This document shows positions 1-64,000 of a DNA stretch of 64,000 nucleotides, in pieces. The DNA is taken from positions 248,001 through 312,000 of the forward strand of contig NZ_JAGQCE010000002.1 of assembly GCF_024345995.1 (NCBI RefSeq). Direction: 5' to 3'. Origin of the DNA: Synechococcus sp. Cruz-7E5. Lineage in GTDB: Bacteria; Cyanobacteriota; Cyanobacteriia; PCC-6307; Cyanobiaceae. Each line of letters starts with the position of its first letter. Within the stretch, counting starts at the first letter, position 1. Below the pieces are notes generated by a model that saw only the letters and a program-made list of their open reading frames with translations, did no database searches and had not been told where the DNA came from. Made by a program: the position numbers and the translations under genes.

Positions 1-359
1 CCTGCCCCCTCTGCCGGCGCGAGGTGGAGAGCCTGCGGGCCCGTGATCAGGGGCGGGGCCTGATCCGCTTCGTCGATATCGATGCGGCCGACTACGACCC
101 GGTGGCCCATGCAGGGATCAGCTACCGGGAGGCCATGGGACGCATCCGCGCCATCAGCGCTGACGGCCGTGTGATCAAGGATGTGGCCGTCTTCCGGGAG
201 GCCTACCGGGTGGTGGGCTGGGGCTGGCTTTACGCCCCCACCGCCTGGCCGTTGATCGGGCCGCTGGTCGATGCGCTCTATGGGCTCTGGGCCCATTGGC
301 GGCTGCGGCTGACCGGCCGGGGCGACCTCAACGCGCTCTGCGATCTGCGGGGGTGCTGA
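1..359 (+). CDS. DCC-family thiol-disulfide oxidoreductase (DUF393), 5' truncated by the window
   Basis: The reading frame is open from base 3 and begins inside the family signature: [11 protein letters not shown] is the end of the DxxCxxC motif typical of DUF393/DCC proteins. It continues with the usual DIDAADYDP stretch and a C-terminal hydrophobic [19 protein letters not shown] segment. The start lies left of the window. DCC proteins are thioredoxin-fold putative redox proteins with no well-defined substrate. Its stop overlaps the GTG of the downstream photolyase by 7 bases (GTGCTGA), so the two are probably co-transcribed. Confidence 0.85.
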
Positions 360-1909
360 AGCGCTTCAATCCCGTGCTCGAGCCGGTGCAGATCGTCTGG
401 TTCAAACGGGATCTGCGGGTGGCCGATCACCAGCCGCTGCTCCAGGCCAGCCGCCTTGGTCCGGTGCTGCCGCTGCTGGTGGTGGAACCAGAGCTGTGGC
501 AGCAGAGCGATGCCTCGGCGCGCCAGTGGGCCTTCTGCGCCGAGAGCCTGGCGGAGCTCAGGCAGGCCCTGGCGGAGCTGGGTCAGCCGCTGGTGGTGAG
601 GATCGGGCCGGCGCTGGAAGTGCTGGAGCGGGCCCGCCGCCAGTTCGCCATTGCCGGGCTCTGGAGCCATCAGGAAACCGGCAACGGCTGGACCTATGCC
701 CGCGACCGGCAGGTGGCCCAGTGGGCCCTGAGCCATGGCATCACCTGGACCCAGATTCCCCCATTCGGTGTGATCCGCCGCTTGCGCAGCCGCAACGGCT
801 GGGCGCGCCGCTGGGAGGAGCGCATGGCCGAGCCGCTGGCGCCGCCGCCGCCGGATCTGCCGTGCCTGGGGGGCCTGGATCCCGGTCCCATTCCCGCCGC
901 CGCCGAGCTGGGTCTGGCGCCTGACCCCTGCCCGGGCCGTCAGCTCGGGGGGCGGCAGCAGGGACTGGCCGTTCTGGAGAGTTTTCTGAGCGAGCGCGGC
1001 TCTCGCTACCACCGTGAGCTCTCCAGCCCGCTCACGGCCTATGAGAGCTGCTCGCGCCTGTCGCCCCACCTCAGCTGGGGCACCCTGTCGATGCGGGAGG
1101 TGGTGCAGCGCAGCCGCCGCCTCCGCAAGGCGCCCCTGGGCTTCGAGGCGCGGCTGCACTGGCACTGCCATTTCATCCAGAAGCTCGAATGCCAGCCGGA
1201 TCTGGAGTTTCGCGAGCTCCATCCGCTCACCGCCGGCCTGCGCAGCAGCGACCCCGAGCGCCTGGCGGCCTGGGCCGAGGGGCGTACCGGACTGCCGTTC
1301 GTGGATGCCTGCATGCGGGCCCTGATCGCCAGCGGCTGGATCAATTTCCGCATGCGGGCGATGCTGATGTCGGTGGCCAGCTACCAGCTGTGGTTGCCGT
1401 GGCGCCAGAGCGGGCTGCACCTGGCCCGCCTGTTCGTCGATTACGAACCGGGCATCCACTGGAGCCAGTGCCAGATGCAGTCGGGCACAACGGGCATCAA
1501 CACGATCCGGATCTACAACCCGATCAAGCAGGGTCTCGAGCACGATCCCAACGGTGATTTCATCCGCCGCTGGCTGCCGGAACTGCGCAACGTGCCGGCC
1601 GTTCACATTCATGAGCCGTGGACGATGGCGCTGGTCACCCAGCAGCGCGTCGGCTGCGTGCTCGGGCTGCACTACCCGCTGCCGATCGTGGAGCCCGCCG
1701 CCGCAGCCCGCCAGGCCAGGGAGAGGATCTGGGCGCGGCGTCAGGAGCAGGGCTTCAAGGAGCTGGCCGATGCGATCCAGAGCAGGCACGGCTCCCGCCG
1801 CTCCGGCCTGGCGGCCAGTGGCGGGCGGCGGCAGCGGCCAGTGGCGGCCAATGCCGCCGGTGATCAACAGCTGCAGCTCAGCCTGCAGCTCGAACCTGAT
1901 TCGGCCTGA
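353..1909 (+). CDS. Cryptochrome/DNA photolyase family flavoprotein
   Basis: The protein has about 518 residues and two photolyase domains. The N-terminal Rossmann-type antenna domain opens with [15 protein letters not shown]. The C-terminal helical FAD-binding domain carries [31 protein letters not shown], and [11 protein letters not shown] followed by [12 protein letters not shown]. It probably repairs UV pyrimidine dimers with blue light, although a cryptochrome role cannot be excluded from sequence. I chose GTG 353 because it overlaps the upstream stop and begins just before the antenna domain; the longer frame from 296 would overlap the DCC gene by more than 60 bases. It converges on the AhpC/TSA gene with a 36-base gap. 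Confidence 0.9.
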
Positions 1910-1945
1910 CCCTGTGCAGCTGAAGCGGCCGTCGCTTCGCCGGGA

Positions 1946-2725
1946 TCAGCCCAGAAAGGGATCCAGGAAGCTGAGCGGCCTGGCCATCGTTTCGGAGAAT
2001 CCGAGAATGCCGCGGTCCCGGTAGCTGTACAGAAGCCTGTCATCGGCCTCCAGCAGGAAGGTGCCGCCCCGCTGGGTGAGGAAGTCGTCGCGGGGCACGT
2101 AGGTGCGCCAGTGGCCCAGCACTTCGCTCATGTTGCGCAGCCGCACCGTGGCCAGCTCGAAGGGCCGCTGGAAGCCACGGCCGCCCGCCTTGGCAAAGAA
2201 GGAACCCTGGATCGGCGGCAGGGGCCCCGCCTGGATGGTCTCGTCGTCGGCGATGCGCTGGGGCGCGCTGCGATCGCCCGTGTAGCCCCGCAGCACCTCG
2301 GTCAGGGTGCCGGGGGAGCCGATCCCGGCGCACATCAGCAGCAGGTTCGGCCAGGGGCCGCCGATCTGCCGCAGGCCTTCGTAGAGCCCCAGGGCCCGAT
2401 GCAGCTGCGGTTCGGCGTCCACCTGCAGCCGCTCGCTCGGAAAGCCTGTGAAGGCGCAGAAGCGCTGACGGCTGGCCTCATCACCGATGCCGATCGCCAG
2501 CACGGCGATGCCGGCGGCCTCCAGCTGCGGCCAAGCGGCCACCAGGGCCTGGGCGTATTCAATGCTGTCGAAATCGCCCAGCTGGGGGAACAGCAGCACC
2601 AGGCGACGGCGGCCCATCCCCATCCCCTCCACCTCCGCCAGCCGCTCCAGCAGCGCGGCGGGTGCAGCCGGCCGGGGCCGGGGCTCACTCTCCGTTGGTT
2701 TGGTCACAGGCAAGGGCTCGCTCAC
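1946..2725 (-). CDS. AhpC/TSA-family (peroxiredoxin-like) protein
   Basis: About 259 residues with a thioredoxin-fold AhpC/TSA pattern: LVLLFPQLGDFDSIEYAQAL, then AIGIGDEASRQRF and a long C-terminal part with LRGYTGDRSAP and GGTFLLEADDRLLYSYRD. No cysteine sits where a peroxiredoxin would carry its peroxidatic cysteine (the stretch reads GDFDSIEY), so peroxidase activity is doubtful. The start is GTG 2725, which overlaps the stop of the upstream (6-4)-type photolyase by 4 bases (GTGA), indicating translational coupling. The frame can be read further upstream but only as antisense-frame shadow of the photolyase gene. Confidence 0.75.
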   Translation of the reverse strand: MSEPLPVTKPTESEPRPRPAAPAALLERLAEVEGMGMGRRRLVLLFPQLGDFDSIEYAQALVAAWPQLEAAGIAVLAIGIGDEASRQRFCAFTGFPSERLQVDAEPQLHRALGLYEGLRQIGGPWPNLLLMCAGIGSPGTLTEVLRGYTGDRSAPQRIADDETIQAGPLPPIQGSFFAKAGGRGFQRPFELATVRLRNMSEVLGHWRTYVPRDDFLTQRGGTFLLEADDRLLYSYRDRGILGFSETMARPLSFLDPFLG

Positions 2726-4254
2726 AGGGAGGGGTCGGTCACGGTTGGAACCATCGTCGCCCGCTCCAGGAACGCCTCCGCGGCGGAGTTCAACCCCTGC
2801 CGCCGCTGGGGATCCATCCGCTCCAGCAGGCGCACCATCATCGAGAGCCGGGGGTTGGCACGAAAGAACTCCTGGTTCCGGTCGATGAAGCGCCAGTAGA
2901 GACCGTCCCAGATCGCGCACCAGGGCCCCTTCCTGAAATCGCCCATCTTCAGGATGTAGTTGGAGCCGCAGATGTAGGGCTTGGTGGCGAAGAGGCCGCC
3001 ATCGCTCATCAGACCCATGCCATAGACGTTCGGGCCCATCACCCACTCATAGGAATCCAGATAGCGCTCCATGAACCAGCGGTGCACCTCGCCGGGATGG
3101 ATCTCGCAGAGCAGCATCAGGTTGCTGATCACCATCAGCCGCTCGATGTGGTGGTTGTAGCCGAGGCGGTTCAGCCGCTCGATCGCGGCATCCAGAGGCG
3201 GCAGGCCGGTGTTGCCCTCGCTCCAGCAGGGGGCCAGGCGGCGCCGATGGTTCCAGAAGTTGCTGCTCGCCTGGCGCTGGCCGTGCACCAGGTCGATGCC
3301 GCGCACGAACTCGCGCCAGCCGATCACCTGGCGCAGGAAGCCCTCCAGCGAGGCGATCGGCAGCGGTTGAGCGCTCTCCTGCCGGGTCTTGGCATGGTGA
3401 AGCGTGGCCTCGATCACCTCGGCGGGCGTGAGCAGGCCGATGTTGAGCAGGGGAGAGAGCAGGGAGTGATTCAGGGTCCCGTGCTGCACACTCAGCGCGT
3501 CTTCGTAGGGGCCGAAGTCATCGAGCCGCTCGATCAGAAACTGCTGCAGCCAGGCTTGGGCCCCGGCGTGGTCGAAGGGAATCCAGAGCGGCCCCAGCTC
3601 TCCGGGGTGATCGGCGAAGTGGTTGGCGATCAGCGCCCGCACCGCAGGTTCATGGGGGCTGGCCGCCATCACCGGCAGAGGTGGTTCCCTGTAACCCTTC
3701 GGCAGCTTCCGGCGGTTGTCCACGTCGAAGCTCCAGCGGCCGCCGCTGGGGCTGCCGTCGGCTTCGAGCAGCAGCCCCAGGCGCCGCCGCTGGCGCTCGT
3801 AGAAGGTTTTCATGAAGGGGCGCCGCCGTCCCTCGAACCAGGCCCGGCTCTCGGCCCCAGATTCCAGGAAGGCGGGTGACGGCAGCACCGTGAGCTCCAG
3901 CGCCTGCTCCTGGCAGAACCGCTCCAATCTCACCGCGAAGCTCCGGTCGGCGATCTCCGCCACCCGCAGCTGCTTGGCCCCGTCCAGTTCAAGCGCCAGC
4001 CGCTCCCAGAAGGGCACCGCCGCCGAGACCGGCAGCTCGAAGTAATGCACCAAGACACCCCGCTCGATCAGGGCGTCGCGGAAGCTGCGCATCGCCACGA
4101 AGGTGTGCAGCAGGCGCAGCTGGTGGTAGCGGTAAGCGGACGCCACCGCCAGGTCTTCGATCATCAGCACTTTGCTGCCGGCAGCCAGTTCCAGCGGCGA
4201 GGCGGTGAACCACTGGCGGTGCAGTTGGTCGCCAAGGATCAGGGTGAAAGTCAC
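2722..4254 (-). CDS. FeS-BCP-type (prokaryotic (6-4)) photolyase/cryptochrome homologue
   Basis: 510 residues. The N-terminus TFTLILGDQLHRQWF and the C-terminal blocks DSYEWVMGPNVYGMGLM, SDGGLFATKPY and LYWRFIDRN are hallmarks of the FeS bacterial cryptochrome/photolyase class that repairs (6-4) photoproducts. Family members bind FAD, a ribolumazine-type antenna and a 4Fe-4S cluster held by four cysteines. Here the loop that normally carries the CxxC pair is short: ILKMGDFRKGPWCAIWDG replaces the usual longer loop, leaving LLCEIHP and GPWC as the only obvious candidates near ligand positions. The cluster may be absent. It is translationally coupled to the AhpC/TSA gene downstream. Confidence 0.88.
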   Translation of the reverse strand: MTFTLILGDQLHRQWFTASPLELAAGSKVLMIEDLAVASAYRYHQLRLLHTFVAMRSFRDALIERGVLVHYFELPVSAAVPFWERLALELDGAKQLRVAEIADRSFAVRLERFCQEQALELTVLPSPAFLESGAESRAWFEGRRRPFMKTFYERQRRRLGLLLEADGSPSGGRWSFDVDNRRKLPKGYREPPLPVMAASPHEPAVRALIANHFADHPGELGPLWIPFDHAGAQAWLQQFLIERLDDFGPYEDALSVQHGTLNHSLLSPLLNIGLLTPAEVIEATLHHAKTRQESAQPLPIASLEGFLRQVIGWREFVRGIDLVHGQRQASSNFWNHRRRLAPCWSEGNTGLPPLDAAIERLNRLGYNHHIERLMVISNLMLLCEIHPGEVHRWFMERYLDSYEWVMGPNVYGMGLMSDGGLFATKPYICGSNYILKMGDFRKGPWCAIWDGLYWRFIDRNQEFFRANPRLSMMVRLLERMDPQRRQGLNSAAEAFLERATMVPTVTDPSL

Positions 4255-4391
4255 AGGGTCATGGCCATGACGTCGGTGCCAGCGTCAGCGCAAGGCACTG
4301 GGCTCAATCCCGTTGGCCAGGGATGAACCACGGCAATTCCGTCAGGAGCTTTCGGGCGTGAGCGATGAATTCCAGAGGCAAAGACACACGA

Positions 4392-4421
4392 AAGCCCGGA
4401 CGGCTTAAGTCGTCCGGGCTT
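4392..4421 (-). terminator. Rho-independent terminator of hli
   Basis: A perfect 11-bp inverted repeat (AAGCCCGGACG / CGTCCGGGCTT) with an 8-base loop lies 26 bases past the hli stop. On the minus strand it runs into a T-rich TTTCGTGTGTCTTT stretch. Confidence 0.7.
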
Positions 4422-4447
4422 GAGCAGCTCGACTTGTAAGCCTGGGT

Positions 4448-4591
4448 TCAGCCCAGACCAATCTGGGAAAGAATGCTCTGGCCTGTGAGCAATTCAGTTG
4501 CAAGGCCGATGACGAAGCCGAGCATGGCCATGCGGCCATTCCAGGTTTCAGCAAAGGCAACGAAACCAAAACGGGAGGTGGAGTCAGCCAT
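4448..4591 (-). CDS. hli: High-light-inducible protein (one-helix chlorophyll-binding Hlip/Scp)
   Basis: A 47-residue protein, MADSTSRFGFVAFAETWN onward. It contains the chlorophyll-binding motif of the LHC superfamily, ETWNGRMAMLGF, inside a single transmembrane helix that ends at LLTGQS. Hlips bind chlorophyll and carotenoid in the thylakoid membrane, protect photosystem assembly intermediates and dissipate excess energy. Length and motif fit HliC-like short members. The gene is monocistronic, with its own terminator downstream, which suits a stress-induced transcript. Confidence 0.93.
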   Translation of the reverse strand: MADSTSRFGFVAFAETWNGRMAMLGFVIGLATELLTGQSILSQIGLG

Positions 4592-4643
4592 GGGTGGAAT
4601 GGAACTTCTTGAAACTTAACACAATTTTGACTGTGTGCTGGGT

Positions 4644-4889
4644 TCAGTGGTGGCGGTTGCGACCCAGGGGCTCGATCCACTGCTCGCGGACCGTGTCGTG
4701 GCGCAGCTTGGCTGCGGGGAGCCTGCAGCCAAGCTGGATGTCGCCCTGATCGAGCAGGCGCCCAAGCCGCAGCGCGGTGGCTTCCTCCACCCGGGAGAAG
4801 TGATCCTGCTGATGGGTGAGCCAGGAGAGCTCGTTAGGCGTGATGACTCCGCTGGAGAGCGATTCGAGAAAGAGCTGGCCGACCGTCAT
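4644..4889 (-). CDS. Conserved hypothetical protein, 81 residues
   Basis: Begins MTVGQLFLESLSSGVITP and contains HFSRVEEATALRLGRLLDQG and IQLGCRL. I recognise this only as a small soluble protein of unknown function of the kind common in picocyanobacteria. The start is ATG 4889; the frame extends further upstream but only across the metallothionein region. It precedes hli on the same strand with a 52-base gap and may be read from the same upstream region as smtA. Confidence 0.7.
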   Translation of the reverse strand: MTVGQLFLESLSSGVITPNELSWLTHQQDHFSRVEEATALRLGRLLDQGDIQLGCRLPAAKLRHDTVREQWIEPLGRNRHH

Positions 4890-4980
4890 GGCTCTTGTAA
4901 CGGAACATGAACATCCTGTCGCGTCCATGGGCCGCCTGTGGGGGAGCCGAGAGCAGTTGGGGCTTCCACGATCGCGCCAT

Positions 4981-5163
4981 TCAGCCTTGGCACTCACAGC
5001 CACAGCCGGAATGGCAGGGTTCACCGTTTGGATGTCCGTTGGCGCAGACGTCGCTGCAGAACAGCAAGCTGCCACGGCGAAGCGCTGTTTCCGCTTGCAC
5101 TGTGCAGTGACAGCCCGGGCATGCGCATTTGAGAGTGGTGGGCTTCTCAAGAGTCGTGGTCAT
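4981..5163 (-). CDS. smtA: SmtA-type cyanobacterial metallothionein
   Basis: 60 residues with ten cysteines: KCACPGCHC near the N-terminus, FCSDVCANGHP in the middle and EPCHSGCGCECQG at the end. The spacing and the C-terminal His/Cys cluster match bacterial SmtA/BmtA, which binds four Zn(II) in one cluster and buffers zinc and cadmium. ATG 5163 is preferred over GTG 5169 because AGGAG lies five bases before it. In relatives the gene is derepressed by metals through SmtB, but no smtB lies next to it and I could not recognise the operator. Confidence 0.92.
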   Translation of the reverse strand: MTTTLEKPTTLKCACPGCHCTVQAETALRRGSLLFCSDVCANGHPNGEPCHSGCGCECQG

Positions 5164-5451
5164 GGGCACTCCTGAAGCAGGATGACATCACCATTCTGAT
5201 GCCGTAAGCGCTGGACAGGACCGTGAGAACCATATCCAGCAGCGGGCACAAACTTTGTTGATCACTTGTCGCAGAAGATTCACCCCTCTGCTAGCGCCAG
5301 TTCACACTTCCCCGTGAATCGGCCATTCACAGCTGATCAGGCCGTTTTCTGTTGCCTGAAGCTATGGATCAGGCTGCGCTATCCAGCCGTTTCCTCCATC
5401 GAAGCTGAGCAGCTCTAGCAGATCCTGGCCGGAGATGATGCTGCCGACTGG

Positions 5452-5802
5452 TTGATCCTCGATGCGAGATCACCGGCCGAATTCGAGTTCAGTCACCTGG
5501 GCGGTGCAACTCTGGTCGAGGCAGACGGTTCGATTGCGGATATGGAATCGTTCACGACACGGCCCAGGGACAGGTTGATCGTCGTCTACTGCTCGGTGGG
5601 AGTGCGCAGCGCCGTGCGGGCGGCTGAACTGCGTAGGGAAGGGTTTTCGCGTGCTTTCAATCTGGAAGGTGGCCTGTTCCAGTGGGTTCGTGATGGGCGC
5701 TCTCTGTTGCGTGATGGGGAGCCCACCCTGCTGGTTCACCCATACAATCGCCTCTGGGGAAGGCTGCTGACGGCAAAGAACCGTGGAAGGGAAGAGTGCT
5801 GA
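5452..5802 (+). CDS. Rhodanese-like protein, N-terminally interrupted (possible pseudogene)
   Basis: The frame encodes most of a rhodanese domain: LILDARSPAEFEFSHLGGA, then the active-site loop YCSVGVRSA with its catalytic cysteine, and FNLEGGLFQW. The expected first strand and helix are visible upstream in the same frame (SSIEAEQL, then QILAGDDAADW) but are broken by a TAG at 5416-5418. The only in-frame start after the stop is TTG 5452, with no convincing ribosome site. Either a shortened protein is made from that TTG or the gene is decaying. Its end overlaps the first possible start (GTG 5796) of the acyltransferase. Confidence 0.6.
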   Translation: MILDARSPAEFEFSHLGGATLVEADGSIADMESFTTRPRDRLIVVYCSVGVRSAVRAAELRREGFSRAFNLEGGLFQWVRDGRSLLRDGEPTLLVHPYNRLWGRLLTAKNRGREEC

Positions 5803-5807
5803 AGTCC

Positions 5808-6908
5808 ATGACCCATCAGCTCCGTTCCCATGATCTGGATTGGCTGCGGTTGCTGGCCATCGTGCTGCTGATCCCCTTTCACTCGGCCGCTGTCTTCTAC
5901 GAGGGTGAACTGGGCAGTTTCTACGTTGTCAATGCGGAGAGAAGTGCCGGCCTCAGCACGTTCATTCAGTTCGTGCATCAGTGGCACATGCCACTGTTCT
6001 TTTTTCTGGCCGGCGCCGCCAGTTGGTATTCCCTGCAGGCACGCTCCCAAGGGGAGTACCTGCGGCAACGGCTGCGGAGGCTTCTGCTGCCTCTGCTGAT
6101 AGGAATCCTGGTGCTTGTTCCACCACAGGTGTATATCCATGAGCTCCAGAATGGCAGAGAGAGCAGTAACTTCCTGCAGTTCTACCCCCTGTTCTTTGAT
6201 GGAATCCGACCACTAGGCCATTTCGAGTGGGCTCATCTCTGGTTTCTGGCCTACTTGCTTGTGATCTCGATCGCGTGCATCCCGGTGATGCTGAGGCTGC
6301 GAGTTGACGCCACTGCCAGCCATTCCATTTCATTCTTTTCGATGACCCCTGGCCTGGGATCGCTGATCAATCTGGCCGTGCCGTTGATGGCGGTTGAGGC
6401 CCTGTTGCGCCCACACTGGATCGGCTTTCAGAACCTCTACGACGACTGGGCCAATCTTCTCCTCTATCTGCTGTATTTTCTCTATGGCTTTCTCTTCTGC
6501 CGTGACACTGGGTTGTGGTCGGCTCTGGATCAGCACAGGTTGCTCATCTGCGCCACAGCAGGGCTTGGAATGGTGCTCCTGCTGACTCTCGGCATCACAC
6601 ACAGGGTGCCGGAGCGAGCCTATTCAGCGCCCTGCATGGCCTATCAGGCCTTTCGAGGTTTCAACAGTTGGTGCTGGGTCCTGGCTCTGCTGGCTCTGGC
6701 ACGGCCCTATCGGAGCTATAGCCACCCCATCTTGAGTTACGGCAACCAGGCGGCCTTCTCCGTCTATCTGCTCCACCAACCCCTGATCGTGATCATCGCG
6801 TTCTTCGTGGTGCCGCTTTCTCTTGCCATTCCGGCAAAATTCGTGTTGATCAGCATTGCTTCTCTGCTGGGAAGTCTGGGCCTCCATCAGGGCCTGATGC
6901 GGCGCTGA
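5808..6908 (+). CDS. Acyltransferase family 3 membrane protein (OafA/MdoC-like)
   Basis: About 366 residues with some ten hydrophobic segments. The N-terminus HDLDWLRLLAIVLLIPFHSA holds the family's catalytic histidine region, followed by WHMPLFFFLAGAASWYSL and the C-terminal SYGNQAAFSVYLLHQPLIV. These are typical of acyltransferase_3 proteins, which move acyl groups onto cell-surface sugars across the inner membrane. ATG 5808 has AGGGAAG at a normal distance; GTG 5796, overlapping the rhodanese stop, is an alternative. The substrate is unknown. Confidence 0.85.
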   Translation: MTHQLRSHDLDWLRLLAIVLLIPFHSAAVFYEGELGSFYVVNAERSAGLSTFIQFVHQWHMPLFFFLAGAASWYSLQARSQGEYLRQRLRRLLLPLLIGILVLVPPQVYIHELQNGRESSNFLQFYPLFFDGIRPLGHFEWAHLWFLAYLLVISIACIPVMLRLRVDATASHSISFFSMTPGLGSLINLAVPLMAVEALLRPHWIGFQNLYDDWANLLLYLLYFLYGFLFCRDTGLWSALDQHRLLICATAGLGMVLLLTLGITHRVPERAYSAPCMAYQAFRGFNSWCWVLALLALARPYRSYSHPILSYGNQAAFSVYLLHQPLIVIIAFFVVPLSLAIPAKFVLISIASLLGSLGLHQGLMRR

Positions 6909-6920
6909 GGCTCACCCAGG

Positions 6921-7661
6921 ATGGCATCGATGGCACAGCTATCAATCATCATTCCCACCCTGAATGAAGGCACCACTCTGGCGCGCACGTTGCGGCAGGT
7001 GAAGGCCTTGTACCCGCCTGCCTGGCAGGTGCTGGTGGTGGATGGAGGCAGCAGCGACCACACCGTGCAGATCGCCGCCGATGCCGGCGTGATGGTGCTC
7101 CGAAGCGAGGGGGCAGGCCGGGCCATCCAGATGAACCATGGAGCCAGAGCGGCTACGGGTGATCTGCTCTGCTTTCTGCATGCGGACACCCTGATCCCCG
7201 ACGACCTGGTCGATCTGGCCGAGCGCACTTTGGCGGATGCCTCAATTGCCTGCGCTGGCTTCATTTCGCTGATGGGCCATGGCGACCAAACCCGCTGGGA
7301 CATCTCGGCCCTGAATCTGCTGAAAACCTATCTGGCACCTCTGCTGTTTCGGCCCCATCTTTACCTGAAAGGATTGCGTCTGCTCTTTGGTGATCAGGTG
7401 ATGATCTGTCGCCGACGAGATTTCTGGTTGTGCGGTGGATTTGATGTGAAGCTTCCGATCATGGAAGACGGAGATCTGTGCCTGCGAATGCTGAGGCAGG
7501 GGCGAATCGTGCTGATCAATCGTGTGGTCGAAAGTTCGGATCGCCGTGTTCAGCAATGGGGAAGATGGAAAGCGATCACCACCTATCTCTCGATCGGCAT
7601 TCTCTGGGGGCTTGGTGTAGCGCCGAGCCGCCTGAAGCGATTCTATGAGGACATCCGCTGA
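6921..7661 (+). CDS. Family 2 glycosyltransferase, TIGR04283 type
   Basis: 246 residues. The N-terminus LSIIIPTLNEGTTLARTL, the VVDGGSSDHT nucleotide-binding loop, GRAIQMNHGARAATGD and FLHADT (the DxD-like metal site) match the TIGR04283 subfamily of GT-A glycosyltransferases, often found beside radical-SAM and arsenosugar genes. No such partners are visible here. It lies 12 bases after the acyltransferase, probably in the same transcript, and its end overlaps the convergent DUF547 gene by 19 bases. Confidence 0.85.
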   Translation: MASMAQLSIIIPTLNEGTTLARTLRQVKALYPPAWQVLVVDGGSSDHTVQIAADAGVMVLRSEGAGRAIQMNHGARAATGDLLCFLHADTLIPDDLVDLAERTLADASIACAGFISLMGHGDQTRWDISALNLLKTYLAPLLFRPHLYLKGLRLLFGDQVMICRRRDFWLCGGFDVKLPIMEDGDLCLRMLRQGRIVLINRVVESSDRRVQQWGRWKAITTYLSIGILWGLGVAPSRLKRFYEDIR

Positions 7662-8335
7662 TTGAGGCTCCAGTCGTAGGGAAGAAAAGTCAGCCGCAGT
7701 TCAGCTTTCAAATCGGCCGAGCCCCGAAGCTTGGGCAAGATATAGGCAGAGATGGAGGGTGATGCGGCCAGAAAATCGGCCCGATACCACTGGAAGATTC
7801 GGCTGCAGTGAAGGATGCCCGCTTCAGCATCGAGGCGCACTTTCTGGGGGTTGTTGACGAATCGCACCAGGTCTTCCTGGAGTTGCTGTTCAACGCGCTC
7901 CGGCGTGTAGGCCTCGCCGCGCAGCAGCGGACACCCCAGTGAGGCACAGACGATCGCGAAATGAATGCGTGGGTCTTTGCTTTGCTCACGCAGCATCCGA
8001 TTCTCGATCTGCGCCAGGCTGAACAACTGCGAGCCGAGGCGATGCACCGGCTGTTGAAAGAAGCGCAGAAAGCCGATCCAGTTGGGCAGGCCGAGCAGTC
8101 TGGGTCGGATCGAGGCGATGGGATAGCGGCTGAGCACCGCCTGGATCGTGAAGGCGTTGTAGAGGTTGATCCAATGGGCCAGGTGATCGCGGTGTCCCTT
8201 CGTTTCGCAGGATTGCTTGGCCAGCCAGTCGGCGAGGATGGTCGGTTCTCTGGTCAGCCAGGATCGATAATCCACCCAGCCGTCAGCATCGACGTAGGTG
8301 CGGAGCAGTCCATCCCAGGTGGTGAGATCAACCAT
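7643..8335 (-). CDS. DUF547 domain protein
   Basis: 230 residues with the DUF547 signatures AHWINLYNAFTIQAVL and IHFAIVCASLGCPLLRGEAY. DUF547 occurs in bacteria and plants; its chemistry is unknown, though the invariant Cys and His suggest an enzyme. The start is ATG 8335 (MVDLTTWDGLL). It is transcribed divergently from the DoxX gene, with 129 bases between them that must hold both promoters. Confidence 0.85.
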   Translation of the reverse strand: MVDLTTWDGLLRTYVDADGWVDYRSWLTREPTILADWLAKQSCETKGHRDHLAHWINLYNAFTIQAVLSRYPIASIRPRLLGLPNWIGFLRFFQQPVHRLGSQLFSLAQIENRMLREQSKDPRIHFAIVCASLGCPLLRGEAYTPERVEQQLQEDLVRFVNNPQKVRLDAEAGILHCSRIFQWYRADFLAASPSISAYILPKLRGSADLKAELRLTFLPYDWSLNQRMSS

Positions 8336-8464
8336 CGGTTGGAAGCGTAGTGGACTGCTGCTGCAGCGAGACAAGGCCTGGCCCGCAGCTGTTGCTGCTC
8401 TCCCGCCAGGGACTTCGCATTTCTTTACGGAGGTTGCCAGACTTTTTCCATCAACTCTCCTGCC

Positions 8465-9109
8465 ATGACCACCCTTTTGCTTCTGGAGCTCTTCGCCGGT
8501 TTCCTCGCTGCCGGCATGGCCCTCTGGTTCATCGTGCTCAGCCGGCCCTCGCCCCGAATCGAACGAGGTCTTTCCTCCGCAGCGGTTGTTAGCTCTGCCG
8601 CGAGTGGCAGTAGCAGGCTCCGTCAAGCTCTGGGCGGCTATTTCCTGAGAAAGGGCTTGACGGTGAACATCGCGCTGCTGGTGCTGCGCCTGGCCATCGG
8701 TGGTCTGATGATTCACCACGGCCAGGAGAAACTCGCCGATCCCCAGCAGTTCGCCAATACCTACGTGGCCTCGCTGCATCTCCCATTCCCGCTGTTCTTC
8801 GCCTACGCGGCTGGATTCTCCGAGCTGATCGGCAGCTGGCTGTTGATCCTCGGTCTGCTCACTCCCATTGGAGCTCTCGCCATCACCGGCACCATGACAG
8901 TGGCGGCCTACCAGCACATCCTCACCGCCGGCCTCAACATCTATGTGCTTGAACTGGTCCTGCTCTACCTGGGCGGAAGCCTTGCCCTGCTGCTGATCGG
9001 TCCAGGCCGCTTCTCCTTCGACGCCGCCATGGTGAATGACCTGATTGCCGAGCCTTCTCAGGATGATTCAGACGACTTTGCAGCCGGTTCCATGGCTCCT
9101 GTCTCCTGA
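8465..9109 (+). CDS. DoxX-family membrane protein
   Basis: 214 residues. An N-terminal membrane segment (LLLLELFAGFLAAGMALWF) precedes a classical DoxX core: LVLRLAIGGLMIHHGQEKL, FSELIGSWLLILGLLTP and two further helices ending LLLIGPGRFSFD. DoxX proteins are four-helix inner-membrane proteins linked to quinone or thiosulfate redox chemistry in some organisms; the role here is unknown. The gene ends at a strong hairpin terminator. Confidence 0.85.
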   Translation: MTTLLLLELFAGFLAAGMALWFIVLSRPSPRIERGLSSAAVVSSAASGSSRLRQALGGYFLRKGLTVNIALLVLRLAIGGLMIHHGQEKLADPQQFANTYVASLHLPFPLFFAYAAGFSELIGSWLLILGLLTPIGALAITGTMTVAAYQHILTAGLNIYVLELVLLYLGGSLALLLIGPGRFSFDAAMVNDLIAEPSQDDSDDFAAGSMAPVS

Positions 9110-9143
9110 ACGCTCACGCTCTGATTCTTGATCACTGTCACAA

Positions 9144-9177
9144 GTTCCAGCAGATCCAGTCTGCTGGAACTTTCTTT
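9144..9177 (+). terminator. Rho-independent terminator after the DoxX gene
   Basis: A perfect 11-bp stem (GTTCCAGCAGA / TCTGCTGGAAC) with a 5-base loop, followed by TTTCTTT. It sits 34 bases after the stop codon. Confidence 0.85.
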
Positions 9178-9257
9178 GTTGATGCTATGAACCAGGCCAG
9201 AACTCCATTGCCACCGCCTGGCATTCTATCTTCCTTAAGAAGGATAGGCATCTGCGA

Positions 9258-9322
9258 GTCTAATCAACTGTGCTCGTTAATTGTTCTCCTTGTCTGTGTT
9301 CATTAACTCTGCTCATCAACTG
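9258..9322. repeat. Degenerate 13-bp tandem repeat, about five units
   Basis: Five consecutive 13-base units share a TGyTCrTTAAyTG-like consensus. Units beginning at 9271, 9297 and 9310 are close matches; units at 9258 and 9284 are degraded. The block lies about 95 bases before the start of the TPR protein, in an otherwise empty 308-base gap (9110-9417), so it could be an operator array or a mutational tandem repeat. Confidence 0.5.
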
Positions 9323-9417
9323 AGCAAGTGACCTGCTTTCAAGCGGCCAGCTCCGGGATAGACATTGTCAAGCAGTGGAGATGTGTTTATGGTGGTTATC
9401 GAGAAGGACTCCCTATC

Positions 9418-10080
9418 ATGTCTTCGCGATCCTGTTGGCTCCCTCTCTGGATGGTATGCGGCTTGCTCCCCATGGCACTGCCAGTGGTCGTTGTGCCAGC
9501 AGCCTCTGCGGCCAGTGATGACCTAGCGGCGCAGTGCAGAGCACGGATCAAAGCTTCTGATTGGCAGAAAGCCGTGAAGATGTGCACCCAGGCGATCGAG
9601 CTGAACCCGAAGCTCACCGCAGTCTGGATCCACCGTTGTCAGGCCCAGCTTGCACTCGCCAAGGTGAGCGAAGCGATGGCGGATTGTCGTCGTGCCGTTG
9701 AGCTGGAACCGGAGAATTCAAACGCCTATCTTCGCCTTGCCGATGTCAAGGCAGCATCCATGCCTGTTGATTATTCCGGTGCGCTTGATGATTACGCTAA
9801 GTCCATTGCGCTCAATCCCAGGAATGGATTAGCTTATAATAACCGTGGTGTGACCCGAAGCTCCTTGAAAGATTACAAGGGAGCGCTTGCCGATTACAGC
9901 ATGGCTATTGAGTTAGAGCCTAGTGATTCACGGGCGTACTTCAACCGCGGCGAAACACTTTTCCTCCTGGGGCAACGCGAGCTCGCCTGTGCCAACTTCC
10001 GTCAGGGTCGTGCCCTGAATCCCGACTTCAAGCCGATGTCCGAGGATTTCGATGCCACCTATCTCAGGACTTGCCGCTGA
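9418..10080 (+). CDS. Exported tetratricopeptide-repeat (TPR) protein
   Basis: 220 residues. The first 30 form a signal peptide (MSSRSCWLPLWMVCGLLPMA, then PAASAA before the likely cleavage site). Four to five TPR units follow, for example AVWIHRCQAQLALAKVSEAM, AYNNRGVTRSSLKDYKGALA and AYFNRGETLFLLGQRELA. TPRs bind partner proteins, so it is probably a periplasmic scaffold. ATG 9418 is preceded by GAGAAGGA. Its AT-rich upstream region carries the 13-bp repeats. Confidence 0.85.
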   Translation: MSSRSCWLPLWMVCGLLPMALPVVVVPAASAASDDLAAQCRARIKASDWQKAVKMCTQAIELNPKLTAVWIHRCQAQLALAKVSEAMADCRRAVELEPENSNAYLRLADVKAASMPVDYSGALDDYAKSIALNPRNGLAYNNRGVTRSSLKDYKGALADYSMAIELEPSDSRAYFNRGETLFLLGQRELACANFRQGRALNPDFKPMSEDFDATYLRTCR

Positions 10081-10119
10081 AGCAGCATCAGTTCCTTGAG
10101 GGCTCTGCAGGACCGGCGA

Positions 10120-10168
10120 TGTCATGACTGGCCCCTGTCATGACCGGCCCCTGTCATGACGTCATGAT
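10120..10168. repeat. TGTCATGAC direct-repeat array, 16-bp period
   Basis: TGTCATGAC occurs at 10120, 10136 and 10152, spaced exactly 16 bases and separated by yGGCCCC, with a fourth partial copy (GTCATGAT) directly following. Each copy is nearly palindromic (TCATGA core). The array lies 60-108 bases before the GlsB-like gene, and the helical spacing of about 1.5 turns suits a multi-site operator. Confidence 0.5.
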
Positions 10169-10227
10169 CCTGATCCGGAGGTAGGGTTCGCCCGACCATC
10201 TTTTCTGCTGCCAGCTCCGCCAAGGCC

Positions 10228-10449
10228 ATGAACGTTCTGTTGTTCCTGCTTGTGGGCGTGATCGCCGGATGGCTGGCGGGTGGTCTGGTGATGCATCTGG
10301 TGGCCGGGATCATCGGTGCTCTGATCGGTGGCCTGGCCCTGGCTGGCTGGGGGCCTTCCTTCGGTGATGCTCTCCTGGGCAGCGTCCTCAAGGCGGCGAT
10401 TGGTGCTGCGCTTGCAGTGCTGATCCTGAGGCTGATCAAGCGGTCTTGA
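10228..10449 (+). CDS. GlsB/YeaQ/YmgE-like small membrane protein
   Basis: 73 residues that are almost entirely hydrophobic and glycine-rich: VGVIAGWLAGGLVMHLVAGI, then IGALIGGLALAGW and FGDALLGSVLKAAIGAALAV. The three-helix glycine pattern fits the transglycosylase-associated (GlsB/YeaQ/YmgE) family of stress-induced membrane proteins of unknown function. The TGTCATGAC array upstream may control it. Confidence 0.75.
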   Translation: MNVLLFLLVGVIAGWLAGGLVMHLVAGIIGALIGGLALAGWGPSFGDALLGSVLKAAIGAALAVLILRLIKRS

Positions 10450-10536
10450 GCTGGTTGGGGAGTGCCGTGCCAGCTTGGAGTTGGGAGCGCATCACGCGCT
10501 GCCCAGTCCCTGGCTGCACCAGCAGGAGATGTCCCC

Positions 10537-10746
10537 ATGCGTGTTCAATCCCTGGATTTGCCCGAAGCCCTGACCCTGCTCGGGTTGGAGCAGTTGCCTG
10601 AGGATTTCGGCGAGCTCTCACGCCAGGTGGCCTGGCATCAACCCGCCGTCCAGGCCTGGAGTGAATCTCAGAGCCTCGCCTATCGCGTGGTCTGGGAGGC
10701 CGTGGAGCAGCGGATCGAGCACCCCGGCGAGCCCCTCAGCGGTTGA
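10537..10746 (+). CDS. Small conserved hypothetical protein, 69 residues
   Basis: Begins MRVQSLDLPEALTLLGLEQL after an AGGAGA ribosome site seven bases upstream. It is acidic, soluble and helical, and I do not recognise a family. Its last 11 bases overlap the convergent TspO-like gene. Codon use matches the neighbourhood, so it is likely expressed. Confidence 0.65.
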   Translation: MRVQSLDLPEALTLLGLEQLPEDFGELSRQVAWHQPAVQAWSESQSLAYRVVWEAVEQRIEHPGEPLSG

Positions 10747-11182
10747 GGCTTTCCATCCGCCAGGTCACGAAGCTGCCCACCGGGCTCCAGAGCAGAAACG
10801 GGATCAGCAGCAGAGCCGCTGGCCGCGACAGCTGCAGCACCACCACCGCCAGCGCCACCCCCCAGGCCCAGCCGGCCAGGCCGATCACGGTGCCATTGCG
10901 CAGGCTGCGGCTTCGGCAGATCAACAAGGTGTAGCTCTGAACCAGCACCACCATCCCCAGGTAACCGGCCATCAGTGCCAGGTTGGTGGTGGATTGCCAC
11001 ACCAGCAGGGCCGAGGCATAGAAGCAGAGGTAGATCGCCAGCCAGATCGCCGGGATCCAGCGCTCGAAGCTGAGCCAGCTTGGGCGGCGAAGCCGCAGAA
11101 ACCAGCGGAAGTCGTCCTGGGACGGGTTGAGCAGTGCTCCAACCGCCACGATCACCGCCAGGATCACCAGGGCCGCCACCAT
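10736..11182 (-). CDS. TspO/MBR-like membrane protein
   Basis: 148 residues with five predicted helices. The pattern FRWFLRLRRPSWLSFERWIP near the N-terminus and LIPFLLWSPVGSFVTWRMES at the end match TspO/MBR proteins, tryptophan-rich membrane proteins that bind porphyrins and other hydrophobic ligands and often respond to light or oxygen. It diverges from the DUF4334 gene, with about 100 bases between. Confidence 0.75.
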   Translation of the reverse strand: MVAALVILAVIVAVGALLNPSQDDFRWFLRLRRPSWLSFERWIPAIWLAIYLCFYASALLVWQSTTNLALMAGYLGMVVLVQSYTLLICRSRSLRNGTVIGLAGWAWGVALAVVVLQLSRPAALLLIPFLLWSPVGSFVTWRMESLNR

Positions 11183-11284
11183 CGAGCATCAGTGCATGGC
11201 TCTCCAGGCTGATCGCCCGAGGGGCGCCGATGCTGCGCTTTTTCTCGTGCCGTCATCAATCCGTACCTCGGGAAGGTTCTGCCC

Positions 11285-11827
11285 ATGGCCAGTGCCGACA
11301 ACCTCCAGCGCCTGTTGCGTGAGCGCCACTCCGGCCTCGAGGAGGCCCTGGCCGTCTTCGACGATCTGGCGCCGGTTGACCCCGCCATGCTCTGGGGCAG
11401 CTGGCAGGGCAGCGAGATCCGCACTGGCCATCCCATGGAGGGCTGGCTGGAGGTCTGCGGCTGGTATGGCAAGCAGTTCCTCGATTCCGAGACCGTGCAT
11501 CCGCTGCTGATGCGCATCGGAGCGGGCGACCCCTTCCCGATCCGGCCGCTGCCGGGAGCGCTGGAGCTGGCTCGCCGCGTGTCCCCCCAGGCGTTTCACC
11601 TGCCGGGGCCGCTGCTGCGCCGGTCGCTGCTGCTGTTGCGCACCAGCCGTTCCCAGGCCCGCCTGCGGCGCATGGAGGTGCGTGGCGTGGTCAGCGCCAC
11701 GATGCTCTACGACCACCTGCCGGTGCATGACACCTTTCGCCTCGTTGACGACGACACCGTGCTCGGGTTGATGCAGGCCAAGGGGGACCCCCGGCCCTAT
11801 CTGTTCCTGTTGGAGCGCAGGCCCTGA
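11285..11827 (+). CDS. GXWXG / DUF4334 domain protein
   Basis: 180 residues. The N-terminal motif LWGSWQGSEIRTGHPMEGWL is the GXWXG domain; the C-terminal half, with MEVRGVVSATMLYDHLPVHD and FRLVDDDTVLGLM, is the DUF4334 domain. The pair is usually found as one protein with a calycin-like fold and unknown role. It is followed 37 bases later by the Nudix gene. Confidence 0.85.
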   Translation: MASADNLQRLLRERHSGLEEALAVFDDLAPVDPAMLWGSWQGSEIRTGHPMEGWLEVCGWYGKQFLDSETVHPLLMRIGAGDPFPIRPLPGALELARRVSPQAFHLPGPLLRRSLLLLRTSRSQARLRRMEVRGVVSATMLYDHLPVHDTFRLVDDDTVLGLMQAKGDPRPYLFLLERRP

Positions 11828-11864
11828 AGACTGGATTACGTTGACGCCTTGCCGCTGAAGTCAG

Positions 11865-12284
11865 TTGGTGCTGGAGGTGGCCCTGGCGATGCTCGAGCGT
11901 GATGGCCGCTGGCTGGTGCAGCTGCGTGATGACATTCCCGGCATCGTCGCCCCAGGTTGCTGGGGCCTCTTCGGCGGTCACCTCGATCCTGGTGAGAGCC
12001 CTGATCAGGCCCTGAGGCGGGAGCTGCAGGAGGAAATCAACTGGTGTGCCGGCGAACTTCCCTTCTGGTTCCGCCACAGCACGCCGCAGCGGACTGCCCA
12101 CTTCTTTCGCTCCAGCCTGCCGCTGCCCCTTGAAGATCTTCAGTTGCTGGAAGGTCAGGACATGGTCCTTGCCGGCATCGAGGAGCTGGTTACGGGCCAG
12201 GTCTGGAGCCCCAGGCTGCAGCAGGCCCGTCCCCTGGCCCATTCTCTGCAACTGGCGCTGGAGAACCTGCGCCGGATCCCATGA
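11865..12284 (+). CDS. Nudix hydrolase
   Basis: 139 residues with a complete Nudix box, GHLDPGESPDQALRREL followed by QEEINW, which binds the metal and cleaves nucleoside-diphosphate-linked substrates. The substrate cannot be read from sequence. The start is TTG 11865 or GTG 11868. The stop overlaps the ABC ATPase start by 4 bases (ATGA), so the two are translationally coupled. Confidence 0.88.
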   Translation: MVLEVALAMLERDGRWLVQLRDDIPGIVAPGCWGLFGGHLDPGESPDQALRRELQEEINWCAGELPFWFRHSTPQRTAHFFRSSLPLPLEDLQLLEGQDMVLAGIEELVTGQVWSPRLQQARPLAHSLQLALENLRRIP

Positions 12285-13081
12285 CTGCGGCCGAGGCCTA
12301 CCTCGACCTGCGCGCCGTGGAGGCCTACCTGGGGACCCGGCGGGTGTTCGACAACCTCAGCCTGCGGCTGCACCTGGGCGAGAACAGCGTGATTCTGGGG
12401 CCCAACGGGGCCGGCAAGAGCGCCCTGATCAAGCTGCTCAGCCGCGAGATCTACCCCGTGGTCAAGCCGGGTTCACACCTGCGCCTGTTCGGCCGTGAAA
12501 CGGTCAACCTCTGGGATCTGCGTGCCCGCATCGGCCTGGTCTCCCGCGACCTCCTGACTGGATACGTTGGCGCGGTTCCAGCCCGTGACGTGGTGCTCTC
12601 GGGTTTCTTCGGTTCGGTGGGGATCGGTCCGAGCCAGCACCCCAGCCCCGGGCAGCGCCAGCGGGTGCAGGAGCTGATGATCAGGCTGGGGCTGGAGGAT
12701 CTGGCCACTCGTTCCTACCGCCAGCTCTCAGATGGCCAGCGAATGCGCCTGCTGCTGGCCCGTGCCCTTGTGCACAATCCCCAGGTGCTGGTGCTGGATG
12801 AACCCACCACCGGCCTTGACCTGCGCGCCAAGCACCAGCTGCTGCAGATCCTGCGCGAGCTGGCCCAGTCAGGCACCACCCTGCTGCTGGTCACTCACCA
12901 GATCGAGGCGATCATCCCCGAGATCAGCCGTTGTCTGATGCTCCGCCAGGGATCGCTGGTGGCTGATGGCCCAGTCGACGAGCTGCTGGCCGATGGCCCC
13001 CTCAGCGAGCTGTTCGAAACGCCCCTGCAGGTCTGCAGCGCCGGTGGGTACCGCCAGGTGCTGCCGGCCCCCTCCCCGTGA
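12281..13081 (+). CDS. ABC transporter ATP-binding protein (ModF/YlmA-like)
   Basis: 266 residues with Walker A (GPNGAGKSAL), signature LSDGQRMRLLLARAL, Walker B (VLVLDEPTTGLD) and the H-loop (LVTHQIEAI). The LSDGQ signature and the 'SREIYP' region after Walker A fit soluble ABC ATPases of the ModF/YlmA type rather than a classical importer. No permease is next to it. It is coupled to the Nudix gene. Confidence 0.88.
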   Translation: MTAAEAYLDLRAVEAYLGTRRVFDNLSLRLHLGENSVILGPNGAGKSALIKLLSREIYPVVKPGSHLRLFGRETVNLWDLRARIGLVSRDLLTGYVGAVPARDVVLSGFFGSVGIGPSQHPSPGQRQRVQELMIRLGLEDLATRSYRQLSDGQRMRLLLARALVHNPQVLVLDEPTTGLDLRAKHQLLQILRELAQSGTTLLLVTHQIEAIIPEISRCLMLRQGSLVADGPVDELLADGPLSELFETPLQVCSAGGYRQVLPAPSP

Positions 13082-13163
13082 GCAGGGCCTGACTCTGCCC
13101 CACCCTGGCTCACCAGTCGTGGCGTTCCCCGCGAGGCTGGTGCAAACTCAGTCCAGGCAGGTC

Positions 13164-13526
13164 ATGGGCATGGCGTCGACCAAGCAGCACCGCAGGCCGC
13201 TCTGGCTTGGGCTTCTGGCCCTGGCCCCCCTGCTGGGCCTTTCCCTCTCTGGCGCCGCTGTGGCGATGTCCTCGCCCTGGTGGGAAAACTATGAGGTGCG
13301 TGAAACCTTCCTCTGCAACGACACCAATCAGGTGGTGGTGGAGCGCAACGACGCCCAGGCCTCTCTCCTGGCTGGCCGCTCCCGCACCACCCTCTTCCGC
13401 GAAGACTCCCCGCTGCCAGGCCTGCGCTACGGCACCGATCGGCTGCGCCTGATCCTGCGCGGCGATGAACTCACCCTGGAGAGGCTGCCGCAGAGGATGC
13501 TTTGCCTGCGCACTGATCAGGTCTGA
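13164..13526 (+). CDS. Secreted protein with MliC-like (lysozyme inhibitor) pattern
   Basis: 120 residues. A signal peptide (LWLGLLALAPLLGLSLSGAA, then AVA) leads into a short domain bounded by two cysteines: ETFLCNDTNQVVVERNDA at the start and LERLPQRMLC at the end, with GLRYGTDRLRLILRGDEL between. This C...C beta layout resembles membrane-bound C-type lysozyme inhibitors. The match is by eye and weak. It begins a run of three small envelope genes. Confidence 0.6.
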   Translation: MGMASTKQHRRPLWLGLLALAPLLGLSLSGAAVAMSSPWWENYEVRETFLCNDTNQVVVERNDAQASLLAGRSRTTLFREDSPLPGLRYGTDRLRLILRGDELTLERLPQRMLCLRTDQV

Positions 13527-13530
13527 TGGC

Positions 13531-13716
13531 ATGACGCCCTTACCCGATCGCACCGTGCTGCTGCTGATGGCCATCACCCTCGGAGCGGTGGCGGCCCTGG
13601 TGTTCTGGAGTGTGCGGATCCAGCCGGCCCGCGAGACCCCGCTGCTCTGGAAGGAGACCCCCGGCCGCTCCATTCCTGCCGCCCCGGCGGCCCAGCCGAA
13701 AGGCACCCTGCTCTGA
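13531..13716 (+). CDS. Small single-pass membrane protein, 61 residues
   Basis: Begins MTPLPDRTVLLLMAITLGAV; one helix (VLLLMAITLGAVAALVFWSV), then a proline- and alanine-rich tail exposed on one face. It starts four bases after the MliC-like gene and ends five bases before the next one. Function unknown. Confidence 0.6.
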   Translation: MTPLPDRTVLLLMAITLGAVAALVFWSVRIQPARETPLLWKETPGRSIPAAPAAQPKGTLL

Positions 13717-13721
13717 AACCC

Positions 13722-14087
13722 TTGGCATCCCCCGACGACGGCTCGGAGAGAAAACGACAACTTCACCCCTTGCCGAAGGGGCTGGTGGAGCTCTACGGGC
13801 TGCTGGCGGTGCTGTTCGTGCTCGTGCCTGAGTGGATGGCCGGCGGCGCCATGCGCTCGATTCCCGGGGTGAACCAGGGCAACCCCCTGCCGGTCACGGC
13901 CAGTGCCTGGCGACGGTTGCCGGAGTTGCGCCTGGCGGCTCTGAACCTGGCCCAGCTGCGTCAGCTGGCCCGGCGCCTGCGGCTCTGGGGTTACGCCAGC
14001 TTGAGCCGCGAACGGCTCACGATCCAGATCCTGCGGCGACTCAAACGGGTACGTGCCTGGGAGTCGTGGCTGCCACGGGGGCTGTGA
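13722..14087 (+). CDS. Membrane-anchored protein with Rho-N/SAP-like tail
   Basis: About 121 residues. A hydrophobic helix (LVELYGLLAVLFVLVPEWMA) is followed by a helical domain, LAALNLAQLRQLARRLRLWG and LSRERLTIQILRRL, that resembles the Rho N-terminal or SAP helix-extended-helix fold. The start is uncertain (TTG 13722 gives the full frame). It ends 15 bases before tRNA-Pro and closes the three-gene run. Confidence 0.6.
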   Translation: MASPDDGSERKRQLHPLPKGLVELYGLLAVLFVLVPEWMAGGAMRSIPGVNQGNPLPVTASAWRRLPELRLAALNLAQLRQLARRLRLWGYASLSRERLTIQILRRLKRVRAWESWLPRGL

Positions 14088-14102
14088 TAGCTTCCATTCC
14101 GA

Positions 14103-14176
14103 CGGGGCGTAGCGCAGCTTGGTAGCGCACCACTTTGGGGTAGTGGGGGTCGTGGGTTCAAATCCCGCCGCTCCGA
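14103..14176 (+). tRNA. tRNA-Pro (anticodon GGG)
   Basis: A 74-base cloverleaf with a CGGGGCG/CGCTCCG acceptor stem, a GCGC D stem, a CCACT/AGTGG anticodon stem around loop TTGGGGT (anticodon GGG), and a GTGGG/CCCGC T stem with loop TTCAAAT. No CCA is encoded. It reads CCC and CCT proline codons. Confidence 0.95.
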
Positions 14177-14201
14177 TTCATCAACCGTTCATCACCTCTT
14201 C

Positions 14202-14226
14202 ACCGGCTTCCCCAGCCGGTTTTTTT
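14202..14226 (+). terminator. Rho-independent terminator of tRNA-Pro
   Basis: A 7-bp stem ACCGGCT/AGCCGGT with loop TCCCC, followed by seven T residues, 26 bases after the tRNA. The stretch from here to 14503 has no convincing gene; it holds only a short run of GGCATCAC-type repeats near 14334-14370. Confidence 0.88.
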
Positions 14227-14503
14227 GTGTCCTGATGAACCTCCAGCATCACCGGCTGCAGGCGGCCCAAGCGCCTGGTCTGCTTCTGGATCAGCACATC
14301 AGCAGAGCGTTGCCGTCTTCTCTGTTGTTGTCATCACGGCTGGCATCACGACAGCTGGCATCACCACTGAGGGAGTTTTCCATGTTTCCCTTCAACGCTG
14401 CGCTGAACGAAGCGAAGCAGCCTGCTTCCAGCACTCGATACAGGTGTTTCTGATCGCCAGACCCCATAGGCTTCGTCACAAGACGTTCGGATGTTCAAGG
14501 CGG

Positions 14504-14908
14504 ATGGATCCTGGCTGGAGTGACGAGCCCGCCTTTGATGACCGGCTGGGCGATCAACCGCTGGAGCAGCGGGCCGAACTGGTGCGTCAGCGGCGACGCT
14601 GGTTCTGGGGGGAGGGATATGCGCTGGTGCGGATGTTGCAGCGCTTTCTGCTTGAGGCCCCAGGCCTGGCTGAGAGCCTGGGCTACGCCGACACCGAGAG
14701 CCTGTTGCGGGAGGGCTATGGCCTCGATCTGGTGCTGGGTGAACGCATCGGCCTGCGCCTCACTAAGGAGCCAGGTGTGCCAAGTGCCCGGCTTTGCAGC
14801 TTCTGCGGAGAGGCCTTCAGCGCCCGTCGCCGCGATGCCCGCTATTGCTCCAACACCTGCCGCTCCCGGGCGAGCCGCCAGCGCCGGCGCCTTGATCAGC
14901 GACCCTGA
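14504..14908 (+). CDS. Hypothetical protein with C-terminal zinc-ribbon motif
   Basis: 134 residues. A helical N-terminal region (RAELVRQRRRWFWGEGYALV) leads to a C-terminal CSFCGEAFSARRRDARYCSN plus TCRSRASRQRRR, a CxxC...CxxxC metal site inside a strongly basic tail suited to nucleic-acid binding. ATG 14504 is the best start; the frame upstream reads into non-coding sequence. It converges on the Nif11-like gene. Confidence 0.65.
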   Translation: MDPGWSDEPAFDDRLGDQPLEQRAELVRQRRRWFWGEGYALVRMLQRFLLEAPGLAESLGYADTESLLREGYGLDLVLGERIGLRLTKEPGVPSARLCSFCGEAFSARRRDARYCSNTCRSRASRQRRRLDQRP

Positions 14909-14915
14909 CCCTGAC

Positions 14916-15176
14916 TCAGCCAGCCCAGCTCTTGAGAGACCAGAGCAGCTCGCCGGCATCCCAACCCTGTCCATCAAACAGTGCTACGGCTCTTTCGTCC
15001 TCGCTCTCCAGCAGCAGGTGAGCGAAACTCTTTGCCAGTTCCGCCGCCGTGAAACTGAATCCCGCTTTGCCAGCCAGGGCCGAAATTTCTTCGGCTTTGA
15101 GGGCCAGTTTCACCTTGTACTGCAGATCCTCGTCGGCCTTGAGGCACTCGATGAACTGTTCAACGGATGGAACCAT
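14916..15176 (-). CDS. Nif11-like protein without a visible leader cleavage site
   Basis: 86 residues from ATG 15176: PSVEQFIECLKADEDLQYKV and then AGKAGFSFTAAELAKSF match the Nif11 domain, found in nitrogen-fixation loci and as leader peptide of picocyanobacterial lanthipeptides (prochlorosins). No GG/GA cleavage motif followed by a Cys/Ser/Thr-rich core is present, and no LanM or peptidase lies near. It is probably a stand-alone Nif11 protein. Confidence 0.7.
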   Translation of the reverse strand: MVPSVEQFIECLKADEDLQYKVKLALKAEEISALAGKAGFSFTAAELAKSFAHLLLESEDERAVALFDGQGWDAGELLWSLKSWAG

Positions 15177-15344
15177 TGGTGGGAAGGATCTGAGCTGACT
15201 CGCCAGCATCATGCAGCGCCAATGATCTGTCAATCAAACCCAATTCACTGTCGCGCAGAGGTGATTGGTTAAGAACAAGTTAATCAGTGGATGATGAAGA
15301 CTCGCTCAGCTTGCCTCATTCCAGTCGAGCCTTCACAGCGCAGA

Positions 15345-16448
15345 TCAGCGCCCGAACATTGTCCAGTCCTGGAACCAGCCACGGCGCCATAGCCAGAAGC
15401 TCTGCAGCAGTGCCACCAGCCCCATCAGGAGCAGAATAATGAAGTAGCCATACTTCAAGCTGAGTTCGGGCATGTTGATGAAATTCATGCCATAGATCCC
15501 TGCAATGAAAGTCAGCGGAGCAAAGATCGTCGACACGATCGTGAGCGTTTTCATCACCTGGTTCATGCGATTGCTGATGCTGGCCATGTAGGCATCGGTC
15601 ACCGAGTCGCACTGGTGCCGCAGCAGCTCACAGGCCTCGAAGATCAGCACCACCCGCTGCTCCATGTCGTGAAAACCGTGCAGGGCATCGGGCCCGAGCA
15701 ACCGCTGGTTCTGGCGCAGGAGCACCATGATCTGGTGGCGCAGGGGCCACACCTGTCCCCGGATGTCCCGCAGGCTGCTTCGGGTCTGGTACGTGCGACT
15801 GAGCAGCCGTGGCTTGGGCCGCAGCAGGGCTGCCTCCTCCAGTTGCTCCAGCAGTTCCGCCAGATGTTCCAGCAGTGGAAAGAAACCGTCGAGCAGTTCA
15901 TCGATCAGGAAATGGAGAATGTCATCGAGGTCCTCCCTCGTAGGCGCTGGATCCAGGTAGGAGAGCCACTGGGTGAGCTGCGGGAACGACCCGGCGCTGG
16001 GAACCTCCTCAAGGCTGATCAGGAGGTCGGGCAACAGCAGGAATCCCACCTGCTCGCCGATCAGGCGGTCGGGCGTCTCGGAGAAACTGAAGCGGTGCAG
16101 CACCGCCAGCACCACATCGCCGATCGAATCGACACGGGGGCGCTGGGGATGCTCCAGCAGCGGAGCCTGCACGTGGGGCGGCACCCCGAGGGTGTCGAGC
16201 ACGGTGCGGATCATGGTCATGTCGGCCATGCCCTGGAGGCGGACCCAGAGCGGCACCCCGCGGCTCAGCAGGGGCCCGAGTTCCTGGGCTCCCGCCAGCT
16301 CGCGCTCCTCGATCCCCGTTGGCTCAAAGCAGAGCACCGAGAGCCGCGTGGGTGCCCGGCCGCCATGGATGAAGAGCTGGCTTGGCAGATCACCGGGCCG
16401 CTCCGCAAGTCGTCTGGAGCGGAGGGTGCCCGGATCAAAGCGCGTCAT
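15345..16448 (-). CDS. corA: CorA-family Mg2+/divalent-cation channel
   Basis: 367 residues. A long cytoplasmic N-terminal domain is followed by two C-terminal helices, with the invariant GMN motif at YGMNFINMPEL between them. The tail is rich in basic and aromatic residues (LWRRGWFQDWTMFGR). CorA forms pentameric channels for Mg2+. ATG 16448 overlaps the stop of a 50-residue reading frame upstream by 4 bases. Confidence 0.92.
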   Translation of the reverse strand: MTRFDPGTLRSRRLAERPGDLPSQLFIHGGRAPTRLSVLCFEPTGIEERELAGAQELGPLLSRGVPLWVRLQGMADMTMIRTVLDTLGVPPHVQAPLLEHPQRPRVDSIGDVVLAVLHRFSFSETPDRLIGEQVGFLLLPDLLISLEEVPSAGSFPQLTQWLSYLDPAPTREDLDDILHFLIDELLDGFFPLLEHLAELLEQLEEAALLRPKPRLLSRTYQTRSSLRDIRGQVWPLRHQIMVLLRQNQRLLGPDALHGFHDMEQRVVLIFEACELLRHQCDSVTDAYMASISNRMNQVMKTLTIVSTIFAPLTFIAGIYGMNFINMPELSLKYGYFIILLLMGLVALLQSFWLWRRGWFQDWTMFGR

Positions 16449-16597
16449 CCACGCGTTGTAGCCACACTCGCTCCCCGGGGGGAGGGGGTGGTGCGCTGGA
16501 GCAGGTGCTCGAGCACCAGGCCCGTAGTCAGCAGGGTTCCCTGCAGCAGCAGGCAGCCGCCGATCTGTGCGCGGCGTTCCCAGAGCAGGCCTGTCAT
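16445..16597 (-). CDS. Small membrane protein coupled to corA, 50 residues
   Basis: A short frame, MTGLLWERRAQIGGCLLLQG onward, with one hydrophobic helix (IGGCLLLQGTLLTTGLVLEH) and a basic, Ser/Thr-rich tail. Its TGA overlaps the ATG of corA (ATGA), the arrangement seen at many true gene junctions in this window. No family is recognised. It could be a CorA accessory peptide or only a coupling frame. Confidence 0.5.
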   Translation of the reverse strand: MTGLLWERRAQIGGCLLLQGTLLTTGLVLEHLLQRTTPSPRGASVATTRG

Positions 16598-16648
16598 CAC
16601 ATCAGCGGAAGGGTTCTGCAGTTGAGACGACCTGCCCCCGCCGCGGTG

Positions 16649-18283
16649 CTATCTGGGCGACATCGTTGGGCATGGGGGATCACCCGAGGCCTTCGTCAGG
16701 GCTGCGGCTTCGAGATGGCCGCTGATTCGGCCGAGGTGCTGGCTGACCCGCCGCAGCCAGCGGATTGCCTCCAGCAGCTGGCTCGCCAGCTCCACCTCGA
16801 CGCCGCCGCTGGCCACATCGGTCAACACCCCCTGCCTCAGGGGTTTCACCCGCCGGTGCAGACTGTGGCCGGTGGCCTGGCTCAGCCTTACCACCTCACT
16901 CCACTGCTGCATCTCCACCAGGGGCTCCAGCTGCTCCAGGGCTGCCAGCAGGTCATGGCGCTCCTGTTGCAGGGTGTCGCTCCGGCGCACGGTGCTGGCC
17001 CGCTCCGGTTCTTCCTCACAGCGTTCATGCAGGCGCTGCAGGTGGTCGAGGCTGTGCAGGAGGTGCAGCAGCCGCTGGGCGTCGGGTTCCTCCATGCGAC
17101 GCAGGTGGATCTGATCGAGGAACTGCTCGATCCTGGCCAGGTCGGCCTCCAGGTCTTCGAGCCCCCTCCCCCGATGCTGGCCGTTGCTGGCGGAGGCGCC
17201 GAGGGCCTGGCGCAGATGGCGCATCAGCTCCAGCAGGCCCCGGTGCTGGGCGGCCTGGGCCAGGTCCAGAGCCCGACCGGTGTCGGCGCTTGGAGGCTCA
17301 TCGAGATCATCGGCCGCACGCCCGTCCGGGGAGGGCAGGAGCGCCTGGATCAGGCGGGCAAAAGGCTGGGTGAAGGGCAGCAGCAGGGCCACCCCCAGCA
17401 GGTTGAACCCCGTGTGGAAGGCGGTGAGCGCGAATTCGGGATCTGCGGCGATCGGCCCCGCCAGCCAGCGCTGGCCCAGGCCCAGGTAGGCCGGCAGCAG
17501 CAGGAAGGCCATCACCGCCGTGAACAGGTTGAAGACCAGGTGGGCCGCAGCCGTCCGCCGGGCGCTGAGGTTGGCGCCAAGGGCGGCGATCTGGGCGGTG
17601 ATCGTGGTGCCAACGTCCATGCCGATCACCAGCGCACCGGCCTGGCCCAGATCGATCGCTCCTGCGGTGAGTGCCGTGAGCGCGGTGGCCACCCCCGCCC
17701 CCGATGACTGGGTGATCACTGTGGTCAGCAGACCTAGCAGCACCAGCTGAAAGCGCCCGGCCACGCTGGCTCCATCGAAGCGCTCCGGTTGCAGCAGCAC
17801 CCCATGGCCCGCCATGGCCTCCTGCAGGGTGCCGATCCCCAGGAAGAGCACCCCGAAGCCCGCCAGGGCGAAGCCGATCTGGGCCAGCCGCCCCCGCCCG
17901 AGCAGCCGCAGGCAGGCGCCGATCGCGATCAGGGGTGGCATCAGCCCGGCCAGGTCGAGCTTCAGACCCAGCAGGGCCACCAGCCAGCCCAGGCCGGTGC
18001 TGCCCACGTTGGCTCCAAAAATGATGCCCAGGGAGCTGGGAAAGCTGATCAGCCCGGCCTGAACGAATCCCACCGTGGCCACGGTGGTGGCCGATGATGA
18101 CTGCAGCGCCGCGGTGCTGGCGGCGCCGATCAGGGCACCGGACCAGGGTGTGCGCGTGAAGCGCAGCAGCCAGGCCCGCAGTCGGCTGCCGGCCAGGGCG
18201 CGCAGGGCCTCGCACATCACGGTCATGCCCATCAGGAACAGACCGAGCCCCCCGAGGGCATGGATGGCGGGGCCGCCATCCAT
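16649..18283 (-). CDS. Na+/phosphate cotransporter (NptA/PNaS family) with PhoU-like tail
   Basis: 544 residues. The duplicated transport signatures QSSSATTVATVGF and QSSGAGVATAL sit in two inverted membrane halves, the defining feature of NptA/SLC34-like transporters. A C-terminal helical region of about 200 residues is PhoU-like. It probably takes up phosphate with Na+. It starts two bases after the upstream small gene's stop. Confidence 0.9.
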   Translation of the reverse strand: MDGGPAIHALGGLGLFLMGMTVMCEALRALAGSRLRAWLLRFTRTPWSGALIGAASTAALQSSSATTVATVGFVQAGLISFPSSLGIIFGANVGSTGLGWLVALLGLKLDLAGLMPPLIAIGACLRLLGRGRLAQIGFALAGFGVLFLGIGTLQEAMAGHGVLLQPERFDGASVAGRFQLVLLGLLTTVITQSSGAGVATALTALTAGAIDLGQAGALVIGMDVGTTITAQIAALGANLSARRTAAAHLVFNLFTAVMAFLLLPAYLGLGQRWLAGPIAADPEFALTAFHTGFNLLGVALLLPFTQPFARLIQALLPSPDGRAADDLDEPPSADTGRALDLAQAAQHRGLLELMRHLRQALGASASNGQHRGRGLEDLEADLARIEQFLDQIHLRRMEEPDAQRLLHLLHSLDHLQRLHERCEEEPERASTVRRSDTLQQERHDLLAALEQLEPLVEMQQWSEVVRLSQATGHSLHRRVKPLRQGVLTDVASGGVEVELASQLLEAIRWLRRVSQHLGRISGHLEAAALTKASGDPPCPTMSPR

Positions 18284-18285
18284 GC

Positions 18286-18543
18286 TCAGGCCAGCCTGGT
18301 GAGCGCTCCATACCCCACCAGCCAGCGGTTCACCCGGGGCCGGATCGAGGGGGGCACTTCCTGCAGCAACTGGTCGAGCTCAAGCGCCCCCAGGCGGCGC
18401 AGATCCCGCACGTTCACCCTCCAGAGGGCCTCTGCCTCACGGATCAGTCGGGCCCAGGTGCGCGCCTTCTGCCAGCGGCGCAACTGCTGCTGATGGCGGC
18501 GCCTCTCCGGCCGGACTGGCCCCGCCCGCTGCTCCATTGCCAT
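18286..18543 (-). CDS. Small basic conserved hypothetical protein
   Basis: 85 residues from ATG 18543 (MAMEQRAGPVRPERRRHQQQ). It is very rich in Arg, Gln and Leu and predicted all-helical, with WQKARTWARLIREAEALWRV. No family recognised. The two-base gap to the Na/Pi transporter start implies a shared transcript. Confidence 0.6.
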   Translation of the reverse strand: MAMEQRAGPVRPERRRHQQQLRRWQKARTWARLIREAEALWRVNVRDLRRLGALELDQLLQEVPPSIRPRVNRWLVGYGALTRLA

Positions 18544-18664
18544 GGCTGCCCTCAGAAATTGCGCCGCTGCCCACAGCTTGCGTCTGGCGGCTGCGCTTGA
18601 CAGCCCTTGGCAGGAATGAAGTCGTGATCGGATGCAATCGAGGCGTGCCACCTTGGTGGTGGCT

Positions 18665-19519
18665 TCAGGCGGCGTGGCGCCCGGCTGCATCAGGCTCCAC
18701 CGGCCGGACGGGGAAATCGAGCTCATTGACCTCCCGCTCGCTCAGTCGGCGGCTCCAGGCCTTCGCCACCGGCTCGTTCCAGCGGAATCCCGCTTCCCGT
18801 GCCCGATGGCGCTGCTCGTAGGGCAGCTCGGCCCGGTAGAGGCGCCGTGGCTCCAGCCCCGCCAGCAGCAGAGATTCCAGAGCCTCGCAGCGCTCGAACA
18901 CCTGGGCCAGGTAGATGCAATCGGTGAGTGCCCGGTGAGCTGCCCAGACCGGGATGCCGTATGCCAGGGCCAGATCACGCACCGAAGGGGTGGCCTTCAG
19001 GCGGCACTCGCTCGGCCAGCGCAGGTCTTCCATGCTGCAGATCCAGGGTTTCTCGATTCCAGGCAGGTGGCCACGGCCGAACCAGGCCCGGTCGAAGGCG
19101 GCGTTGTGGGCCACCATTGCATCGGCGCTGGCCACCAGCTCCTGGAAATAGATGAGCCCGGCCTGCCATGGCTGCTCCAGCCGGCTCACGGCGGCATCGA
19201 TGCCGTTGATGGCCTTCGCCGGGTTGCTCTGGCAGGGCAGCAGCAGCGAAAGCTGGCTGAGCACGGCGCGGCTGGGGACATGAAACAGCACCGCTCCCAC
19301 TTCGATGCAGTGGTCGCGCTCGGGATCAAGGCCCGTGGTCTCCGTGTCGAGGATCAGCAGCTGCTGAGGGCAGGCCGGTTCAGAAGAGGCCGTCTCAGAA
19401 CGGGCCGGTTCAATGCAGGCTGGTTCAGAAAATGCTGGTTCAGCAAGCCCCGCTTCAGCGGCAGCCGGCACGAGGCTGAGCAGGCTGGTCTGCTGCCAGC
19501 GGTGGGTCGGTTGGGCCAT
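18665..19519 (-). CDS. DnaQ-like (DEDDh) 3'-5' exonuclease
   Basis: 284 residues. The three exonuclease motifs are present: Exo I LILDTETTGLD, Exo II MVAHNAAFDRAWF, and Exo III HRALTDCIYLAQVF with the catalytic His. The C-terminal part (ELPYEQRHRAREAGFRWNEP) is typical of cyanobacterial stand-alone exonucleases. The N-terminus carries a low-complexity run of EPA/EPAC-like units (about 19370-19450) before Exo I. ATG 19519 has AGGGGTGAG in front; a start at 19552 is also possible. Confidence 0.88.
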   Translation of the reverse strand: MAQPTHRWQQTSLLSLVPAAAEAGLAEPAFSEPACIEPARSETASSEPACPQQLLILDTETTGLDPERDHCIEVGAVLFHVPSRAVLSQLSLLLPCQSNPAKAINGIDAAVSRLEQPWQAGLIYFQELVASADAMVAHNAAFDRAWFGRGHLPGIEKPWICSMEDLRWPSECRLKATPSVRDLALAYGIPVWAAHRALTDCIYLAQVFERCEALESLLLAGLEPRRLYRAELPYEQRHRAREAGFRWNEPVAKAWSRRLSEREVNELDFPVRPVEPDAAGRHAA

Positions 19520-19578
19520 GGGCCGGCTCACCCCTGCGTGGTTTGGTCCCATGATCCCAGCTCCTGCAAGCAGATGGC

Positions 19579-20115
19579 ATGGATGGCGCGATCGCTGGGC
19601 CCCTCACGCTGCCTAGGCTGGCCTCCACTGCAATCGATGTACCCGTGGGTAAGGCCATCCAGGTTGGTGACAGGGCACCCCTGATCGACCTGAAGGATCA
19701 GCACGGGACCGAGCGCCGCAGCGATCAGCTCGCAGGCAGGCCGCTGGTGCTCTTTTTCTATCCCAAGGACGACACCCCTGGCTGCACGATGGAGGCCTGC
19801 GCATTCCGCGACAGCTACGGCGAGTTGCAGGCCCTCGGCGCCGAGGTGTGGGGTGTGAGCGGCGACGACGGCGCCAGCCATGGGCGCTTCTCCCAACGGC
19901 ATCAGCTCCCTTACCCCCTGCTGGTGGACCAGGGCAACAGCCTGCGTCAGGCCTTCGGGGTACCCGGCGCCCTGCTCAACCTGCTGCCGGGCCGCGTCAC
20001 CTACGTGATCGATGCTGACGGGGTGGTGCGCCACATTTTCAACAACCTGCTGGATGGACCGGCCCATGCCCGCGAGGCCATGGCCGCCCTGCAGCGGCTG
20101 GTTCCCCAGGCCTGA
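19579..20115 (+). CDS. Peroxiredoxin, BCP/PrxQ type
   Basis: 178 residues. FFYPKDDTPGCTMEACAFRD contains the peroxidatic Cys and, five residues on, the resolving Cys of atypical 2-Cys PrxQ. The fold continues with GAEVWGVSGDDGASHGRF and TYVIDADGVVRHIF. It reduces H2O2 and alkyl peroxides using thioredoxin. The first about 20 residues may be dispensable, since GTG 19645 lies just before the conserved IQVGDRAP. Confidence 0.93.
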   Translation: MDGAIAGPLTLPRLASTAIDVPVGKAIQVGDRAPLIDLKDQHGTERRSDQLAGRPLVLFFYPKDDTPGCTMEACAFRDSYGELQALGAEVWGVSGDDGASHGRFSQRHQLPYPLLVDQGNSLRQAFGVPGALLNLLPGRVTYVIDADGVVRHIFNNLLDGPAHAREAMAALQRLVPQA

Positions 20116-20120
20116 AGGCG

Positions 20121-20894
20121 GTGAGTCGTTGGCGTCAGCAGGGGAGTCTCTGGTGTCTCGAGCCGCCCGGTTCAACAGGTGTGATCGAGTTCATCGGTGG
20201 CAGTGTCCTCGCTGCCACCCCCCAGATCAGCTATCGGCGCCTGCTGGAGGCTCTCTCTCGGCGGGGGCTCAGCCTGCGGGCCTGGAGTTACGTGCCCGGC
20301 TTCGACCATCAGGCCCAGGCCACTGAGGCCTGGCGAGCCTTCCGCAGGGCGCGGCAAGACAGCGTGGCGGGGGCGTCTGTGCAGCCGGTGCTGCGCCTCG
20401 GCCACAGCCTCGGCTGCAAGCTGCACCTGCTGGCCCCGGATGGGGGACGGGGCAGCAGTGCCCTGGTGGCCATGAGCTTCAACAACTTCTCCGCCGACCG
20501 CTCGATCCCCCTGCTGGCTGACCTGGCGCCCCGGCTGGGGGTTCGCACTGAATTCAGCCCATCGCCGCAGGAAACCCTGCGCCTGGTGAGCCAGCTCTAC
20601 GGCGTGCCCCGCAACCTGCTGATTCGTTTCGGCAGCGATGCCCTCGACCAGAGCACCCCGTTGCTGGAGGTGCTGCAGCAGCGCCCCGGTGACAGCAGCT
20701 CCCTGCTGCAGCTCGGAGGTGATCACCTCACCCCCGCCAGCGCCGGCCTGCGCCAGAACCTGCTGGGCACCTGGGCCGACGATCCGGCCCGCCAGCGCCA
20801 GATCGACCGGCTGGCTGCTGCTATCGACAACTGGTGGCGGCAGCTCGAACCCGGGAGCCGTGATGCGCATAACGCAAAGGTTCCCGCCTATTGA
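20121..20894 (+). CDS. DUF1350 family protein (alpha/beta-hydrolase-like)
   Basis: 257 residues. FIGGSVLAATPQISYRRLLE and the nucleophile-elbow-like LRLGHSLGCKLHLL match DUF1350, a family of cyanobacteria and plastids with an alpha/beta-hydrolase fold and no known substrate. GTG 20121 lies five bases after the PrxQ stop, suggesting one transcript. Confidence 0.87.
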   Translation: MSRWRQQGSLWCLEPPGSTGVIEFIGGSVLAATPQISYRRLLEALSRRGLSLRAWSYVPGFDHQAQATEAWRAFRRARQDSVAGASVQPVLRLGHSLGCKLHLLAPDGGRGSSALVAMSFNNFSADRSIPLLADLAPRLGVRTEFSPSPQETLRLVSQLYGVPRNLLIRFGSDALDQSTPLLEVLQQRPGDSSSLLQLGGDHLTPASAGLRQNLLGTWADDPARQRQIDRLAAAIDNWWRQLEPGSRDAHNAKVPAY

Positions 20895-20959
20895 TTGACA
20901 CCGGCTGAAAGGGCGGACACTCTTTGTGCGAACAGATACTCCCCCAGGACCGCCAGGAC

Positions 20960-21277
20960 ATGATTGATGCTTACATCTCCGGCTGGAAGCGCGCGTTCGA
21001 TTACAGCAGTCGATCCAATCGTGGTGACTACTGGTGGTTTTTCCTGGCCAACATCATCGTGGCCTTGGTTCTTGGTCTTGTCGCCCAGCTGATCAGCCAG
21101 TTGAGTGTGCTGCAAAATCTCTACGCCATTGCAGCGATCGTGCCAGGCCTTCCACTCTGCGTGCGCCGGCTGCGCGACGCCGGCAAGGCCTGGCCGTGGA
21201 TCTTCATTGCTCTGGTGCCGATCATCGGCGCGATCTGGTTGATCGTGCTGCTGGTGATGCCGTCAGTGCCTGGTTGA
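20960..21277 (+). CDS. DUF805 small membrane protein
   Basis: 105 residues. YISGWKRAFDYSSRSNRGDY followed by WWFFLANIIVALVL and the C-terminal PGLPLCVRRLRDAGKAWPWI match DUF805, an inner-membrane family of unknown function (E. coli YhaH-like). ATG 20960 is the usual family start. It converges on acs. Confidence 0.9.
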   Translation: MIDAYISGWKRAFDYSSRSNRGDYWWFFLANIIVALVLGLVAQLISQLSVLQNLYAIAAIVPGLPLCVRRLRDAGKAWPWIFIALVPIIGAIWLIVLLVMPSVPG

Positions 21278-21307
21278 TCCAGAGCAAGCGGCTGTCGCCA
21301 TCCGGCG

Positions 21308-23275
21308 TCAGACCCGCAGCGCGTCGAGCACCGAGCGGTCCTCCAGGGTGCTGGTGTCGCCGCTCACTTCTTCACCGGCCGCCAGGGCCCGCAGGATGCG
21401 GCGCATTATTTTGCCGCTGCGGGTCTTGGGTAGGGCGTCGCTGAAGCGGATCTCATCGGGTCTGGCGATCGGACCTATCTCGGCGCCCACGTGCTTGCGC
21501 AGTTCGGCGCCAAGGGCTGCGTCACCGCTGAGCCCCGTCTGAAGGGTCACGAAGGCCACGATGCCCTCCCCCTTGAGGTCGTCAGGCCGGCCCACCACGG
21601 CGGCTTCGGCCACGGACGGATGGCTCACCAGGGCTGATTCGATCTCCATCGAACCCAGGCGGTGGCCCGAGACACTGATGACGTCATCGACCCGGCCCAT
21701 CACCCAGAAGTAGCCGTCGGCGTCGCGGCGGGCGCCATCACCGGCGAAATACAGCGGGCGGCCATCGGCGCCGAGGATGTGCTCCCAGTAGCTCTTGCGG
21801 AAGCGCTCGGGATCACCGTGCACGGTGCGCATCATCCCCGGCCAGGGGCGGCGCACCGCCAGGTAACCCCCTTCATCCACGCCCACGCTGTGGCCTTCGT
21901 TGTCGACGATGTCGGCGGCAATGCCGGGCAGGGGCAGGGTGGCGGATCCCGGCTTGGTGGGGGTGGCGCCGGGCAGGGGGCTGATCATCACGCCGCCGGT
22001 TTCTGTCTGCCACCAGGTGTCGATCACAGGGCAGCGGCCATGTCCGATCACCTCCCGATACCACATCCAGGCCTCGGGATTGATCGGCTCTCCCACCGTT
22101 CCCAGGATGCGCAGTGTGCTCATGTCGTACTGATCAGGCACCTCGCGTCCGCTCTTCATGAAGGCGCGGATCGCCGTGGGTGCGGTGTAGAAGATGCTGA
22201 CCTTGTGTTTCTGGATCACCTCCCAGAACGCACCGGGTTTGGATGGCCTTGGCGCACCCTCGTACATCACGGTGGTGGCGCCATTGGAGAGCGGGCCATA
22301 CACGATGTAGCTGTGGCCGGTGATCCAGCCCACATCGGCGGTGCACCAGTGAATGTCGTCGTCGCGGATGTCGAAGATCCACTGGAAGGTGAGGTGGGCC
22401 CAGAGGTTGTAGCCGGCGGTGGTGTGCACCACGCCCTTGGGTTTGCCGGTGGAACCTGAGGTGTAGAGAACGAACAGGCGGTCTTCGCTGGCCATCGGCA
22501 CGGCCGGGCAATCGCTGCTCTGGCTGTCCACCAGCTCATGCCACCAGCGGTCGCGGCCCTGCTCCATTGGGGTGGCCTCCCCGGTGCGGCGCACCACCAG
22601 CACCTGCTCCACCGTGGGGCAGGCGCCACCGGCAAGGGCCTGATCCACGGCGGGTTTGAGCGCCACGGCCTTGTCCTTGCGGAAGCCCCCGTCGGCGGTG
22701 ATCACAACCTTGACGCCGCCATCGATCAGCCGGTCCCGCAGGGCCTCAGCGGAGAAGCCGCCGAACACCACCGAGTGGGGAGCGCCGATGCGGGCGCAGG
22801 CCAGCATGGCAATGGCCGCTTCCGGCACCATCGGCATGTAGAGGGCCACCAGGTCGCCCTTGCCGACCCCGAGGGCCTTGAGGGCATTGGCGGCCTTGCA
22901 GACCTCAGCCTGCAATTCCCGGTAGGTGAAGCGGCGGCTGTCCCCGGGCTCCCCTTCCCAGATCAGGGCGGTCTTCTCAGCCCTGGGGCCATCCAGATGG
23001 CGATCGAGGCAGTTGTACGCAAGGTTGGTGGTGCCCCCCTCGAACCAGCGGGCAAAGGGCGGGTTGCTCCAATCGAGCACGGTGTGGAAGGGCTCGAACC
23101 AGTGCAGCTGCTCCCGTGCATGCTCGCCCCAGAAGGCATCGGGGTCGGCCTCCGCCCGCGCGACCAGTTCGCGATAGGCCTCCATCGAACCGATCCGCGC
23201 CCGGGCTGCCAGTTCGGCGGGGGGCTGGAAGATCCTCCCCTCCTGGAGCACCGATTCGATCGTGGCGTCGGGCAT
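21308..23275 (-). CDS. acs: Acetyl-CoA synthetase
   Basis: 655 residues, the full length for AMP-forming acetyl-CoA synthetase. Motifs: P-loop-like [19 protein letters not shown], the acetate-pocket region [16 protein letters not shown], hinge-region [14 protein letters not shown] and the C-terminal catalytic lysine in [13 protein letters not shown], which is often regulated by acetylation. It makes acetyl-CoA from acetate and ATP. Confidence 0.96.
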
Positions 23276-23403
23276 CGCGGTGAAGAGGCGGGCAGGTCCA
23301 TTGTGAAGGGGAAGGCCACCGGCATCCGCGGCTTGTGAACGAGTTGCCAGACCGTTGGGGGCAGCCTGATCCGCTAGGACGGAGTTTCACCAACAGCTGA
23401 TCC

Positions 23404-23910
23404 GTGACCAGGACCTGGCTGGCCGCGGTCGTGCTGCTCACAGCTGTCGCCATGCCGAGCGATGGCCGCTCCGACGTCCCGCGATCGATGCTCCCCACCG
23501 GCGCTCCGCTCGAACACGCCCGCGGGGCAGGGTTCTCCACCCATGGGGACAGACCCGTTCCGCACTGCTCCTGGCGGTTCTGGTACCTACAGCACAGCAA
23601 GAAGGTGTGGTTCCGGATCAACGAACCTGCGGTCGTCGGTCTTCAGCCGGTCTTCACCTACGACGGCAGACCGATCCTGCACAGGAGCGAGATCGATGCT
23701 GTGCGGGTCCGCAGCCATTACTCAGGCCGCACCCCCGTGGTCTGGGGAGACTTCCCCGGCGTGGGCCGAGGCCAGGGACCCGACGGCAGCCAGTTGTATC
23801 TGGAACTGTGGACCCGCTGGACCTGGTTGCATCCGGAAGCCTGTGGCCATCCCGAGCGTTTCGGCGTCGACTTCTTCCGGCCCGGCAGGTCAAGGGCGGG
23901 CCAGGGCTGA
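23404..23910 (+). CDS. Exported hypothetical protein
   Basis: 168 residues. A short signal peptide (MTRTWLAAVVLLTAVAMPSD) precedes an aromatic-rich domain: CSWRFWYLQHSKKVWFRINE and LYLELWTRWTWLHPEACGHP. No family recognised. It ends 18 bases from the convergent RsbW-like gene, at the border of the polysaccharide locus. Confidence 0.6.
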   Translation: MTRTWLAAVVLLTAVAMPSDGRSDVPRSMLPTGAPLEHARGAGFSTHGDRPVPHCSWRFWYLQHSKKVWFRINEPAVVGLQPVFTYDGRPILHRSEIDAVRVRSHYSGRTPVVWGDFPGVGRGQGPDGSQLYLELWTRWTWLHPEACGHPERFGVDFFRPGRSRAGQG

Positions 23911-23928
23911 TCCAGGCGTATGGATGGC

Positions 23929-24438
23929 TCAGGACAGTGCCCGCTGGAGCACCAGTTCGTTGCCGCCTCCAGGGAGACGTTCGTAGCTGATTGCCCAGCC
24001 GAAGTCGCGGCGGAGCCTGCCCAGCATGATCAACCCCCAATGGGCTTCCCGATAGGGCAGTGCCGGCAGGCCATCCCCATCCGGCGCCGGTGGGGTAGGC
24101 GGATCGCCACCGGGCTGCCCCTCTCCCAGAGGCTCTTCCGCCCCGGCCAAGGCGGCACTGATGTCGAAGGGTGCGCCGTGATCGCGGATCCGGAGTTGCA
24201 GGTGCTCCGGCGTGACATCCAGCGCAACCTCCACCGGCGGCGGGTTCGTCAGGTGAGCATTTGCATGGCGCACGGCGTTGGTGAACCCCTCCACCAGAAC
24301 CGTCTGGGCCTGGATCCACAGCATCGGGTCCAGGCCGGGAGGGCTGGTCAGCTCGAACCAGTCGAGCAGGGCCTGGATTTCTTCCAGCCGGCTGGGGAAA
24401 CTGGCCAGGCCGCCACGATGGGGAAGCTGGTCAGACAT
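23929..24438 (-). CDS. RsbW/SpoIIAB-like serine kinase / anti-sigma factor
   Basis: 169 residues of a GHKL ATPase domain. N-box: VLVEGFTNAVRHANAHL (catalytic Glu50 and Asn54). G1 box: LQLRIRDHGAPFDISAA. G2 box: HWGLIML. A Gly/Pro-rich insert separates G1 and G2. Family members phosphorylate a STAS antagonist on Ser and/or sequester a sigma factor. It lies two bases after the stop of the STAS-sugar transferase, so kinase and putative substrate are made together. It is probably the last gene of the leftward polysaccharide operon. Partner and sigma factor are inferred; none is encoded in the window. Confidence 0.85.
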   Translation of the reverse strand: MSDQLPHRGGLASFPSRLEEIQALLDWFELTSPPGLDPMLWIQAQTVLVEGFTNAVRHANAHLTNPPPVEVALDVTPEHLQLRIRDHGAPFDISAALAGAEEPLGEGQPGGDPPTPPAPDGDGLPALPYREAHWGLIMLGRLRRDFGWAISYERLPGGGNELVLQRALS

Positions 24439-24440
24439 CG

Positions 24441-25427
24441 TCAGGAGGCCCCAGAGCGTGTGCTGAAGATCACTGCGAGGGTCTTGAGAATCAGCCTCAG
24501 GTCATAGGCGAAACTCCAGTTCTCCTGGTAACGCAGGTCGAGCCGGATCACATCCTCAAAGTCGAGCACCCTGGAGCGTCCGTTCACCTGCCATTCACCG
24601 GTGAGTCCCGGCCGCACATCCAAACGCTGCCAATTGGGAACGGCGTAGCGATCCACCTCATCCGGCGTAGGCGGCCGGGTCCCCACCAGGCTCATGTCGC
24701 CGATCAGCACGTTCCAGAACTGGGGCAGCTCGTCGAGGCTGGTGCGGCGCAGGAACCTCCCCACCCTGGTGATGCGGGGGTCGTTGGCGTTCTTGAAGAA
24801 TGCGCCAGTGGCCTCATTCCGCACCGAGGTGCGCAGCGCTTCGGCGTTCACCACCATCGAGCGCAGTTTCCAGAGCCGGAACCGTCGCCCCATCCAGCCC
24901 AGGCGCACCTGGCCGAACAGGATCGGCCCGGGGCTGTCCAGCCGTATCGCCAGGGCGAGGAAGGGAAACAGCAGCAGCGTGATCGCCAGGCCGACCAGGG
25001 CCCCGACGATGTCTAGCAGGCGTTTGGGCAGGGATCGCACCGAGGGGTGAGTGATGGCGGGCCGCTCCTTGGTGTTCACCGCCTGAGCTGGATTCAGCCC
25101 CTCGCTGCCGGCCACCACCGGCAGCGCCTGCTCCAGGCCCATCAGCGAGAGTGCCAGCTTCACCTGGGCCCCAGCGCTCCAGGCCTCCAGGGGAATTTGC
25201 CGGGCGCGTGCCAGCTTCAGGTTGGGGATCAAGGAGCCCAGGCCGCTGCTGTCGATCAGCTCGGTGCGGCAGAAATCCAGCACTATGCGCCTCGTGTCGG
25301 GGTAACGGGGCAACAGCTCCTCCAGGCCTTGCCGGAAGCGCACCGCCTCGGTGACGGTGAAGCGACGCGGGAAACCGAGCAGAAGCAGCCCCCGATGCGA
25401 GGTCACCGTGACACCAGAGCTCGTCAT
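24441..25427 (-). CDS. STAS domain fused to polysaccharide-priming sugar-phosphate transferase
   Basis: 328 residues. Residues 5-105 form a STAS domain with the phosphoacceptor loop LIDSSGLGSLI (DSSG at 59-62), as in RsbV/SpoIIAA. Residues 134-328 form a bacterial sugar transferase of the monotopic WcaJ/PglC type: KRLLDIVGALVGLAI, LDSPGPILFGQVRLG, FRLWKLRSM, SLDELPQFWNVLIGDMSLVG and DVRPGLTGEWQVNGR. The enzyme starts the polymer by moving a sugar phosphate to undecaprenyl phosphate at the inner membrane. ATG 25427 overlaps the Alg13-like gene's stop (ATGA). The fusion suggests priming is controlled by Ser phosphorylation; this is inference. Confidence 0.9.
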   Translation of the reverse strand: MTSSGVTVTSHRGLLLLGFPRRFTVTEAVRFRQGLEELLPRYPDTRRIVLDFCRTELIDSSGLGSLIPNLKLARARQIPLEAWSAGAQVKLALSLMGLEQALPVVAGSEGLNPAQAVNTKERPAITHPSVRSLPKRLLDIVGALVGLAITLLLFPFLALAIRLDSPGPILFGQVRLGWMGRRFRLWKLRSMVVNAEALRTSVRNEATGAFFKNANDPRITRVGRFLRRTSLDELPQFWNVLIGDMSLVGTRPPTPDEVDRYAVPNWQRLDVRPGLTGEWQVNGRSRVLDFEDVIRLDLRYQENWSFAYDLRLILKTLAVIFSTRSGAS

Positions 25428-25948
25428 CGGGTCATGGGTGGGGGTAACAGCGGTTCTGGCGATGGGGATCCGGCCGGAAAGAGCTGGTCCAGCCGATGGC
25501 ATACCGCCCGGGCTGCCGCCACAGAGAGATCGCCGATCGACACTTTGGAGGGCTCCGCCAGGAAGCGCACCAGATCGGCTGGTCCCCAGGCGATCGGCAC
25601 TCCGATCGAAGCCAGCGCCTGGGCCAGTTCCAGCTGATGGTCGTCGACGTGCTCCTGATAGCGCTGGCTGCGGGGTACCAGCAGGAACGGAGTGTCCATG
25701 TTGTCGAGGAGCAACACGGTGCCCTCGCCGCAGTGAGCGATCACCAGCCGGGCCCGGCGCACCAGGTCCTGGAAGTCCTGCTCTTTCAGCAGGCGATAGA
25801 CCCTCGCGCCGCCCGGCAGGAAGGTGCAGGTGCCGTACTGCACGACCACCTCCTCGTCGCCGATCAGATCGTGCTGAAGAAGCAGATCCACCCAGCGCAT
25901 CAGGCGGTTGAAGGGAAACTTTTCTGTGCCCACCGTGATCAGGATCAT
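25424..25948 (-). CDS. Alg13/PssE-like glycosyltransferase catalytic half
   Basis: 174 residues. ILITVGTEKFPFNRLMRWVD at the N-terminus and VIAHCGEGTVLL (nucleotide-sugar-binding loop), then PFLLVPRSQRYQEHVDDHQ, match the GT28 C-terminal fold of Alg13, PssE and EpsF. These act only when bound to a membrane-anchored Alg14-like partner, encoded just upstream with an ATGA overlap. In rhizobial EPS the pair adds glucuronic acid; the sugar here is unknown. Confidence 0.85.
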   Translation of the reverse strand: MILITVGTEKFPFNRLMRWVDLLLQHDLIGDEEVVVQYGTCTFLPGGARVYRLLKEQDFQDLVRRARLVIAHCGEGTVLLLDNMDTPFLLVPRSQRYQEHVDDHQLELAQALASIGVPIAWGPADLVRFLAEPSKVSIGDLSVAAARAVCHRLDQLFPAGSPSPEPLLPPPMTR

Positions 25949-26430
25949 CGGGAGTCCTCCCCGGCACCGGCCGGCTGCACCTCTGACGCAGCGCTGATCA
26001 GCTCCGCTCGTGGGTAGCGGATCTGCAGCTGGGGCCAGTGCACGTAGAGCACATCGAGGAAGGGCAGAGCCAGCCGGGCCGAGAGGCTGAGCGTCTCGAT
26101 GCGGGTGATCGATTCAACGAACACCGTGCGGCAGCCCAGGAGCTTGCCGAGGATCAGGAAGGGAACGCCCACCCCGGCACCTGTGGAGAGGACCACGTCG
26201 GGCCTGGGTCGCTGCAGCACCTGCCAGGAGAGCAGGGCGTTGCGGATGAGGTTGGGAATGTTGCGGTTGGTGGGGCTGTGGGCCCAGATCACGGGTTCCC
26301 CCTCCAGGGCTGCCCGGGTGGTAGCCGTGTCAAAGGTCACCCAGCTGCGCTGGTGCTGGCTCCAGAACGGTTGCAGCTGGAGAAGACCCTTGAAGTGACC
26401 ACCGGAGGAGCACACGAGCAGCAGACGCAT
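25945..26430 (-). CDS. Alg14/PssD-like glycosyltransferase anchor half
   Basis: 161 residues from ATG 26430. MRLLLVCSSGGHFKGLLQLQ, RPDVVLSTGAGVGVPFLIL and CRTVFVESITRIETLSLS match the GT28 N-terminal family of Alg14/PssD, which binds the lipid acceptor and recruits the Alg13-like catalytic half. Its stop overlaps the Alg13-like start, a common coupling for obligate partners. It starts four bases after the tandem GT2 gene. Confidence 0.85.
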   Translation of the reverse strand: MRLLLVCSSGGHFKGLLQLQPFWSQHQRSWVTFDTATTRAALEGEPVIWAHSPTNRNIPNLIRNALLSWQVLQRPRPDVVLSTGAGVGVPFLILGKLLGCRTVFVESITRIETLSLSARLALPFLDVLYVHWPQLQIRYPRAELISAASEVQPAGAGEDSR

Positions 26431-26434
26431 CAGC

Positions 26435-28534
26435 TCACTTCTCTCCTGATTCCGCCAGCGAGCCTGAGAGGGGTGACAGTGCACGGGCCTGGAGCCCCAT
26501 CTTCAGGCGCTGCATCAGACCGGTGATCTTCATCATCAGCTTCTCCAGAAGTCTGTAGAGACTCTGAGGCAGCAGTACCCCGAGATGCGCTGCCGACAGG
26601 GTGATCACGGTGCGGATCGGTTCCTCGCGCCACAGGCGTGGGTAGTGGTTCAGTGCCTGATGGGCAAGCTTCACTCCGAGGCGTGGCTGGCCTTCGCGGA
26701 TGGAGCGGCGGGCCAGATAGCGCAGTTGGTAGCCCAAGGCCCTCTCGCCCTGGCGGCGGATCAGCTCCGGGGCGTAGTGCGCCGTCTTGTCGAGCACGCG
26801 TTGCCAGCTGGCGAACTGCTTCTCGATGTTGGCCGAGAGTCCGCCACTGCTCACCCGATAGAGGGTTAGCGCCTCGGGGATGCCCTCGATCCGCCACTGG
26901 GTCAGCAGGGCGATGCGCAGCCAGCATTCGATGTCCTCCGACTGGCGAAAGCTGTCGTCGAACCAGTAGCTCTCGGGACTGCCGTAGAGGTTGGCCTCGA
27001 AGCGGATCCCGTCGAGCACCTCCCGACGCATCACCACGCACGACCCGTTGCTGATCGGATTGCGGCAGAGGATCAGCTCCGGGGTGATCCCGTCCAGCGG
27101 TGGGGTCTGGTAGATGCCCAGCGGTCGTCCGGCGGCGTCGATGAAAGCCGAGCGCGAATAGCTCACCCCCACCACTGGATTGGCCTGCAGGTGCTGCACA
27201 TGCCGCTCGACCTTTTCAGGCAGCCAGAGATCGTCACTGTCGAGAAAGGCCAGAATCGACCCGGTGGCGTGTCGGATGCCGGTGTTCCGAGCACCCGCCA
27301 GGCCCCGATTCTTCTGCTGGACGATTCGAAGGCGAGCATCGTTGTACTGGCGGCAGAGTCCCACCCCATCGTCCGTTGAACCGTCGTCCACCACCAGGAT
27401 CTCGATGTTGGGATAGGTCTGCGCCAGGACCGAGTCCAGGCTGGCGGCCACGGTGCTGGCCGAGTTGTAGAGCGGGATGACCACCGACACCAGGGGTTCG
27501 GTGGAGGAATCGGCAGTGTGCACGGCGAGCGGTTCGGCAGCAAGGGCAGGCGGGGCGGCATGGCTGCCGGTCCGGCGCCGTCGCAGTGGTTCCAGGATGG
27601 AACGGCCGAAGACCCCGAGCGCCGTGAGGCCGGTGCGCCGTGGTTCGCGCAGCAGCAGCCACGGATCCGAGCGCAGGGACCGGGCCATGAACGCGCTGCC
27701 CATCTCCGGCGGAATCTTCAACCGCAGGGAACGGCGAGCCAGATAACGCAGATGCGTTGCCTGGGCCCTGGCGAAATGCTCCTCCACCAGAGACGGCGCA
27801 TAGCGGCGAGCTTCCTCCACCAGCCGCAGCCAGCCACTTTCCATTCGCTCCAGTCTGGCCGAGAGCCCTCCATCGCTGGTGCGGTAGTAGGTGAGCACCC
27901 GATTGATGAGCTCGATCCGCCAACTCCCCTGGCAGGCCACTCGCAGCAGCCACTCCAGATCCTCCGAATAGCTCATCTCCGGGATGAAGCCGCCCACCGC
28001 CTCGAACACCTCCCGTCGCAGCACCCAGTTGGAGGTGGTGATGGTGGGGTTCTCGTAAAGGAAGTCCGCGGGGGTGAGGGCTCGGCAGGAATGGGAAGCG
28101 ATGGTCCCTGTGTGCCTTCCTTCGGGGCTGAGAAACTCCACCCGCGCAAAGCTGACCCCCAGCCCGGTATCGCTCCGGTGTCGCTCCACATGGCAAAGCA
28201 GTTTGTCCGGATGCCAGAGGTCGTCCGAGTCGAGGAAGGCGATCAGCGGGGCACGGCCGGCGGCCACTCCACGGTTGCGGGCCACAGAAACGCCTGCGTT
28301 GGGCTGGCGCAGCAGCCGCAGTCGTGGATCCCGCTCGGCCAGCTCCACCACGATCCGGGCACTGGCGTCGGTGGAGCCATCGTCAACGGCAATCAGCTCC
28401 CAGGCCGTCAGGCTCTGCTCCAGCACCGTCTGCAGGGTGCCGCTCAGGTGGGCCGCGGCGTTGTAGATCGGCATCACCACCGAGATCAGCGGCTCCGGGG
28501 CATTCACGGTTTCCGTCGGCTGCAACTCGGCCAT
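26435..28534 (-). CDS. Tandem GT2-GT2 bifunctional glycosyltransferase
   Basis: 699 residues with two complete GT-A domains that resemble each other closely. Domain 1: PLISVVMPIYNAAAHLSGTL, AVDDGSTDAS, IAFLDSDDLWHPDK. Domain 2, starting near residue 345: PLVSVVIPLYNSASTVAASL, VVDDGSTDDG, LAFLDSDDLWLPEK. Both continue with SEDLEWLLR/SEDIECWLR and a shared YLARRS tail. This points to an internal duplication giving an enzyme that may add two sugars in turn. ATG 28534 has GGGAG six bases before it. Confidence 0.9.
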   Translation of the reverse strand: MAELQPTETVNAPEPLISVVMPIYNAAAHLSGTLQTVLEQSLTAWELIAVDDGSTDASARIVVELAERDPRLRLLRQPNAGVSVARNRGVAAGRAPLIAFLDSDDLWHPDKLLCHVERHRSDTGLGVSFARVEFLSPEGRHTGTIASHSCRALTPADFLYENPTITTSNWVLRREVFEAVGGFIPEMSYSEDLEWLLRVACQGSWRIELINRVLTYYRTSDGGLSARLERMESGWLRLVEEARRYAPSLVEEHFARAQATHLRYLARRSLRLKIPPEMGSAFMARSLRSDPWLLLREPRRTGLTALGVFGRSILEPLRRRRTGSHAAPPALAAEPLAVHTADSSTEPLVSVVIPLYNSASTVAASLDSVLAQTYPNIEILVVDDGSTDDGVGLCRQYNDARLRIVQQKNRGLAGARNTGIRHATGSILAFLDSDDLWLPEKVERHVQHLQANPVVGVSYSRSAFIDAAGRPLGIYQTPPLDGITPELILCRNPISNGSCVVMRREVLDGIRFEANLYGSPESYWFDDSFRQSEDIECWLRIALLTQWRIEGIPEALTLYRVSSGGLSANIEKQFASWQRVLDKTAHYAPELIRRQGERALGYQLRYLARRSIREGQPRLGVKLAHQALNHYPRLWREEPIRTVITLSAAHLGVLLPQSLYRLLEKLMMKITGLMQRLKMGLQARALSPLSGSLAESGEK

Positions 28535-28583
28535 CGTGCGCTCCCGGTTCTGCTCAGGGGCTCGGCATGGACGCAGGTAAAGC

Positions 28584-29609
28584 TCACGGGACTTCCTCCA
28601 GCAGCTGGCTCCAGGCGTCCACGTAGTCACTCCAGGCGCTCCGCGCGGAGCTTCGACCCTCCTCGGACCAGGACCTGCGCTGCTGGTCCGAGCTGCTCAG
28701 CAGAGCTTCAAGGGCGGCGGCCAGGGCGGAGTCCGAATCACCGTTAACCACCAGGCCGCATGGTCCATGGTGCGGGGCTGCGGCTCCGTTCTCCGAAGCC
28801 ACCACCTGTTCGGGCAGGCCATCCACTTCGCTCACAATCACTGGTCTCCCAGCCGCCCGTGCCTCCAGACAGACATTCCCCCAGGGTTCCCAGCGGGAGG
28901 GAATCACCACTGCATCGACCTGGGCAAGAAGGGCGGGGATGTCCCTGCTGGCTCCCACGAGTTCGACCCGCGGGTCGGCAGCGGCCAGTGCTTCAAGCTC
29001 CCTTTGCTGGGGACCACTACCAACCAGCAGCAGTCGCAGCCTGGCCCGGGGCAGGTGGCGCAAGGCCAGCAGCAGACGGTCGAACCCCTTCTGAGGGGTG
29101 AGCCGGCCGTAGGCCAGCAGGGTGAGAGGCCTGCCGCCTGCAGGAGCTGGTGCGGGAATAACCAGGAAGTCGTCGACCGTGCGGGAGGAGAGCAGAACAC
29201 GAGTTCTGGAAGGGGGTATCAGCTGGGCTTCCTCAATCCAGCTGCGCTGGGCACGGGAGACGGCCACCACCCGTTCCATGGCGGCGTAGGAGAGTTTCAG
29301 CATGGCGCGGAAGCGGAACGTAGAGGGCACGTTGTGCCGCTCAAAGCCTGCGCAGTAGTGGTGCTCAAACAGAATTTGCCTCTGACCCCGATGGCGCAGC
29401 AGGCTCGGTAACCCCTTCCAGGAGCAGGCTCTGTGCCAGACCAGCAGATCTGGATTCCAGTCCAACAGGGTGCTGTTGAGTTCCTCCGGACCTACCATTG
29501 CAAAGCTGTGCCGTTCAGCCAGGGGAGAGTCAGAAAGCATCTGCAGGCTGGGCCGAATCCCGCAGATCCCTCCTGCGCCTCCGGCAGCAAGAACATGGAG
29601 CACCCTCAT
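28584..29609 (-). CDS. Family 4 glycosyltransferase
   Basis: 341 residues from ATG 29609 (MRVLHVLAAGGAGGI). The GT-B C-terminal domain shows LAYGRLTPQKGFDRLLLALR, LLLVGSGPQQRELE and the ExxxxxxE-type donor site RWEPWGNVCLEARAAGRPVI. It adds one sugar of the repeat unit on the cytoplasmic face. It precedes the tandem GT2 gene by 49 bases. Confidence 0.9.
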   Translation of the reverse strand: MRVLHVLAAGGAGGICGIRPSLQMLSDSPLAERHSFAMVGPEELNSTLLDWNPDLLVWHRACSWKGLPSLLRHRGQRQILFEHHYCAGFERHNVPSTFRFRAMLKLSYAAMERVVAVSRAQRSWIEEAQLIPPSRTRVLLSSRTVDDFLVIPAPAPAGGRPLTLLAYGRLTPQKGFDRLLLALRHLPRARLRLLLVGSGPQQRELEALAAADPRVELVGASRDIPALLAQVDAVVIPSRWEPWGNVCLEARAAGRPVIVSEVDGLPEQVVASENGAAAPHHGPCGLVVNGDSDSALAAALEALLSSSDQQRRSWSEEGRSSARSAWSDYVDAWSQLLEEVP

Positions 29610-30025
29610 GATCAGGTCGGTGCATTGAGGGTGGGCCGCGGCATCAGAGTCGCCATAAAGCATCCCAGTTGATGAACGGTGCAAGGCCGTTCAGCTCTGG
29701 GAAGGATGAGGTTTGCGCTGCGCAGCTTGGCCAGCCTGGACCATCTCCACAGCAACGCGACAACCGGACAGGTTGGAACGTTCGCAAGGTCAGCCTGCTC
29801 GCTCTGGGTGTGCGTACGCGGATCTGCGCTCCACTCCAGGTTCACGGCAACAAAACCCAGGTACGGGAACAGAGACGATATCAGGTGCAGATCGCGATTC
29901 CCACTCCTAAATGGTCTCACGAAACCGCGAGGTGGTGTGCTCCGCAAACCGCGGACGCAATACGAAACATTAAAGGATTCGGCATCAGAAATTCTCCGCC
30001 AGGGAGCCAGGGACAACGCAAATGG
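29610..30025 (-). other. Unassigned 416-base gap inside the glycosyltransferase operon
   Basis: A minus-strand frame of about 134 codons crosses the gap (29612-30016) but resembles no family and has ordinary non-coding composition. I see no terminator, tRNA or repeat. The gap may hold an internal promoter for the GT genes or the remains of a lost gene. Confidence 0.4.
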
Positions 30026-31300
30026 TTATGGGCTCTGGGTTTGGGCGAGGTGCTTGAAGGCAAAGCGAGAGGAAAAAAGCGTAAAGAGGGGCAGGCAGAG
30101 CCAGTGACTGACCAATACGGCGATCGCAACGCCGAGGGCTTGCCACTGCACTCCAATAAAAAGGGCAGCAGCAAAAATAGAGGTGAAAAGAATATTCCAG
30201 GCCAAATCCCAATTGGTCTTGTTAATGGCGATGAGCAGTTGGGATGCTGAATCAGCAAAGGGACGGGGAATGACTGATAGGCAGATCAGAATCAGGATAG
30301 GTATGGCGCTGGTCCATCTTTCTCCAAAGACAATCGGTACATAAAGTGGCGCCAATGTGGACTGCACTAAGACAAGAGGCACGATCAATGAGCCCATCAC
30401 TCTAAGGCTCTGGAAATAGCGATTTCTGAACTGCCTGATGTTGTCACGTGCCTCACTTAAATGAGACAGAATTGATGCTTTGGTTGAGTTGATAATGCCC
30501 AGGCTGATTCCAGCGCCTGCGTTGAAGGCAAAATAGTAAACCCCTAGGGATTCAAGACTGAGAAAGCGACCTACTATCAAATAATCGAGGTTATTGCGCA
30601 GGGTTTGCAATAGTTCTACCCCAAGGATTGAGCTGCCAAAACCCATGAGCTCGCCCCAGTGCTTTGAGGTCAACTTTCCTTGTGGTCTCCACGAATGGTT
30701 TTTTAACATCAAGAAAAGCCATATTGGTGCGACTAATACTTTCGGCAGCACGATGGCCCAAAGGCCTAGTCCAGCAATCGCAAACAAGGCTGAAAGGATG
30801 TTGTCGGTGGACACTTGAGCAAGTTGGGCCAGGGCGATGACTTTGAAGCGACCTTCTCGTTGGATTAATGCTGCTTGCACCAGCCCGATTGGCATTATCA
30901 GTAACACCAATCCAAGTACGCAAATTGGCAATATTAGCCGTTGATCATGATAGATCCAGCTGACCCCAAATGCCGTCAGAATCTGGGCTAAGAACAACCC
31001 TATAAAAAATAGCCAATTCAGCCAATAGGCTTCCCGCGATAAGATATCCACATGATCCGCATCAGCCTGAATCAGTTTAGTTCCCACTCCGTTGCGAGTA
31101 AAAACCAAAATGAATTCATTTATTGTGATCACCAAGGCTGCCAAGCCGTAGTCTGATTTGGTCAGAAACCGAGCTAGAATGATAGTGGCTAAGAGGCGAG
31201 AAATGCGAATCAACGCCGTTGACCCTCCCAGCCAGCCCACATTGCGTAAAAATGGGCTATCGGCAGCCTTTAGCTTTCCCTTGATCCAACTGAACGGCAT
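30026..31300 (-). CDS. Wzx-type oligosaccharide flippase
   Basis: 424 residues with 12 or so hydrophobic helices. The start FLRNVGWLGGSTALIRISRL and LATIILARFLTKSDYGLAAL are typical of PST/MOP-family flippases, which move the lipid-linked repeat unit to the outer face. DNA here is visibly AT-richer than the flanking genes and uses many A/T-ending codons, a sign of horizontal acquisition common in O-antigen-type loci. Confidence 0.9.
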   Translation of the reverse strand: MPFSWIKGKLKAADSPFLRNVGWLGGSTALIRISRLLATIILARFLTKSDYGLAALVITINEFILVFTRNGVGTKLIQADADHVDILSREAYWLNWLFFIGLFLAQILTAFGVSWIYHDQRLILPICVLGLVLLIMPIGLVQAALIQREGRFKVIALAQLAQVSTDNILSALFAIAGLGLWAIVLPKVLVAPIWLFLMLKNHSWRPQGKLTSKHWGELMGFGSSILGVELLQTLRNNLDYLIVGRFLSLESLGVYYFAFNAGAGISLGIINSTKASILSHLSEARDNIRQFRNRYFQSLRVMGSLIVPLVLVQSTLAPLYVPIVFGERWTSAIPILILICLSVIPRPFADSASQLLIAINKTNWDLAWNILFTSIFAAALFIGVQWQALGVAIAVLVSHWLCLPLFTLFSSRFAFKHLAQTQSP

Positions 31301-31340
31301 TGAATTTACGGAAGAATCTAAATCATGAATAGTTGGAGAA

Positions 31341-32147
31341 TTAGCTTAAGAACTTGGCATAAGGAGTGTGAGTTAATTCTTGGTGTAACTCATCATAGTT
31401 CTCAACCAAATCTTGCAAATTATCGGAGGAGAGCTTGCGCTGACGACTAGTGATGGGAATCGCTTCAACGCCTAAGAACTCAAAAGCTTGTTGCCGGAAA
31501 TGTGCTTGAGACTCTGGAGAGGAAAACAGTTCCTCATAGGAAATGCTCAATAGGTGGTCAGTATCTACGTGACTTAGAATCTCTTGTTGCTGCATGACCT
31601 CCTTTTCGGCGTTGGTCAGCATTTCAAGAATTTCTGGAAGATCGACTCGAATTCTTGATTGCCGCGTTTGTGTAACTAACTTTCCATCCTGAGTCATTTC
31701 CGAGGATACAATTCGGGTTTTTCGCATCAGCTCCAGAGATATGTGCTGCTTGAGGTGATTCTCGCGATAAAGGTAAATGATGTGAAGGTCGGGGTGATCC
31801 CGGAAAAAATCCAGCAAATGATACTTCAGCATGGTGTGGTGGAAGTCCTTGACGCCAACGGAGCGGATCTGAGAGTATCGTTTGAATTGAATTGGCTTAT
31901 GTCGTAGGAGGTTCTGGTAGGCGTAGTATAACTGAGAAAAGTAAAAGAATAAACGACTTGAGTATATGAAGTTAAGATAGGCTTTGCTTGGTCTTCTTCT
32001 GGTGAGTGCCCGAAATATCTTGTGGGGCTTTGTCCAGTCTCCGAGCACCTCTCCATAGTTTACCAAGTGGGGGTGTTGGTTGAATAAGTCTACCAAGAAG
32101 TTGCTGCCACTTCTGGCTTCGGTGTAGATAAAGTGCTGTTTCATCAT
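31341..32147 (-). CDS. Sulfotransferase (Stf0/NodH-like)
   Basis: 268 residues. The N-terminal FIYTEARSGSNFLVDLFNQH is the 5'-phosphosulfate loop for PAPS; IIYLYRENHLKQHISLELMR is the 3'-phosphate loop. The family transfers sulfate to sugar hydroxyls. Its position 40 bases upstream of the flippase implies the exported polymer is sulfated, as for synechan of Synechocystis. It is AT-rich like the flippase. The start is ATG 32147 (MKQHF preceded by one Met). Confidence 0.85.
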   Translation of the reverse strand: MMKQHFIYTEARSGSNFLVDLFNQHPHLVNYGEVLGDWTKPHKIFRALTRRRPSKAYLNFIYSSRLFFYFSQLYYAYQNLLRHKPIQFKRYSQIRSVGVKDFHHTMLKYHLLDFFRDHPDLHIIYLYRENHLKQHISLELMRKTRIVSSEMTQDGKLVTQTRQSRIRVDLPEILEMLTNAEKEVMQQQEILSHVDTDHLLSISYEELFSSPESQAHFRQQAFEFLGVEAIPITSRQRKLSSDNLQDLVENYDELHQELTHTPYAKFLS

Positions 32148-32833
32148 GTATGGCAATGGAGAAAGAGAGGCTCAGATCAAAGCCGGAAGATCAAGCGGGG
32201 TGTGGTCCTTGAGCCTTTGAGGCTGGGTTCAATCTGAGCATAGCGGCACTAGGTAATCCTGCTAACTCTAATTGCATCCGATGTCCTCAAGATGGGCAAA
32301 TTTGTCTGGGACATGTCGAAGCATGCTGATTTTCTTGCTGTTGAGCCCGGTCAACTGGCGATGTCGACCCTTATGTTAGCCGGTGGCATCACGGTGATGG
32401 CAGATGATATCAACGTACTTGGGGATTTTCTCACTCTCTAGGACCTGTGCGTCTGTGGCTTGAGACTTGTCGCCAAGTGAGTATCGGGAATATTGTCATC
32501 CACCTTGAGGAGTCGGTTTAGGCTCCGGACGATGTGACGATCCATGGTGGGCAGTCAGCTTGGCGAAGCCGAGCCACATGCCCAAATTGGGTGAGGCCAC
32601 TCATGGCTGTTCAATTCGTCCCAAAGCAGCTTCGTCCCAAAGCAGCGTGAATTGAGCGTGCTCAATGAGTGGATCAATATCGGCTGAAGCGGTGGCGCCC
32701 AAGACATAGATCCTAGATCCCTAGGCATCAGAGCCGAATTGCTAAGCCGTGCCTGCACGGCCATCTCACTTCGAAGGGGAACTGATTCAATCGTGTGGCT
32801 AGCATGGTGAACCATTGCAGGCTGCGCTAGGGT
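32148..32833. promoter_or_regulatory. 686-base divergent intergenic region of the polysaccharide locus
   Basis: It separates the leftward arm (sulfotransferase first) from the rightward arm (export protein first), so it should hold both main promoters. No frame in it is convincingly coding; short frames near 32290-32460 and 32555-32815 have no recognisable homology and may be remnants. It contains the 16-bp tandem duplication at 32615. Confidence 0.5.
32615..32646. repeat. Perfect 16-bp tandem duplication
   Basis: TTCGTCCCAAAGCAGC occurs twice, head to tail with no mismatch, in the divergent region. Perfect identity suggests a recent duplication or a paired protein-binding site. Confidence 0.6.
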
Positions 32834-33970
32834 ATGAAACTACGAGGCATCGTGCAGATTCCTCAATCGAGACGTGTGCCGAAGACCCCGCAAACTGGCA
32901 TTCATGCCTGGCAGATCGCTCGCATGTCGAGAGGTCTGATCAACAGCTTGCTGCTGCTCTTGATTCTGTTCCTTCCAGCGGCTGGTGTGAAGGCTCTCCC
33001 CCTTTCGCCTGGCGATCGGGTGAAGGTCACAATTCCGGAGGGTGAAGAATTCAGCGGGATATTTGAGGTAAATCTGAATGGGGAGCTAGAGCTACCCTAC
33101 ATTCGCGGGATTCCGGTTACTGGACTCGAGCCCTATCAGCTACAAGATCGTATCTATCAGGCACTGGTAAAGGGTGGTTATTTTCAGCCCTCCTATCTCA
33201 AAGTCAGTGTCAACGTGATCCAGTGGGCTCCAGTGGAGGTATTTGTCAGCGGGTCAACCTTCGCGCCTGGTCGAGTGTTGATCAATGAATGGACCCCCGC
33301 AGAACAGACCCTTGCGCCTGTGGCCCAAGGCGGTCAGGGCGCCTTCAATCGCTTTCTCTCAGCCGCGATCCGTTCTGCAGGCGGCTTGCTACCTACAGCT
33401 GATGTGACGGCGGTTGAGATGATCCGAAACCAGGAGCGACTAGTGGTTGATCTTAGTGGGGCCTTTACCGGTGAGCCCTTCAAGGATATTCCTCTTGTTG
33501 CTGGCGATCGGGTCATCGTGCCCGATACCGGCCAGGTCAATCCTCTGATCATTCGACCTTCCCAGATCACACCTGTGGGGGTGAAAATCTACATTTCCAA
33601 TCTCACCGTACCGGCTACCAGCAATGCCACCTCTGCAATTGGCAGGGATGCCACCTCCTTCCCCTATGGATCCCGCTTCTCCCATGCTGTAGTTTCGGGC
33701 AACTGCGCTGGTGGCACAGTGATCACCAATGCCTATCGCCGTGCCGTGTTGGTGAGGGTGGATGCCACCACCGGCAAGACCACCACCCTCGACAAGGGCG
33801 TGGAGCAACTGCTGCGACGCTCCAGCAGCAGCGAGAACAATCCCTATCTCATGCCGAATGATGCGGTAGCTTGTTATGATTCTGCTGTGACCAACGTCAG
33901 AGACGTTCTCAGAATATTCTCGGAGATCATAGGCCCAGGGGTTCTCCTCTACGACCGCTTCACACCCTGA
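32834..33970 (+). CDS. Wza-like outer-membrane polysaccharide export protein
   Basis: 378 residues. A hydrophobic signal (LINSLLLLLILFLPAAGVKA) precedes the Poly_export domain: LPLSPGDRVKVTIPEGEEFS and NLNGELELPYIRGIPVTGLE, then an SLBB-like segment with VSGSTFAPGRVLI and IPLVAGDRVIVPDTG. It would form the export channel. ATG 32834 gives a 30-residue cytoplasmic extension before the signal; ATG 32924 is a plausible alternative. Confidence 0.88.
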   Translation: MKLRGIVQIPQSRRVPKTPQTGIHAWQIARMSRGLINSLLLLLILFLPAAGVKALPLSPGDRVKVTIPEGEEFSGIFEVNLNGELELPYIRGIPVTGLEPYQLQDRIYQALVKGGYFQPSYLKVSVNVIQWAPVEVFVSGSTFAPGRVLINEWTPAEQTLAPVAQGGQGAFNRFLSAAIRSAGGLLPTADVTAVEMIRNQERLVVDLSGAFTGEPFKDIPLVAGDRVIVPDTGQVNPLIIRPSQITPVGVKIYISNLTVPATSNATSAIGRDATSFPYGSRFSHAVVSGNCAGGTVITNAYRRAVLVRVDATTGKTTTLDKGVEQLLRRSSSSENNPYLMPNDAVACYDSAVTNVRDVLRIFSEIIGPGVLLYDRFTP

Positions 33971-33977
33971 GGGCCCA

Positions 33978-35495
33978 GTGAAGTTCCAGCCCACATTGCG
34001 TGATCGTGCCCGCACATTGATTTCGCCATTGTCTGTGCCGATTGCCAAAGGCGCACGCCTGTTGACTGACCAATTTCAGAATATCCCTCTGCCGAGACTT
34101 GCCCATCCAAAGGCATGGTGGAGTTCCCTGAGTAGAACGGACAAACTCCGCTGGAGCCGCTATTTCATGGTGAGTGGAGCGACGAATGGATTGATCTGGG
34201 GTTCGAGCCTTCTCTTTCTGGCGACGGCTAAACCAGTTTATACAAGCTCCTGGGCGCTGATCCTACCTGGCAACATCAATGCAGTGAGTTTGAACCTTCC
34301 TGAGATTGGTCAGGCATCCGCCTCCAGCGGATCATCCGGTGGTGCCAGTTCCAGTTTTGATCCACGTGCCAACTATGAATATATCTTTACCAGTGAGCAG
34401 GTGATTCGTCAGGCGGCTAAAAATGCCCAACTTCCGTTTAAAAAATTTGATGAGCCTCGAATAAAAAACATTGATAACACTACAATCATGCAAATTGAGG
34501 TCACTGGTCCAGCGCCAGAAGAGGCCCGCCGTAAGTCCTATGCCCTCTACGATGCCCTACGGCAGCGGCTCAACGAGCTCCGTGCTAGTGAGATCCAACA
34601 GAGGGAAGTTCCCACCCAGACCATTCTTCGTGATACTCAGGCCAAGCTGGCTGCCGCTCAGAGAAAGGTTTCGGCCTACAAGCTCAAATCCGGAATCAAT
34701 TCGATCGAGCAAGTGGAGGCTCTCTCCACGAACATCGAGCAACTCCGTCGAGATCGTGCTCAGTTCGCCTCCCAACAGGCCCAGGCCGATGGGAAGGTGC
34801 AGAAGCTAAGCAGCAGCCTTGGTATCACAGCTGCTGAGGCGGCCGATGCCTTCAAGCTACAGGTGGATCAGATCTTCCAGCAGAATCTTAAAGACTACAG
34901 CGAGGCCACTGCAATCCTCAAGGTTGAAAGCTCAAAGTTCGGTCCCAACAACCCTCGCATCCGTAAGGAGGTGAAGCGTCAGCAGGCAGCCCAGCAAGCC
35001 CTGCAGAGTCGTGCCAGTCAGCTGCTCGGCCGTCCACCTCTGGCCAGCATCCTCACTCGCCTTGCCCTCGGCTCCAGTGGCTCTGGTCGCGACGCTCTTT
35101 TCCAGTCCCTGGTGACGGATCAGTCCACGGCTTCCGGCGCTGCCGCTAAGGTGCGCAAGCTGGATCAGCAGATCGCCTCCCTTGAGGATCGGCTGCGCTG
35201 GATGTCCCAGCGGCAGTCAACTCTGGAGAGCCTCCAGCGGGACGAGCAGATCGCCCAGGCTGTGTTCGCTTCCACCCTCGCGAAGCTGGATCTTGGCCAG
35301 GGAGATCTGTTCGCTGCCTTTCCGCTTGTGCAGATTGCTGTGGAGCCGAGTCTGGCTGAGAGGGCCACCTTCCCCAAGAGGGGCCTCGTGCTGGCCGGTT
35401 CTGCTATCGGATCGATCCTCACCACAGCAGGACTGTGGATTCTCTGGATCCGCAAGCCCTGGATTAAGCGGATCGCCAACATGATCTCCACCTAG
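33978..35495 (+). CDS. Wzz/GumC-like chain-length and export co-polymerase
   Basis: 505 residues. It has one helix near residue 70 (ATNGLIWGSSLLFLATAKPV), a long periplasmic coiled-coil region (residues 200-420, with GPNNPRIRKEVKRQQ) and a second helix near the C-terminus (LVLAGSAIGSILTTAGLWIL). This is the PCP layout without a tyrosine-kinase domain, so phosphorylation control of the Wzc kind is missing. GTG 33978 follows the export protein's stop by seven bases. Confidence 0.87.
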   Translation: MKFQPTLRDRARTLISPLSVPIAKGARLLTDQFQNIPLPRLAHPKAWWSSLSRTDKLRWSRYFMVSGATNGLIWGSSLLFLATAKPVYTSSWALILPGNINAVSLNLPEIGQASASSGSSGGASSSFDPRANYEYIFTSEQVIRQAAKNAQLPFKKFDEPRIKNIDNTTIMQIEVTGPAPEEARRKSYALYDALRQRLNELRASEIQQREVPTQTILRDTQAKLAAAQRKVSAYKLKSGINSIEQVEALSTNIEQLRRDRAQFASQQAQADGKVQKLSSSLGITAAEAADAFKLQVDQIFQQNLKDYSEATAILKVESSKFGPNNPRIRKEVKRQQAAQQALQSRASQLLGRPPLASILTRLALGSSGSGRDALFQSLVTDQSTASGAAAKVRKLDQQIASLEDRLRWMSQRQSTLESLQRDEQIAQAVFASTLAKLDLGQGDLFAAFPLVQIAVEPSLAERATFPKRGLVLAGSAIGSILTTAGLWILWIRKPWIKRIANMIST

Positions 35496-35510
35496 GCGGC
35501 GCAGTCGGCG

Positions 35511-36854
35511 ATGGGGATCAAGTTCTGGAAAATGCGGCGAGAACCTTCCGATCTCCAGCCTGAAAACTGGCCGGAGCGTTTGGTGTGGTGGTCGATTATA
35601 AGTACCTATTTTGTCTGGCTGTTCGGTGGGCTCTATGTGGTGGGCTCTGTTCTGGGCTGGTTGCTGCTGGGATGCCTGATCGTGATGATCCTGGCGAGAA
35701 CTGACCATCCGGATGAGTTTGATCCAATCGTGATTTCACCTGTCATCTGGCTTTGGATTGTGGGCATGCTTCTGATGGAGGTTGCCCTGATTGCAGGCCA
35801 TGTGGATTTTAATCTCGGCACAGGGATGATCATTAAGTCGTCGATTGGCTGGGCCAAGGGTTGGGCGGGTCTGGCCCTCTATCCCTTGGCAGGTTGCCTG
35901 AAGATTCGTAGCGGCATCATAAGCAGGGCTGTCTGCATTGTGGGACTCCACACCCTCATCGTTGTTCCAGTTCTTCTTGTTACGCCATATCTTCATCTGC
36001 CTGAGATTCTTTATGTTTCGCCTTTGCGAGCTATCGGCGGCCCGGGTGATTCTTTCTTTGATGTTCCACTTTATGAGATTGATCACACGACTGGAGATCT
36101 GCGCTGGCGTCTGTTCACTCCTTGGGGGCCTGCCCTCGGCTTTGTGGGCAACGTGAACTTCATGCTTTGCCTGCAGGAAAGGGATCGGAACTGGAAGCTT
36201 ATTGGCTTAGCGGGCTCCATCGTGATGTGCTTTGTTTGCAAGTCGCGACTGGCTCAAGTCTGTATTGTCCTCATCCCTCTGGTTGTCACCGTGATTGCCA
36301 GGATTCGCCGCCCACTTACACTGATTTGCCTTGGGTTTGTCTCCTATCTGGGTGGCATCTTTGCGCCAATGCTGCTGACGGCGGCCAGCAACTTCTGGGA
36401 AGATTTCAAGGGCGCACGTGCCGACTCAACTCGGGTGCGCTTTGCTCTCAAGCGCATCGCTTTTCGCCGTTGGGAGGAGGAGGCACCCATCTGGGGGCAT
36501 GGCATCGTGGAATCCGGCCCACACCTGGTTGAGTTTATGCCGATCGGGTCTCACCACACCTGGGCTGGGCTGCTGTTTGTGAAGGGGCTTGTTGGCATGT
36601 TGGCCCTGATCGTGCCAATGGCAGCCACGATCATCACCCTGATCCTACGAGCTTCCAATCCCCGCTATAAGTTGGGTTCGGTGGGCCTCAGCATGATCGT
36701 GATTCTTCTTCTCTATACCTTTGGTGAAAACCTCGAAATTCTGGTCTATCTCTATTGGCCAGGAATGATCATGATGGGGTTGGCCTTACAGGAGCCCAAG
36801 GCCCCATTGCCGCTTGGCTCTGGGGGAGCCCAGCTCCATCTGCCCTCCACTTGA
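35511..36854 (+). CDS. Wzy-like polysaccharide polymerase / O-antigen-ligase-type membrane protein
   Basis: 447 residues with ten or more helices and a large periplasmic loop holding the RFALKRIAFRRWEEEAPIWG and HGIVESGPH region; the WGHG...H motif is typical of the O-antigen ligase/polymerase superfamily. It would join flipped repeat units at the periplasmic face. It starts 15 bases after the Wzz-like gene. Confidence 0.8.
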   Translation: MGIKFWKMRREPSDLQPENWPERLVWWSIISTYFVWLFGGLYVVGSVLGWLLLGCLIVMILARTDHPDEFDPIVISPVIWLWIVGMLLMEVALIAGHVDFNLGTGMIIKSSIGWAKGWAGLALYPLAGCLKIRSGIISRAVCIVGLHTLIVVPVLLVTPYLHLPEILYVSPLRAIGGPGDSFFDVPLYEIDHTTGDLRWRLFTPWGPALGFVGNVNFMLCLQERDRNWKLIGLAGSIVMCFVCKSRLAQVCIVLIPLVVTVIARIRRPLTLICLGFVSYLGGIFAPMLLTAASNFWEDFKGARADSTRVRFALKRIAFRRWEEEAPIWGHGIVESGPHLVEFMPIGSHHTWAGLLFVKGLVGMLALIVPMAATIITLILRASNPRYKLGSVGLSMIVILLLYTFGENLEILVYLYWPGMIMMGLALQEPKAPLPLGSGGAQLHLPST

Positions 36855-36989
36855 AATGCCTTGGCCTCTCAGCTGGAGTCTCGGCTGGGCGATGGAGTGG
36901 CCCGCGTGGTTGGAGATGAAGGCTTCAGGCGCTGTGTTCACCTGAACTGGCTGGCTTGGCTAGATTTTTGATTGCAGCGAGTTTTCCTC

Positions 36990-37595
36990 ATGTACGGGCT
37001 TGTCAACCGTGCCATCCAGCAGATGGTCACCTCGCATCATGGAGACGATGTCTGGAGACGGATCAAGGAGAAGGCAGATCTGGAAGACCTGGATTTTTTC
37101 TCCACTTTCCAGGCCTATCCCGACGATGTGACGCATCGACTGGTTGCCGCTGCCTCAGAAGAGCTTGGCTTATCCGGCGACCAGATCATGCAGGCCTTTG
37201 GGGAGTACTGGATTACCTATACCGCTTCGGAAGGCTATGAACAGCTACTGGAGAGCACCGGTGAGACATTGCCGGAATTCCTTGATCATCTGGACAATCT
37301 CCATGCCAGGGCAGGGCTTTCCTTTCCGCAGTTGCAACCGCCATCGTTCCGCTGTGAGCATGCTGCCGACCAGTCGATGGATCTGGAGTATCGCTCCAAG
37401 CGCTATGGGCTTGCCCCCATGGTGATAGGGCTTCTGCATGGTCTGGGCAAGAGATTCCGCACTTCCGTCACGGTGGTTCAGACAGCGTCCCGGGATCGGG
37501 GAGACGCCAGAGATCTCTTCCATGTACGATATTCTGATCTCCCGCTATCTTCTGAAACCAATTCAGAGGCTGATTCCGACGGTGGTATCTCATGA
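36990..37595 (+). CDS. H-NOX haem nitric-oxide sensor
   Basis: 201 residues, whole-length H-NOX. N-terminus [33 protein letters not shown]; proximal haem ligand His105 in [17 protein letters not shown] (proline/phenylalanine haem-packing motif); and YRSKR at 134-138, the YxSxR haem-propionate motif. Closely resembling Nostoc-type proteins, it should bind NO, and perhaps CO, in ferrous haem. It sits 15 bases before the HNOBA kinase, the usual H-NOX/HNOBA partnership. ATG 36990 starts the domain; the frame reads slightly upstream. Confidence 0.95.
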
Positions 37596-37610
37596 CCCTG
37601 CATCGAGGTG

Positions 37611-40205
37611 ATGGCCTCATCACTTGAGCTATCGGTTGAGCATTTCAACCGGCTATTCCCCTTTTATCTCATACTCGATGCTGAGCTTCGTATTCTTGCG
37701 GCAGGATCTGTTTTGGAGCGGATTCTGCAGAGAGAGTCCCTGCTTGGTGATCCGCTGCAACAACACTTTCGGCTGAAGCGTCCTGAAGGCCCCTTAAGCT
37801 TCGCCGGCCTGCGCCGATCCACCGATCAGCTGGTGATGCTGGAATCGCACTCGATCGCGCTTCAACTCAAGTGTCAGATCTGCTGTCTGGTTGAACATGA
37901 GCGGCTGCTCGTCGTGGGGACCCCCTGGGTGCTGAAGCTGGATGATCTCAGCTCCTTAGGTCTGAAGATCAACGACTTTCCTTTTCAGGATTCTCTCGTT
38001 GACTATCTCTTTCTGTTACAGGCTCGGAATGTTGCTCTTGAAGAGAGCCAGAAGCTGAATGAAGTTCTAATTTCACAGCGTCGCGAGTTGCGGCAAAGCA
38101 CCCAGCGCCTGTCCGCGCTTAATGAGGAGCTGGAAGCTGCCAAGCGGGCGGCTGAGGATGCCAACTCCGCCAAGGATACCTTCCTGGCCACGATGAGCCA
38201 TGAGATCAGAACTCCGATGAACGCCATCATGGGGATGGCCGGTCTCCTCCAGGAATCTCAGCTTGGGCCTGTAGAGAGCGACTATGTAGAGATCATCAAC
38301 AGCAGCACGGACTCACTCCTGACTATTATCAATGACATCCTCGACTTTTCGAAGATTGAGTCGGGGGCGATGCATCTCGACGAGCAGCACTTTGATCTTC
38401 GCATCTGCATAGAAGAGGCACTTGATCTGATCGGGTCCCGGATGGTCGGCAAGGATCTGGATTTGATCCTGGATCTCGAACCCGGATTCCCCAGCGCGGT
38501 CATCGGTGATCTCACCCGTCTGCGTCAGATTCTCTGGAACCTGCTCAGCAATGCTGTCAAGTTCACCTCCGCTGGTGAGATCGTCGTTGTGGGTTCCGCC
38601 GAGGTTCTAGACGCTGAACCTGGCCTCCCCACCCGGTGCCGATTCACGATTCAGATCCGTGACAGCGGTATCGGGATCCCATCTGAGCTGATCTCCCAGC
38701 TTTTCGAACCCTTTCGCCAGGCCGACCCGTCGATGGCTCGACGCTTTGGCGGGACGGGGCTCGGTCTGGCCATCACCCGACGGTTGTGCGAACTGATGGG
38801 GGGCACGATCGAGGTGGCCAGCGCCGAAGGAGAAGGCAGCGCGTTCACCTTCAACCTGTTGCTGCGACTGGACCCTGCCGCACCTGCAGTCCCTGTCGGG
38901 GTTGATGGCACCGTCTCGTTCCCCTTCTCGGCTGCGTCGATCTTGCTCCTGATCCCCAATGCCAGTCTGCGTCAGGTCTTGGCCCGGCAGCTGGGTCAAC
39001 TGGGCTTTGACGTGACTGCCCCTGATGCTTCTCAGGATGGCTGGTGGGCCCAACTTCCAAGTCTTGATCGGTTGAGCCGTGTGGTGGTTGTCATTGATGC
39101 TCGGTTACTTGCTGCTGCCCATGCTTCGAATCACCCGCACCTCTGGCAGCTGCCGCTCCTGAGCCGGTATCCCTGGATCGTCCTGGCCTACAGACATGAG
39201 GAGCTGGAGCCGGGGCTTTTCCCCGACAGAATCCCTGTGGTGATCGGCAAGCCCGTGAGGTTCGATCAGCTCTGCTCTGCCCTCGTACGTCAGCTTCAAG
39301 GCCCGTCAGATCCGGTGAAGGCGAGCGTCCCTTCCTCTGCGCTGAAGCCTCCTCTTCCCCCCTGGTCCGCCTCTGTAGACAGTGTTAGCCGTCTGGCCGA
39401 CCGCCTTCCACTGCGAATCCTTGTGGTTGATGACATTCCAGTGAACCGCAAGCTGGCGCTCAAGTTGCTGGATCGCCTCGGCTACCGGGCCGACGCTGTT
39501 CCTTCAGGTGCTGAGGCGGTGCGGGCCGTTCAGGAGCACCCCTTCGACGTGCTCTTCATGGACGTTCAGATGCCCGGACTCGACGGCTACGAGGCAACGA
39601 GGGCCATCCGCAGGTTGCCCCTGCCGGTGGTGCAACCCTGGATCATCGCCATGACCGCCCATGTCAGCCCTGAGGACCGGAAGAGTTGTCAGAGTGCCGG
39701 CATGGATGATTTTCTCGGCAAACCGATCGTTCCATCTGACTTGGTCCATGCCCTGGAGCACTATCAACCCCGCCAGAATCAGACGATCCTTGATGGTGAG
39801 CCGATGAGTGGGAGTCCTCAGTCAAGCCAGGCCATTTTCGGGGACGGTGCCGATCCGATCGATGAGGCCGCCTGGCAGGAGCTCCAGCAGGTTCTAGGAG
39901 CGGATGGGGATGAAGTGCTCAGAGAGCTGATCGATCTGTACATGCAGGATGCCATGCGACTGGTTTCCTTGATCGTGATGGCCCATCAGCTCCAGGATTC
40001 GCAGGGGATGATCACGGCAGCCCATGCCCTGCGGTCTCCCAGTGCCAGCCTCGGTGCGCAGCTGTTGGCCTCACACTGTGGAGAGGTTGAGGAATCTCTG
40101 CGATCCGATCCTTTCCACTGGCCCCAGGAGACGGTCGATCGCTTGCTCGTTGAGGCCGGCAGGGTGAGCGAAGCCCTGCGTAGTCGACGCCCCTTGGAGT
40201 CCTGA
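37611..40205 (+). CDS. HNOBA-domain hybrid histidine kinase with receiver and HPt
   Basis: 864 residues. In order (numbers from GTG 37608, one residue longer): HNOBA domain 1-135 ([65 protein letters not shown]); signalling coiled coil 140-190; HisKA with His198 ([14 protein letters not shown]); HATPase 300-420 ([18 protein letters not shown]); a pseudo-receiver without acidic pocket 440-565; receiver with Asp652 ([14 protein letters not shown]); HPt with His806 ([13 protein letters not shown]). It is the probable target of the H-NOX protein encoded upstream, and its HPt can pass phosphate to the next gene's receiver. Confidence 0.93.
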
Positions 40206-40241
40206 TTCCTGATTCATTTGCGTATCGCTCCGCTATCTGCC

Positions 40242-41414
40242 ATGGACCTGTGTTCCACCCTGATCACGATCCTGCTCGTGGATGACGATCGCATCCATCC
40301 CCGCATCCTTGAGGCCCGTCTCAAGGGACAGGGCTACCAGGTCCTGATTGCCCATTCAGGTGAAAGTGCTCTGGAGCAGGCGCGTCAGAGCCCTCCCAAC
40401 CTGATTCTCTGCGATTGGCTGATGGATGGCATGGATGGTCTGGAAGTCTGCCGGGCAATCAAGGAGGATCCTGCTCTTGAGGCGACCCATTTCATTCTGC
40501 TGACGTCACGATCCCGGGTGGAGGATCGCGTGATTGGGCTGGATTGCGGAGCAGATGATTTTCTCAGCAAGCCGGTCGATCCCGACGAGCTACTGGCACG
40601 TGTCCGCTCCGGCATTCGACTGAACCAGGCCAATGAACGCCTGAAGCTTCTGGCCGAAGAGCTTCGCAGGCAGAAGGAGCGAATGGATCAGGAGTTGGCG
40701 GAGGCGGCCTGTTATGTGCGGACCCTTCTGCCGGTGGAAGTCAGAGGCACGGTGGTGGTCGATTCGCGTTTCGTTCCTTCCCATGAGCTGGGTGGAGATT
40801 CGTTCGACTACTTCTGGTTGGACGATGATCACTTCGTGATTTATCTTGCCGACGCTTCCGGCCATGGCCTTGCGGCGGCATTCCCTTCGATCTCACTTCA
40901 TAACCAGCTACGTTCCCGCTCGCTGAGCGTTGATCTTCATGATCCGGCAGAGGTTCTTAAAGCCCTGAATTCTGGATTTCAGATGGAGCGTCAGCAGGGG
41001 CGCTATCTGACCATGTGGTACGGAGTGTATCAATCCTCTTCCCGGACACTTCGGTTCGCCAGTGCGGGCCATCCCCCTGCTCTGATCTGGTCGGAAGATG
41101 GATGCACTCCTACCAGCTGGCTGAAGGGACAGGGCATGGCCGTTGGCCTGTTCGAAGACTCGATCTACATCACGGAGAGCCATGCTGTGGATCATGGAGC
41201 CTGCCTGTTGGTCTACAGCGATGGGCTTTATGAAGTGGCAAGGCAGGATGCACCGATGTGGTCACTGCCTGAATTCGTGGATGTGGTTGAGGACTGCCGA
41301 GAACTTCTCCGTGCCGAAGATGGTCTGGATCGTCTGTTGGCACGCATAAAAACTATCAATGCTAATGCTCGTTTCACTGACGACTACTCGGTGATCCGAG
41401 CAATTTTCCCATGA
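40242..41414 (+). CDS. Response regulator with PP2C/SpoIIE (RsbU-type) phosphatase output
   Basis: 390 residues. Receiver 6-120: ILLVDDDRIHP, phosphoacceptor Asp58 in LILCDWLMDGMDG, FLSKPVDPDEL. Coiled coil 125-155. PP2C-SpoIIE domain 160-390: ELGGDSFDYFWLDD, IYLADASGHGLAAAFPSISL, FASAGHPPALIWS, LLVYSDGLYEVARQD and FTDDYSVIRAIF, with metal-binding Asp residues intact. It would dephosphorylate STAS proteins when its receiver is phosphorylated. ATG 40242 is preferred to TTG 40218. It lies 36 bases after the HNOBA kinase. Confidence 0.93.
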   Translation: MDLCSTLITILLVDDDRIHPRILEARLKGQGYQVLIAHSGESALEQARQSPPNLILCDWLMDGMDGLEVCRAIKEDPALEATHFILLTSRSRVEDRVIGLDCGADDFLSKPVDPDELLARVRSGIRLNQANERLKLLAEELRRQKERMDQELAEAACYVRTLLPVEVRGTVVVDSRFVPSHELGGDSFDYFWLDDDHFVIYLADASGHGLAAAFPSISLHNQLRSRSLSVDLHDPAEVLKALNSGFQMERQQGRYLTMWYGVYQSSSRTLRFASAGHPPALIWSEDGCTPTSWLKGQGMAVGLFEDSIYITESHAVDHGACLLVYSDGLYEVARQDAPMWSLPEFVDVVEDCRELLRAEDGLDRLLARIKTINANARFTDDYSVIRAIFP

Positions 41415-41437
41415 ATCAGCTAATGGTGCCTGTGTAT

Positions 41438-41770
41438 TTAGGCTTTGGACGATCGCTCTGAGATAATCGTAAAACATTCATGGCTGCTGGGAAAGATGGT
41501 GAAAACCCGGTCGGTACCGGTGAGTTCAAGAACTAGCCGTAACTGGCTGTTGAGGCTGCACAGGTATAGCTGCCTTCCATGTTCTCTTACTCGCTTAAGC
41601 GTCGACACCAGGGCGCCGAACCCGCTGCTGTCCATGAATTCGACATCCTGACAATCAATCAGAAAGTCCTTGGGCTTCTCGGCAAGAACGGAACAAATCT
41701 GGGCCCTCAAGTCTCCTCCGTTCTGGGCGTCAATGAAACCTCTGGGCCTAAGGATGTAGAGATCATCCAT
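41438..41770 (-). CDS. Stand-alone STAS anti-sigma-factor antagonist (RsbV/SpoIIAA-like)
   Basis: 110 residues of one STAS domain: LYILRPRGFIDAQNGGDLRA, phosphoacceptor loop VEFMDSSGFGALVSTLKR (DSSG 47-50) and LCSLNSQLRLVLELTGTDRV. It converges on the phosphatase regulator with a 23-base gap and diverges from the PAS gene. It is a natural substrate candidate for the PP2C regulator and for the RsbW-like kinase 17 kb away. Confidence 0.92.
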   Translation of the reverse strand: MDDLYILRPRGFIDAQNGGDLRAQICSVLAEKPKDFLIDCQDVEFMDSSGFGALVSTLKRVREHGRQLYLCSLNSQLRLVLELTGTDRVFTIFPSSHECFTIISERSSKA

Positions 41771-41929
41771 TTAGTGTGCTTACAAATTCTGTGATCTTAC
41801 CACCTGGTATGGGCACGCACATCGCTGAATCCATGAGTTTGGAGAGGGTTGCTGGTCGTGCGGGCTGAGCCGACGTGATGGACATGGCATTGCCGACCCC
41901 CAGCCCTTCGCTAGGTTGGTGGTTAGTGG

Positions 41930-42286
41930 ATGACGTGTATGGTCACGATTGAAGAGCTTCGTCAGAGATCGTTGCCCTTTGTCGCCGCAGACAAGGAAGG
42001 GTTGATCGTAGAGATCAACGGGTTGTTCGAGTCTGTCTACGGTTGGACGTTGGCTGACCTGAGAGGCCAGTCGCTATCCATGATCCTTCCGGATTCCTTT
42101 AAGGACGCCCACCATCTGGGGTTCTCTCGATTTCGTATTTTTGGTGAATCCCAGATTCTCAATCATCCGCTTGAACTGATGACAATCTGCAAAGATCAGA
42201 GAGAAATCAACTCCGAGCATTTCATTGTTGCTGAACGCAGTGGTGACAGCTGGGTTTTCGCAGCAACGCTGCGCCCTCTGTCGTGA
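41930..42286 (+). CDS. Single PAS-domain protein
   Basis: 118 residues, all PAS: FVAADKEGLIVEINGLFESV, YGWTLADLRGQSLSMILPDS and HFIVAERSGDSWVFAATLRP. No output domain. The gene ends seven bases before the hybrid kinase and probably supplies an extra sensor subunit. No haem, flavin or other ligand can be assigned. The start is ATG 41930 or GTG/ATG a few codons on. Confidence 0.8.
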   Translation: MTCMVTIEELRQRSLPFVAADKEGLIVEINGLFESVYGWTLADLRGQSLSMILPDSFKDAHHLGFSRFRIFGESQILNHPLELMTICKDQREINSEHFIVAERSGDSWVFAATLRPLS

Positions 42287-42293
42287 CCTGTGG

Positions 42294-43931
42294 ATGGACG
42301 ATCTGAAGCTCGTCACCCAGCTGCGGACCACCCTAGGCAGGTTGGAGGCGGCACTCGGCGCCGTCGACGAAGCCCTTGCCTTCACTGATCTCGAAGGAAT
42401 TGTTGAATGGACGAATGCGTCCTTTGATCGATTCGTTGGACGATCTCGTTTGCAGTGTCTTGGTGTCTCTCTGCCACGGCTTCTACCTACGCGTTACCAA
42501 GCCGGCCGTCCCGAAACGTCAGACTGTCTGTTGTTCTGGGCCAGAAGCGGGCCAGGAAAGGCTACCTGGGACCTGTCCCCTCTGCCTCCGCGGCGGGTCG
42601 TCGCAGTGTCCTGGGCGATGGTCAATGTGCCAGGCAAGCCATCTCTGGTCTTTACCTTCCGCGATCAGAGCGAGATCGTTCAGTCGCAGGACGCCTTGAC
42701 CGAGGCTCGCGATCAGCTCGAGCTGAAAGTGGATCAGCGTACAGACGAGCTCAAGCAGGCACGTGACCAGGCAATGGCTGCCAACCAGTCTAAAACCAGA
42801 TTTCTGGCAAGTATGAGCCATGAGATCCGAACACCCATGAATGCGGTGATCGGGATGACTGAGCTGTTACTAGACAGCCCATTGGAGCCCAGACAGAGGG
42901 AGATGGTTAGCACGATTCAAAGCAGCGGTGAGCATCTCCTCAGCGTCATCAACGACATACTTGACATATCACAGATCGAGACTGGCCGTATTCATCTGAA
43001 TGTCAGAGCATTCAACCTTCTTGCTTTGCTCGACGACTGCAAGATTCTTTTTCAGAACCAGGCTACTGCCAGGAATCTCAAAATGGAGGTGTATGTTCCT
43101 GCGGGCGTGCCGAAATGGCTGAATGGTGATGACCTGAAGCTACGACAGATTCTCTTCAATCTGTTGGGCAATGCCTGCAAATATACAAACGAAGGGTCGA
43201 TCTGTCTCTCGGTCGAGCCTGTGGTGGGGGATGGGAACAACGTGACGTTGCACTTTCGTGTTGTCGACACAGGTATCGGCATACCCGTCGATGTTCTCCC
43301 AACAATCTTCGAGGAATTCACCAGATATTCCGATCCTTCGCAGACCACTCAGAGTGCAGGTCTAGGACTGGCGATCTGCCATCGTCTCAGTCACCTGATG
43401 GGTGGCGAGATCTCCGTGGAATCGAGAGTCGGCCAGGGCAGTTGCTTCTCGGTCCATCTCCCCTTCGGGTTAACCCAGGAGCCTGCCCAGGCAGTGCCCC
43501 TAGTGGACTCCGGCGCTGATCGTGAGGCGGCTGTCGCAGACAATATTCAGATTCTCGTTGCTGATGACAGCCGTGTGAATCAACGGGTTCTGGAGTTGAT
43601 GCTGGCCAGGTTGGGCCTCAAGGCGGAGGTGGTGGGAGATGGCCAGGCGGCCCTTGATCGGATTGAGTGCGGAGGAATCGATCTGGTCTTTATGGACGTC
43701 GAAATGCCTAAGCTCGACGGGCTGGCGGCGACACGGCTGCTGCGTTCTGATGGCTTCCTTGAAGTATATATTATCGCTTTGACAGCATATTCTTACAGCT
43801 CTCATCGTCAGGATTGTGAGGCTGCTGGGATGAACGACTTTCTTGCAAAGCCGCTTCGTCATGACGACCTCTCTGCCGCACTCAGCCGTTTTCGGGACTA
43901 CCGCCGCAGGCAGGATGATGGTCTCACATGA
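42294..43931 (+). CDS. PAS hybrid histidine kinase with C-terminal receiver
   Basis: 545 residues. PAS-like region 25-130 (AVDEALAFTDLEGIVEWTNA), coiled coil, HisKA with His176 ([20 protein letters not shown]), HATPase (NLLGNACKYT, SAGLGLAICHRLSHLMGGEI) and a receiver (ILVADDSRVNQRVLELML, LVFMDVEMPKLDGLAA). No membrane helix, so it is cytosolic. It lacks an HPt, so onward transfer would need one in trans. The start is ATG 42294. Confidence 0.9.
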   Translation: MDDLKLVTQLRTTLGRLEAALGAVDEALAFTDLEGIVEWTNASFDRFVGRSRLQCLGVSLPRLLPTRYQAGRPETSDCLLFWARSGPGKATWDLSPLPPRRVVAVSWAMVNVPGKPSLVFTFRDQSEIVQSQDALTEARDQLELKVDQRTDELKQARDQAMAANQSKTRFLASMSHEIRTPMNAVIGMTELLLDSPLEPRQREMVSTIQSSGEHLLSVINDILDISQIETGRIHLNVRAFNLLALLDDCKILFQNQATARNLKMEVYVPAGVPKWLNGDDLKLRQILFNLLGNACKYTNEGSICLSVEPVVGDGNNVTLHFRVVDTGIGIPVDVLPTIFEEFTRYSDPSQTTQSAGLGLAICHRLSHLMGGEISVESRVGQGSCFSVHLPFGLTQEPAQAVPLVDSGADREAAVADNIQILVADDSRVNQRVLELMLARLGLKAEVVGDGQAALDRIECGGIDLVFMDVEMPKLDGLAATRLLRSDGFLEVYIIALTAYSYSSHRQDCEAAGMNDFLAKPLRHDDLSAALSRFRDYRRRQDDGLT

Positions 43932-43986
43932 CCACTATCGATCTTCGTCTTGCGGAATTGTCCCCGACTGAGGCTAGCGTTTATTG

Positions 43987-45972
43987 ATGGGACAACCGAG
44001 ATGGTCGAGTTATCACAGCTACAGCATGGGCCGAGATGAACCGCCCCGGGGAGACCAGATGAGCAAGGCGGTGGGTATGTCCTTTGGCAAGCCAATTCGT
44101 GATGCGGGTGTCATTGGAATAGCCGTCTTCGCGATCTCCAGTACGGCCCTGATCTTCACCTATCGGGCAGCCCATGATCTGTTGCTGAGCACAATCAGGG
44201 ATCGCCTAAGGGATGTGGCAGTGATCACGGCGTCAGAGATAAATCCTGATCTGCATTCCACGATCGCGGCATCCAGTCAGACGGGCAGCATGGCCTACCG
44301 CCAAGCCTCGGAACCACTGCTTCGATTGCGTAAGTCAGTGCCCGATATCTTTTATGCTTATACTCTCAGGATGCGGCAAAAAGATCTTCATTTCGTTCTG
44401 GATAGCTCATACTACATCAAGAATCATGGCGACGAGACCGTCGTTGCATCCACTGGCCAGCGCTACGTTGATGCTCCGCCTGCTGCGTTTCTGGCCGCTC
44501 GAACAGGTCGTGTCGCTGTTAGTGAAACTCCCTATACCGATGAATGGGGATCATTTCTGAGCAGCTTCGCGCCCATTCGTGGCGCAGATGGCAAGACCAT
44601 TGGTCTGGTTGGAGTTGATCTATCCCTTGCCTCACTCAGCCGCCAGCTTTTCCCGCTGCGTCTGAGCCTTGGGCTGTCTCTGGCTGGGACTGGCCTTCTC
44701 TCCACTCTCGTCGCCAGTCTCGTGTGGCGCTCCCAGCGATTACGAGGCCAAGCGATCGAGCAGATTCTTCGAGCCAGTGATCTGGCCCAACGTGCGGCCG
44801 CAGATTCAGAAGCAGCCAGCCGCGCCAAGAGCACTTTTTTCACGACGATGGGCCATGAGATTCGTACGCCGCTCAATGGTGTGATTGGGCTCACCAACAT
44901 CCTGTTATCAACCAATCTAACTTCCGAGCAGATCCAGTGCCTGCGAACTGTGAAGAATGCTGGTGAGTCCCTGCTGCTCTCGCTCAACCAGCTTCTTGAC
45001 TTCGCTGCTCTTGAAAGTGGTTCAATTGTCGTGGACCACACCCCTGTTCGTATCTGGCAATTGGTTCAGGAGGTCGTAGATCTGTTCGCGTCGTTGGCTG
45101 AGTCGAAATCATTGCGGCTTTCATTTGATTTGTCTGCCGAAGTACCTGATACTGTGCTTACCGACCAATTCCACCTCCGGCAGATTCTCATCAATCTGGT
45201 TGGTAACGCGATCAAGTTCACCTCCAGTGGAGATGTGAGCGTGTCAGTTTCGCCCCAGGCTCCCTACCCGGACGGGAAGTTTCACCTAGTCTTCACGGTC
45301 CGGGATTCGGGCCCCGGTCTCAGCGCGTGCCAGATCCAGAACCTCTTCCAGCCATTCATAATGGGCGACTCCTCCAGTACCAGTGTCCATAGTGGCCTGG
45401 GCCTGGGTCTGGCCATCTCCCGCGGACTGGTTACGTCTCTGGGAGGCACTATTCATGTGGAGAGCGAGCTCGGCAAAGGCTCGACGTTCCAGGTCATGAT
45501 CCCTGTAGAGCCTTCGTCCGAGCCTGAATCCAGCTCTTTGGCGCCTGCCGTTACGCCCTCTGAAAGCACCGACGATTTTGCGGCCTTTCACCCCCTACGT
45601 ATTTTGCTGGCAGATGATAATCCCGTGAATGTACGCGTCTGCGAGCTGATGCTGAGCCGCCTTGGCTATGGCGTGAGTGTGGCCTTTGACGGAGAGGATG
45701 CCATTAACCAGCAGCGGAGCCTCGACCCTGATCTCATCTTGATGGATCTGCGCATGCCGAAACTTGATGGGCTGGAGGCTACACGCAGAATCCGTGCCAT
45801 TCGCGGTAACGAACTTCGTCCGTGGATCGTGGCGATTACCGCCAATGTACGGGAAAGCGATCGTGAGACAGCTTTGAATAGTGGTATGAACGACTTTGTC
45901 AGCAAGCCAATCCAGGCCGAACGGCTCCGTTCAGTCCTGTTGCGGGCCCACGCAGCGATCAAGATCGGATAG
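43987..45972 (+). CDS. Membrane-bound hybrid histidine kinase with extracytoplasmic sensor
   Basis: 661 residues. TM1 near 37-58 (AGVIGIAVFAISSTALIF), a periplasmic Cache-like domain of about 170 residues (DVAVITASEINPDLHSTIAA, IFYAYTLRM, FLSSFAPIRGADGKTIGLVG), TM2 near 225-248, HisKA (FFTTMGHEIRTPLNGVIGLT), HATPase (NLVGNAIKFT, SGLGLGLAISRGLV) and a receiver (LRILLADDNPVNVRVCELML, LILMDLRMPKLDGLEA). It follows the PAS kinase on the same strand. The ligand is unknown. Its end overlaps the GGDEF gene by 42 bases. Confidence 0.9.
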   Translation: MGQPRWSSYHSYSMGRDEPPRGDQMSKAVGMSFGKPIRDAGVIGIAVFAISSTALIFTYRAAHDLLLSTIRDRLRDVAVITASEINPDLHSTIAASSQTGSMAYRQASEPLLRLRKSVPDIFYAYTLRMRQKDLHFVLDSSYYIKNHGDETVVASTGQRYVDAPPAAFLAARTGRVAVSETPYTDEWGSFLSSFAPIRGADGKTIGLVGVDLSLASLSRQLFPLRLSLGLSLAGTGLLSTLVASLVWRSQRLRGQAIEQILRASDLAQRAAADSEAASRAKSTFFTTMGHEIRTPLNGVIGLTNILLSTNLTSEQIQCLRTVKNAGESLLLSLNQLLDFAALESGSIVVDHTPVRIWQLVQEVVDLFASLAESKSLRLSFDLSAEVPDTVLTDQFHLRQILINLVGNAIKFTSSGDVSVSVSPQAPYPDGKFHLVFTVRDSGPGLSACQIQNLFQPFIMGDSSSTSVHSGLGLGLAISRGLVTSLGGTIHVESELGKGSTFQVMIPVEPSSEPESSSLAPAVTPSESTDDFAAFHPLRILLADDNPVNVRVCELMLSRLGYGVSVAFDGEDAINQQRSLDPDLILMDLRMPKLDGLEATRRIRAIRGNELRPWIVAITANVRESDRETALNSGMNDFVSKPIQAERLRSVLLRAHAAIKIG

Positions 45973-46950
45973 ATCGTTCGCGACCGTCCGATTGCGTCCC
46001 GACATCCAGGCTTGCCTCAGTGCCGTATCGGCACGCTGGTACAGATCGGTGAATCCAATGTCCTGCGCATCCCGGCTTGAGACCCCGGCACTGATGCTCA
46101 GAACGTGACGTGAACCATCCACGATCACCCCCTGCTGTGCGATTTGGCAGCGGATCCGCTCCGCAACCGCCAAGGCGGCCTGGACGTCCTGTCTGTAGAG
46201 CATCACTGCAAACTCCGCACTTGCCACCCGAGCAGCAAGATCACCGTTCCCGAGTTCCGACCGGATAGCGACTGCAACGTCCTGAATCAGCCGATCCCCT
46301 TGGCCATCAGCGAAACGCTCGTTCAGGTTGGTGAAGTCATCAAGCCCGATCAGCAGAAGCGTGAGAGGCTCCTGGTGGAGGAGTGACTGTTGAAACTCCC
46401 GCTGGCCAGATTCGAAGAAGGGCCGTCGGTTGTGGAGCCCAGTTAGAGGGCAGAGATAACGGTCGCGCCGTGATTCAAGGGTGTGGATCACCATGCCGGC
46501 GAGTTCCTCGAGCAACTGGCGCTCATGCTCCTGGAGGCGCCTGGGCTCTGGACCGATCACACAGAGCGTCCCGAGAGCATGTCCTTCCCGGGTGCGCAGC
46601 GGAGCCCCTGCGTAAAAGCGAATGTGGGGATCCCCTTTGACCAGAGGATTGTCCCGGAAGCGATCATCAGCCTGGGCATCACTGACGACCATCACTTTAT
46701 CGGAACAGATGGTGTGAGCACAGAAAGCAACCTCCCGTGCCGTTTCACTCGCCTGCAGACCCACACGGGAGAGAAACCACTGGCGATTGTGATCGACGAG
46801 GGAGACCAGTGCTATCGGCATTCCCAGCATCTGGCTCGCGATCCGGGTAATGCGATCAAAGTCCTCGTCTGGCTCTGAGTCGAGAATGTGGAACGAATCC
46901 AGCTCATCTTGACGCTCAGCCTCGTCCTCTGGAACGGGATAGGAACTCAT
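45931..46950 (-). CDS. GAF protein with degenerate GGDEF domain
   Basis: 339 residues. GAF domain: ERQDELDSFHILDSEPDEDF, FCAHTICSDKVMVVSDAQAD, FYAGAPLRTREGHALGTLC. Then a GGDEF fold opening LCPLTGLHNRRPFFESGQRE, but the signature reads ASAEF where GGDEF is required, and no RxxD inhibitory site precedes it. It is unlikely to make c-di-GMP; it may act as a sensor or scaffold. ATG 46950 matches the family start; 46980 is possible. Confidence 0.85.
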   Translation of the reverse strand: MSSYPVPEDEAERQDELDSFHILDSEPDEDFDRITRIASQMLGMPIALVSLVDHNRQWFLSRVGLQASETAREVAFCAHTICSDKVMVVSDAQADDRFRDNPLVKGDPHIRFYAGAPLRTREGHALGTLCVIGPEPRRLQEHERQLLEELAGMVIHTLESRRDRYLCPLTGLHNRRPFFESGQREFQQSLLHQEPLTLLLIGLDDFTNLNERFADGQGDRLIQDVAVAIRSELGNGDLAARVASAEFAVMLYRQDVQAALAVAERIRCQIAQQGVIVDGSRHVLSISAGVSSRDAQDIGFTDLYQRADTALRQAWMSGRNRTVANDLSDLDRCVGPQQD

Positions 46951-47095
46951 CGCAGGTTCAGGGAACTGGACTGTGCCCATGGGCCGCTACTGATCAGCAT
47001 GGATGACCCTTCAGGCACGACATGCAGACGGTGTCCAATTCCTCTGATTCCAACCCTAGGCGTGAGGCGTTGCCTCCGGCTGAGAGGATGCGGCA

Positions 47096-47767
47096 ATGTC
47101 CCGTCCTGCGGCCTGTCTGTTCGACCTCGATGGTCTGTTGCTGGACACTGAGCCTCTGCATGGCCGTGCCTGGCGGCAGGCGGCCCGGGAGTTCGGCCTC
47201 GAGCTCAGTGATCAGCAGCTGCTGGCGCTGCGCGGGCGCCGGCGGCTCGACAACGCCAGCCGCGTGATTGGCTGGATTGGGGCGGCTGGCCGTCAGCCCC
47301 CCACCAGTGAGCAGTTGCTGGCGGTGCAGCAGCCGATCGCCAGGCAGCTCCTGCCCGGAGCAAGGGCGATGCCCGGGGCGCCTGAGCTGGTGCGGCGCTG
47401 CCAGGAGCTGGCGATCCCCATGGCCCTGGCCACCAGTAGCAGCCACGACTCGGTGGGGATCAAGTGCGCTCCCCACCCCTGGCTGGAGCTGATCGAGCTG
47501 ATCGTCTGCGGTGACGATCCCGAGCTGGCGGCCGGCAAGCCAGCCCCTGACATCTTTCTGCTGGCGGCCCGCCGGCTGGGGGTGGCCGCTAGCGCCTGCT
47601 GGGCCTTCGAGGATTCCATCGCCGGCGCCCAGGCGGCTCTGGCGGCGGGTGCCCTGGTGCACGTGCTGCTCCCCGACGGCCTCGGGCGGGAGCATTACCC
47701 CGAGGAGGTGCGCTGTCTGCGCTCTCTGGCTGAGCTGGAGCTCAGCGGTCCTGGCCTGAGCCGGTGA
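47096..47767 (+). CDS. HAD-family phosphatase (beta-phosphoglucomutase-like)
   Basis: 223 residues. Motif I LFDLDGLLLDTEPLHG with both catalytic Asp, motif II ALATSSSHDSV, motif III Lys in AGKPAPDIFLLAARRLG and motif IV FEDSIAGAQAALAAGA. It belongs to the sugar-phosphatase/PGM branch with an alpha-helical cap. The substrate is unknown. Its last 26 bases overlap the convergent small membrane gene. Confidence 0.9.
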   Translation: MSRPAACLFDLDGLLLDTEPLHGRAWRQAAREFGLELSDQQLLALRGRRRLDNASRVIGWIGAAGRQPPTSEQLLAVQQPIARQLLPGARAMPGAPELVRRCQELAIPMALATSSSHDSVGIKCAPHPWLELIELIVCGDDPELAAGKPAPDIFLLAARRLGVAASACWAFEDSIAGAQAALAAGALVHVLLPDGLGREHYPEEVRCLRSLAELELSGPGLSR

Positions 47768-47963
47768 AGCGCTGGTAGAGGCGAAAGCCCAGCCCTCCCC
47801 ACAGCAGCGTCCAGACCGTGAAGGTTGCCAGGGTGCCCAGCTGGTTGGTCTCGATCGAGTACACCCCGGCATGGATGAAGCCGGCATCGATCAGCGAACC
47901 ACCGATCCCCCAACCCAGCACCCAGCTGATCATGAAGCCAATGGCCTGGAGGTTGCCGGTCAT
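47742..47963 (-). CDS. Small conserved membrane protein
   Basis: 73 residues with two helices: FMISWVLGWGIGGSLIDAGF and TFTVWTLLWGGLGFRLYQRF, ending TGSGQDR. I know it only as a picocyanobacterial-type hypothetical. The start is ATG 47963 (MTGNLQAIG); the upstream part of the same frame is antisense to the desaturase leader. Confidence 0.65.
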   Translation of the reverse strand: MTGNLQAIGFMISWVLGWGIGGSLIDAGFIHAGVYSIETNQLGTLATFTVWTLLWGGLGFRLYQRFTGSGQDR

Positions 47964-48124
47964 TGCAGCGCCGCGGAACACCAGCGGCATTCTCCTGCTC
48001 CCGCCGTCTGGCCAGGGCGATCTGGTTAGGGTCGCGCCGCTTCTGGCGCCCTTGGCCCGTTCTCTCCTGTTGTGCGTCAGCTTCCTTGATTCGTTCCACC
48101 TCCCCCAAGCCCTTCCCACTCGCA

Positions 48125-49282
48125 TTGAGTCCCGCCCGTCCTCTGGAGACGGTTTCCCTGCAAGAGCCCGGTTATCCGTCCAAAGCCGAGCTGCTGGCCT
48201 GCCTGCCACCTGAGCTGCTCAAGATCGACACCACCAAGGCCTGGGGCAGCCTCGCCTTCTCCCTCGGCTTCTCTCTGCTGGCCTACGCGGTTGGCACCCA
48301 GCTTCCTCTTCAGCCGAACGCGGCCCCGCTCTGGCTGCTCTACGCCCTGGTCACCGGCACCGTGGCCGGTGGCTGCTGGGTGATTGCCCACGAGTGTGGC
48401 CACCAGGCCTTTCACCCCAACCGACAGCTGGAGGCAGCGGTGGGATTCGTGCTGCACAGCCTGCTTTTGGTGCCTTACTTCAGCTGGCAGCGCAGCCATG
48501 CGGTGCACCATGCCAACTGCAACCACCTCGAGGGTGGCGAAACCCATGTGCCCCCTCGCGCTGGCTCAGCCGTTGGCCAGGTGGTGCAGCGATGGGCTAC
48601 TGGCTTGGGCCCCATGGTCTACGGGGTGTTCTCCCTGGTCACCCACCTGCTCCTGGGCTGGCCGCTTTATCTCCTATTCGGCGTGGCCGGTGGCGAGGAC
48701 CATGGCGCCCCCACCTCTCACTTCTGGCACGGTGCCCCGTTCCGCAACGGCCGCCGGCTCCTTTTCCCCGACTCCAGCCGCCGCGGGATGCTGCACTCCA
48801 ATCTCGGCCTGGTGCTGATGTTGCTGGCCCTTGCTCTGGCCGCGCATCACACCTCCCTGGCCCGGGTGCTCGCCGTCTATGGGTTGCCCTATCTGGTGAT
48901 CAACGCCTGGCTGGTGGGTTACACCTGGCTGCAGCACACCGACACCACTATTCCCCACTTTGCAACGGCCGAGTGGACCTGGGCCAAAGGCGCTCTGCAG
49001 ACGGTCGACCGGCCCTACGGACCCCTGCTCAACCTGCTGCACCATGGCATCGGCTCCACCCACGTCTGCCATCACGTCAACCCCAGGATTCCCCACTACA
49101 ACGCCTGGCGGGGCACGGCGTTGCTCAGCCGCCAGTACCCCGATCTGGTCCGTTTCGATCCCACTCCCATTCACCGGGCGCTGTGGCGCATCGCCAGCGG
49201 CTGTGCCGTGGTGAGCCAGGAGGGCTCAGGGGCTGGGTTCTATTACCAGGCCCCGGTTGCTGCCACCGAACCTTCAGCCTGA
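48125..49282 (+). CDS. FAD2/DesA-type membrane fatty-acid desaturase
   Basis: About 385 residues. The three His boxes of membrane acyl-lipid desaturases are present: HECGHQAFH, HAVHHANCNH, and HVCHH near the C-terminus (GSTHVCHHVNPRIPHY), with LQHTDTTIPHF before the last. These bind the di-iron centre. The order and spacing fit delta-12/omega-3 (FAD2-like) enzymes. No ATG or GTG precedes the conserved part; TTG 48125 is the best start. Confidence 0.85.
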   Translation: MSPARPLETVSLQEPGYPSKAELLACLPPELLKIDTTKAWGSLAFSLGFSLLAYAVGTQLPLQPNAAPLWLLYALVTGTVAGGCWVIAHECGHQAFHPNRQLEAAVGFVLHSLLLVPYFSWQRSHAVHHANCNHLEGGETHVPPRAGSAVGQVVQRWATGLGPMVYGVFSLVTHLLLGWPLYLLFGVAGGEDHGAPTSHFWHGAPFRNGRRLLFPDSSRRGMLHSNLGLVLMLLALALAAHHTSLARVLAVYGLPYLVINAWLVGYTWLQHTDTTIPHFATAEWTWAKGALQTVDRPYGPLLNLLHHGIGSTHVCHHVNPRIPHYNAWRGTALLSRQYPDLVRFDPTPIHRALWRIASGCAVVSQEGSGAGFYYQAPVAATEPSA

Positions 49283-49572
49283 ACTGAGCTCGGCTGCTGG
49301 GTCTTCTGGACCGCAGCCACCGTCACCGAGGCCACTGTCACTGACGCCTCAATTGTCTGCTGGCGATAGCGACGCAGGCAGTATTTGCAGCCGCCAGTGG
49401 TCTGCAGATGACGCTCCGGGGTGATCACGATCAGGCGAACGGGATGTTCAGTGCAGCGGATCTTCACCGGGGTGCGATAGCTGCGGTAATCAATCTCCTC
49501 GTAGCTGTAGTGATGGCCAAACCGTTCCATCGCCCGCTTCAGAAAGGTTTCGCGATCGATCCTCACAGCCAT
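49243..49572 (-). CDS. Small zinc-site protein (DUF723-like)
   Basis: 109 residues from ATG 49572, preceded by AGAGGAAG. RETFLKRAMERFGHHYSYEE and YRTPVKIRCTEHPVRLIVIT, then HLQTTGGCKYCLRRYRQQ, resemble the DUF723 repeat seen near endonuclease domains, with a C..H..CxxC metal site. The C-terminus is Ser/Thr/Val-rich and unstructured. It overlaps the desaturase end by 40 bases. Confidence 0.7.
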   Translation of the reverse strand: MAVRIDRETFLKRAMERFGHHYSYEEIDYRSYRTPVKIRCTEHPVRLIVITPERHLQTTGGCKYCLRRYRQQTIEASVTVASVTVAAVQKTQQPSSVQAEGSVAATGAW

Positions 49573-49641
49573 GTACTTCCTCTTGCAACAGACGACACGC
49601 CACCTCATCAGCCTGGTACTAAAACTATGTGAAGAGCAGGG

Positions 49642-49691
49642 GGGTTCCCCAGGATTTCCATCTTTCTGAAGATTGATGGCCAGGGGAACCC
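49642..49691 (-). terminator. Hairpin downstream of the rod linker gene
   Basis: A 9-bp outer stem GGGTTCCCC/GGGGAACCC with a partly paired inner stem (CCATCTT/AAGATTGATGG), 12 bases beyond the linker stop. No strong T tract follows on the minus strand, so it may be a processing or stability hairpin rather than a terminator. Confidence 0.5.
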
Positions 49692-49702
49692 TTTGGCAGT
49701 CT

Positions 49703-50638
49703 TCAGCTCACCACCACGTTCGTGACCCGTCCACCTAGGCGGTTGACCCGTTGCAGGGCCTCATTCATGCGGCTGAAGGGCACGCGCATCACATAGGCGC
49801 CACTGCGGACGTAGTCGTTGTTGACCAGGCCCGTGGCGGAGATGGTGACCACCCGGCCACTGCCGCTGCTGCTCTCACCGGCCGACACGCGCAGGGCGTC
49901 GACCCGGTGCTCCTGGGAGGGAGCGCGCAGGGGTGCCTCCGGGGCGAACTCGGAGGAAATCCCCGTCTCGTTGCTCACCAGCGCCTTGAACGGTCCTTCG
50001 GTGGAGACGATCACCACCCGGCCACCGGCACCACGAACAGGTACCGCTTTGTCCTGGTGGAGCGCCTTGCCCAGGCGGAACTGGGTGCCGCTGGAATCTC
50101 CCTTCACCGAGGCCGCAGCTCCGCGAGCGAGCTGCATCAACCAGGAGAACTGACGTCCCTCATGGCCTTTGGAGTAATCCCAGCCGTGCAGGTACGGCAC
50201 AACATCAAGACCGAAGCGTTCCTGGTATTCGTCGCTGTCGATGTAGGAGTCGATCTCTGCGTCGTAACCCTGCTCCTGCAGGATCGTGAAGTGATGCAGC
50301 ATCTCCGCCTTGTTCTGGGGTGCCCGACCCAGCAGATGCTTGTGATTCAGTTCAATGAAGCGATAGGGATTGCAGTTCTCAAAGAATCTGGATCGATAGA
50401 GGCCACTCTTGGCCACGGTCCGCACCAGTTCCCGGACGTTGAGAACGCCGTTGCGGAAAAGGGACTCAGCCCCATTGAGCCGCTCACTGGCCATCACATA
50501 CTGCTGACCGAGCACCTGCTGATAAACAGCCCGAACGATCGCTTTGGTGTCCTGTTCGGAGCCGTATGACCAGCTTTCCCTGTTGCGATCATTGGCGAAG
50601 CGATCAATACCTAAGGCGGACGCCTGGACCAGTGCCAT
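49703..50638 (-). CDS. Phycobilisome rod linker polypeptide
   Basis: 311 residues. The N-terminal PBS-linker domain (about 20-180) shows IVRAVYQQVLGQQYVMASER, LNGAESLFRNGVLNVRELVR, CNPYRFIELNHKHLLGRAPQ and DSYIDSDEYQERFGLDVVPY. A C-terminal CpcD domain (about 255-310) ends NEALQRVNRLGGRVTNVVV. This two-domain layout is that of rod linkers (CpcC/CpeC type), which join hexamers within antenna rods. Which phycobiliprotein it serves cannot be decided here. Confidence 0.92.
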   Translation of the reverse strand: MALVQASALGIDRFANDRNRESWSYGSEQDTKAIVRAVYQQVLGQQYVMASERLNGAESLFRNGVLNVRELVRTVAKSGLYRSRFFENCNPYRFIELNHKHLLGRAPQNKAEMLHHFTILQEQGYDAEIDSYIDSDEYQERFGLDVVPYLHGWDYSKGHEGRQFSWLMQLARGAAASVKGDSSGTQFRLGKALHQDKAVPVRGAGGRVVIVSTEGPFKALVSNETGISSEFAPEAPLRAPSQEHRVDALRVSAGESSSGSGRVVTISATGLVNNDYVRSGAYVMRVPFSRMNEALQRVNRLGGRVTNVVVS

Positions 50639-50759
50639 GGGTAGGAATTCGAGTGGGACAGGAGGAAGAGAAGGGCGACCAGTAGAAACCGAAGCCAGTC
50701 GACATGCTGGGAATCGAGGCTTGAATGACGAGCCCTTAGTTCTTGGTGCCTGGCAGACT

Positions 50760-50915
50760 CTACGCTGAGTTAGCGTTTCCGCGCATTACTCCATAAGCCT
50801 TCAACCATCGCAAGATCTCTTCACGATATGGAGCGGCCTGTGGCCATCGCTCCGCGTCACGTCTGGCGGGTTGCTGCAATCCATGGCAATCCATGGGTCT
50901 TGCCTGATTGATCAC
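50760..50915 (-). CDS. Candidate small protein with uncertain start
   Basis: A frame ending NANSA reads protein-like over about 70 codons: the C-terminal part has MDCHGLQQPARRDAERWPQ and YREEILRWLKAYGVM, and the same frame upstream reads TYGNFGPDKFSLDALKEVIN. An in-frame TAG precedes this, and the first usual start is GTG 50915 (51 residues) or ATG 50894. It may be a small conserved gene with an unusual start or a decayed one. The rest of 50639-51070 shows nothing. Confidence 0.4.
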   Translation of the reverse strand: MINQARPMDCHGLQQPARRDAERWPQAAPYREEILRWLKAYGVMRGNANSA

Positions 50916-51070
50916 CTCTTTCAGGGCATCAAGGCTGAACTTATCAGGCCCGAAATTACCGTATGTTGATGAGGGGATGTATAGCCAAGATCTGCTTTTC
51001 TGCTGTCGCTACTGCTCCACGGAGCCTGAGTGGATTCCCTGGTGAGGGGCAGGACCAGCCTGCCTGGATA

Positions 51071-51994
51071 TCACTCCTCTGCGGCGTGATAACTGCTGCG
51101 CACCAGGGGGCCACTGCGTACCTGGCGGAAGCCGAGTTCCCTCGCGATCGCCCCGAAACGCTCGAATTCGGCGGGCTCCCAATACCGGGCCACCGGCAGG
51201 TGGGCCAGAGATGGACGCATGTACTGGCCGAGGGTGAGGCGCTGGCAGTCGGCCCGCCGCAGGTCTGCCAGGGCGGCCACCACCTCCTCAACGGTTTCGC
51301 CCAGCCCCAGCATCAGCCCGGATTTCGTCGGGATGTGGGGGGCCAGCTCCCGGGCCGCCGCCAGCAGGGCCAGCGAGCGTTCATAGGTGGCGCCCCGCCG
51401 CACTTCCCCCTGCAGCCGTTGCACCGTCTCGAGATTGTGGTTGAAGCAGACCGGCTCGGCGGCCAGCACGGTGGCGAGCCGATGGCGCTGGGCGGCTTCG
51501 CCCTCAGTCCGGAGGGCATGACCACCCCAGAAATCCGGGGTCAGCACCTCAATCGCGATCAGAGGGTTGCGACGTCTGATCGCCGCCATGGTGCCGGTGA
51601 ACAGCCCGGCGCCGTGGTCGGCCAGATCGTCGCGGGCCACAGCGGTGAGCACCACGTAGCGCAGGCCGAGCTGCTCTACCGCCTCAGCCACCCGCTCCGC
51701 TTCCTGGGCATCAAGCGGCGCGGGCGCGCGGCCCTTCTCCACCTGACAGAAGGCGCAGCTGCGGGTGCAGACCGGTCCGCCCAGCAGAAAGGTGGCGGTG
51801 CCGGCGGCGTAGCACTCACCTCGGTTGGGGCAGCGCCCCTCCTCGCAGATGGTATGCAGCCGCTGCCCCTTGACCACGGCCTGCACCGTTTCCAGGGCTG
51901 AGGCATTGCCGATCGGACGGCGCAACCAGGCGGGCAGCCGCTCAGCGGGGGCGACCTGGCTGTAACGGCTGATCGGGCGAACCATGGCGCTCAC
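51071..51994 (-). CDS. lipA: Lipoyl synthase
   Basis: 307 residues with both iron-sulfur motifs: the auxiliary cluster [12 protein letters not shown] and the radical-SAM cluster [13 protein letters not shown], then [20 protein letters not shown] and FNHNLETV. The enzyme inserts two sulfurs into octanoyl groups on E2 and H proteins. GTG 51994 overlaps the recR stop by 4 bases. Confidence 0.97.
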
Positions 51995-52590
51995 TCCATC
52001 CGGCGCCGGCCCTCGAGGGCCCGCGCCAGAGTGACTTCATCGGCGTACTCCAGCTCGCTGCCCACCGGCAGCCCATAGGCGATGCGGCTCACCAGACAGA
52101 ACGGACGCAGCAGCCGGGCCAGATAGAGGCTGGTGGTGTCTCCTTCCACGCTCGGCGGCAGGGCCAGGATCACCTCCGTCGTCGTCTCCTGGTCCACCCG
52201 GTTCACCAGGGGTTGGATCTGCAGCAGTTCAGGCCCGATGCCATCCATCGGCGAAATCAGCCCGCCGAGCACGTGGTAGCTCCCCTTGTATTCGCGGGTG
52301 CGCTCCAGGGCCAGCAGGTCGCGGGAGTCGGACACCACACAGAGCTGGCCATTGCGCCTTTCCTCATTGCGGCAGATGTCACAGAGCTGCTCGGCCGAAA
52401 GGTGGAAGCAGCGGCTGCATTGACCCACCTGGCGGCGGGCCGCGATCAGGGCGTCGGCGAAGGCGTGCACCTGTTCTTCGGGCTGGCGCAGCAGATGCAG
52501 GGCCAGGCGCTGGGCGGTGCGCGGACCGATCCCAGGCAGGCGCTCGAACTGATCGATCAGCCGCGCCAGGGGCCTGGTGAAGCCGCTCAG
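51991..52590 (-). CDS. recR: Recombination mediator RecR, non-standard start
   Basis: About 199 residues. The helix-hairpin-helix [20 protein letters not shown], zinc finger [16 protein letters not shown] and Toprim domain ([33 protein letters not shown]) are all present. RecR helps RecO load RecA at gaps. The N-terminal part ([11 protein letters not shown]) is conserved, but the frame upstream has no ATG, GTG or TTG before an in-frame TAG at 52615. The likely start is CTG 52590 (weak GGCGGA site) or ATT 52614. GTG 52470 would delete the HhH. Confidence 0.9.
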
Positions 52591-52682
52591 GAATCCGCCG
52601 CAAGTAAGTGCAATCTAGGAGCGAGGCCACCGGCAACAATGGTTGCGGTGTGATCCCACCCTTCCCGCTTGCTCGGTACCCC

Positions 52683-53267
52683 ATGGCGCAGCGCCCTTCG
52701 TTCTCCTGGCTTCTCTCTGCGCAACGGGGCATGCTCGGCCTGCTGCTGGGAACCCTGCTGCTGCTGGGTGGCCTGAGCGGTTGCAGCGCGGCGGCGGCCG
52801 GGCTGAACTCCTTTCAGAGCCCGGACGGGCGCTATGCCTTCCTCTATCCAACCGGCTGGACCCGGGTGGCGGTGAGCAACGGCCCCCAGGTCGTGTTTCA
52901 CGATCTGATCAACAGCGATGAGACCCTCAGCCTGGTGATCTCGGACGTGAACGCCACCAACGAACTGGAATCTCTAGGAAGTGCCGTTGCGGTGGGCGAG
53001 AAGCTCGGTCGCATCGTGATCGCCCCGGAGGGCAGCGGCCGTGAGGCCGAGCTTGTGGAGGCAAGCGAGCGCGAGGACGGCGGCCATACCTTCTATGACC
53101 TCGAATATGCGGTTCACCTCTCCGACCGCGACCGCCATGAGCTGGCCACTGTGGTGGTCGACCGCGGTCGCCTCTACACGCTCGCGGCAAGCACCAATGA
53201 ACTGCGCTGGCCGAAAGTGAAGGACCTTTTCCGCAATGTGATCACCTCCTTCACCCTGCAGATCTGA
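52683..53267 (+). CDS. PsbP-family photosystem II lipoprotein (CyanoP-like)
   Basis: 194 residues. A lipoprotein signal with lipobox LSGC (GTLLLLGGLSGCSAAAAG) leads to a PsbP domain: NSFQSPDGRYAFLYPTGWTR, VVFHDLINSDETLSLVISDV and ending WPKVKDLFRNVITSFTLQ. CyanoP sits on the thylakoid lumen face and assists photosystem II assembly. ATG 52683 is in front of the signal. It diverges from recR, with about 90 bases between. Confidence 0.92.
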   Translation: MAQRPSFSWLLSAQRGMLGLLLGTLLLLGGLSGCSAAAAGLNSFQSPDGRYAFLYPTGWTRVAVSNGPQVVFHDLINSDETLSLVISDVNATNELESLGSAVAVGEKLGRIVIAPEGSGREAELVEASEREDGGHTFYDLEYAVHLSDRDRHELATVVVDRGRLYTLAASTNELRWPKVKDLFRNVITSFTLQI

Positions 53268-53271
53268 CGCC

Positions 53272-54444
53272 TTGGCCGATGTGCTGGTGATCGGCGCTGG
53301 CCTGGCCGGCTCCCTGGTGGCCCTGGCCCTGGCCGATCGAGGTGCAGCTGTGGAGCTGCTGGATCCAGGTCAAGGGTGTTCTGCCACCAACCTGAGCTAT
53401 GGCGGAGTGCCCTGGTGGGCCGGAGCCCCAGGCCCGATGGACCAGCTGATGGCTTCAGCCCCAGCGGCCTGGCGGCACTTGGAGCAGCGCCATGGTCCCC
53501 TGGGCTGGAGCCCTTGTTCGCTGCGGCTGCACTGGAGCGATGCCGAAACCGAAGCAGCGGCGGCTGCAGGGGAAGTGGCTTTCGCTAATTCAGGGCTGGA
53601 TCAGACCCTGGCCCGGGTGGAGGCTCTGGCGCGCCGCCATCTGGGGGCCGACCAGGTGGAGCGGCTGGAGGCCTCGCCTGCCTCGGGGGGGCGGAGGGTG
53701 CTGCGGCTGGACTACGGCCGCATCGACAGCCGCCAGCTGTCGCTGACCCTGCCCCAGGCCCTGGAGCGGGCCGGGGTGCGGCGGCGATGGGGCCGTTGCG
53801 AGCCGCTGCAGGCCGGAAAGCTGCCAGCAAGTCAGGTGGTGCTGGCCGCCGGGGCCGGCTGCCGGGCCCTCTGGCCGGCCTTGCCGGATCGGCTGAGGGT
53901 GAGCTGGGCCGGGGTGCTGCAGCTGGATGACGGCTCACTCAGCCGCGAGCTGCTGAACACCTCCGCGCTTACCCAGCCCAACGACATCCTCATGCCGCTC
54001 TTCGCCCAGCGTCAGGGTCTCGAGCAACGGGCTGATCAGATCGAGCGGCCGGAATGGGTCGTCGATGCGGGCCTGGCCCCCTGCGGTGAGGGGCTGCTGC
54101 TGGGGCAGACCAGCCTGATCAGGCCGGGAACGGCCTGTGGTGCCTCGCCTCAGGCGGCATCACTGGAGCTGGGGCTGCGCCAGGCTCTGGGACGGATCGA
54201 TCCCCGACTTGGCCAGGTGCCAGCCAGCTTCCATCAGGTGCCAGTGAGCTTCAGCAGCAGCGGATCGCCACTGGCTGGGCCAGTGGCGGGGGCCGCTGGC
54301 CTCTGGTTGTTCGCCGGTCTGAGCAGCCCCTTCGCCCTGGCACCTGGCCTGGCTGGGGTGCTGGCGGAAGCCCTCAGCGGCGATCCTGGGGCGCTTGAGC
54401 GGCTGCCGGGGGCCACAGAGGAGGCCAATCCCGGCTGGGACTGA
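53272..54444 (+). CDS. FAD-dependent oxidoreductase (DAO superfamily)
   Basis: 390 residues. The N-terminal dinucleotide fold VLVIGAGLAGSLVALALADR binds FAD; a second motif, SQVVLAAGAGCRALWPALP, and the C-terminal GAAGLWLFAGLSSPFALAPG match glycine/D-amino-acid oxidase-like enzymes. The substrate is unknown. TTG 53272 lies four bases after the PsbP stop; a shared transcript is likely. Confidence 0.87.
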   Translation: MADVLVIGAGLAGSLVALALADRGAAVELLDPGQGCSATNLSYGGVPWWAGAPGPMDQLMASAPAAWRHLEQRHGPLGWSPCSLRLHWSDAETEAAAAAGEVAFANSGLDQTLARVEALARRHLGADQVERLEASPASGGRRVLRLDYGRIDSRQLSLTLPQALERAGVRRRWGRCEPLQAGKLPASQVVLAAGAGCRALWPALPDRLRVSWAGVLQLDDGSLSRELLNTSALTQPNDILMPLFAQRQGLEQRADQIERPEWVVDAGLAPCGEGLLLGQTSLIRPGTACGASPQAASLELGLRQALGRIDPRLGQVPASFHQVPVSFSSSGSPLAGPVAGAAGLWLFAGLSSPFALAPGLAGVLAEALSGDPGALERLPGATEEANPGWD

Positions 54445-54447
54445 GAC

Positions 54448-55362
54448 TCAGAACAGGAAGCGCTGGCGGCCCTGGCTTTCAACCGGCGTGGCGTTGATCG
54501 CTTCCACATCGCCGGGTGGCCAGTCAGCCTCCCAGTAGCTGATGCCGTTCAGATCGAAGGGCCGGCCGCTCAGGCGCTCCGCATCGAAGCGGGTGGTGGC
54601 CATGGCCGTGATCAGCCCGCCGATCTCCATCGGCCCCAGATCCGTTTGGAGGTCCTGGCCGGCAGCTGCGATCAGGCTGGGCAGACGCACCAGGTTCTCG
54701 GGGCGCGTCAGTTTGCTGAACAGGGCGGTCAGCACGAGCTTCTGGCGATCGATCCGGCCGATGTCACCCTCCTCATCGTGGCGCCAGCGCAGGAAGCCCT
54801 CCAGATCGCGGCCCTTGAGGGTCTGCAGGCCCGGCTGAAGGTCGATGTAGAGGCCCTGGCTGTTGTCGACGTAGTACATGCGCTTGGGCACGTTCACCTC
54901 GACACCGCCGAGCACATCGCCCATGCGGCGGATCGCCCCCAGATTCACCACCAGGTGATGGTTGATCGGACGTCCCAGGCGCTCAGAGAGTTCCTGCTTG
55001 ACCGCATCGGCTCCCCCGTAGGCGTAAAGGGCGTTGGCTTTGATGCCGCCGTAACGAGCTGAGTCGATGTAGGTGTCTCTCGGCACCTGGGTGACATGAG
55101 TGACCCCGTTCTCGATGCGGATCGAGAACATCACATCGGTGTTGCCGCCGCCAACGTCGCTGCCAAGCACCAGAACATCGGTTCCCGGTGCCCCCCAGGC
55201 GGCGAAGGGATTGCTGAGCTGGCCGGTGAGCTTGGCGGTATGGGAGGCCCAGTCATCGGGCAGGAACGAAGCCAAAGGGCCGGAGAGGGCCAGACCGCCT
55301 CCCAGACCCAGCAGCATCGCCAGAACGATGGGCAGAGGGCGGGATCGTTGGCTGGAGGTCAT
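54448..55362 (-). CDS. LytR-CpsA-Psr (LCP) family protein
   Basis: 304 residues. An N-terminal membrane anchor (LPIVLAMLLGLGGGLALSGP) precedes the LCP domain: VLVLGSDVGGGNTDVMFSIR, VPRDTYIDSARYGGIKANAL, GLQTLKGRDLEGFLRWRHDE and GDIGRIDRQK, with the conserved Arg/Asp residues that bind polyprenyl pyrophosphate. LCP enzymes transfer lipid-linked polysaccharides to the cell wall. ATG 55362 is chosen; GTG 55395 is possible. Confidence 0.9.
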   Translation of the reverse strand: MTSSQRSRPLPIVLAMLLGLGGGLALSGPLASFLPDDWASHTAKLTGQLSNPFAAWGAPGTDVLVLGSDVGGGNTDVMFSIRIENGVTHVTQVPRDTYIDSARYGGIKANALYAYGGADAVKQELSERLGRPINHHLVVNLGAIRRMGDVLGGVEVNVPKRMYYVDNSQGLYIDLQPGLQTLKGRDLEGFLRWRHDEEGDIGRIDRQKLVLTALFSKLTRPENLVRLPSLIAAAGQDLQTDLGPMEIGGLITAMATTRFDAERLSGRPFDLNGISYWEADWPPGDVEAINATPVESQGRQRFLF

Positions 55363-55578
55363 CGGGACCGAAGGGTGTTGGCGCTTCAAGATCACAGCGG
55401 CGAAACTGTCGTTGAGACGACGGGGAGCCGGTTGGGGGCGTGGTCTGAAGCGCAGGGCATGAACGTTGGCGACGAAGGGGAAGGCCCTTTGTCACGTTGA
55501 TGAAACCTTATTTCATCTTGGCCGATCGGATCTCTTTTGCCCCAGGGCGGCTTGTTCCAGTTTCCTGGCTGGAAGAGC

Positions 55579-56220
55579 TCAGGTCGCGGGCGGTCCCCCC
55601 TGGCCAGTCTGGCCGCGCACGAGCCGTCTTGCCTCGGGCAGGGCGGGGCTCAGGTCCATGGAACCGAAGGCGGGCAGATTCTGGCGACGCAACCAGCTGC
55701 CCCAATGGAACTCGAGGAAGGGCACCTGGGGCTGGGCGCGGATCAGCCCCTCCTGCTTCAGTTTCCAGACCAGGCTGCGGAAGGGGTCGTCCTGCAGGCC
55801 GCCCAGGTCCATCGGCAGGCGCTCGGGCGGCAGGGGCCCCCGGCCTTCGCTGTCACGCAGATAGAGCCAACCGCGGCGGTTCAGTTCCTCCAGACAGTGG
55901 GTGCGACTGGCTCCCTCCAGTTCCAGCACGACCGAGCAGAAGGCCGTGGAGCAGGAATCCACTTCAACCAGGGCCCGCAGCCGGTGGTGACGATCGATCA
56001 TCCAGTACTCCCCGGCACTGCTGACCGCCACAGGCACTGGCCGGGTGCGCAGGTAGCGGAGCCGCTCTGCCGCCGTTTCCCTGGCGAAATCCCTGGCCCT
56101 GGAGCGTACTTCCGCCAGACCAAGGCAGAGCTGGGTGGGCTGCAGCCTGCTGATCGGCAGCTCCAGCAGATCCTGCCGGGCCAGCGGCGGCAACTCGAAG
56201 GGACCGGATGTCTGGGCCAT
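55579..56220 (-). CDS. ParB-like nuclease family protein (ParBc_2)
   Basis: 213 residues. LPISRLQPTQLCLGLAEVRS, EYWMIDRHHRLRALVEV and LQDDPFRSLVWKLKQEGLIR match the putative ParB-like nuclease family PF08857. The DRHH motif is the family's likely active site. The role is unknown; it is not the chromosome-partition ParB and has no parA beside it. Confidence 0.8.
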   Translation of the reverse strand: MAQTSGPFELPPLARQDLLELPISRLQPTQLCLGLAEVRSRARDFARETAAERLRYLRTRPVPVAVSSAGEYWMIDRHHRLRALVEVDSCSTAFCSVVLELEGASRTHCLEELNRRGWLYLRDSEGRGPLPPERLPMDLGGLQDDPFRSLVWKLKQEGLIRAQPQVPFLEFHWGSWLRRQNLPAFGSMDLSPALPEARRLVRGQTGQGGPPAT

Positions 56221-56277
56221 GGGCGAGGGCCCGCCGCCGCTGGCGACCTGAAATCAATTCACCCCATGCTGGTGCAT

Positions 56278-58074
56278 TCAGGCCAGGAGTGCCTCGTCTT
56301 CACGGAGGCCGGCCTGGACCCGCCAGAGCCGGGCGTAGGCTCCGCCGCGTCGCAGCAGCTCGTCGTGGCGACCTTGCTCGACGATCCGGCCTTGCTCCAT
56401 CACCACGATTTGATCGGCGTGACGCACGGTGCTGAGTCGGTGGGCGATCACCAGGGTGGTGCGCTCAGCGGTGATCAGTTCCAGTGAGCGCTGGATCGCC
56501 GCCTCCGTTTCGTTGTCGACGGCGGCGGTGGCTTCATCGAGGATCAGGACGGGCGGATTCTTGAGAATGGCCCGGGCCAGGGCGATGCGTTGGCGTTGGC
56601 CTCCCGAGAGCCTCTGCCCCCGCTCCCCCACCACGGTGTCGTACCCCTGGGGAAGCGCTTCGATGAAGCCACTGGCTTCGGCCAGGGCCGCGGCTCGCGC
56701 AATCGCGGTGTGGCTGGCGGCAAAACTGCCGTAGGCGATGTTCTCTCTCACGGTGCCGTGAAAGAGGAACACCTCCTGGCTCACCAGGCCGATGGCATGG
56801 CGCAGGTCGCCCAGCTGCAGCTCCTGAATCGGCTGCTCATCCAGCAGGATCTCGCCCTGCTGCACGTCATAAAGCCGCAACAGCAGTTTCACCAGGGTGC
56901 TCTTCCCGGAGCCGGTGGCACCGACGATGCCCACCGTGTTTCCAGCTGGAACCGCCAGGGAGAAGTTGACCAGCAGGGGCTCCCGGCCCGCGTAGCCAAA
57001 GCTCACCGAGCGGAACTCGATGGCGCCGCGCACGCCGGCCAGGGGGAGGGGCCTCTCGCCGCCTGGGATCGTGATCGGGGTTTCCAGCAGATCCATCACC
57101 CGGTTGCTTGAGGCCATGGCCCGCTGATAGTCGTCAAGCGTGCGGCCCAGGGTGGTGAGGGGCCACAACAGCCGCTGGGTGATGAACACCAGAAAGCTGT
57201 AGGAACCTACGGCGATTGTGCCCCTCCAGGCCTGAAGTCCACCAATCACCAGGATCGCCAGGAAGGCGAAAAGTATGGCGAATCGGATCAGGGGAATGAA
57301 GGCAGCCGACAGACGGATGGCCCGCTGGTTGCTTATTCTGTAGGCCGCACTCTGGCCCCGGATTCTCTCCAGTTCCCAGGCCTCGGCGGCATAACTCTTG
57401 ATCGTGAGCATGCCGCCGAGATTGTTAGAGAGGCTGCTGTTGAGATCGCCAGCTCGTTCGCGGACGTCGCGGTAGCGGGGAGCCAAGCGTTTCTGGAACA
57501 GAATCGAGCCCCAGAGAATCACTGGAATGGGCAGAAAGGCCACACCTGCCACACCAGGAGAGATGGCCGTCATCACACCACCAACGGCCAGCACCGTGGT
57601 GATCAGCTGCAGCAGTTCGTTGGCGCCGTGGTCGAGAAAACGCTCGAGTTGATTGATGTCGTCGTTCAGGACTGCCATCAGCCGGCCGCTGCTGCCGGCC
57701 TCGAAGAACGCCATCTCCAACTGCTGCAGGTGGCCATAGGTCTCCAACCTCAGCTCGTGTTGCATGGTCTGGGCAAGGTTGCGCCAGAGCACCCCGTAGA
57801 GGTACTCGAACAGAGATTCGGCGCTCCAGATCACAAAGGAGGCCACCGCCAGGGCCGTGAGCTGGGAGGGGACCGTCCTGAGCCCCAGGTCCGCCAGCCA
57901 GGAGGTCTGCTGACGTACCACCACATCCACTGCCAGGCCGATCAGCACCGGTGGGGCCAGATCGAACAGTTTGTTCAGCACCGAGCAGCTTGAGGCCAGC
58001 CAGATGAGCCGGCGGTGGGGCCTCAGGGCCTGCAGAAGGCGGCTGATCGGTGTGCGCACACTCTGGTGGGCCAT
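56278..58074 (-). CDS. ABC exporter with fused permease and ATPase
   Basis: 598 residues. Six membrane helices (1-320) with the ENDIN-like NDDINQLERFLDHGANEL region, then an ATPase domain: Walker A GATGSGKSTLVKLL, signature LSGGQRQRIALARAIL, Walker B VLILDEATAAVDNET, H-loop VIAHRLSTVRHAD. It is a homodimeric exporter of the MsbA/multidrug type. The substrate is unknown. Confidence 0.93.
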   Translation of the reverse strand: MAHQSVRTPISRLLQALRPHRRLIWLASSCSVLNKLFDLAPPVLIGLAVDVVVRQQTSWLADLGLRTVPSQLTALAVASFVIWSAESLFEYLYGVLWRNLAQTMQHELRLETYGHLQQLEMAFFEAGSSGRLMAVLNDDINQLERFLDHGANELLQLITTVLAVGGVMTAISPGVAGVAFLPIPVILWGSILFQKRLAPRYRDVRERAGDLNSSLSNNLGGMLTIKSYAAEAWELERIRGQSAAYRISNQRAIRLSAAFIPLIRFAILFAFLAILVIGGLQAWRGTIAVGSYSFLVFITQRLLWPLTTLGRTLDDYQRAMASSNRVMDLLETPITIPGGERPLPLAGVRGAIEFRSVSFGYAGREPLLVNFSLAVPAGNTVGIVGATGSGKSTLVKLLLRLYDVQQGEILLDEQPIQELQLGDLRHAIGLVSQEVFLFHGTVRENIAYGSFAASHTAIARAAALAEASGFIEALPQGYDTVVGERGQRLSGGQRQRIALARAILKNPPVLILDEATAAVDNETEAAIQRSLELITAERTTLVIAHRLSTVRHADQIVVMEQGRIVEQGRHDELLRRGGAYARLWRVQAGLREDEALLA

Positions 58075-58485
58075 GAATTCAGGCGGCTGGGCGGCGGCCG
58101 GAAGGGCCAGAGGCCATTAAAAGGGGCCAGCCGCCCGAATTGATGGGACCCATCCCTTCCGTGCGGCTTGGAAGGAAGGAGTGATCGCCGACGTCAATGC
58201 CTTGGGCTTTTCAGGGACTGCCCCGCTCCGGAGTGGATCGGATGCGGGTCCCACGGGGCTGAGGGTTGTATGCCCTGAAGCCTCGAATGGGCGGAGATGA
58301 TACATCGGTGAGACACCCACAAACGCTGTCTCCATTGCAGTGCTGTGGTCCAGGACACAGGTTGAGGCTTGCGCTGCAGCCCCTTTGGCCTGGTGATGGG
58401 TGATCAGGTCTTGATGGCGAAGCGTGAAGTGAAGTGGAAGCAAATCCAAGGGATGGAGCTGGGCATGGTGGGATGACCCAATGTC
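58075..58485. other. 411-base intergenic region with nothing recognised
   Basis: No convincing coding frame (the minus-strand frame 58117-58449 has no recognisable features), no tRNA and no strong hairpin. It should contain the promoter of the ABC exporter. Confidence 0.4.
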
Positions 58486-58515
58486 ATGAAATCAAGACGA
58501 AATGATCCCGAAGCA

Positions 58516-58716
58516 ATGGCTGCCCCCATTCCCTGGAGCCTCGCCTGGTGTGAGGACGGTGAGCTCGCTCCCCAAGATCGCTTCGATCTCCTGCAGACCC
58601 TGGTGCTCTGCGAGACCCCGGAGGTTCAACTCAGTCTGATCAGCGCCATCGAGACGCTCTCCTTGCAGCAGGTGAGCGTTCTGGGGACCGATGGAGTCAC
58701 CGGTCTGTGCTCCTGA
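58516..58716 (+). CDS. Small conserved hypothetical protein, 66 residues
   Basis: MAAPIPWSLAWCEDGELAPQ, then DRFDLLQTLVLCETPEVQLS and LISAIETLSLQQVSVL. Soluble and helical; no family recognised. ATG 58516 is preceded by CGAAG; ATG 58486 would add ten basic residues. Confidence 0.55.
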   Translation: MAAPIPWSLAWCEDGELAPQDRFDLLQTLVLCETPEVQLSLISAIETLSLQQVSVLGTDGVTGLCS

Positions 58717-58756
58717 GCCTGGATCCGGGTTCCTGAGGCTGGATCTTTGTCGGACC

Positions 58757-59056
58757 TCAGAGGCTGTAGCGAGCCATGGTGCGCTGGCGGCAGGTGCTCT
58801 GGGCCACATCAAGGCCAGCACCCTGGTTGACCTGATCCACGAAACAGGAGCAGGCGAAGGTGCCAAGCCCTGGCGGGGGAACTTTGCGTGCGGCCTGAAA
58901 GGCGGCACTGACGGTGGCCAGACAGAATTTGCTTACCTGCTCATCCTTCTGGCCGCTGCTGGCAGAGGCCTTAAGCAGCGTCTCAGCCCCCACAGCCCCC
59001 GCGAGGGTCAGATCGACCAGACCTGCGAGGGCGAGGCTGGCCAGACGCGACATCAT
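58757..59056 (-). CDS. Exported cysteine-containing hypothetical protein
   Basis: 99 residues. A signal peptide (MMSRLASLALAGLVDLTLAG, then AVGAE) precedes a small domain with four cysteines: KFCLATVSAAFQAARK, GTFACSCFVDQVNQGAGLDV and AQSTCRQRTMARYSL. Paired disulfides in the periplasm are likely. No family recognised. Confidence 0.6.
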   Translation of the reverse strand: MMSRLASLALAGLVDLTLAGAVGAETLLKASASSGQKDEQVSKFCLATVSAAFQAARKVPPPGLGTFACSCFVDQVNQGAGLDVAQSTCRQRTMARYSL

Positions 59057-59157
59057 CCCGATTGAGCTGGAGAGAGTGCGCTGGCCGTTGGCCGCAGTGC
59101 TGGAGATCAATGACATGGAGGGGCAAAGAGAACGCCGGATCGACGTGCGGGCCTTGC

Positions 59158-61098
59158 TCAGGCGTTGTGCCGGGTGATCTGAAGCTCTTTGTTCATCACA
59201 CGCAGGCAGCGCAGAGCGCTGAAGACATCCTCGGGCATCCCACTGGGAAGATCCACAGTGCTGTGCGTGTCGAAGATCTGGATGCGGCCGATGCTGCGGC
59301 CGTTCAGGCCAGCTTCGTTGGCGATGGCACCAACGATGTTGCCGGGCTTGACCCTGTCTTGCCAGCCCACCTCAATCCGGAACCTCTCCATGTCGGCATC
59401 CGGAGGTGTGGAGGCTTCCATGCGGCTGCCGCCAGCACGGGATGGTGAGCGGCGATCACCGTGGCGGTCGTCTTCGCCGCTGCGCTGGCGTTCCCGGCTG
59501 GGGGTGGGTTGGCGCCAGGTTTCGGTGCCTTGCACCAGCAAGGGGCGGTCGCCCACGGCCAGTTGCAGGGCGGCCAGGGCCAGCTGCTCGGGGGTGGCGC
59601 TGATCTCGCTGCCCACTCGCTGCAGGATCTCGCTGAGAAGGGCCAGTTCCTGCTCCTCGGAGCGAGGTGTTGCCACCAGGGCGGTAAGGCGCTCGCGCAG
59701 GCGGTCGAGCCGGCTCTGGTTGATGTCGGAGTTGGTGGGCACCTCCATGGGGGTGATGGCTTTGCCCACGGCCCGCTCCAGTCCGCCCAGGAAACGGCGC
59801 TCCCGGGGGGTGAGGAAGAGGATCGCGTCCCCCTTGCGGCCCGCACGGCCGGTGCGGCCGATGCGGTGGACATAGGCTTCGGTGTCGAAGGGGATGTCGT
59901 AGTTGATCACCAGAGTGATCCGATCCACATCCAGCCCCCGGGCAGCCACGTCAGTGGCCACGAGCACGTTCACCTGACCGCTGCGCAGCCGCTCCACCGT
60001 GCGCTCCCGCTGGTTCTGGGGCACATCCCCGTTGAGCACGGCCACGTCGTAGCCCTGCTGCTCGAGAGCCTCGGAGACGGTGAGGGTGATCGCCTTGGTG
60101 CGGGCGAAAATGATCACCCCTTCGCTGCTCTCAGCCTCCAGCACTCGCGTGAGGGCCTCCAGCTTCTGGGCGCCATGCACCACCAGATGGCGCTGGCGGA
60201 TTGTGCTGTTTTCCGCACCCTTCTGCTGGATGGTGACTTCAGCGGGGTTCTGCAGATACTTGCGCGAGAGTCTGCGGATCTCAGAAGGCATGGTGGCTGA
60301 GAAGAGCACAACCTGCCGCTGCTCCGGCAGCTGCTCAAGCACCCACTCAACGTCATCGATGAAGCCCATGCGCAGCATTTCATCGGCCTCGTCGAGCACC
60401 AGGCAGCGCAGTCCGGAGAGATCCAGAGTTCCCTGGCGCATGTGATCCATCACCCTCCCCGGGGTGCCCACCACGATCTGCACGCCCCGCTTGAGGCGAA
60501 CGATCTGGTCACGGAAATCAGCACCGCCGTAGATCGGCAGCACCCGCACCTGGGGGAGCTTGGCGGCGTAGCCGTTGAAGGCTTCTGCCACCTGAAGCGC
60601 CAGTTCACGGGTGGGGGTGAGCACCAGCACCTGAGGGGTGCGCTGCTGGGGATCGAGTCGCGCCAGCAGAGGCAGGGCGAAGGCGGCTGTCTTGCCGGTG
60701 CCGGTCTGGGCCTGGCCCACCAGGTCGCGGCCGAGCATCAGCTCAGGAATCGCGGCCTTCTGAATGGGAGAAGGGTTGCTGTAGCCGCACTCGGCGATGG
60801 CACTCAGAAGTTCAGCTCCCAGGCCAAATCCGGCGAACCCACCAGTGGCCGGTGCCTCCTCAGCAGCTTCGTCGGGCTGATCGAGCGGGCCGATCAAGGT
60901 CGATTCGACGGCAGTGGCTTCGGCTGACGGTTGCCCTTCGAGGGCACTCAGATCGACACAGCTGGAGAGTGGGCTGGGTTGGATGGAAGGGGTTGTGGTG
61001 ATGGGATCGCTCGCGATGGGTCGGATTGGGGATTGGGCGGGATGGTCGCTCAGGTCGATGGAGCACGCAAAGCTCTCGCTCGCGTAGTACTGGGTCAC
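59158..61098 (-). CDS. deaD: DEAD-box RNA helicase with DbpA-type RNA-binding domain
   Basis: About 646 residues. An acidic N-terminal region leads to the helicase core: Q motif GFGLGAELLSAIAECGYSNP, AQTGTGKT, PTRELALQ, LVLDEADEML, FSATMP, FARTKAITLTVSEALEQ, VATDVAARGLDVDRI, HRIGRTGRAGRKGD. The tail includes a DbpA-like RNA-recognition fold (ERFRIEVGWQDRVKPGNIVG). It unwinds RNA and in cyanobacteria the CrhR type responds to cold and redox. GTG 61098 is preferred; the frame runs up to 61245 through what looks like 5' leader. Confidence 0.92.
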   Translation of the reverse strand: MTQYYASESFACSIDLSDHPAQSPIRPIASDPITTTPSIQPSPLSSCVDLSALEGQPSAEATAVESTLIGPLDQPDEAAEEAPATGGFAGFGLGAELLSAIAECGYSNPSPIQKAAIPELMLGRDLVGQAQTGTGKTAAFALPLLARLDPQQRTPQVLVLTPTRELALQVAEAFNGYAAKLPQVRVLPIYGGADFRDQIVRLKRGVQIVVGTPGRVMDHMRQGTLDLSGLRCLVLDEADEMLRMGFIDDVEWVLEQLPEQRQVVLFSATMPSEIRRLSRKYLQNPAEVTIQQKGAENSTIRQRHLVVHGAQKLEALTRVLEAESSEGVIIFARTKAITLTVSEALEQQGYDVAVLNGDVPQNQRERTVERLRSGQVNVLVATDVAARGLDVDRITLVINYDIPFDTEAYVHRIGRTGRAGRKGDAILFLTPRERRFLGGLERAVGKAITPMEVPTNSDINQSRLDRLRERLTALVATPRSEEQELALLSEILQRVGSEISATPEQLALAALQLAVGDRPLLVQGTETWRQPTPSRERQRSGEDDRHGDRRSPSRAGGSRMEASTPPDADMERFRIEVGWQDRVKPGNIVGAIANEAGLNGRSIGRIQIFDTHSTVDLPSGMPEDVFSALRCLRVMNKELQITRHNA

Positions 61099-61241
61099 GA
61101 TGAGTTGATGGGGCCTTGGCCTGGGAGTTCCTTCAACGCAGGCCGGCAGGTACCCGTATCTCGCGGCCACAGGGCCTGAAAAAAGACTGCCTTGCCCTTT
61201 ATCAAAGGGTGAGTAGTTATCGTAACACCACGCCTGGAAGC
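61099..61241 (-). promoter_or_regulatory. Putative 5' leader of the DEAD-box helicase gene
   Basis: The stretch is open in the helicase frame, but the implied residues look non-coding. On the minus strand a TACGATAACT-type -10-like sequence lies near 61215, and an AT-rich AAAAAAG stretch follows. A long leader is known for cyanobacterial crhR; the assignment here is tentative. Confidence 0.35.
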
Positions 61242-61649
61242 TCACATTCGAGGCGGGTGCTCGACCAGGTGATCAACCAGGTGTTCAACCGATCGCCCGT
61301 AGTCATCCGCGAAGCGCTCGATGTCCTCGTCAGTGAGGTCGATGCCCCGTTGCACTTCCACGATCATCAGCCCCAGGTCTCCGGCGCTGGCCCGGTGCAT
61401 GGCCAGGGTGGGGATCGTCAGGCTGACGCCTGGAGCAGCGTTCAGCTGATTGCCCTCGCATTCCAGGATTCCGTCACCCTCGACGACCACCCAGTGTTCG
61501 CTGCGGTGGTGATGGCGTTGAAGACTGATGCGGCTGGAGGGATTCAGCCACAGTCGCTTGATCAGGTAACCCTGGGCAGTGGCGAGGGTTTCGAACCAGC
61601 CCCAGGGGCGTTCGCTGCGTAGCTCGCCTCCTGCGCCGGATTCGGTCAT
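61242..61649 (-). CDS. Mannose-6-phosphate isomerase-type cupin protein
   Basis: 135 residues. RPWGWFETLATAQGYLIKRL, SSRISLQRHHHRSEHWVVVE and ECEGNQLNAAPGVSLTIPTL match the C-terminal cupin of type II phosphomannose isomerases, with the metal-binding HHHRSEHW cluster. As a stand-alone cupin it probably isomerises mannose-6-phosphate, feeding GDP-mannose for surface sugars. Confidence 0.88.
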   Translation of the reverse strand: MTESGAGGELRSERPWGWFETLATAQGYLIKRLWLNPSSRISLQRHHHRSEHWVVVEGDGILECEGNQLNAAPGVSLTIPTLAMHRASAGDLGLMIVEVQRGIDLTDEDIERFADDYGRSVEHLVDHLVEHPPRM

Positions 61650-61655
61650 CGCTGA

Positions 61656-61877
61656 TCAGCCAAAGGCGGCTGGTTTCCAGGCCTGAGCTCTGGCCTGGCT
61701 GATTTCTGCGATCTTGTCGTGGGCGTGCAGACGGCGCTGAATCTGGTTGGTGCAGCCCTGCCAGGTGGGTGGGGTGGTGCTGGCGTCGAAGCAGGCTTCG
61801 CTGCGGTCATCGAGCATGCGGCCCAGAGTCGGCTCCTCTCCCTGGGGTCCCGGCAACAGAAGGTAGTAGCGGATCAT
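61656..61877 (-). CDS. Small conserved hypothetical protein
   Basis: 73 residues from ATG 61877 (MIRYYLLLPGPQGEEPTLGR). It holds MLDDRSEACFDASTTPPTWQ and ends in a basic helix. No family recognised. It precedes the cupin gene by six bases and is probably co-transcribed. Confidence 0.6.
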   Translation of the reverse strand: MIRYYLLLPGPQGEEPTLGRMLDDRSEACFDASTTPPTWQGCTNQIQRRLHAHDKIAEISQARAQAWKPAAFG

Positions 61878-62046
61878 CCGGACCGGGCTTGGGACAGTTC
61901 CAGTCTGTCTCATGGCGGCGGGGGTGTGAGTGTCGAGGTGCCTGGCTCAACGCTCCGCAGCAACGGACGCCTGGCGCCTCTGTAGCAACGGCTTCATCTA
62001 AGGGGATGCCTGCCTACTTGGATGACTGCCAGAAACATGGTTCTTC

Positions 62047-64000
62047 ATGCCCAGCCCCAACCGTCTCGCCGCCATTCAGCGCACCCAGGAACGCCCAGCG
62101 GCGGTCACTGCCCCCATCGCTTCCCTTGATGAGATCTGGGCTGCGGACGTCTTCAACCTCTCCAAGATGAAGTCGTCCTTGCCCAAGGACATCTTCAAGT
62201 CGGTTCAGAAAACCGTCCAGGAGGGAGGCAAGCTCGACGTCACCGTCGCCAACGTGGTGGCTCAGGCGATGAAGGACTGGGCCGTGGGCCGCGGTGCCCT
62301 GTACTACGCCCACGTCTTCTACCCGCTCACCAACTCCACCGCTGAGAAGCACGACGGTTTCATCTCCACCCAGAGCGACGGATCCGCCATCTGCGAATTC
62401 ACCGGCAAGGTGCTGGTGCAGGGTGAACCGGATGGTTCCTCCTTTCCCAACGGCGGCATCCGCTCCACCTTCGAGGCCCGCGGCTACACCGCCTGGGACA
62501 TCACCAGTCCGGCCTTCCTGATGTCGACGCCCAATGGCGTCACCCTCTGCATCCCCACGGTTTTCGTGTCGTGGACAGGTGAGGCCCTCGACAAGAAAAC
62601 GCCTCTGCTGCGCTCCAACGCGGCCATGAACAAGCAGGCCCAGCGTCTGCTCAGGCTTCTCGGCAACACCGACGTGGCTCCGGTGAACTCCAGCTGCGGC
62701 GCTGAGCAGGAGTATTTCCTGGTGGACAGCGCTTTCGTGAGCCTGCGCCCCGACCTGCTGCTCTCGGGCCGCACCCTGTTCGGCAACCCGTCACCCAAGG
62801 GTCAGCAGTTCGACGACCATTATTTCGGTGCCATCCCCCAGCGGGTCCAGGTCTTCATGCAGGACGTGGAGCACCAGATGTACCGGTTGGGCATCCCTGC
62901 CAAGACCCGTCACAACGAAGTGGCGCCCGGCCAGTTCGAGTTGGCCCCCTTCTTCGAGGCGGCCAACGTGGCCACCGATCACCAGCAGCTGACCATGACG
63001 CTGCTCAAGAACACTGCTCGCAAGCACGGCATGAATTGCCTGCTGCATGAGAAGCCTTTCGAGGGCATCAACGGCTCCGGCAAGCACGTGAACTGGTCGG
63101 TGGGTAACGCCACCCAGGGCAACCTGCTGGATCCCGGCAGCAGCCCCGAGGAGAACATGCAGTTCCTGCTGTTCTGCGGTGCGGTGATCCGTGGCGTTCA
63201 TCTCTACGGGCCGCTGCTGCGTGCCGTGGTGGCCACGGCTGGCAATGATCACCGCCTGGGTGCCAACGAAGCCCCTCCGGCGATCATCTCCGTCTACCTC
63301 GGCAGCCAGCTGGAAGAGGTGTACACGATGATCAAGAACGGCAACCTCGGCAGCACCGATCACGGTGGTCTGATGCAACTGGGTGTCGACACCCTGCCGG
63401 AGTTCCCCAAGGATCCCGGCGATCGCAACCGCACCTCCCCCTTTGCCTTCACCGGCAATCGCTTTGAGTTCAGGGCAGTGGGTTCGAACCAGTCGGTGGC
63501 CGGTCCGCTGGTGGCCATGAACACGATGCTGGCGGACTCGCTCCAATACATCTGCGATGAGATGGAGGCGAAGATGGCTGCCGGAGCCACTCTTCAGGAT
63601 GCTGCCACCGCGGTGCTCAAGTCGATCATGGAGCAGCACGGTGACGTCGTCTTCGGCGGAGACGGCTACTCCAGCGAGTGGCACCAGATGGCCGTCAACG
63701 AGCGGGGGCTGGAGAACCTGCCCACAACCGCCGATGCCCTGCTCGTGCTCGAACGGGACAACGTCAAGGACCTGTTTGCGCGCATGGGGGTGCTCACCCC
63801 GGTGGAACTGCAGAGCCGCTTTGAGGTGTACGCCGAGCAGTACGTTCTCGCGGTGGAAGTGGAGGCCAAGCTGGCCCTGCAGATCGCCCGCACTCAGGTT
63901 TATCCCGCGGTCATGGAGTATCTCGGCGGTCTGGCCAATTCCCTGCGCTATCAGGAAGATCTGGGCCTTCCCCCCGATCGCGCCATGGCTGGCCGTATCG
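62047..64000 (+). CDS. glnN: Type III glutamine synthetase, 3' end beyond window
   Basis: 651 of roughly 720 residues are present. From [18 protein letters not shown] the frame stays open to the edge. Family signatures include [20 protein letters not shown], the catalytic-face [53 protein letters not shown] and [20 protein letters not shown]. GlnN makes glutamine from glutamate, ammonia and ATP and in cyanobacteria is commonly NtcA-controlled under nitrogen stress. I could not recognise an NtcA box in the 133 bases upstream of it. Confidence 0.96.

Follow-up and report, generated by a model that had tools for sequence, protein, structure and literature searches.

A candidate HPt phosphorelay hub for three hybrid kinases beside an exopolysaccharide locus in Synechococcus sp. 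Cruz-7E5

Where do two hybrid histidine kinases that end in receivers pass their phosphate when neither carries an HPt domain? We investigated this question in a 64,000-nucleotide stretch of the Synechococcus sp. Cruz-7E5 genome (hereafter the window), in which two such kinases lie close to an HNOBA kinase that ends in an HPt (Table 1). The original prediction was that both may feed their phosphate through this HPt. Here, we consider it likely that the locus encodes a branched His-Asp phosphorelay, in which one HPt is the hub for three hybrid kinases and the output passes through a REC-PP2C regulator and STAS proteins to exopolysaccharide. Judging from the genes, the three sensor kinases probably signal via a common HPt to a switch over the adjacent polysaccharide genes.

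Table 1. Features of the locus (positions in the window).
Feature	Position	Strand	Evidence
RsbW-like serine kinase (HATPase_c_2)	23929–24438	-	PF13581, 47.7 bits; own-genome census
STAS-like domain fused to priming sugar transferase (Bac_transf)	24441–25427	-	PF02397, 215.7 bits; start by inspection
Exopolysaccharide locus: Alg13/Alg14-like, glycosyltransferases, others	25424–36854	mixed	Pfam
Flippase of exopolysaccharide locus	30026–31300	-	Pfam
Sulfotransferase-like gene of exopolysaccharide locus	31341–32156	-	Pfam
Wza-like exporter of exopolysaccharide locus	32834–33970	+	Pfam
Two exopolysaccharide-locus proteins without Pfam match	33978–36854	+	
H-NOX haem NO-binding sensor protein	36990–37595	+	PF07700, E 7.4e-53
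HNOBA hybrid histidine kinase: HNOBA-HisKA-HATPase-degenerate receiver-REC-HPt	37608–40205	+	Pfam
HPt domain at HNOBA kinase C-terminus	39924–40148	+	PF01627; putative phospho-His codon 40023–40025
REC-PP2C (SpoIIE-type) response regulator	40218–41414	+	PF00072, PF07228
STAS-domain-only protein, anti-sigma-antagonist type, DSSG motif	41438–41770	-	PF01740, 3.1e-22; TIGR00377 above cut-off
Standalone PAS protein	41939–42286	+	TIGR00229 above cut-off, Pfam PAS below cut-off
PAS hybrid kinase: PAS-like-HisKA-HATPase-REC, without HPt	42294–43931	+	Pfam; start by comparison with relatives
Membrane hybrid kinase: HisKA-HATPase-REC, without HPt	43984–45972	+	Pfam; hydropathy
GAF-GGDEF protein, degenerate motif ASAEF	45931–46980	-	Pfam; motif

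Gene content of the locus

Both kinases end in receivers and lack an HPt, as had been claimed: each has a Response_reg match with intact receiver motifs, complete H-box and N-box motifs, and no Hpt match at E ≤ 0.1. The open reading frame at 42225–43931 contains HisKA, HATPase_c, and Response_reg together with sub-threshold PAS matches. The membrane kinase contains the same three Pfam domains, and its two hydrophobic stretches flank a Cache-like region, the likeness to Cache appearing only under the Pfam cut-offs. The best PDB match of its receiver was 7c1j, which we take to be the receiver of PA1611. By eye, the alpha-1 segments of the two receivers are alike; similar alpha-1 segments are common among hybrid-kinase receivers.

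Two parts of the earlier description did not hold. A single PAS kinase gene spanning 41930–43931 had been drawn, which merged two genes; the PAS open reading frame is in another frame than the kinase and is separate from it in all aligned relatives except the deletion derivative L151. The PDB matches of this standalone PAS protein of 115 residues were only the haem PAS domains FixL/DosP (weak, E 0.003–0.05), and a His aligned with those domains is invariant in the rows aligned. The statement that the kinases lack a downstream regulator was misleading, as the REC-PP2C and a previously unreported STAS gene lie just upstream. The HNOB protein (PF07700) adjoins the HNOBA-domain kinase (PF07701, 1.1e-23), so that the two form an H-NOX/HNOBA pair, and residues ~431–560 of this kinase were read from the sequence as a degenerate receiver, without a Pfam match. 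At the other end, the GAF-GGDEF gene is convergent with the membrane-kinase gene.

A single HPt domain in the genome

The nearest HPt was indeed the one that ends the HNOBA kinase (26.8 bits against the Pfam cut-off of 24.6), and the assertion that this is the only HPt-bearing kinase can be sharpened: in a search of the genome (99.99% complete), Pfam Hpt was found in this place alone at E ≤ 0.001 (32.6 bits). Two further places at E ≤ 10 (E 0.67 and 3.2) were below the cut-off, and their frames look antisense. A dedicated HPt elsewhere in the genome, which would have refuted the original reading, was found neither by Pfam Hpt nor by a profile of the cluster HPt that scored 18 of the 35 candidates. 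The genome contained 15 receiver matches (14 above the cut-off), namely 3 in histidine-kinase frames, 1 in the REC-PP2C, and 11 in regulator-sized proteins. The genome census yielded three hybrid kinases, all at 37608–45972, a span of 8.4 kb that also holds the only HPt, and the adjoining REC-PP2C was the only one found. In at least three genomes of the family (G064, G083, and G087), however, hybrid kinases were present and no HPt was detected, so the HPt-less state does not force dependence on an HPt.

The AlphaFold model of the HPt comprises four helices (mean pLDDT 89.6), and its closest PDB structure, by both sequence and fold, was Pseudomonas HptB (TM 0.84). The putative phospho-accepting His was conserved in all 13 cluster HPts. 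At positions +3 and +4 from this His, all 13 carry R and S, whereas Lys and Gly are the conserved HPt residues, as in HptB according to the part of the report cited here (PMC7467158). The cluster HPt fits the HPt family by Pfam score and its modeled four-helix bundle, with phosphate acceptance being putative.

Partner kinases in relatives and alternative wirings

In five relatives (G035, G090, G051, G054, and G077), a hybrid kinase is followed in order by a standalone HPt, the REC-PP2C, and STAS, and the 20-kb region gave no match to H-NOX or to the HNOBA sensor. The sensor of the kinase beside the standalone HPt matched that of the PAS kinase in the first four; the kinase of G077, which is split over two frames, matched in the core only and not in the sensor. 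All five standalone HPts scored above the Pfam cut-off, likewise 4/4 on retest. In a tree of 24 of the 29 HPt rows (the 5 below the Pfam cut-off were omitted; long-branch warnings were given), the 13 fused and standalone cluster HPts grouped in a single clade apart from the 11 other HPts (97/95). The kinase tree used 75 of 131 cores, consisting of all 43 rows from the cluster and from further kinases of the family, and 32 of the 88 others drawn randomly, with the split kinase of G077 omitted. The PAS-kinase family occurred in 11 of the 13 genomes with this REC-PP2C when G077 was counted and in 10 when it was not (Fisher test). The contigs L072/L152 and L073/L164 have equal lengths and maps, and each pair was taken as the same contig and counted once. 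The PAS kinase is missing at the G069 locus and broken by a stop in L070, and G124, whose cluster is nearly identical, has lost it by deletion. Other frames were broken in single relatives (REC-PP2C in G005, H-NOX in G048 and G132, and the STAS-sugar transferase in G048 and G005), which reflects either decay or draft errors.

A possible, if somewhat doubtful, alternative is that the main role of the two kinases without an HPt is to remove phosphate from the hub as phosphatases, so that a single donor would pull against two sinks. This alternative overlaps with the hub, the partners being identical and the net flow opposite, and the direction of phosphate is not readable from sequence. However, the full set of motifs in both kinases fits donors as well, and the HPt-less kinase beside a standalone HPt in five genomes would be the natural donor.

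The membrane-kinase family was found in 11 of the 13 genomes with this REC-PP2C and in 1 of the 138 sampled genomes without it; in both surveys up to 12 candidates were scored per genome, which makes absences less than complete, and kinases outside the 13 genomes were assigned by profile score except in regions fetched. Because the genes are linked, most of this co-occurrence is non-independent, and the Fisher values carry no tree correction. The membrane kinase adjoined the cluster in 6 of the 13 genomes and was unlinked in five, and the family was not found in G054 or G069 among the up to 12 candidates scored in each. In four of the five genomes with an unlinked membrane kinase, the cluster HPt was the only HPt at E ≤ 0.01. 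Around these five kinases (10.6–20 kb, one at a contig start), no other receiver or HPt query match was found.

These results bear on a further alternative, in which sharing of the HPt is limited to the PAS kinase, and the membrane kinase is independent or an orphan with a regulatory receiver. The conserved order of kinase, HPt, and REC-PP2C in the genomes with a standalone HPt involves a PAS-type kinase, not a membrane kinase, and the unlinked and absent membrane kinases point the same way. We nevertheless regard this as rather unlikely, given the near confinement of the membrane-kinase family to genomes with the cluster HPt, its adjoining position in some of them, and the lack of other matches around its unlinked members within the distances above. 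That the HPt serves the HNOBA kinase alone, in cis, while the others signal directly to the REC-PP2C or are silent and are neighbors by chance or island transfer, seems quite improbable: the fusion favors transfer in cis, some genomes of the family have hybrid kinases but gave no HPt match, and the co-occurrence is partly linkage, but HPts of the same clade stand unfused beside an HPt-less hybrid kinase in five relatives, with the PAS-kinase sensor in four, and the membrane-kinase family co-occurs even where unlinked.

The original reading, that the two kinases feed the HPt of the HNOBA kinase, therefore has genomic support from the single HPt, the relatives with a standalone HPt, and the co-occurrence. 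Of the two, the PAS kinase has the stronger support for sharing. Fusion may also keep the HPt sterically out of reach of kinases other than the HNOBA kinase.

Predicted output and comparison with known systems

The REC-PP2C (398 aa) contained REC and SpoIIE only, with metal-site motifs present and no match to a serine-kinase domain in Pfam. HsbR consists of receiver, PP2C, and serine-kinase domains; here, where such a kinase domain is absent, the separate RsbW-like gene is the candidate kinase. The solo STAS gene with its DSSG motif adjoins the REC-PP2C and is a candidate target. The STAS-sugar transferase, whose STAS_2 match (26.1 bits) was below the cut-off of 29.2, was found in 13 of the 151 genomes, exactly those with the REC-PP2C (up to 12 candidates per genome in the REC-PP2C survey), and an RsbW-like gene adjoined it in all 13. 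Because both occur in the same 13 genomes, exopolysaccharide is the likely output of the phosphorelay, by guilt by association. An active diguanylate cyclase was set aside as a local output: the GAF-GGDEF protein carries ASAEF, and GG[DE]EF occurred in none of the 11 distinct relatives aligned, with AGDEF in one (L158).

We propose that three kinases would autophosphorylate and load their own receivers: the HNOBA kinase, under the control of H-NOX; the PAS kinase, perhaps together with the separate PAS protein; and the membrane kinase. All three receivers would exchange phosphate with the HPt ending the HNOBA kinase. This HPt would hand phosphate to the receiver of the REC-PP2C, and the relay would thereby set the PP2C against the RsbW-like kinase in their action on the solo STAS, on the STAS-like part of the priming sugar transferase, or on both, and so control exopolysaccharide synthesis. 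The observations behind this model are gene content, HPt uniqueness, clade membership, conserved neighborhood, and co-occurrence, whereas all of the phosphotransfer, the ligands sensed, the direction in which control runs, and exopolysaccharide as the output are inferred. A more specific version seems unlikely taken as a whole: the NO kinase would have captured by fusion the ancestral separate HPt of the PAS kinase, giving a hub on which a periplasmic sensor would meet two sensors of gas type, H-NOX and a haem PAS protein no longer joined to its kinase, and the PP2C/RsbW-like output would gate the STAS-sugar transferase, the first enzyme of polysaccharide synthesis, post-translationally and with no transcription factor.

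By analogy, the Cruz-7E5 hub would work like HptB-HsbR-HsbA and Syp, although not every defining feature is shared; the comparisons below follow the parts of the reports cited. In Pseudomonas aeruginosa, the hybrid kinases PA1611, ErcS', and SagS feed HptB (PMC5085249, PMC7467158). There, as in the wiring proposed here, several hybrid kinases are served by one HPt, and the regulator that follows has an anti-anti-sigma (STAS-type) protein as its target, a role for which the adjacent STAS gene is a candidate in the window; in Cruz-7E5, a single HPt accompanies two HPt-less hybrid kinases plus a third that bears the HPt. HptB is a separate protein, whereas the HPt here is fused to an NO-linked kinase and separate in five relatives, and HsbD is an active diguanylate cyclase, in contrast to the degenerate neighboring GGDEF protein. 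The Syp network of Vibrio fischeri, described with RscS, HahK/HnoX, BinK, SypF, SypE, and SypA (PMC12369376, PMC4517449, PMC5019070), offers a parallel to the proposed wiring: kinases other than SypF, one of them under H-NOX control, use the SypF HPt, and a polysaccharide locus is controlled through a receiver phosphatase and its STAS substrate. Its hub HPt, as described there, is not on the NO-linked kinase, its SypE is both kinase and phosphatase, whereas the REC-PP2C has no kinase domain match, and it includes the transcription regulator SypG. In Cruz-7E5, the genes for H-NOX and for its putative partner kinase with the HPt adjoin an exopolysaccharide locus, a candidate for a link of this kind.

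Among cyanobacteria, HmpU-HmpV-HmpW of Nostoc punctiforme is a phosphatase/kinase/STAS partner switch within a motility and polysaccharide locus, and the glycosyltransferase all4160 of Anabaena carries a STAS domain at its N-terminus; a hybrid-kinase phosphorelay hub is not among the Hmp features in the part cited (PMC8256260). Synechocystis XssS/XssR/XssQ exerts two-component control over a sulfated exopolysaccharide (synechan) locus, with output via XssQ, in the part cited a STAND transcription activator and hence rejected here as a STAS protein, rather than via PP2C and STAS (PMC8205485). Among titles and abstract openings, mostly from outside subscription journals, no cyanobacterial HPt hub, HNOBA kinase, or PP2C/STAS switch of such a kind was described.

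Multi-kinase HPt wiring is already known from biofilm control in Vibrio and Pseudomonas. In Cruz-7E5, the two-component repertoire is very small, and all the hybrid kinases found may feed a single HPt; a multi-kinase hub could thus be dissected almost free of cross-talk. Since the relatives hold both states of the HPt, separate and fused to the NO kinase, the effect of fusion on sharing is testable. If the STAS-bearing priming enzyme is the output, NO and other signals would be tied to cyanobacterial slime, aggregation, and blooms via a direct enzymatic switch.

Hybrid kinases and the HPt domain in the genome

The original prediction held that two hybrid kinases without an HPt domain, the PAS kinase and the membrane kinase, may pass phosphate to the HPt of a third, the HNOBA kinase. 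Pfam agreed on all three proteins. The PAS kinase carries HisKA (79.9 bits), HATPase_c (98.1) and Response_reg (83.5), its PAS matches lying under cut-off, and the membrane kinase carries the same domains (51.5, 89.8 and 90.8 bits); neither has an Hpt match, and both keep the H-box, N-box, receiver DD, phospho-Asp and KP motifs in a motif check. The HNOBA kinase ends in an HPt (26.8 bits; cut-off 24.6). The proposed gene borders needed correction: 41930–42286 is ruled out as the PAS kinase N-terminus, since it is an ORF of its own here and the two ORFs are again separate in relatives. The start codon of the PAS kinase is the ATG at 42294, seven bases past the stop of this PAS ORF. A STAS gene had been overlooked. 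Separately, locus L151 (genome G124), where the cluster is otherwise near-identical, has one ORF joining the PAS ORF start to part of the PAS kinase receiver, apparently by natural deletion. The HNOBA kinase also holds a degenerate receiver between its core and its true receiver (eight distinct relatives: six at 38–42% identity, the remaining ones at 55% and 92%).

Features of the locus and related loci (window coordinates unless a locus is named)
Feature	Position	Strand	Remark
RsbW-like kinase	23929-24438	-	Pfam; adjoins STAS-sugar transferase
STAS-like domain + priming-type sugar transferase	24441-25427	-	Bac_transf 215.7 bits
Sulfotransferase-like gene	31341-32156	-	25.5 bits, just under Pfam cut-off 27
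HNOBA kinase	37608-40205	+	HPt at 39924-40148
Degenerate receiver	38898-39287	+	no Pfam match
REC-PP2C	40218-41414	+	
STAS gene	41438-41770	-	Pfam
Standalone PAS protein	41939-42286	+	80-82% identity to four relatives
PAS kinase	42294-43931	+	
Membrane kinase	43984-45972	+	
GAF-GGDEF protein	45931-46980	-	ASAEF replaces motif; 3' end overlaps membrane kinase gene by 42 bases
Joined PAS ORF and receiver	L151 7659-8126	-	G124
Kinase-receiver-HPt protein	L171 7595-10207	+	G069; no HNOBA-sensor match; occupies HNOBA kinase place, then REC-PP2C, STAS, GAF-GGDEF

An orphan HPt was sought throughout the genome (3.16 Mb, 31 contigs, rated 99.99% complete). Pfam Hpt matched one place at E ≤ 0.001, that of the HNOBA kinase; a further two places reached no better than E 0.67 and 3.2. 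Response_reg matched 15 places (14 over cut-off) and HisKA 11, and the frames behind these matches include only three proteins combining kinase and receiver, all in the window. One of the three PP2C (SpoIIE) genes, the REC-PP2C, has a receiver. Thus all hybrid kinases, HPt and REC-PP2C detected in the genome sit within 37608–45972; three randomly placed genes would fall within 9 kb at a frequency of about 2e-5, an indicative figure only.

The HPt is predicted to form a four-helix bundle (mean pLDDT 89.6). Pseudomonas aeruginosa HptB was its top solved match both in fold (TM-score 0.84, predicted model against solved structures) and in sequence (E 1.2e-7 with a five-row profile, 1.5e-6 with a single sequence). 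Among PDB matches, 7c1j was best for the membrane kinase receiver (E 6.8e-26), third for the PAS kinase (at most 0.5 bit behind the first) and fourth for the HNOBA kinase receiver. From residue names in PMC7467158, 7c1j is taken to be the receiver of PA1611, one of three kinases reported as HptB feeders (PMC5085249). Such matches show likeness, short of proof of partnership.

Arrangement and co-occurrence in relatives

Of 151 sampled family genomes, 22 had an HPt at E ≤ 0.01 (19 above cut-off) and 13 had the REC-PP2C of this locus at E ≤ 1e-40, each of the 13 with an HPt directly upstream of REC-PP2C. Seven of them, the window's genome included, have this HPt fused to the HNOBA kinase, and G069 has it fused to another kinase; in five (G035, G090, G051, G054, G077) it has its own frame between a hybrid kinase and REC-PP2C, and the 20-kb regions of these five gave no H-NOX or HNOBA-sensor match. 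The kinase beside the separate HPt matches the PAS kinase sensor part in the first four (38–57% identity); that of G077 is split over two frames and matches in core and receiver only (receiver 60%). The HNOBA-type locus also occurs in Cyanobium sp. N.Huapi 1H5 (L070) and Aphanothece saxicola (L071).

The 13 cluster HPts, fused and separate, formed one group (97/95) apart from the 11 others in a tree of 24 family HPts, which gave long-branch warnings and has the G054 HPt as its longest branch. The HNOBA-borne HPt and the HPt standing alone beside PAS-type kinases in relatives are therefore of one kind, which is the strongest single argument for use of the former by the PAS kinase. All 13 share HxLRS; at the +3 and +4 positions from the His, HptB instead has a conserved Lys and Gly (PMC7467158). 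A profile of the window HPt matched 66 of 244 phylum genomes at E ≤ 1e-6, mostly in long frames, the best outside the family, among the matches listed, scoring 79 bits against 229 for the window HPt.

A tree of 75 kinase-receiver cores resolved each of the three kinase types as a single group: PAS (11 rows, 100/99), HNOBA (9 rows, 100/100) and membrane, the last including its unlinked relatives (13 rows, 100/100); PAS and membrane kinases fell within a larger group (90/98), together with two G069 rows and two from other phyla. With at most 12 candidates scored per genome, PAS-type kinases occurred in 11 of the 13 REC-PP2C genomes (10 without that of G077) against 0 of 138 others, and the membrane-kinase family in 11 of 13 against 1 of 138 (Fisher values 5e-15 and 6e-14, linkage and relatedness ignored). 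The sole outside carrier, G103, is 88% complete and has this gene in pieces, along with a STAS-sugar transferase fragment. Because the membrane-kinase gene lies away from the cluster in five genomes (G005, G132, G090, G077, G035), its co-occurrence is not wholly explained by linkage. It adjoins a small GAF protein in four of these, the G035 copy lying at a contig start, and the regions fetched gave no receiver or HPt match other than its own with the queries used. In all five genomes except G077, the cluster HPt is the only HPt at E ≤ 0.01. Carriers and non-carriers occur within the same genera, the window's own having three of each in the sample. Unlinked relatives of the membrane kinase were seen at seven loci (L174, L175, L176, L177, L178, L180, L181), six with an adjoining small GAF protein; those of L180 (G103) and L181 (G113) are in pieces.

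Several copies are broken or missing, which speaks against a tight functional unit. G124 has lost the PAS kinase, and in L070 a stop interrupts it. G005 has an interrupted REC-PP2C frame and a STAS-sugar transferase lying in overlapping frames; G048 has a short H-NOX frame and a split STAS-sugar transferase, and the H-NOX frame of G132 is split. G069 is without both PAS and membrane kinases, and G054 without the latter. Broken frames may reflect either decay or draft-sequence errors, indistinguishable here. Full hybrid kinases without any detected HPt occur in at least three genomes of the family (G064, G083, G087).

Candidate output and signals

REC-PP2C has intact PP2C metal-site motifs and no Pfam match to a serine-kinase domain. 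Of three RsbW-like genes over the Pfam cut-off in the genome, the one in the window belongs, with the STAS-sugar transferase, to the exopolysaccharide locus extending to the H-NOX gene. The STAS-like N-terminal domain of the transferase scored 26.1 bits, under the cut-off of 29.2, and has an IDSSG motif. At E ≤ 4e-101 this transferase turned up in exactly the 13 of 151 genomes that have the REC-PP2C; among the matches listed, the next was 1.8e-43, and most weaker ones covered the transferase part only, with a few reaching further (e.g., G076, G044). The search hit the transferase part alone in G005, whose STAS part is in an overlapping frame. An RsbW-like gene adjoins the transferase in all 13, with 28% identity in G054, where the transferase is >500 kb from the cluster. 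The fusion is not new as such, since Anabaena all4160 is a described STAS-glycosyltransferase fusion (PMC8256260). The sulfotransferase-like gene of the locus suggests a sulfated polymer.

Going by its family, the window H-NOX suggests NO as a candidate signal. For the standalone PAS ORF, haem PAS domains of FixL and DosP were the only PDB matches at E ≤ 0.1 (E 0.003–0.05), and a His invariant in the aligned rows lies opposite a FixL His that is presumably the haem ligand; a haem sensor is a candidate here, as a lead only. The membrane kinase sensor is Cache-like, under the Pfam cut-off. The GAF-GGDEF protein is unlikely to be an active cyclase in this genome, given its ASAEF motif and the lack of GG[DE]EF in 11 distinct aligned relatives (AGDEF in one, L158).

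Proposed shared HPt wiring

Precedents from V. fischeri make a shared HPt an established kind of wiring. Although RscS has an HPt of its own, it is believed to work through that of SypF (PMC5019070). NO-controlled HahK also acts via SypF and partly via LuxU, and in a sypF mutant the SypF Hpt domain by itself was enough to restore biofilm (PMC12369376). On a signal from the relay, SypE removes phosphate from the STAS protein SypA, favouring polysaccharide (PMC4517449). The window differs in that its proposed hub HPt is on the NO-linked kinase, its candidate serine kinase is a separate gene and its candidate target is a polysaccharide synthesis enzyme. We found no description of such a cyanobacterial hub among the titles and abstract openings listed for open-licence papers. 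The genomic evidence goes well beyond that behind the original prediction: that the HNOBA-borne HPt is shared is strongly supported for the PAS kinase and moderately for the membrane kinase.
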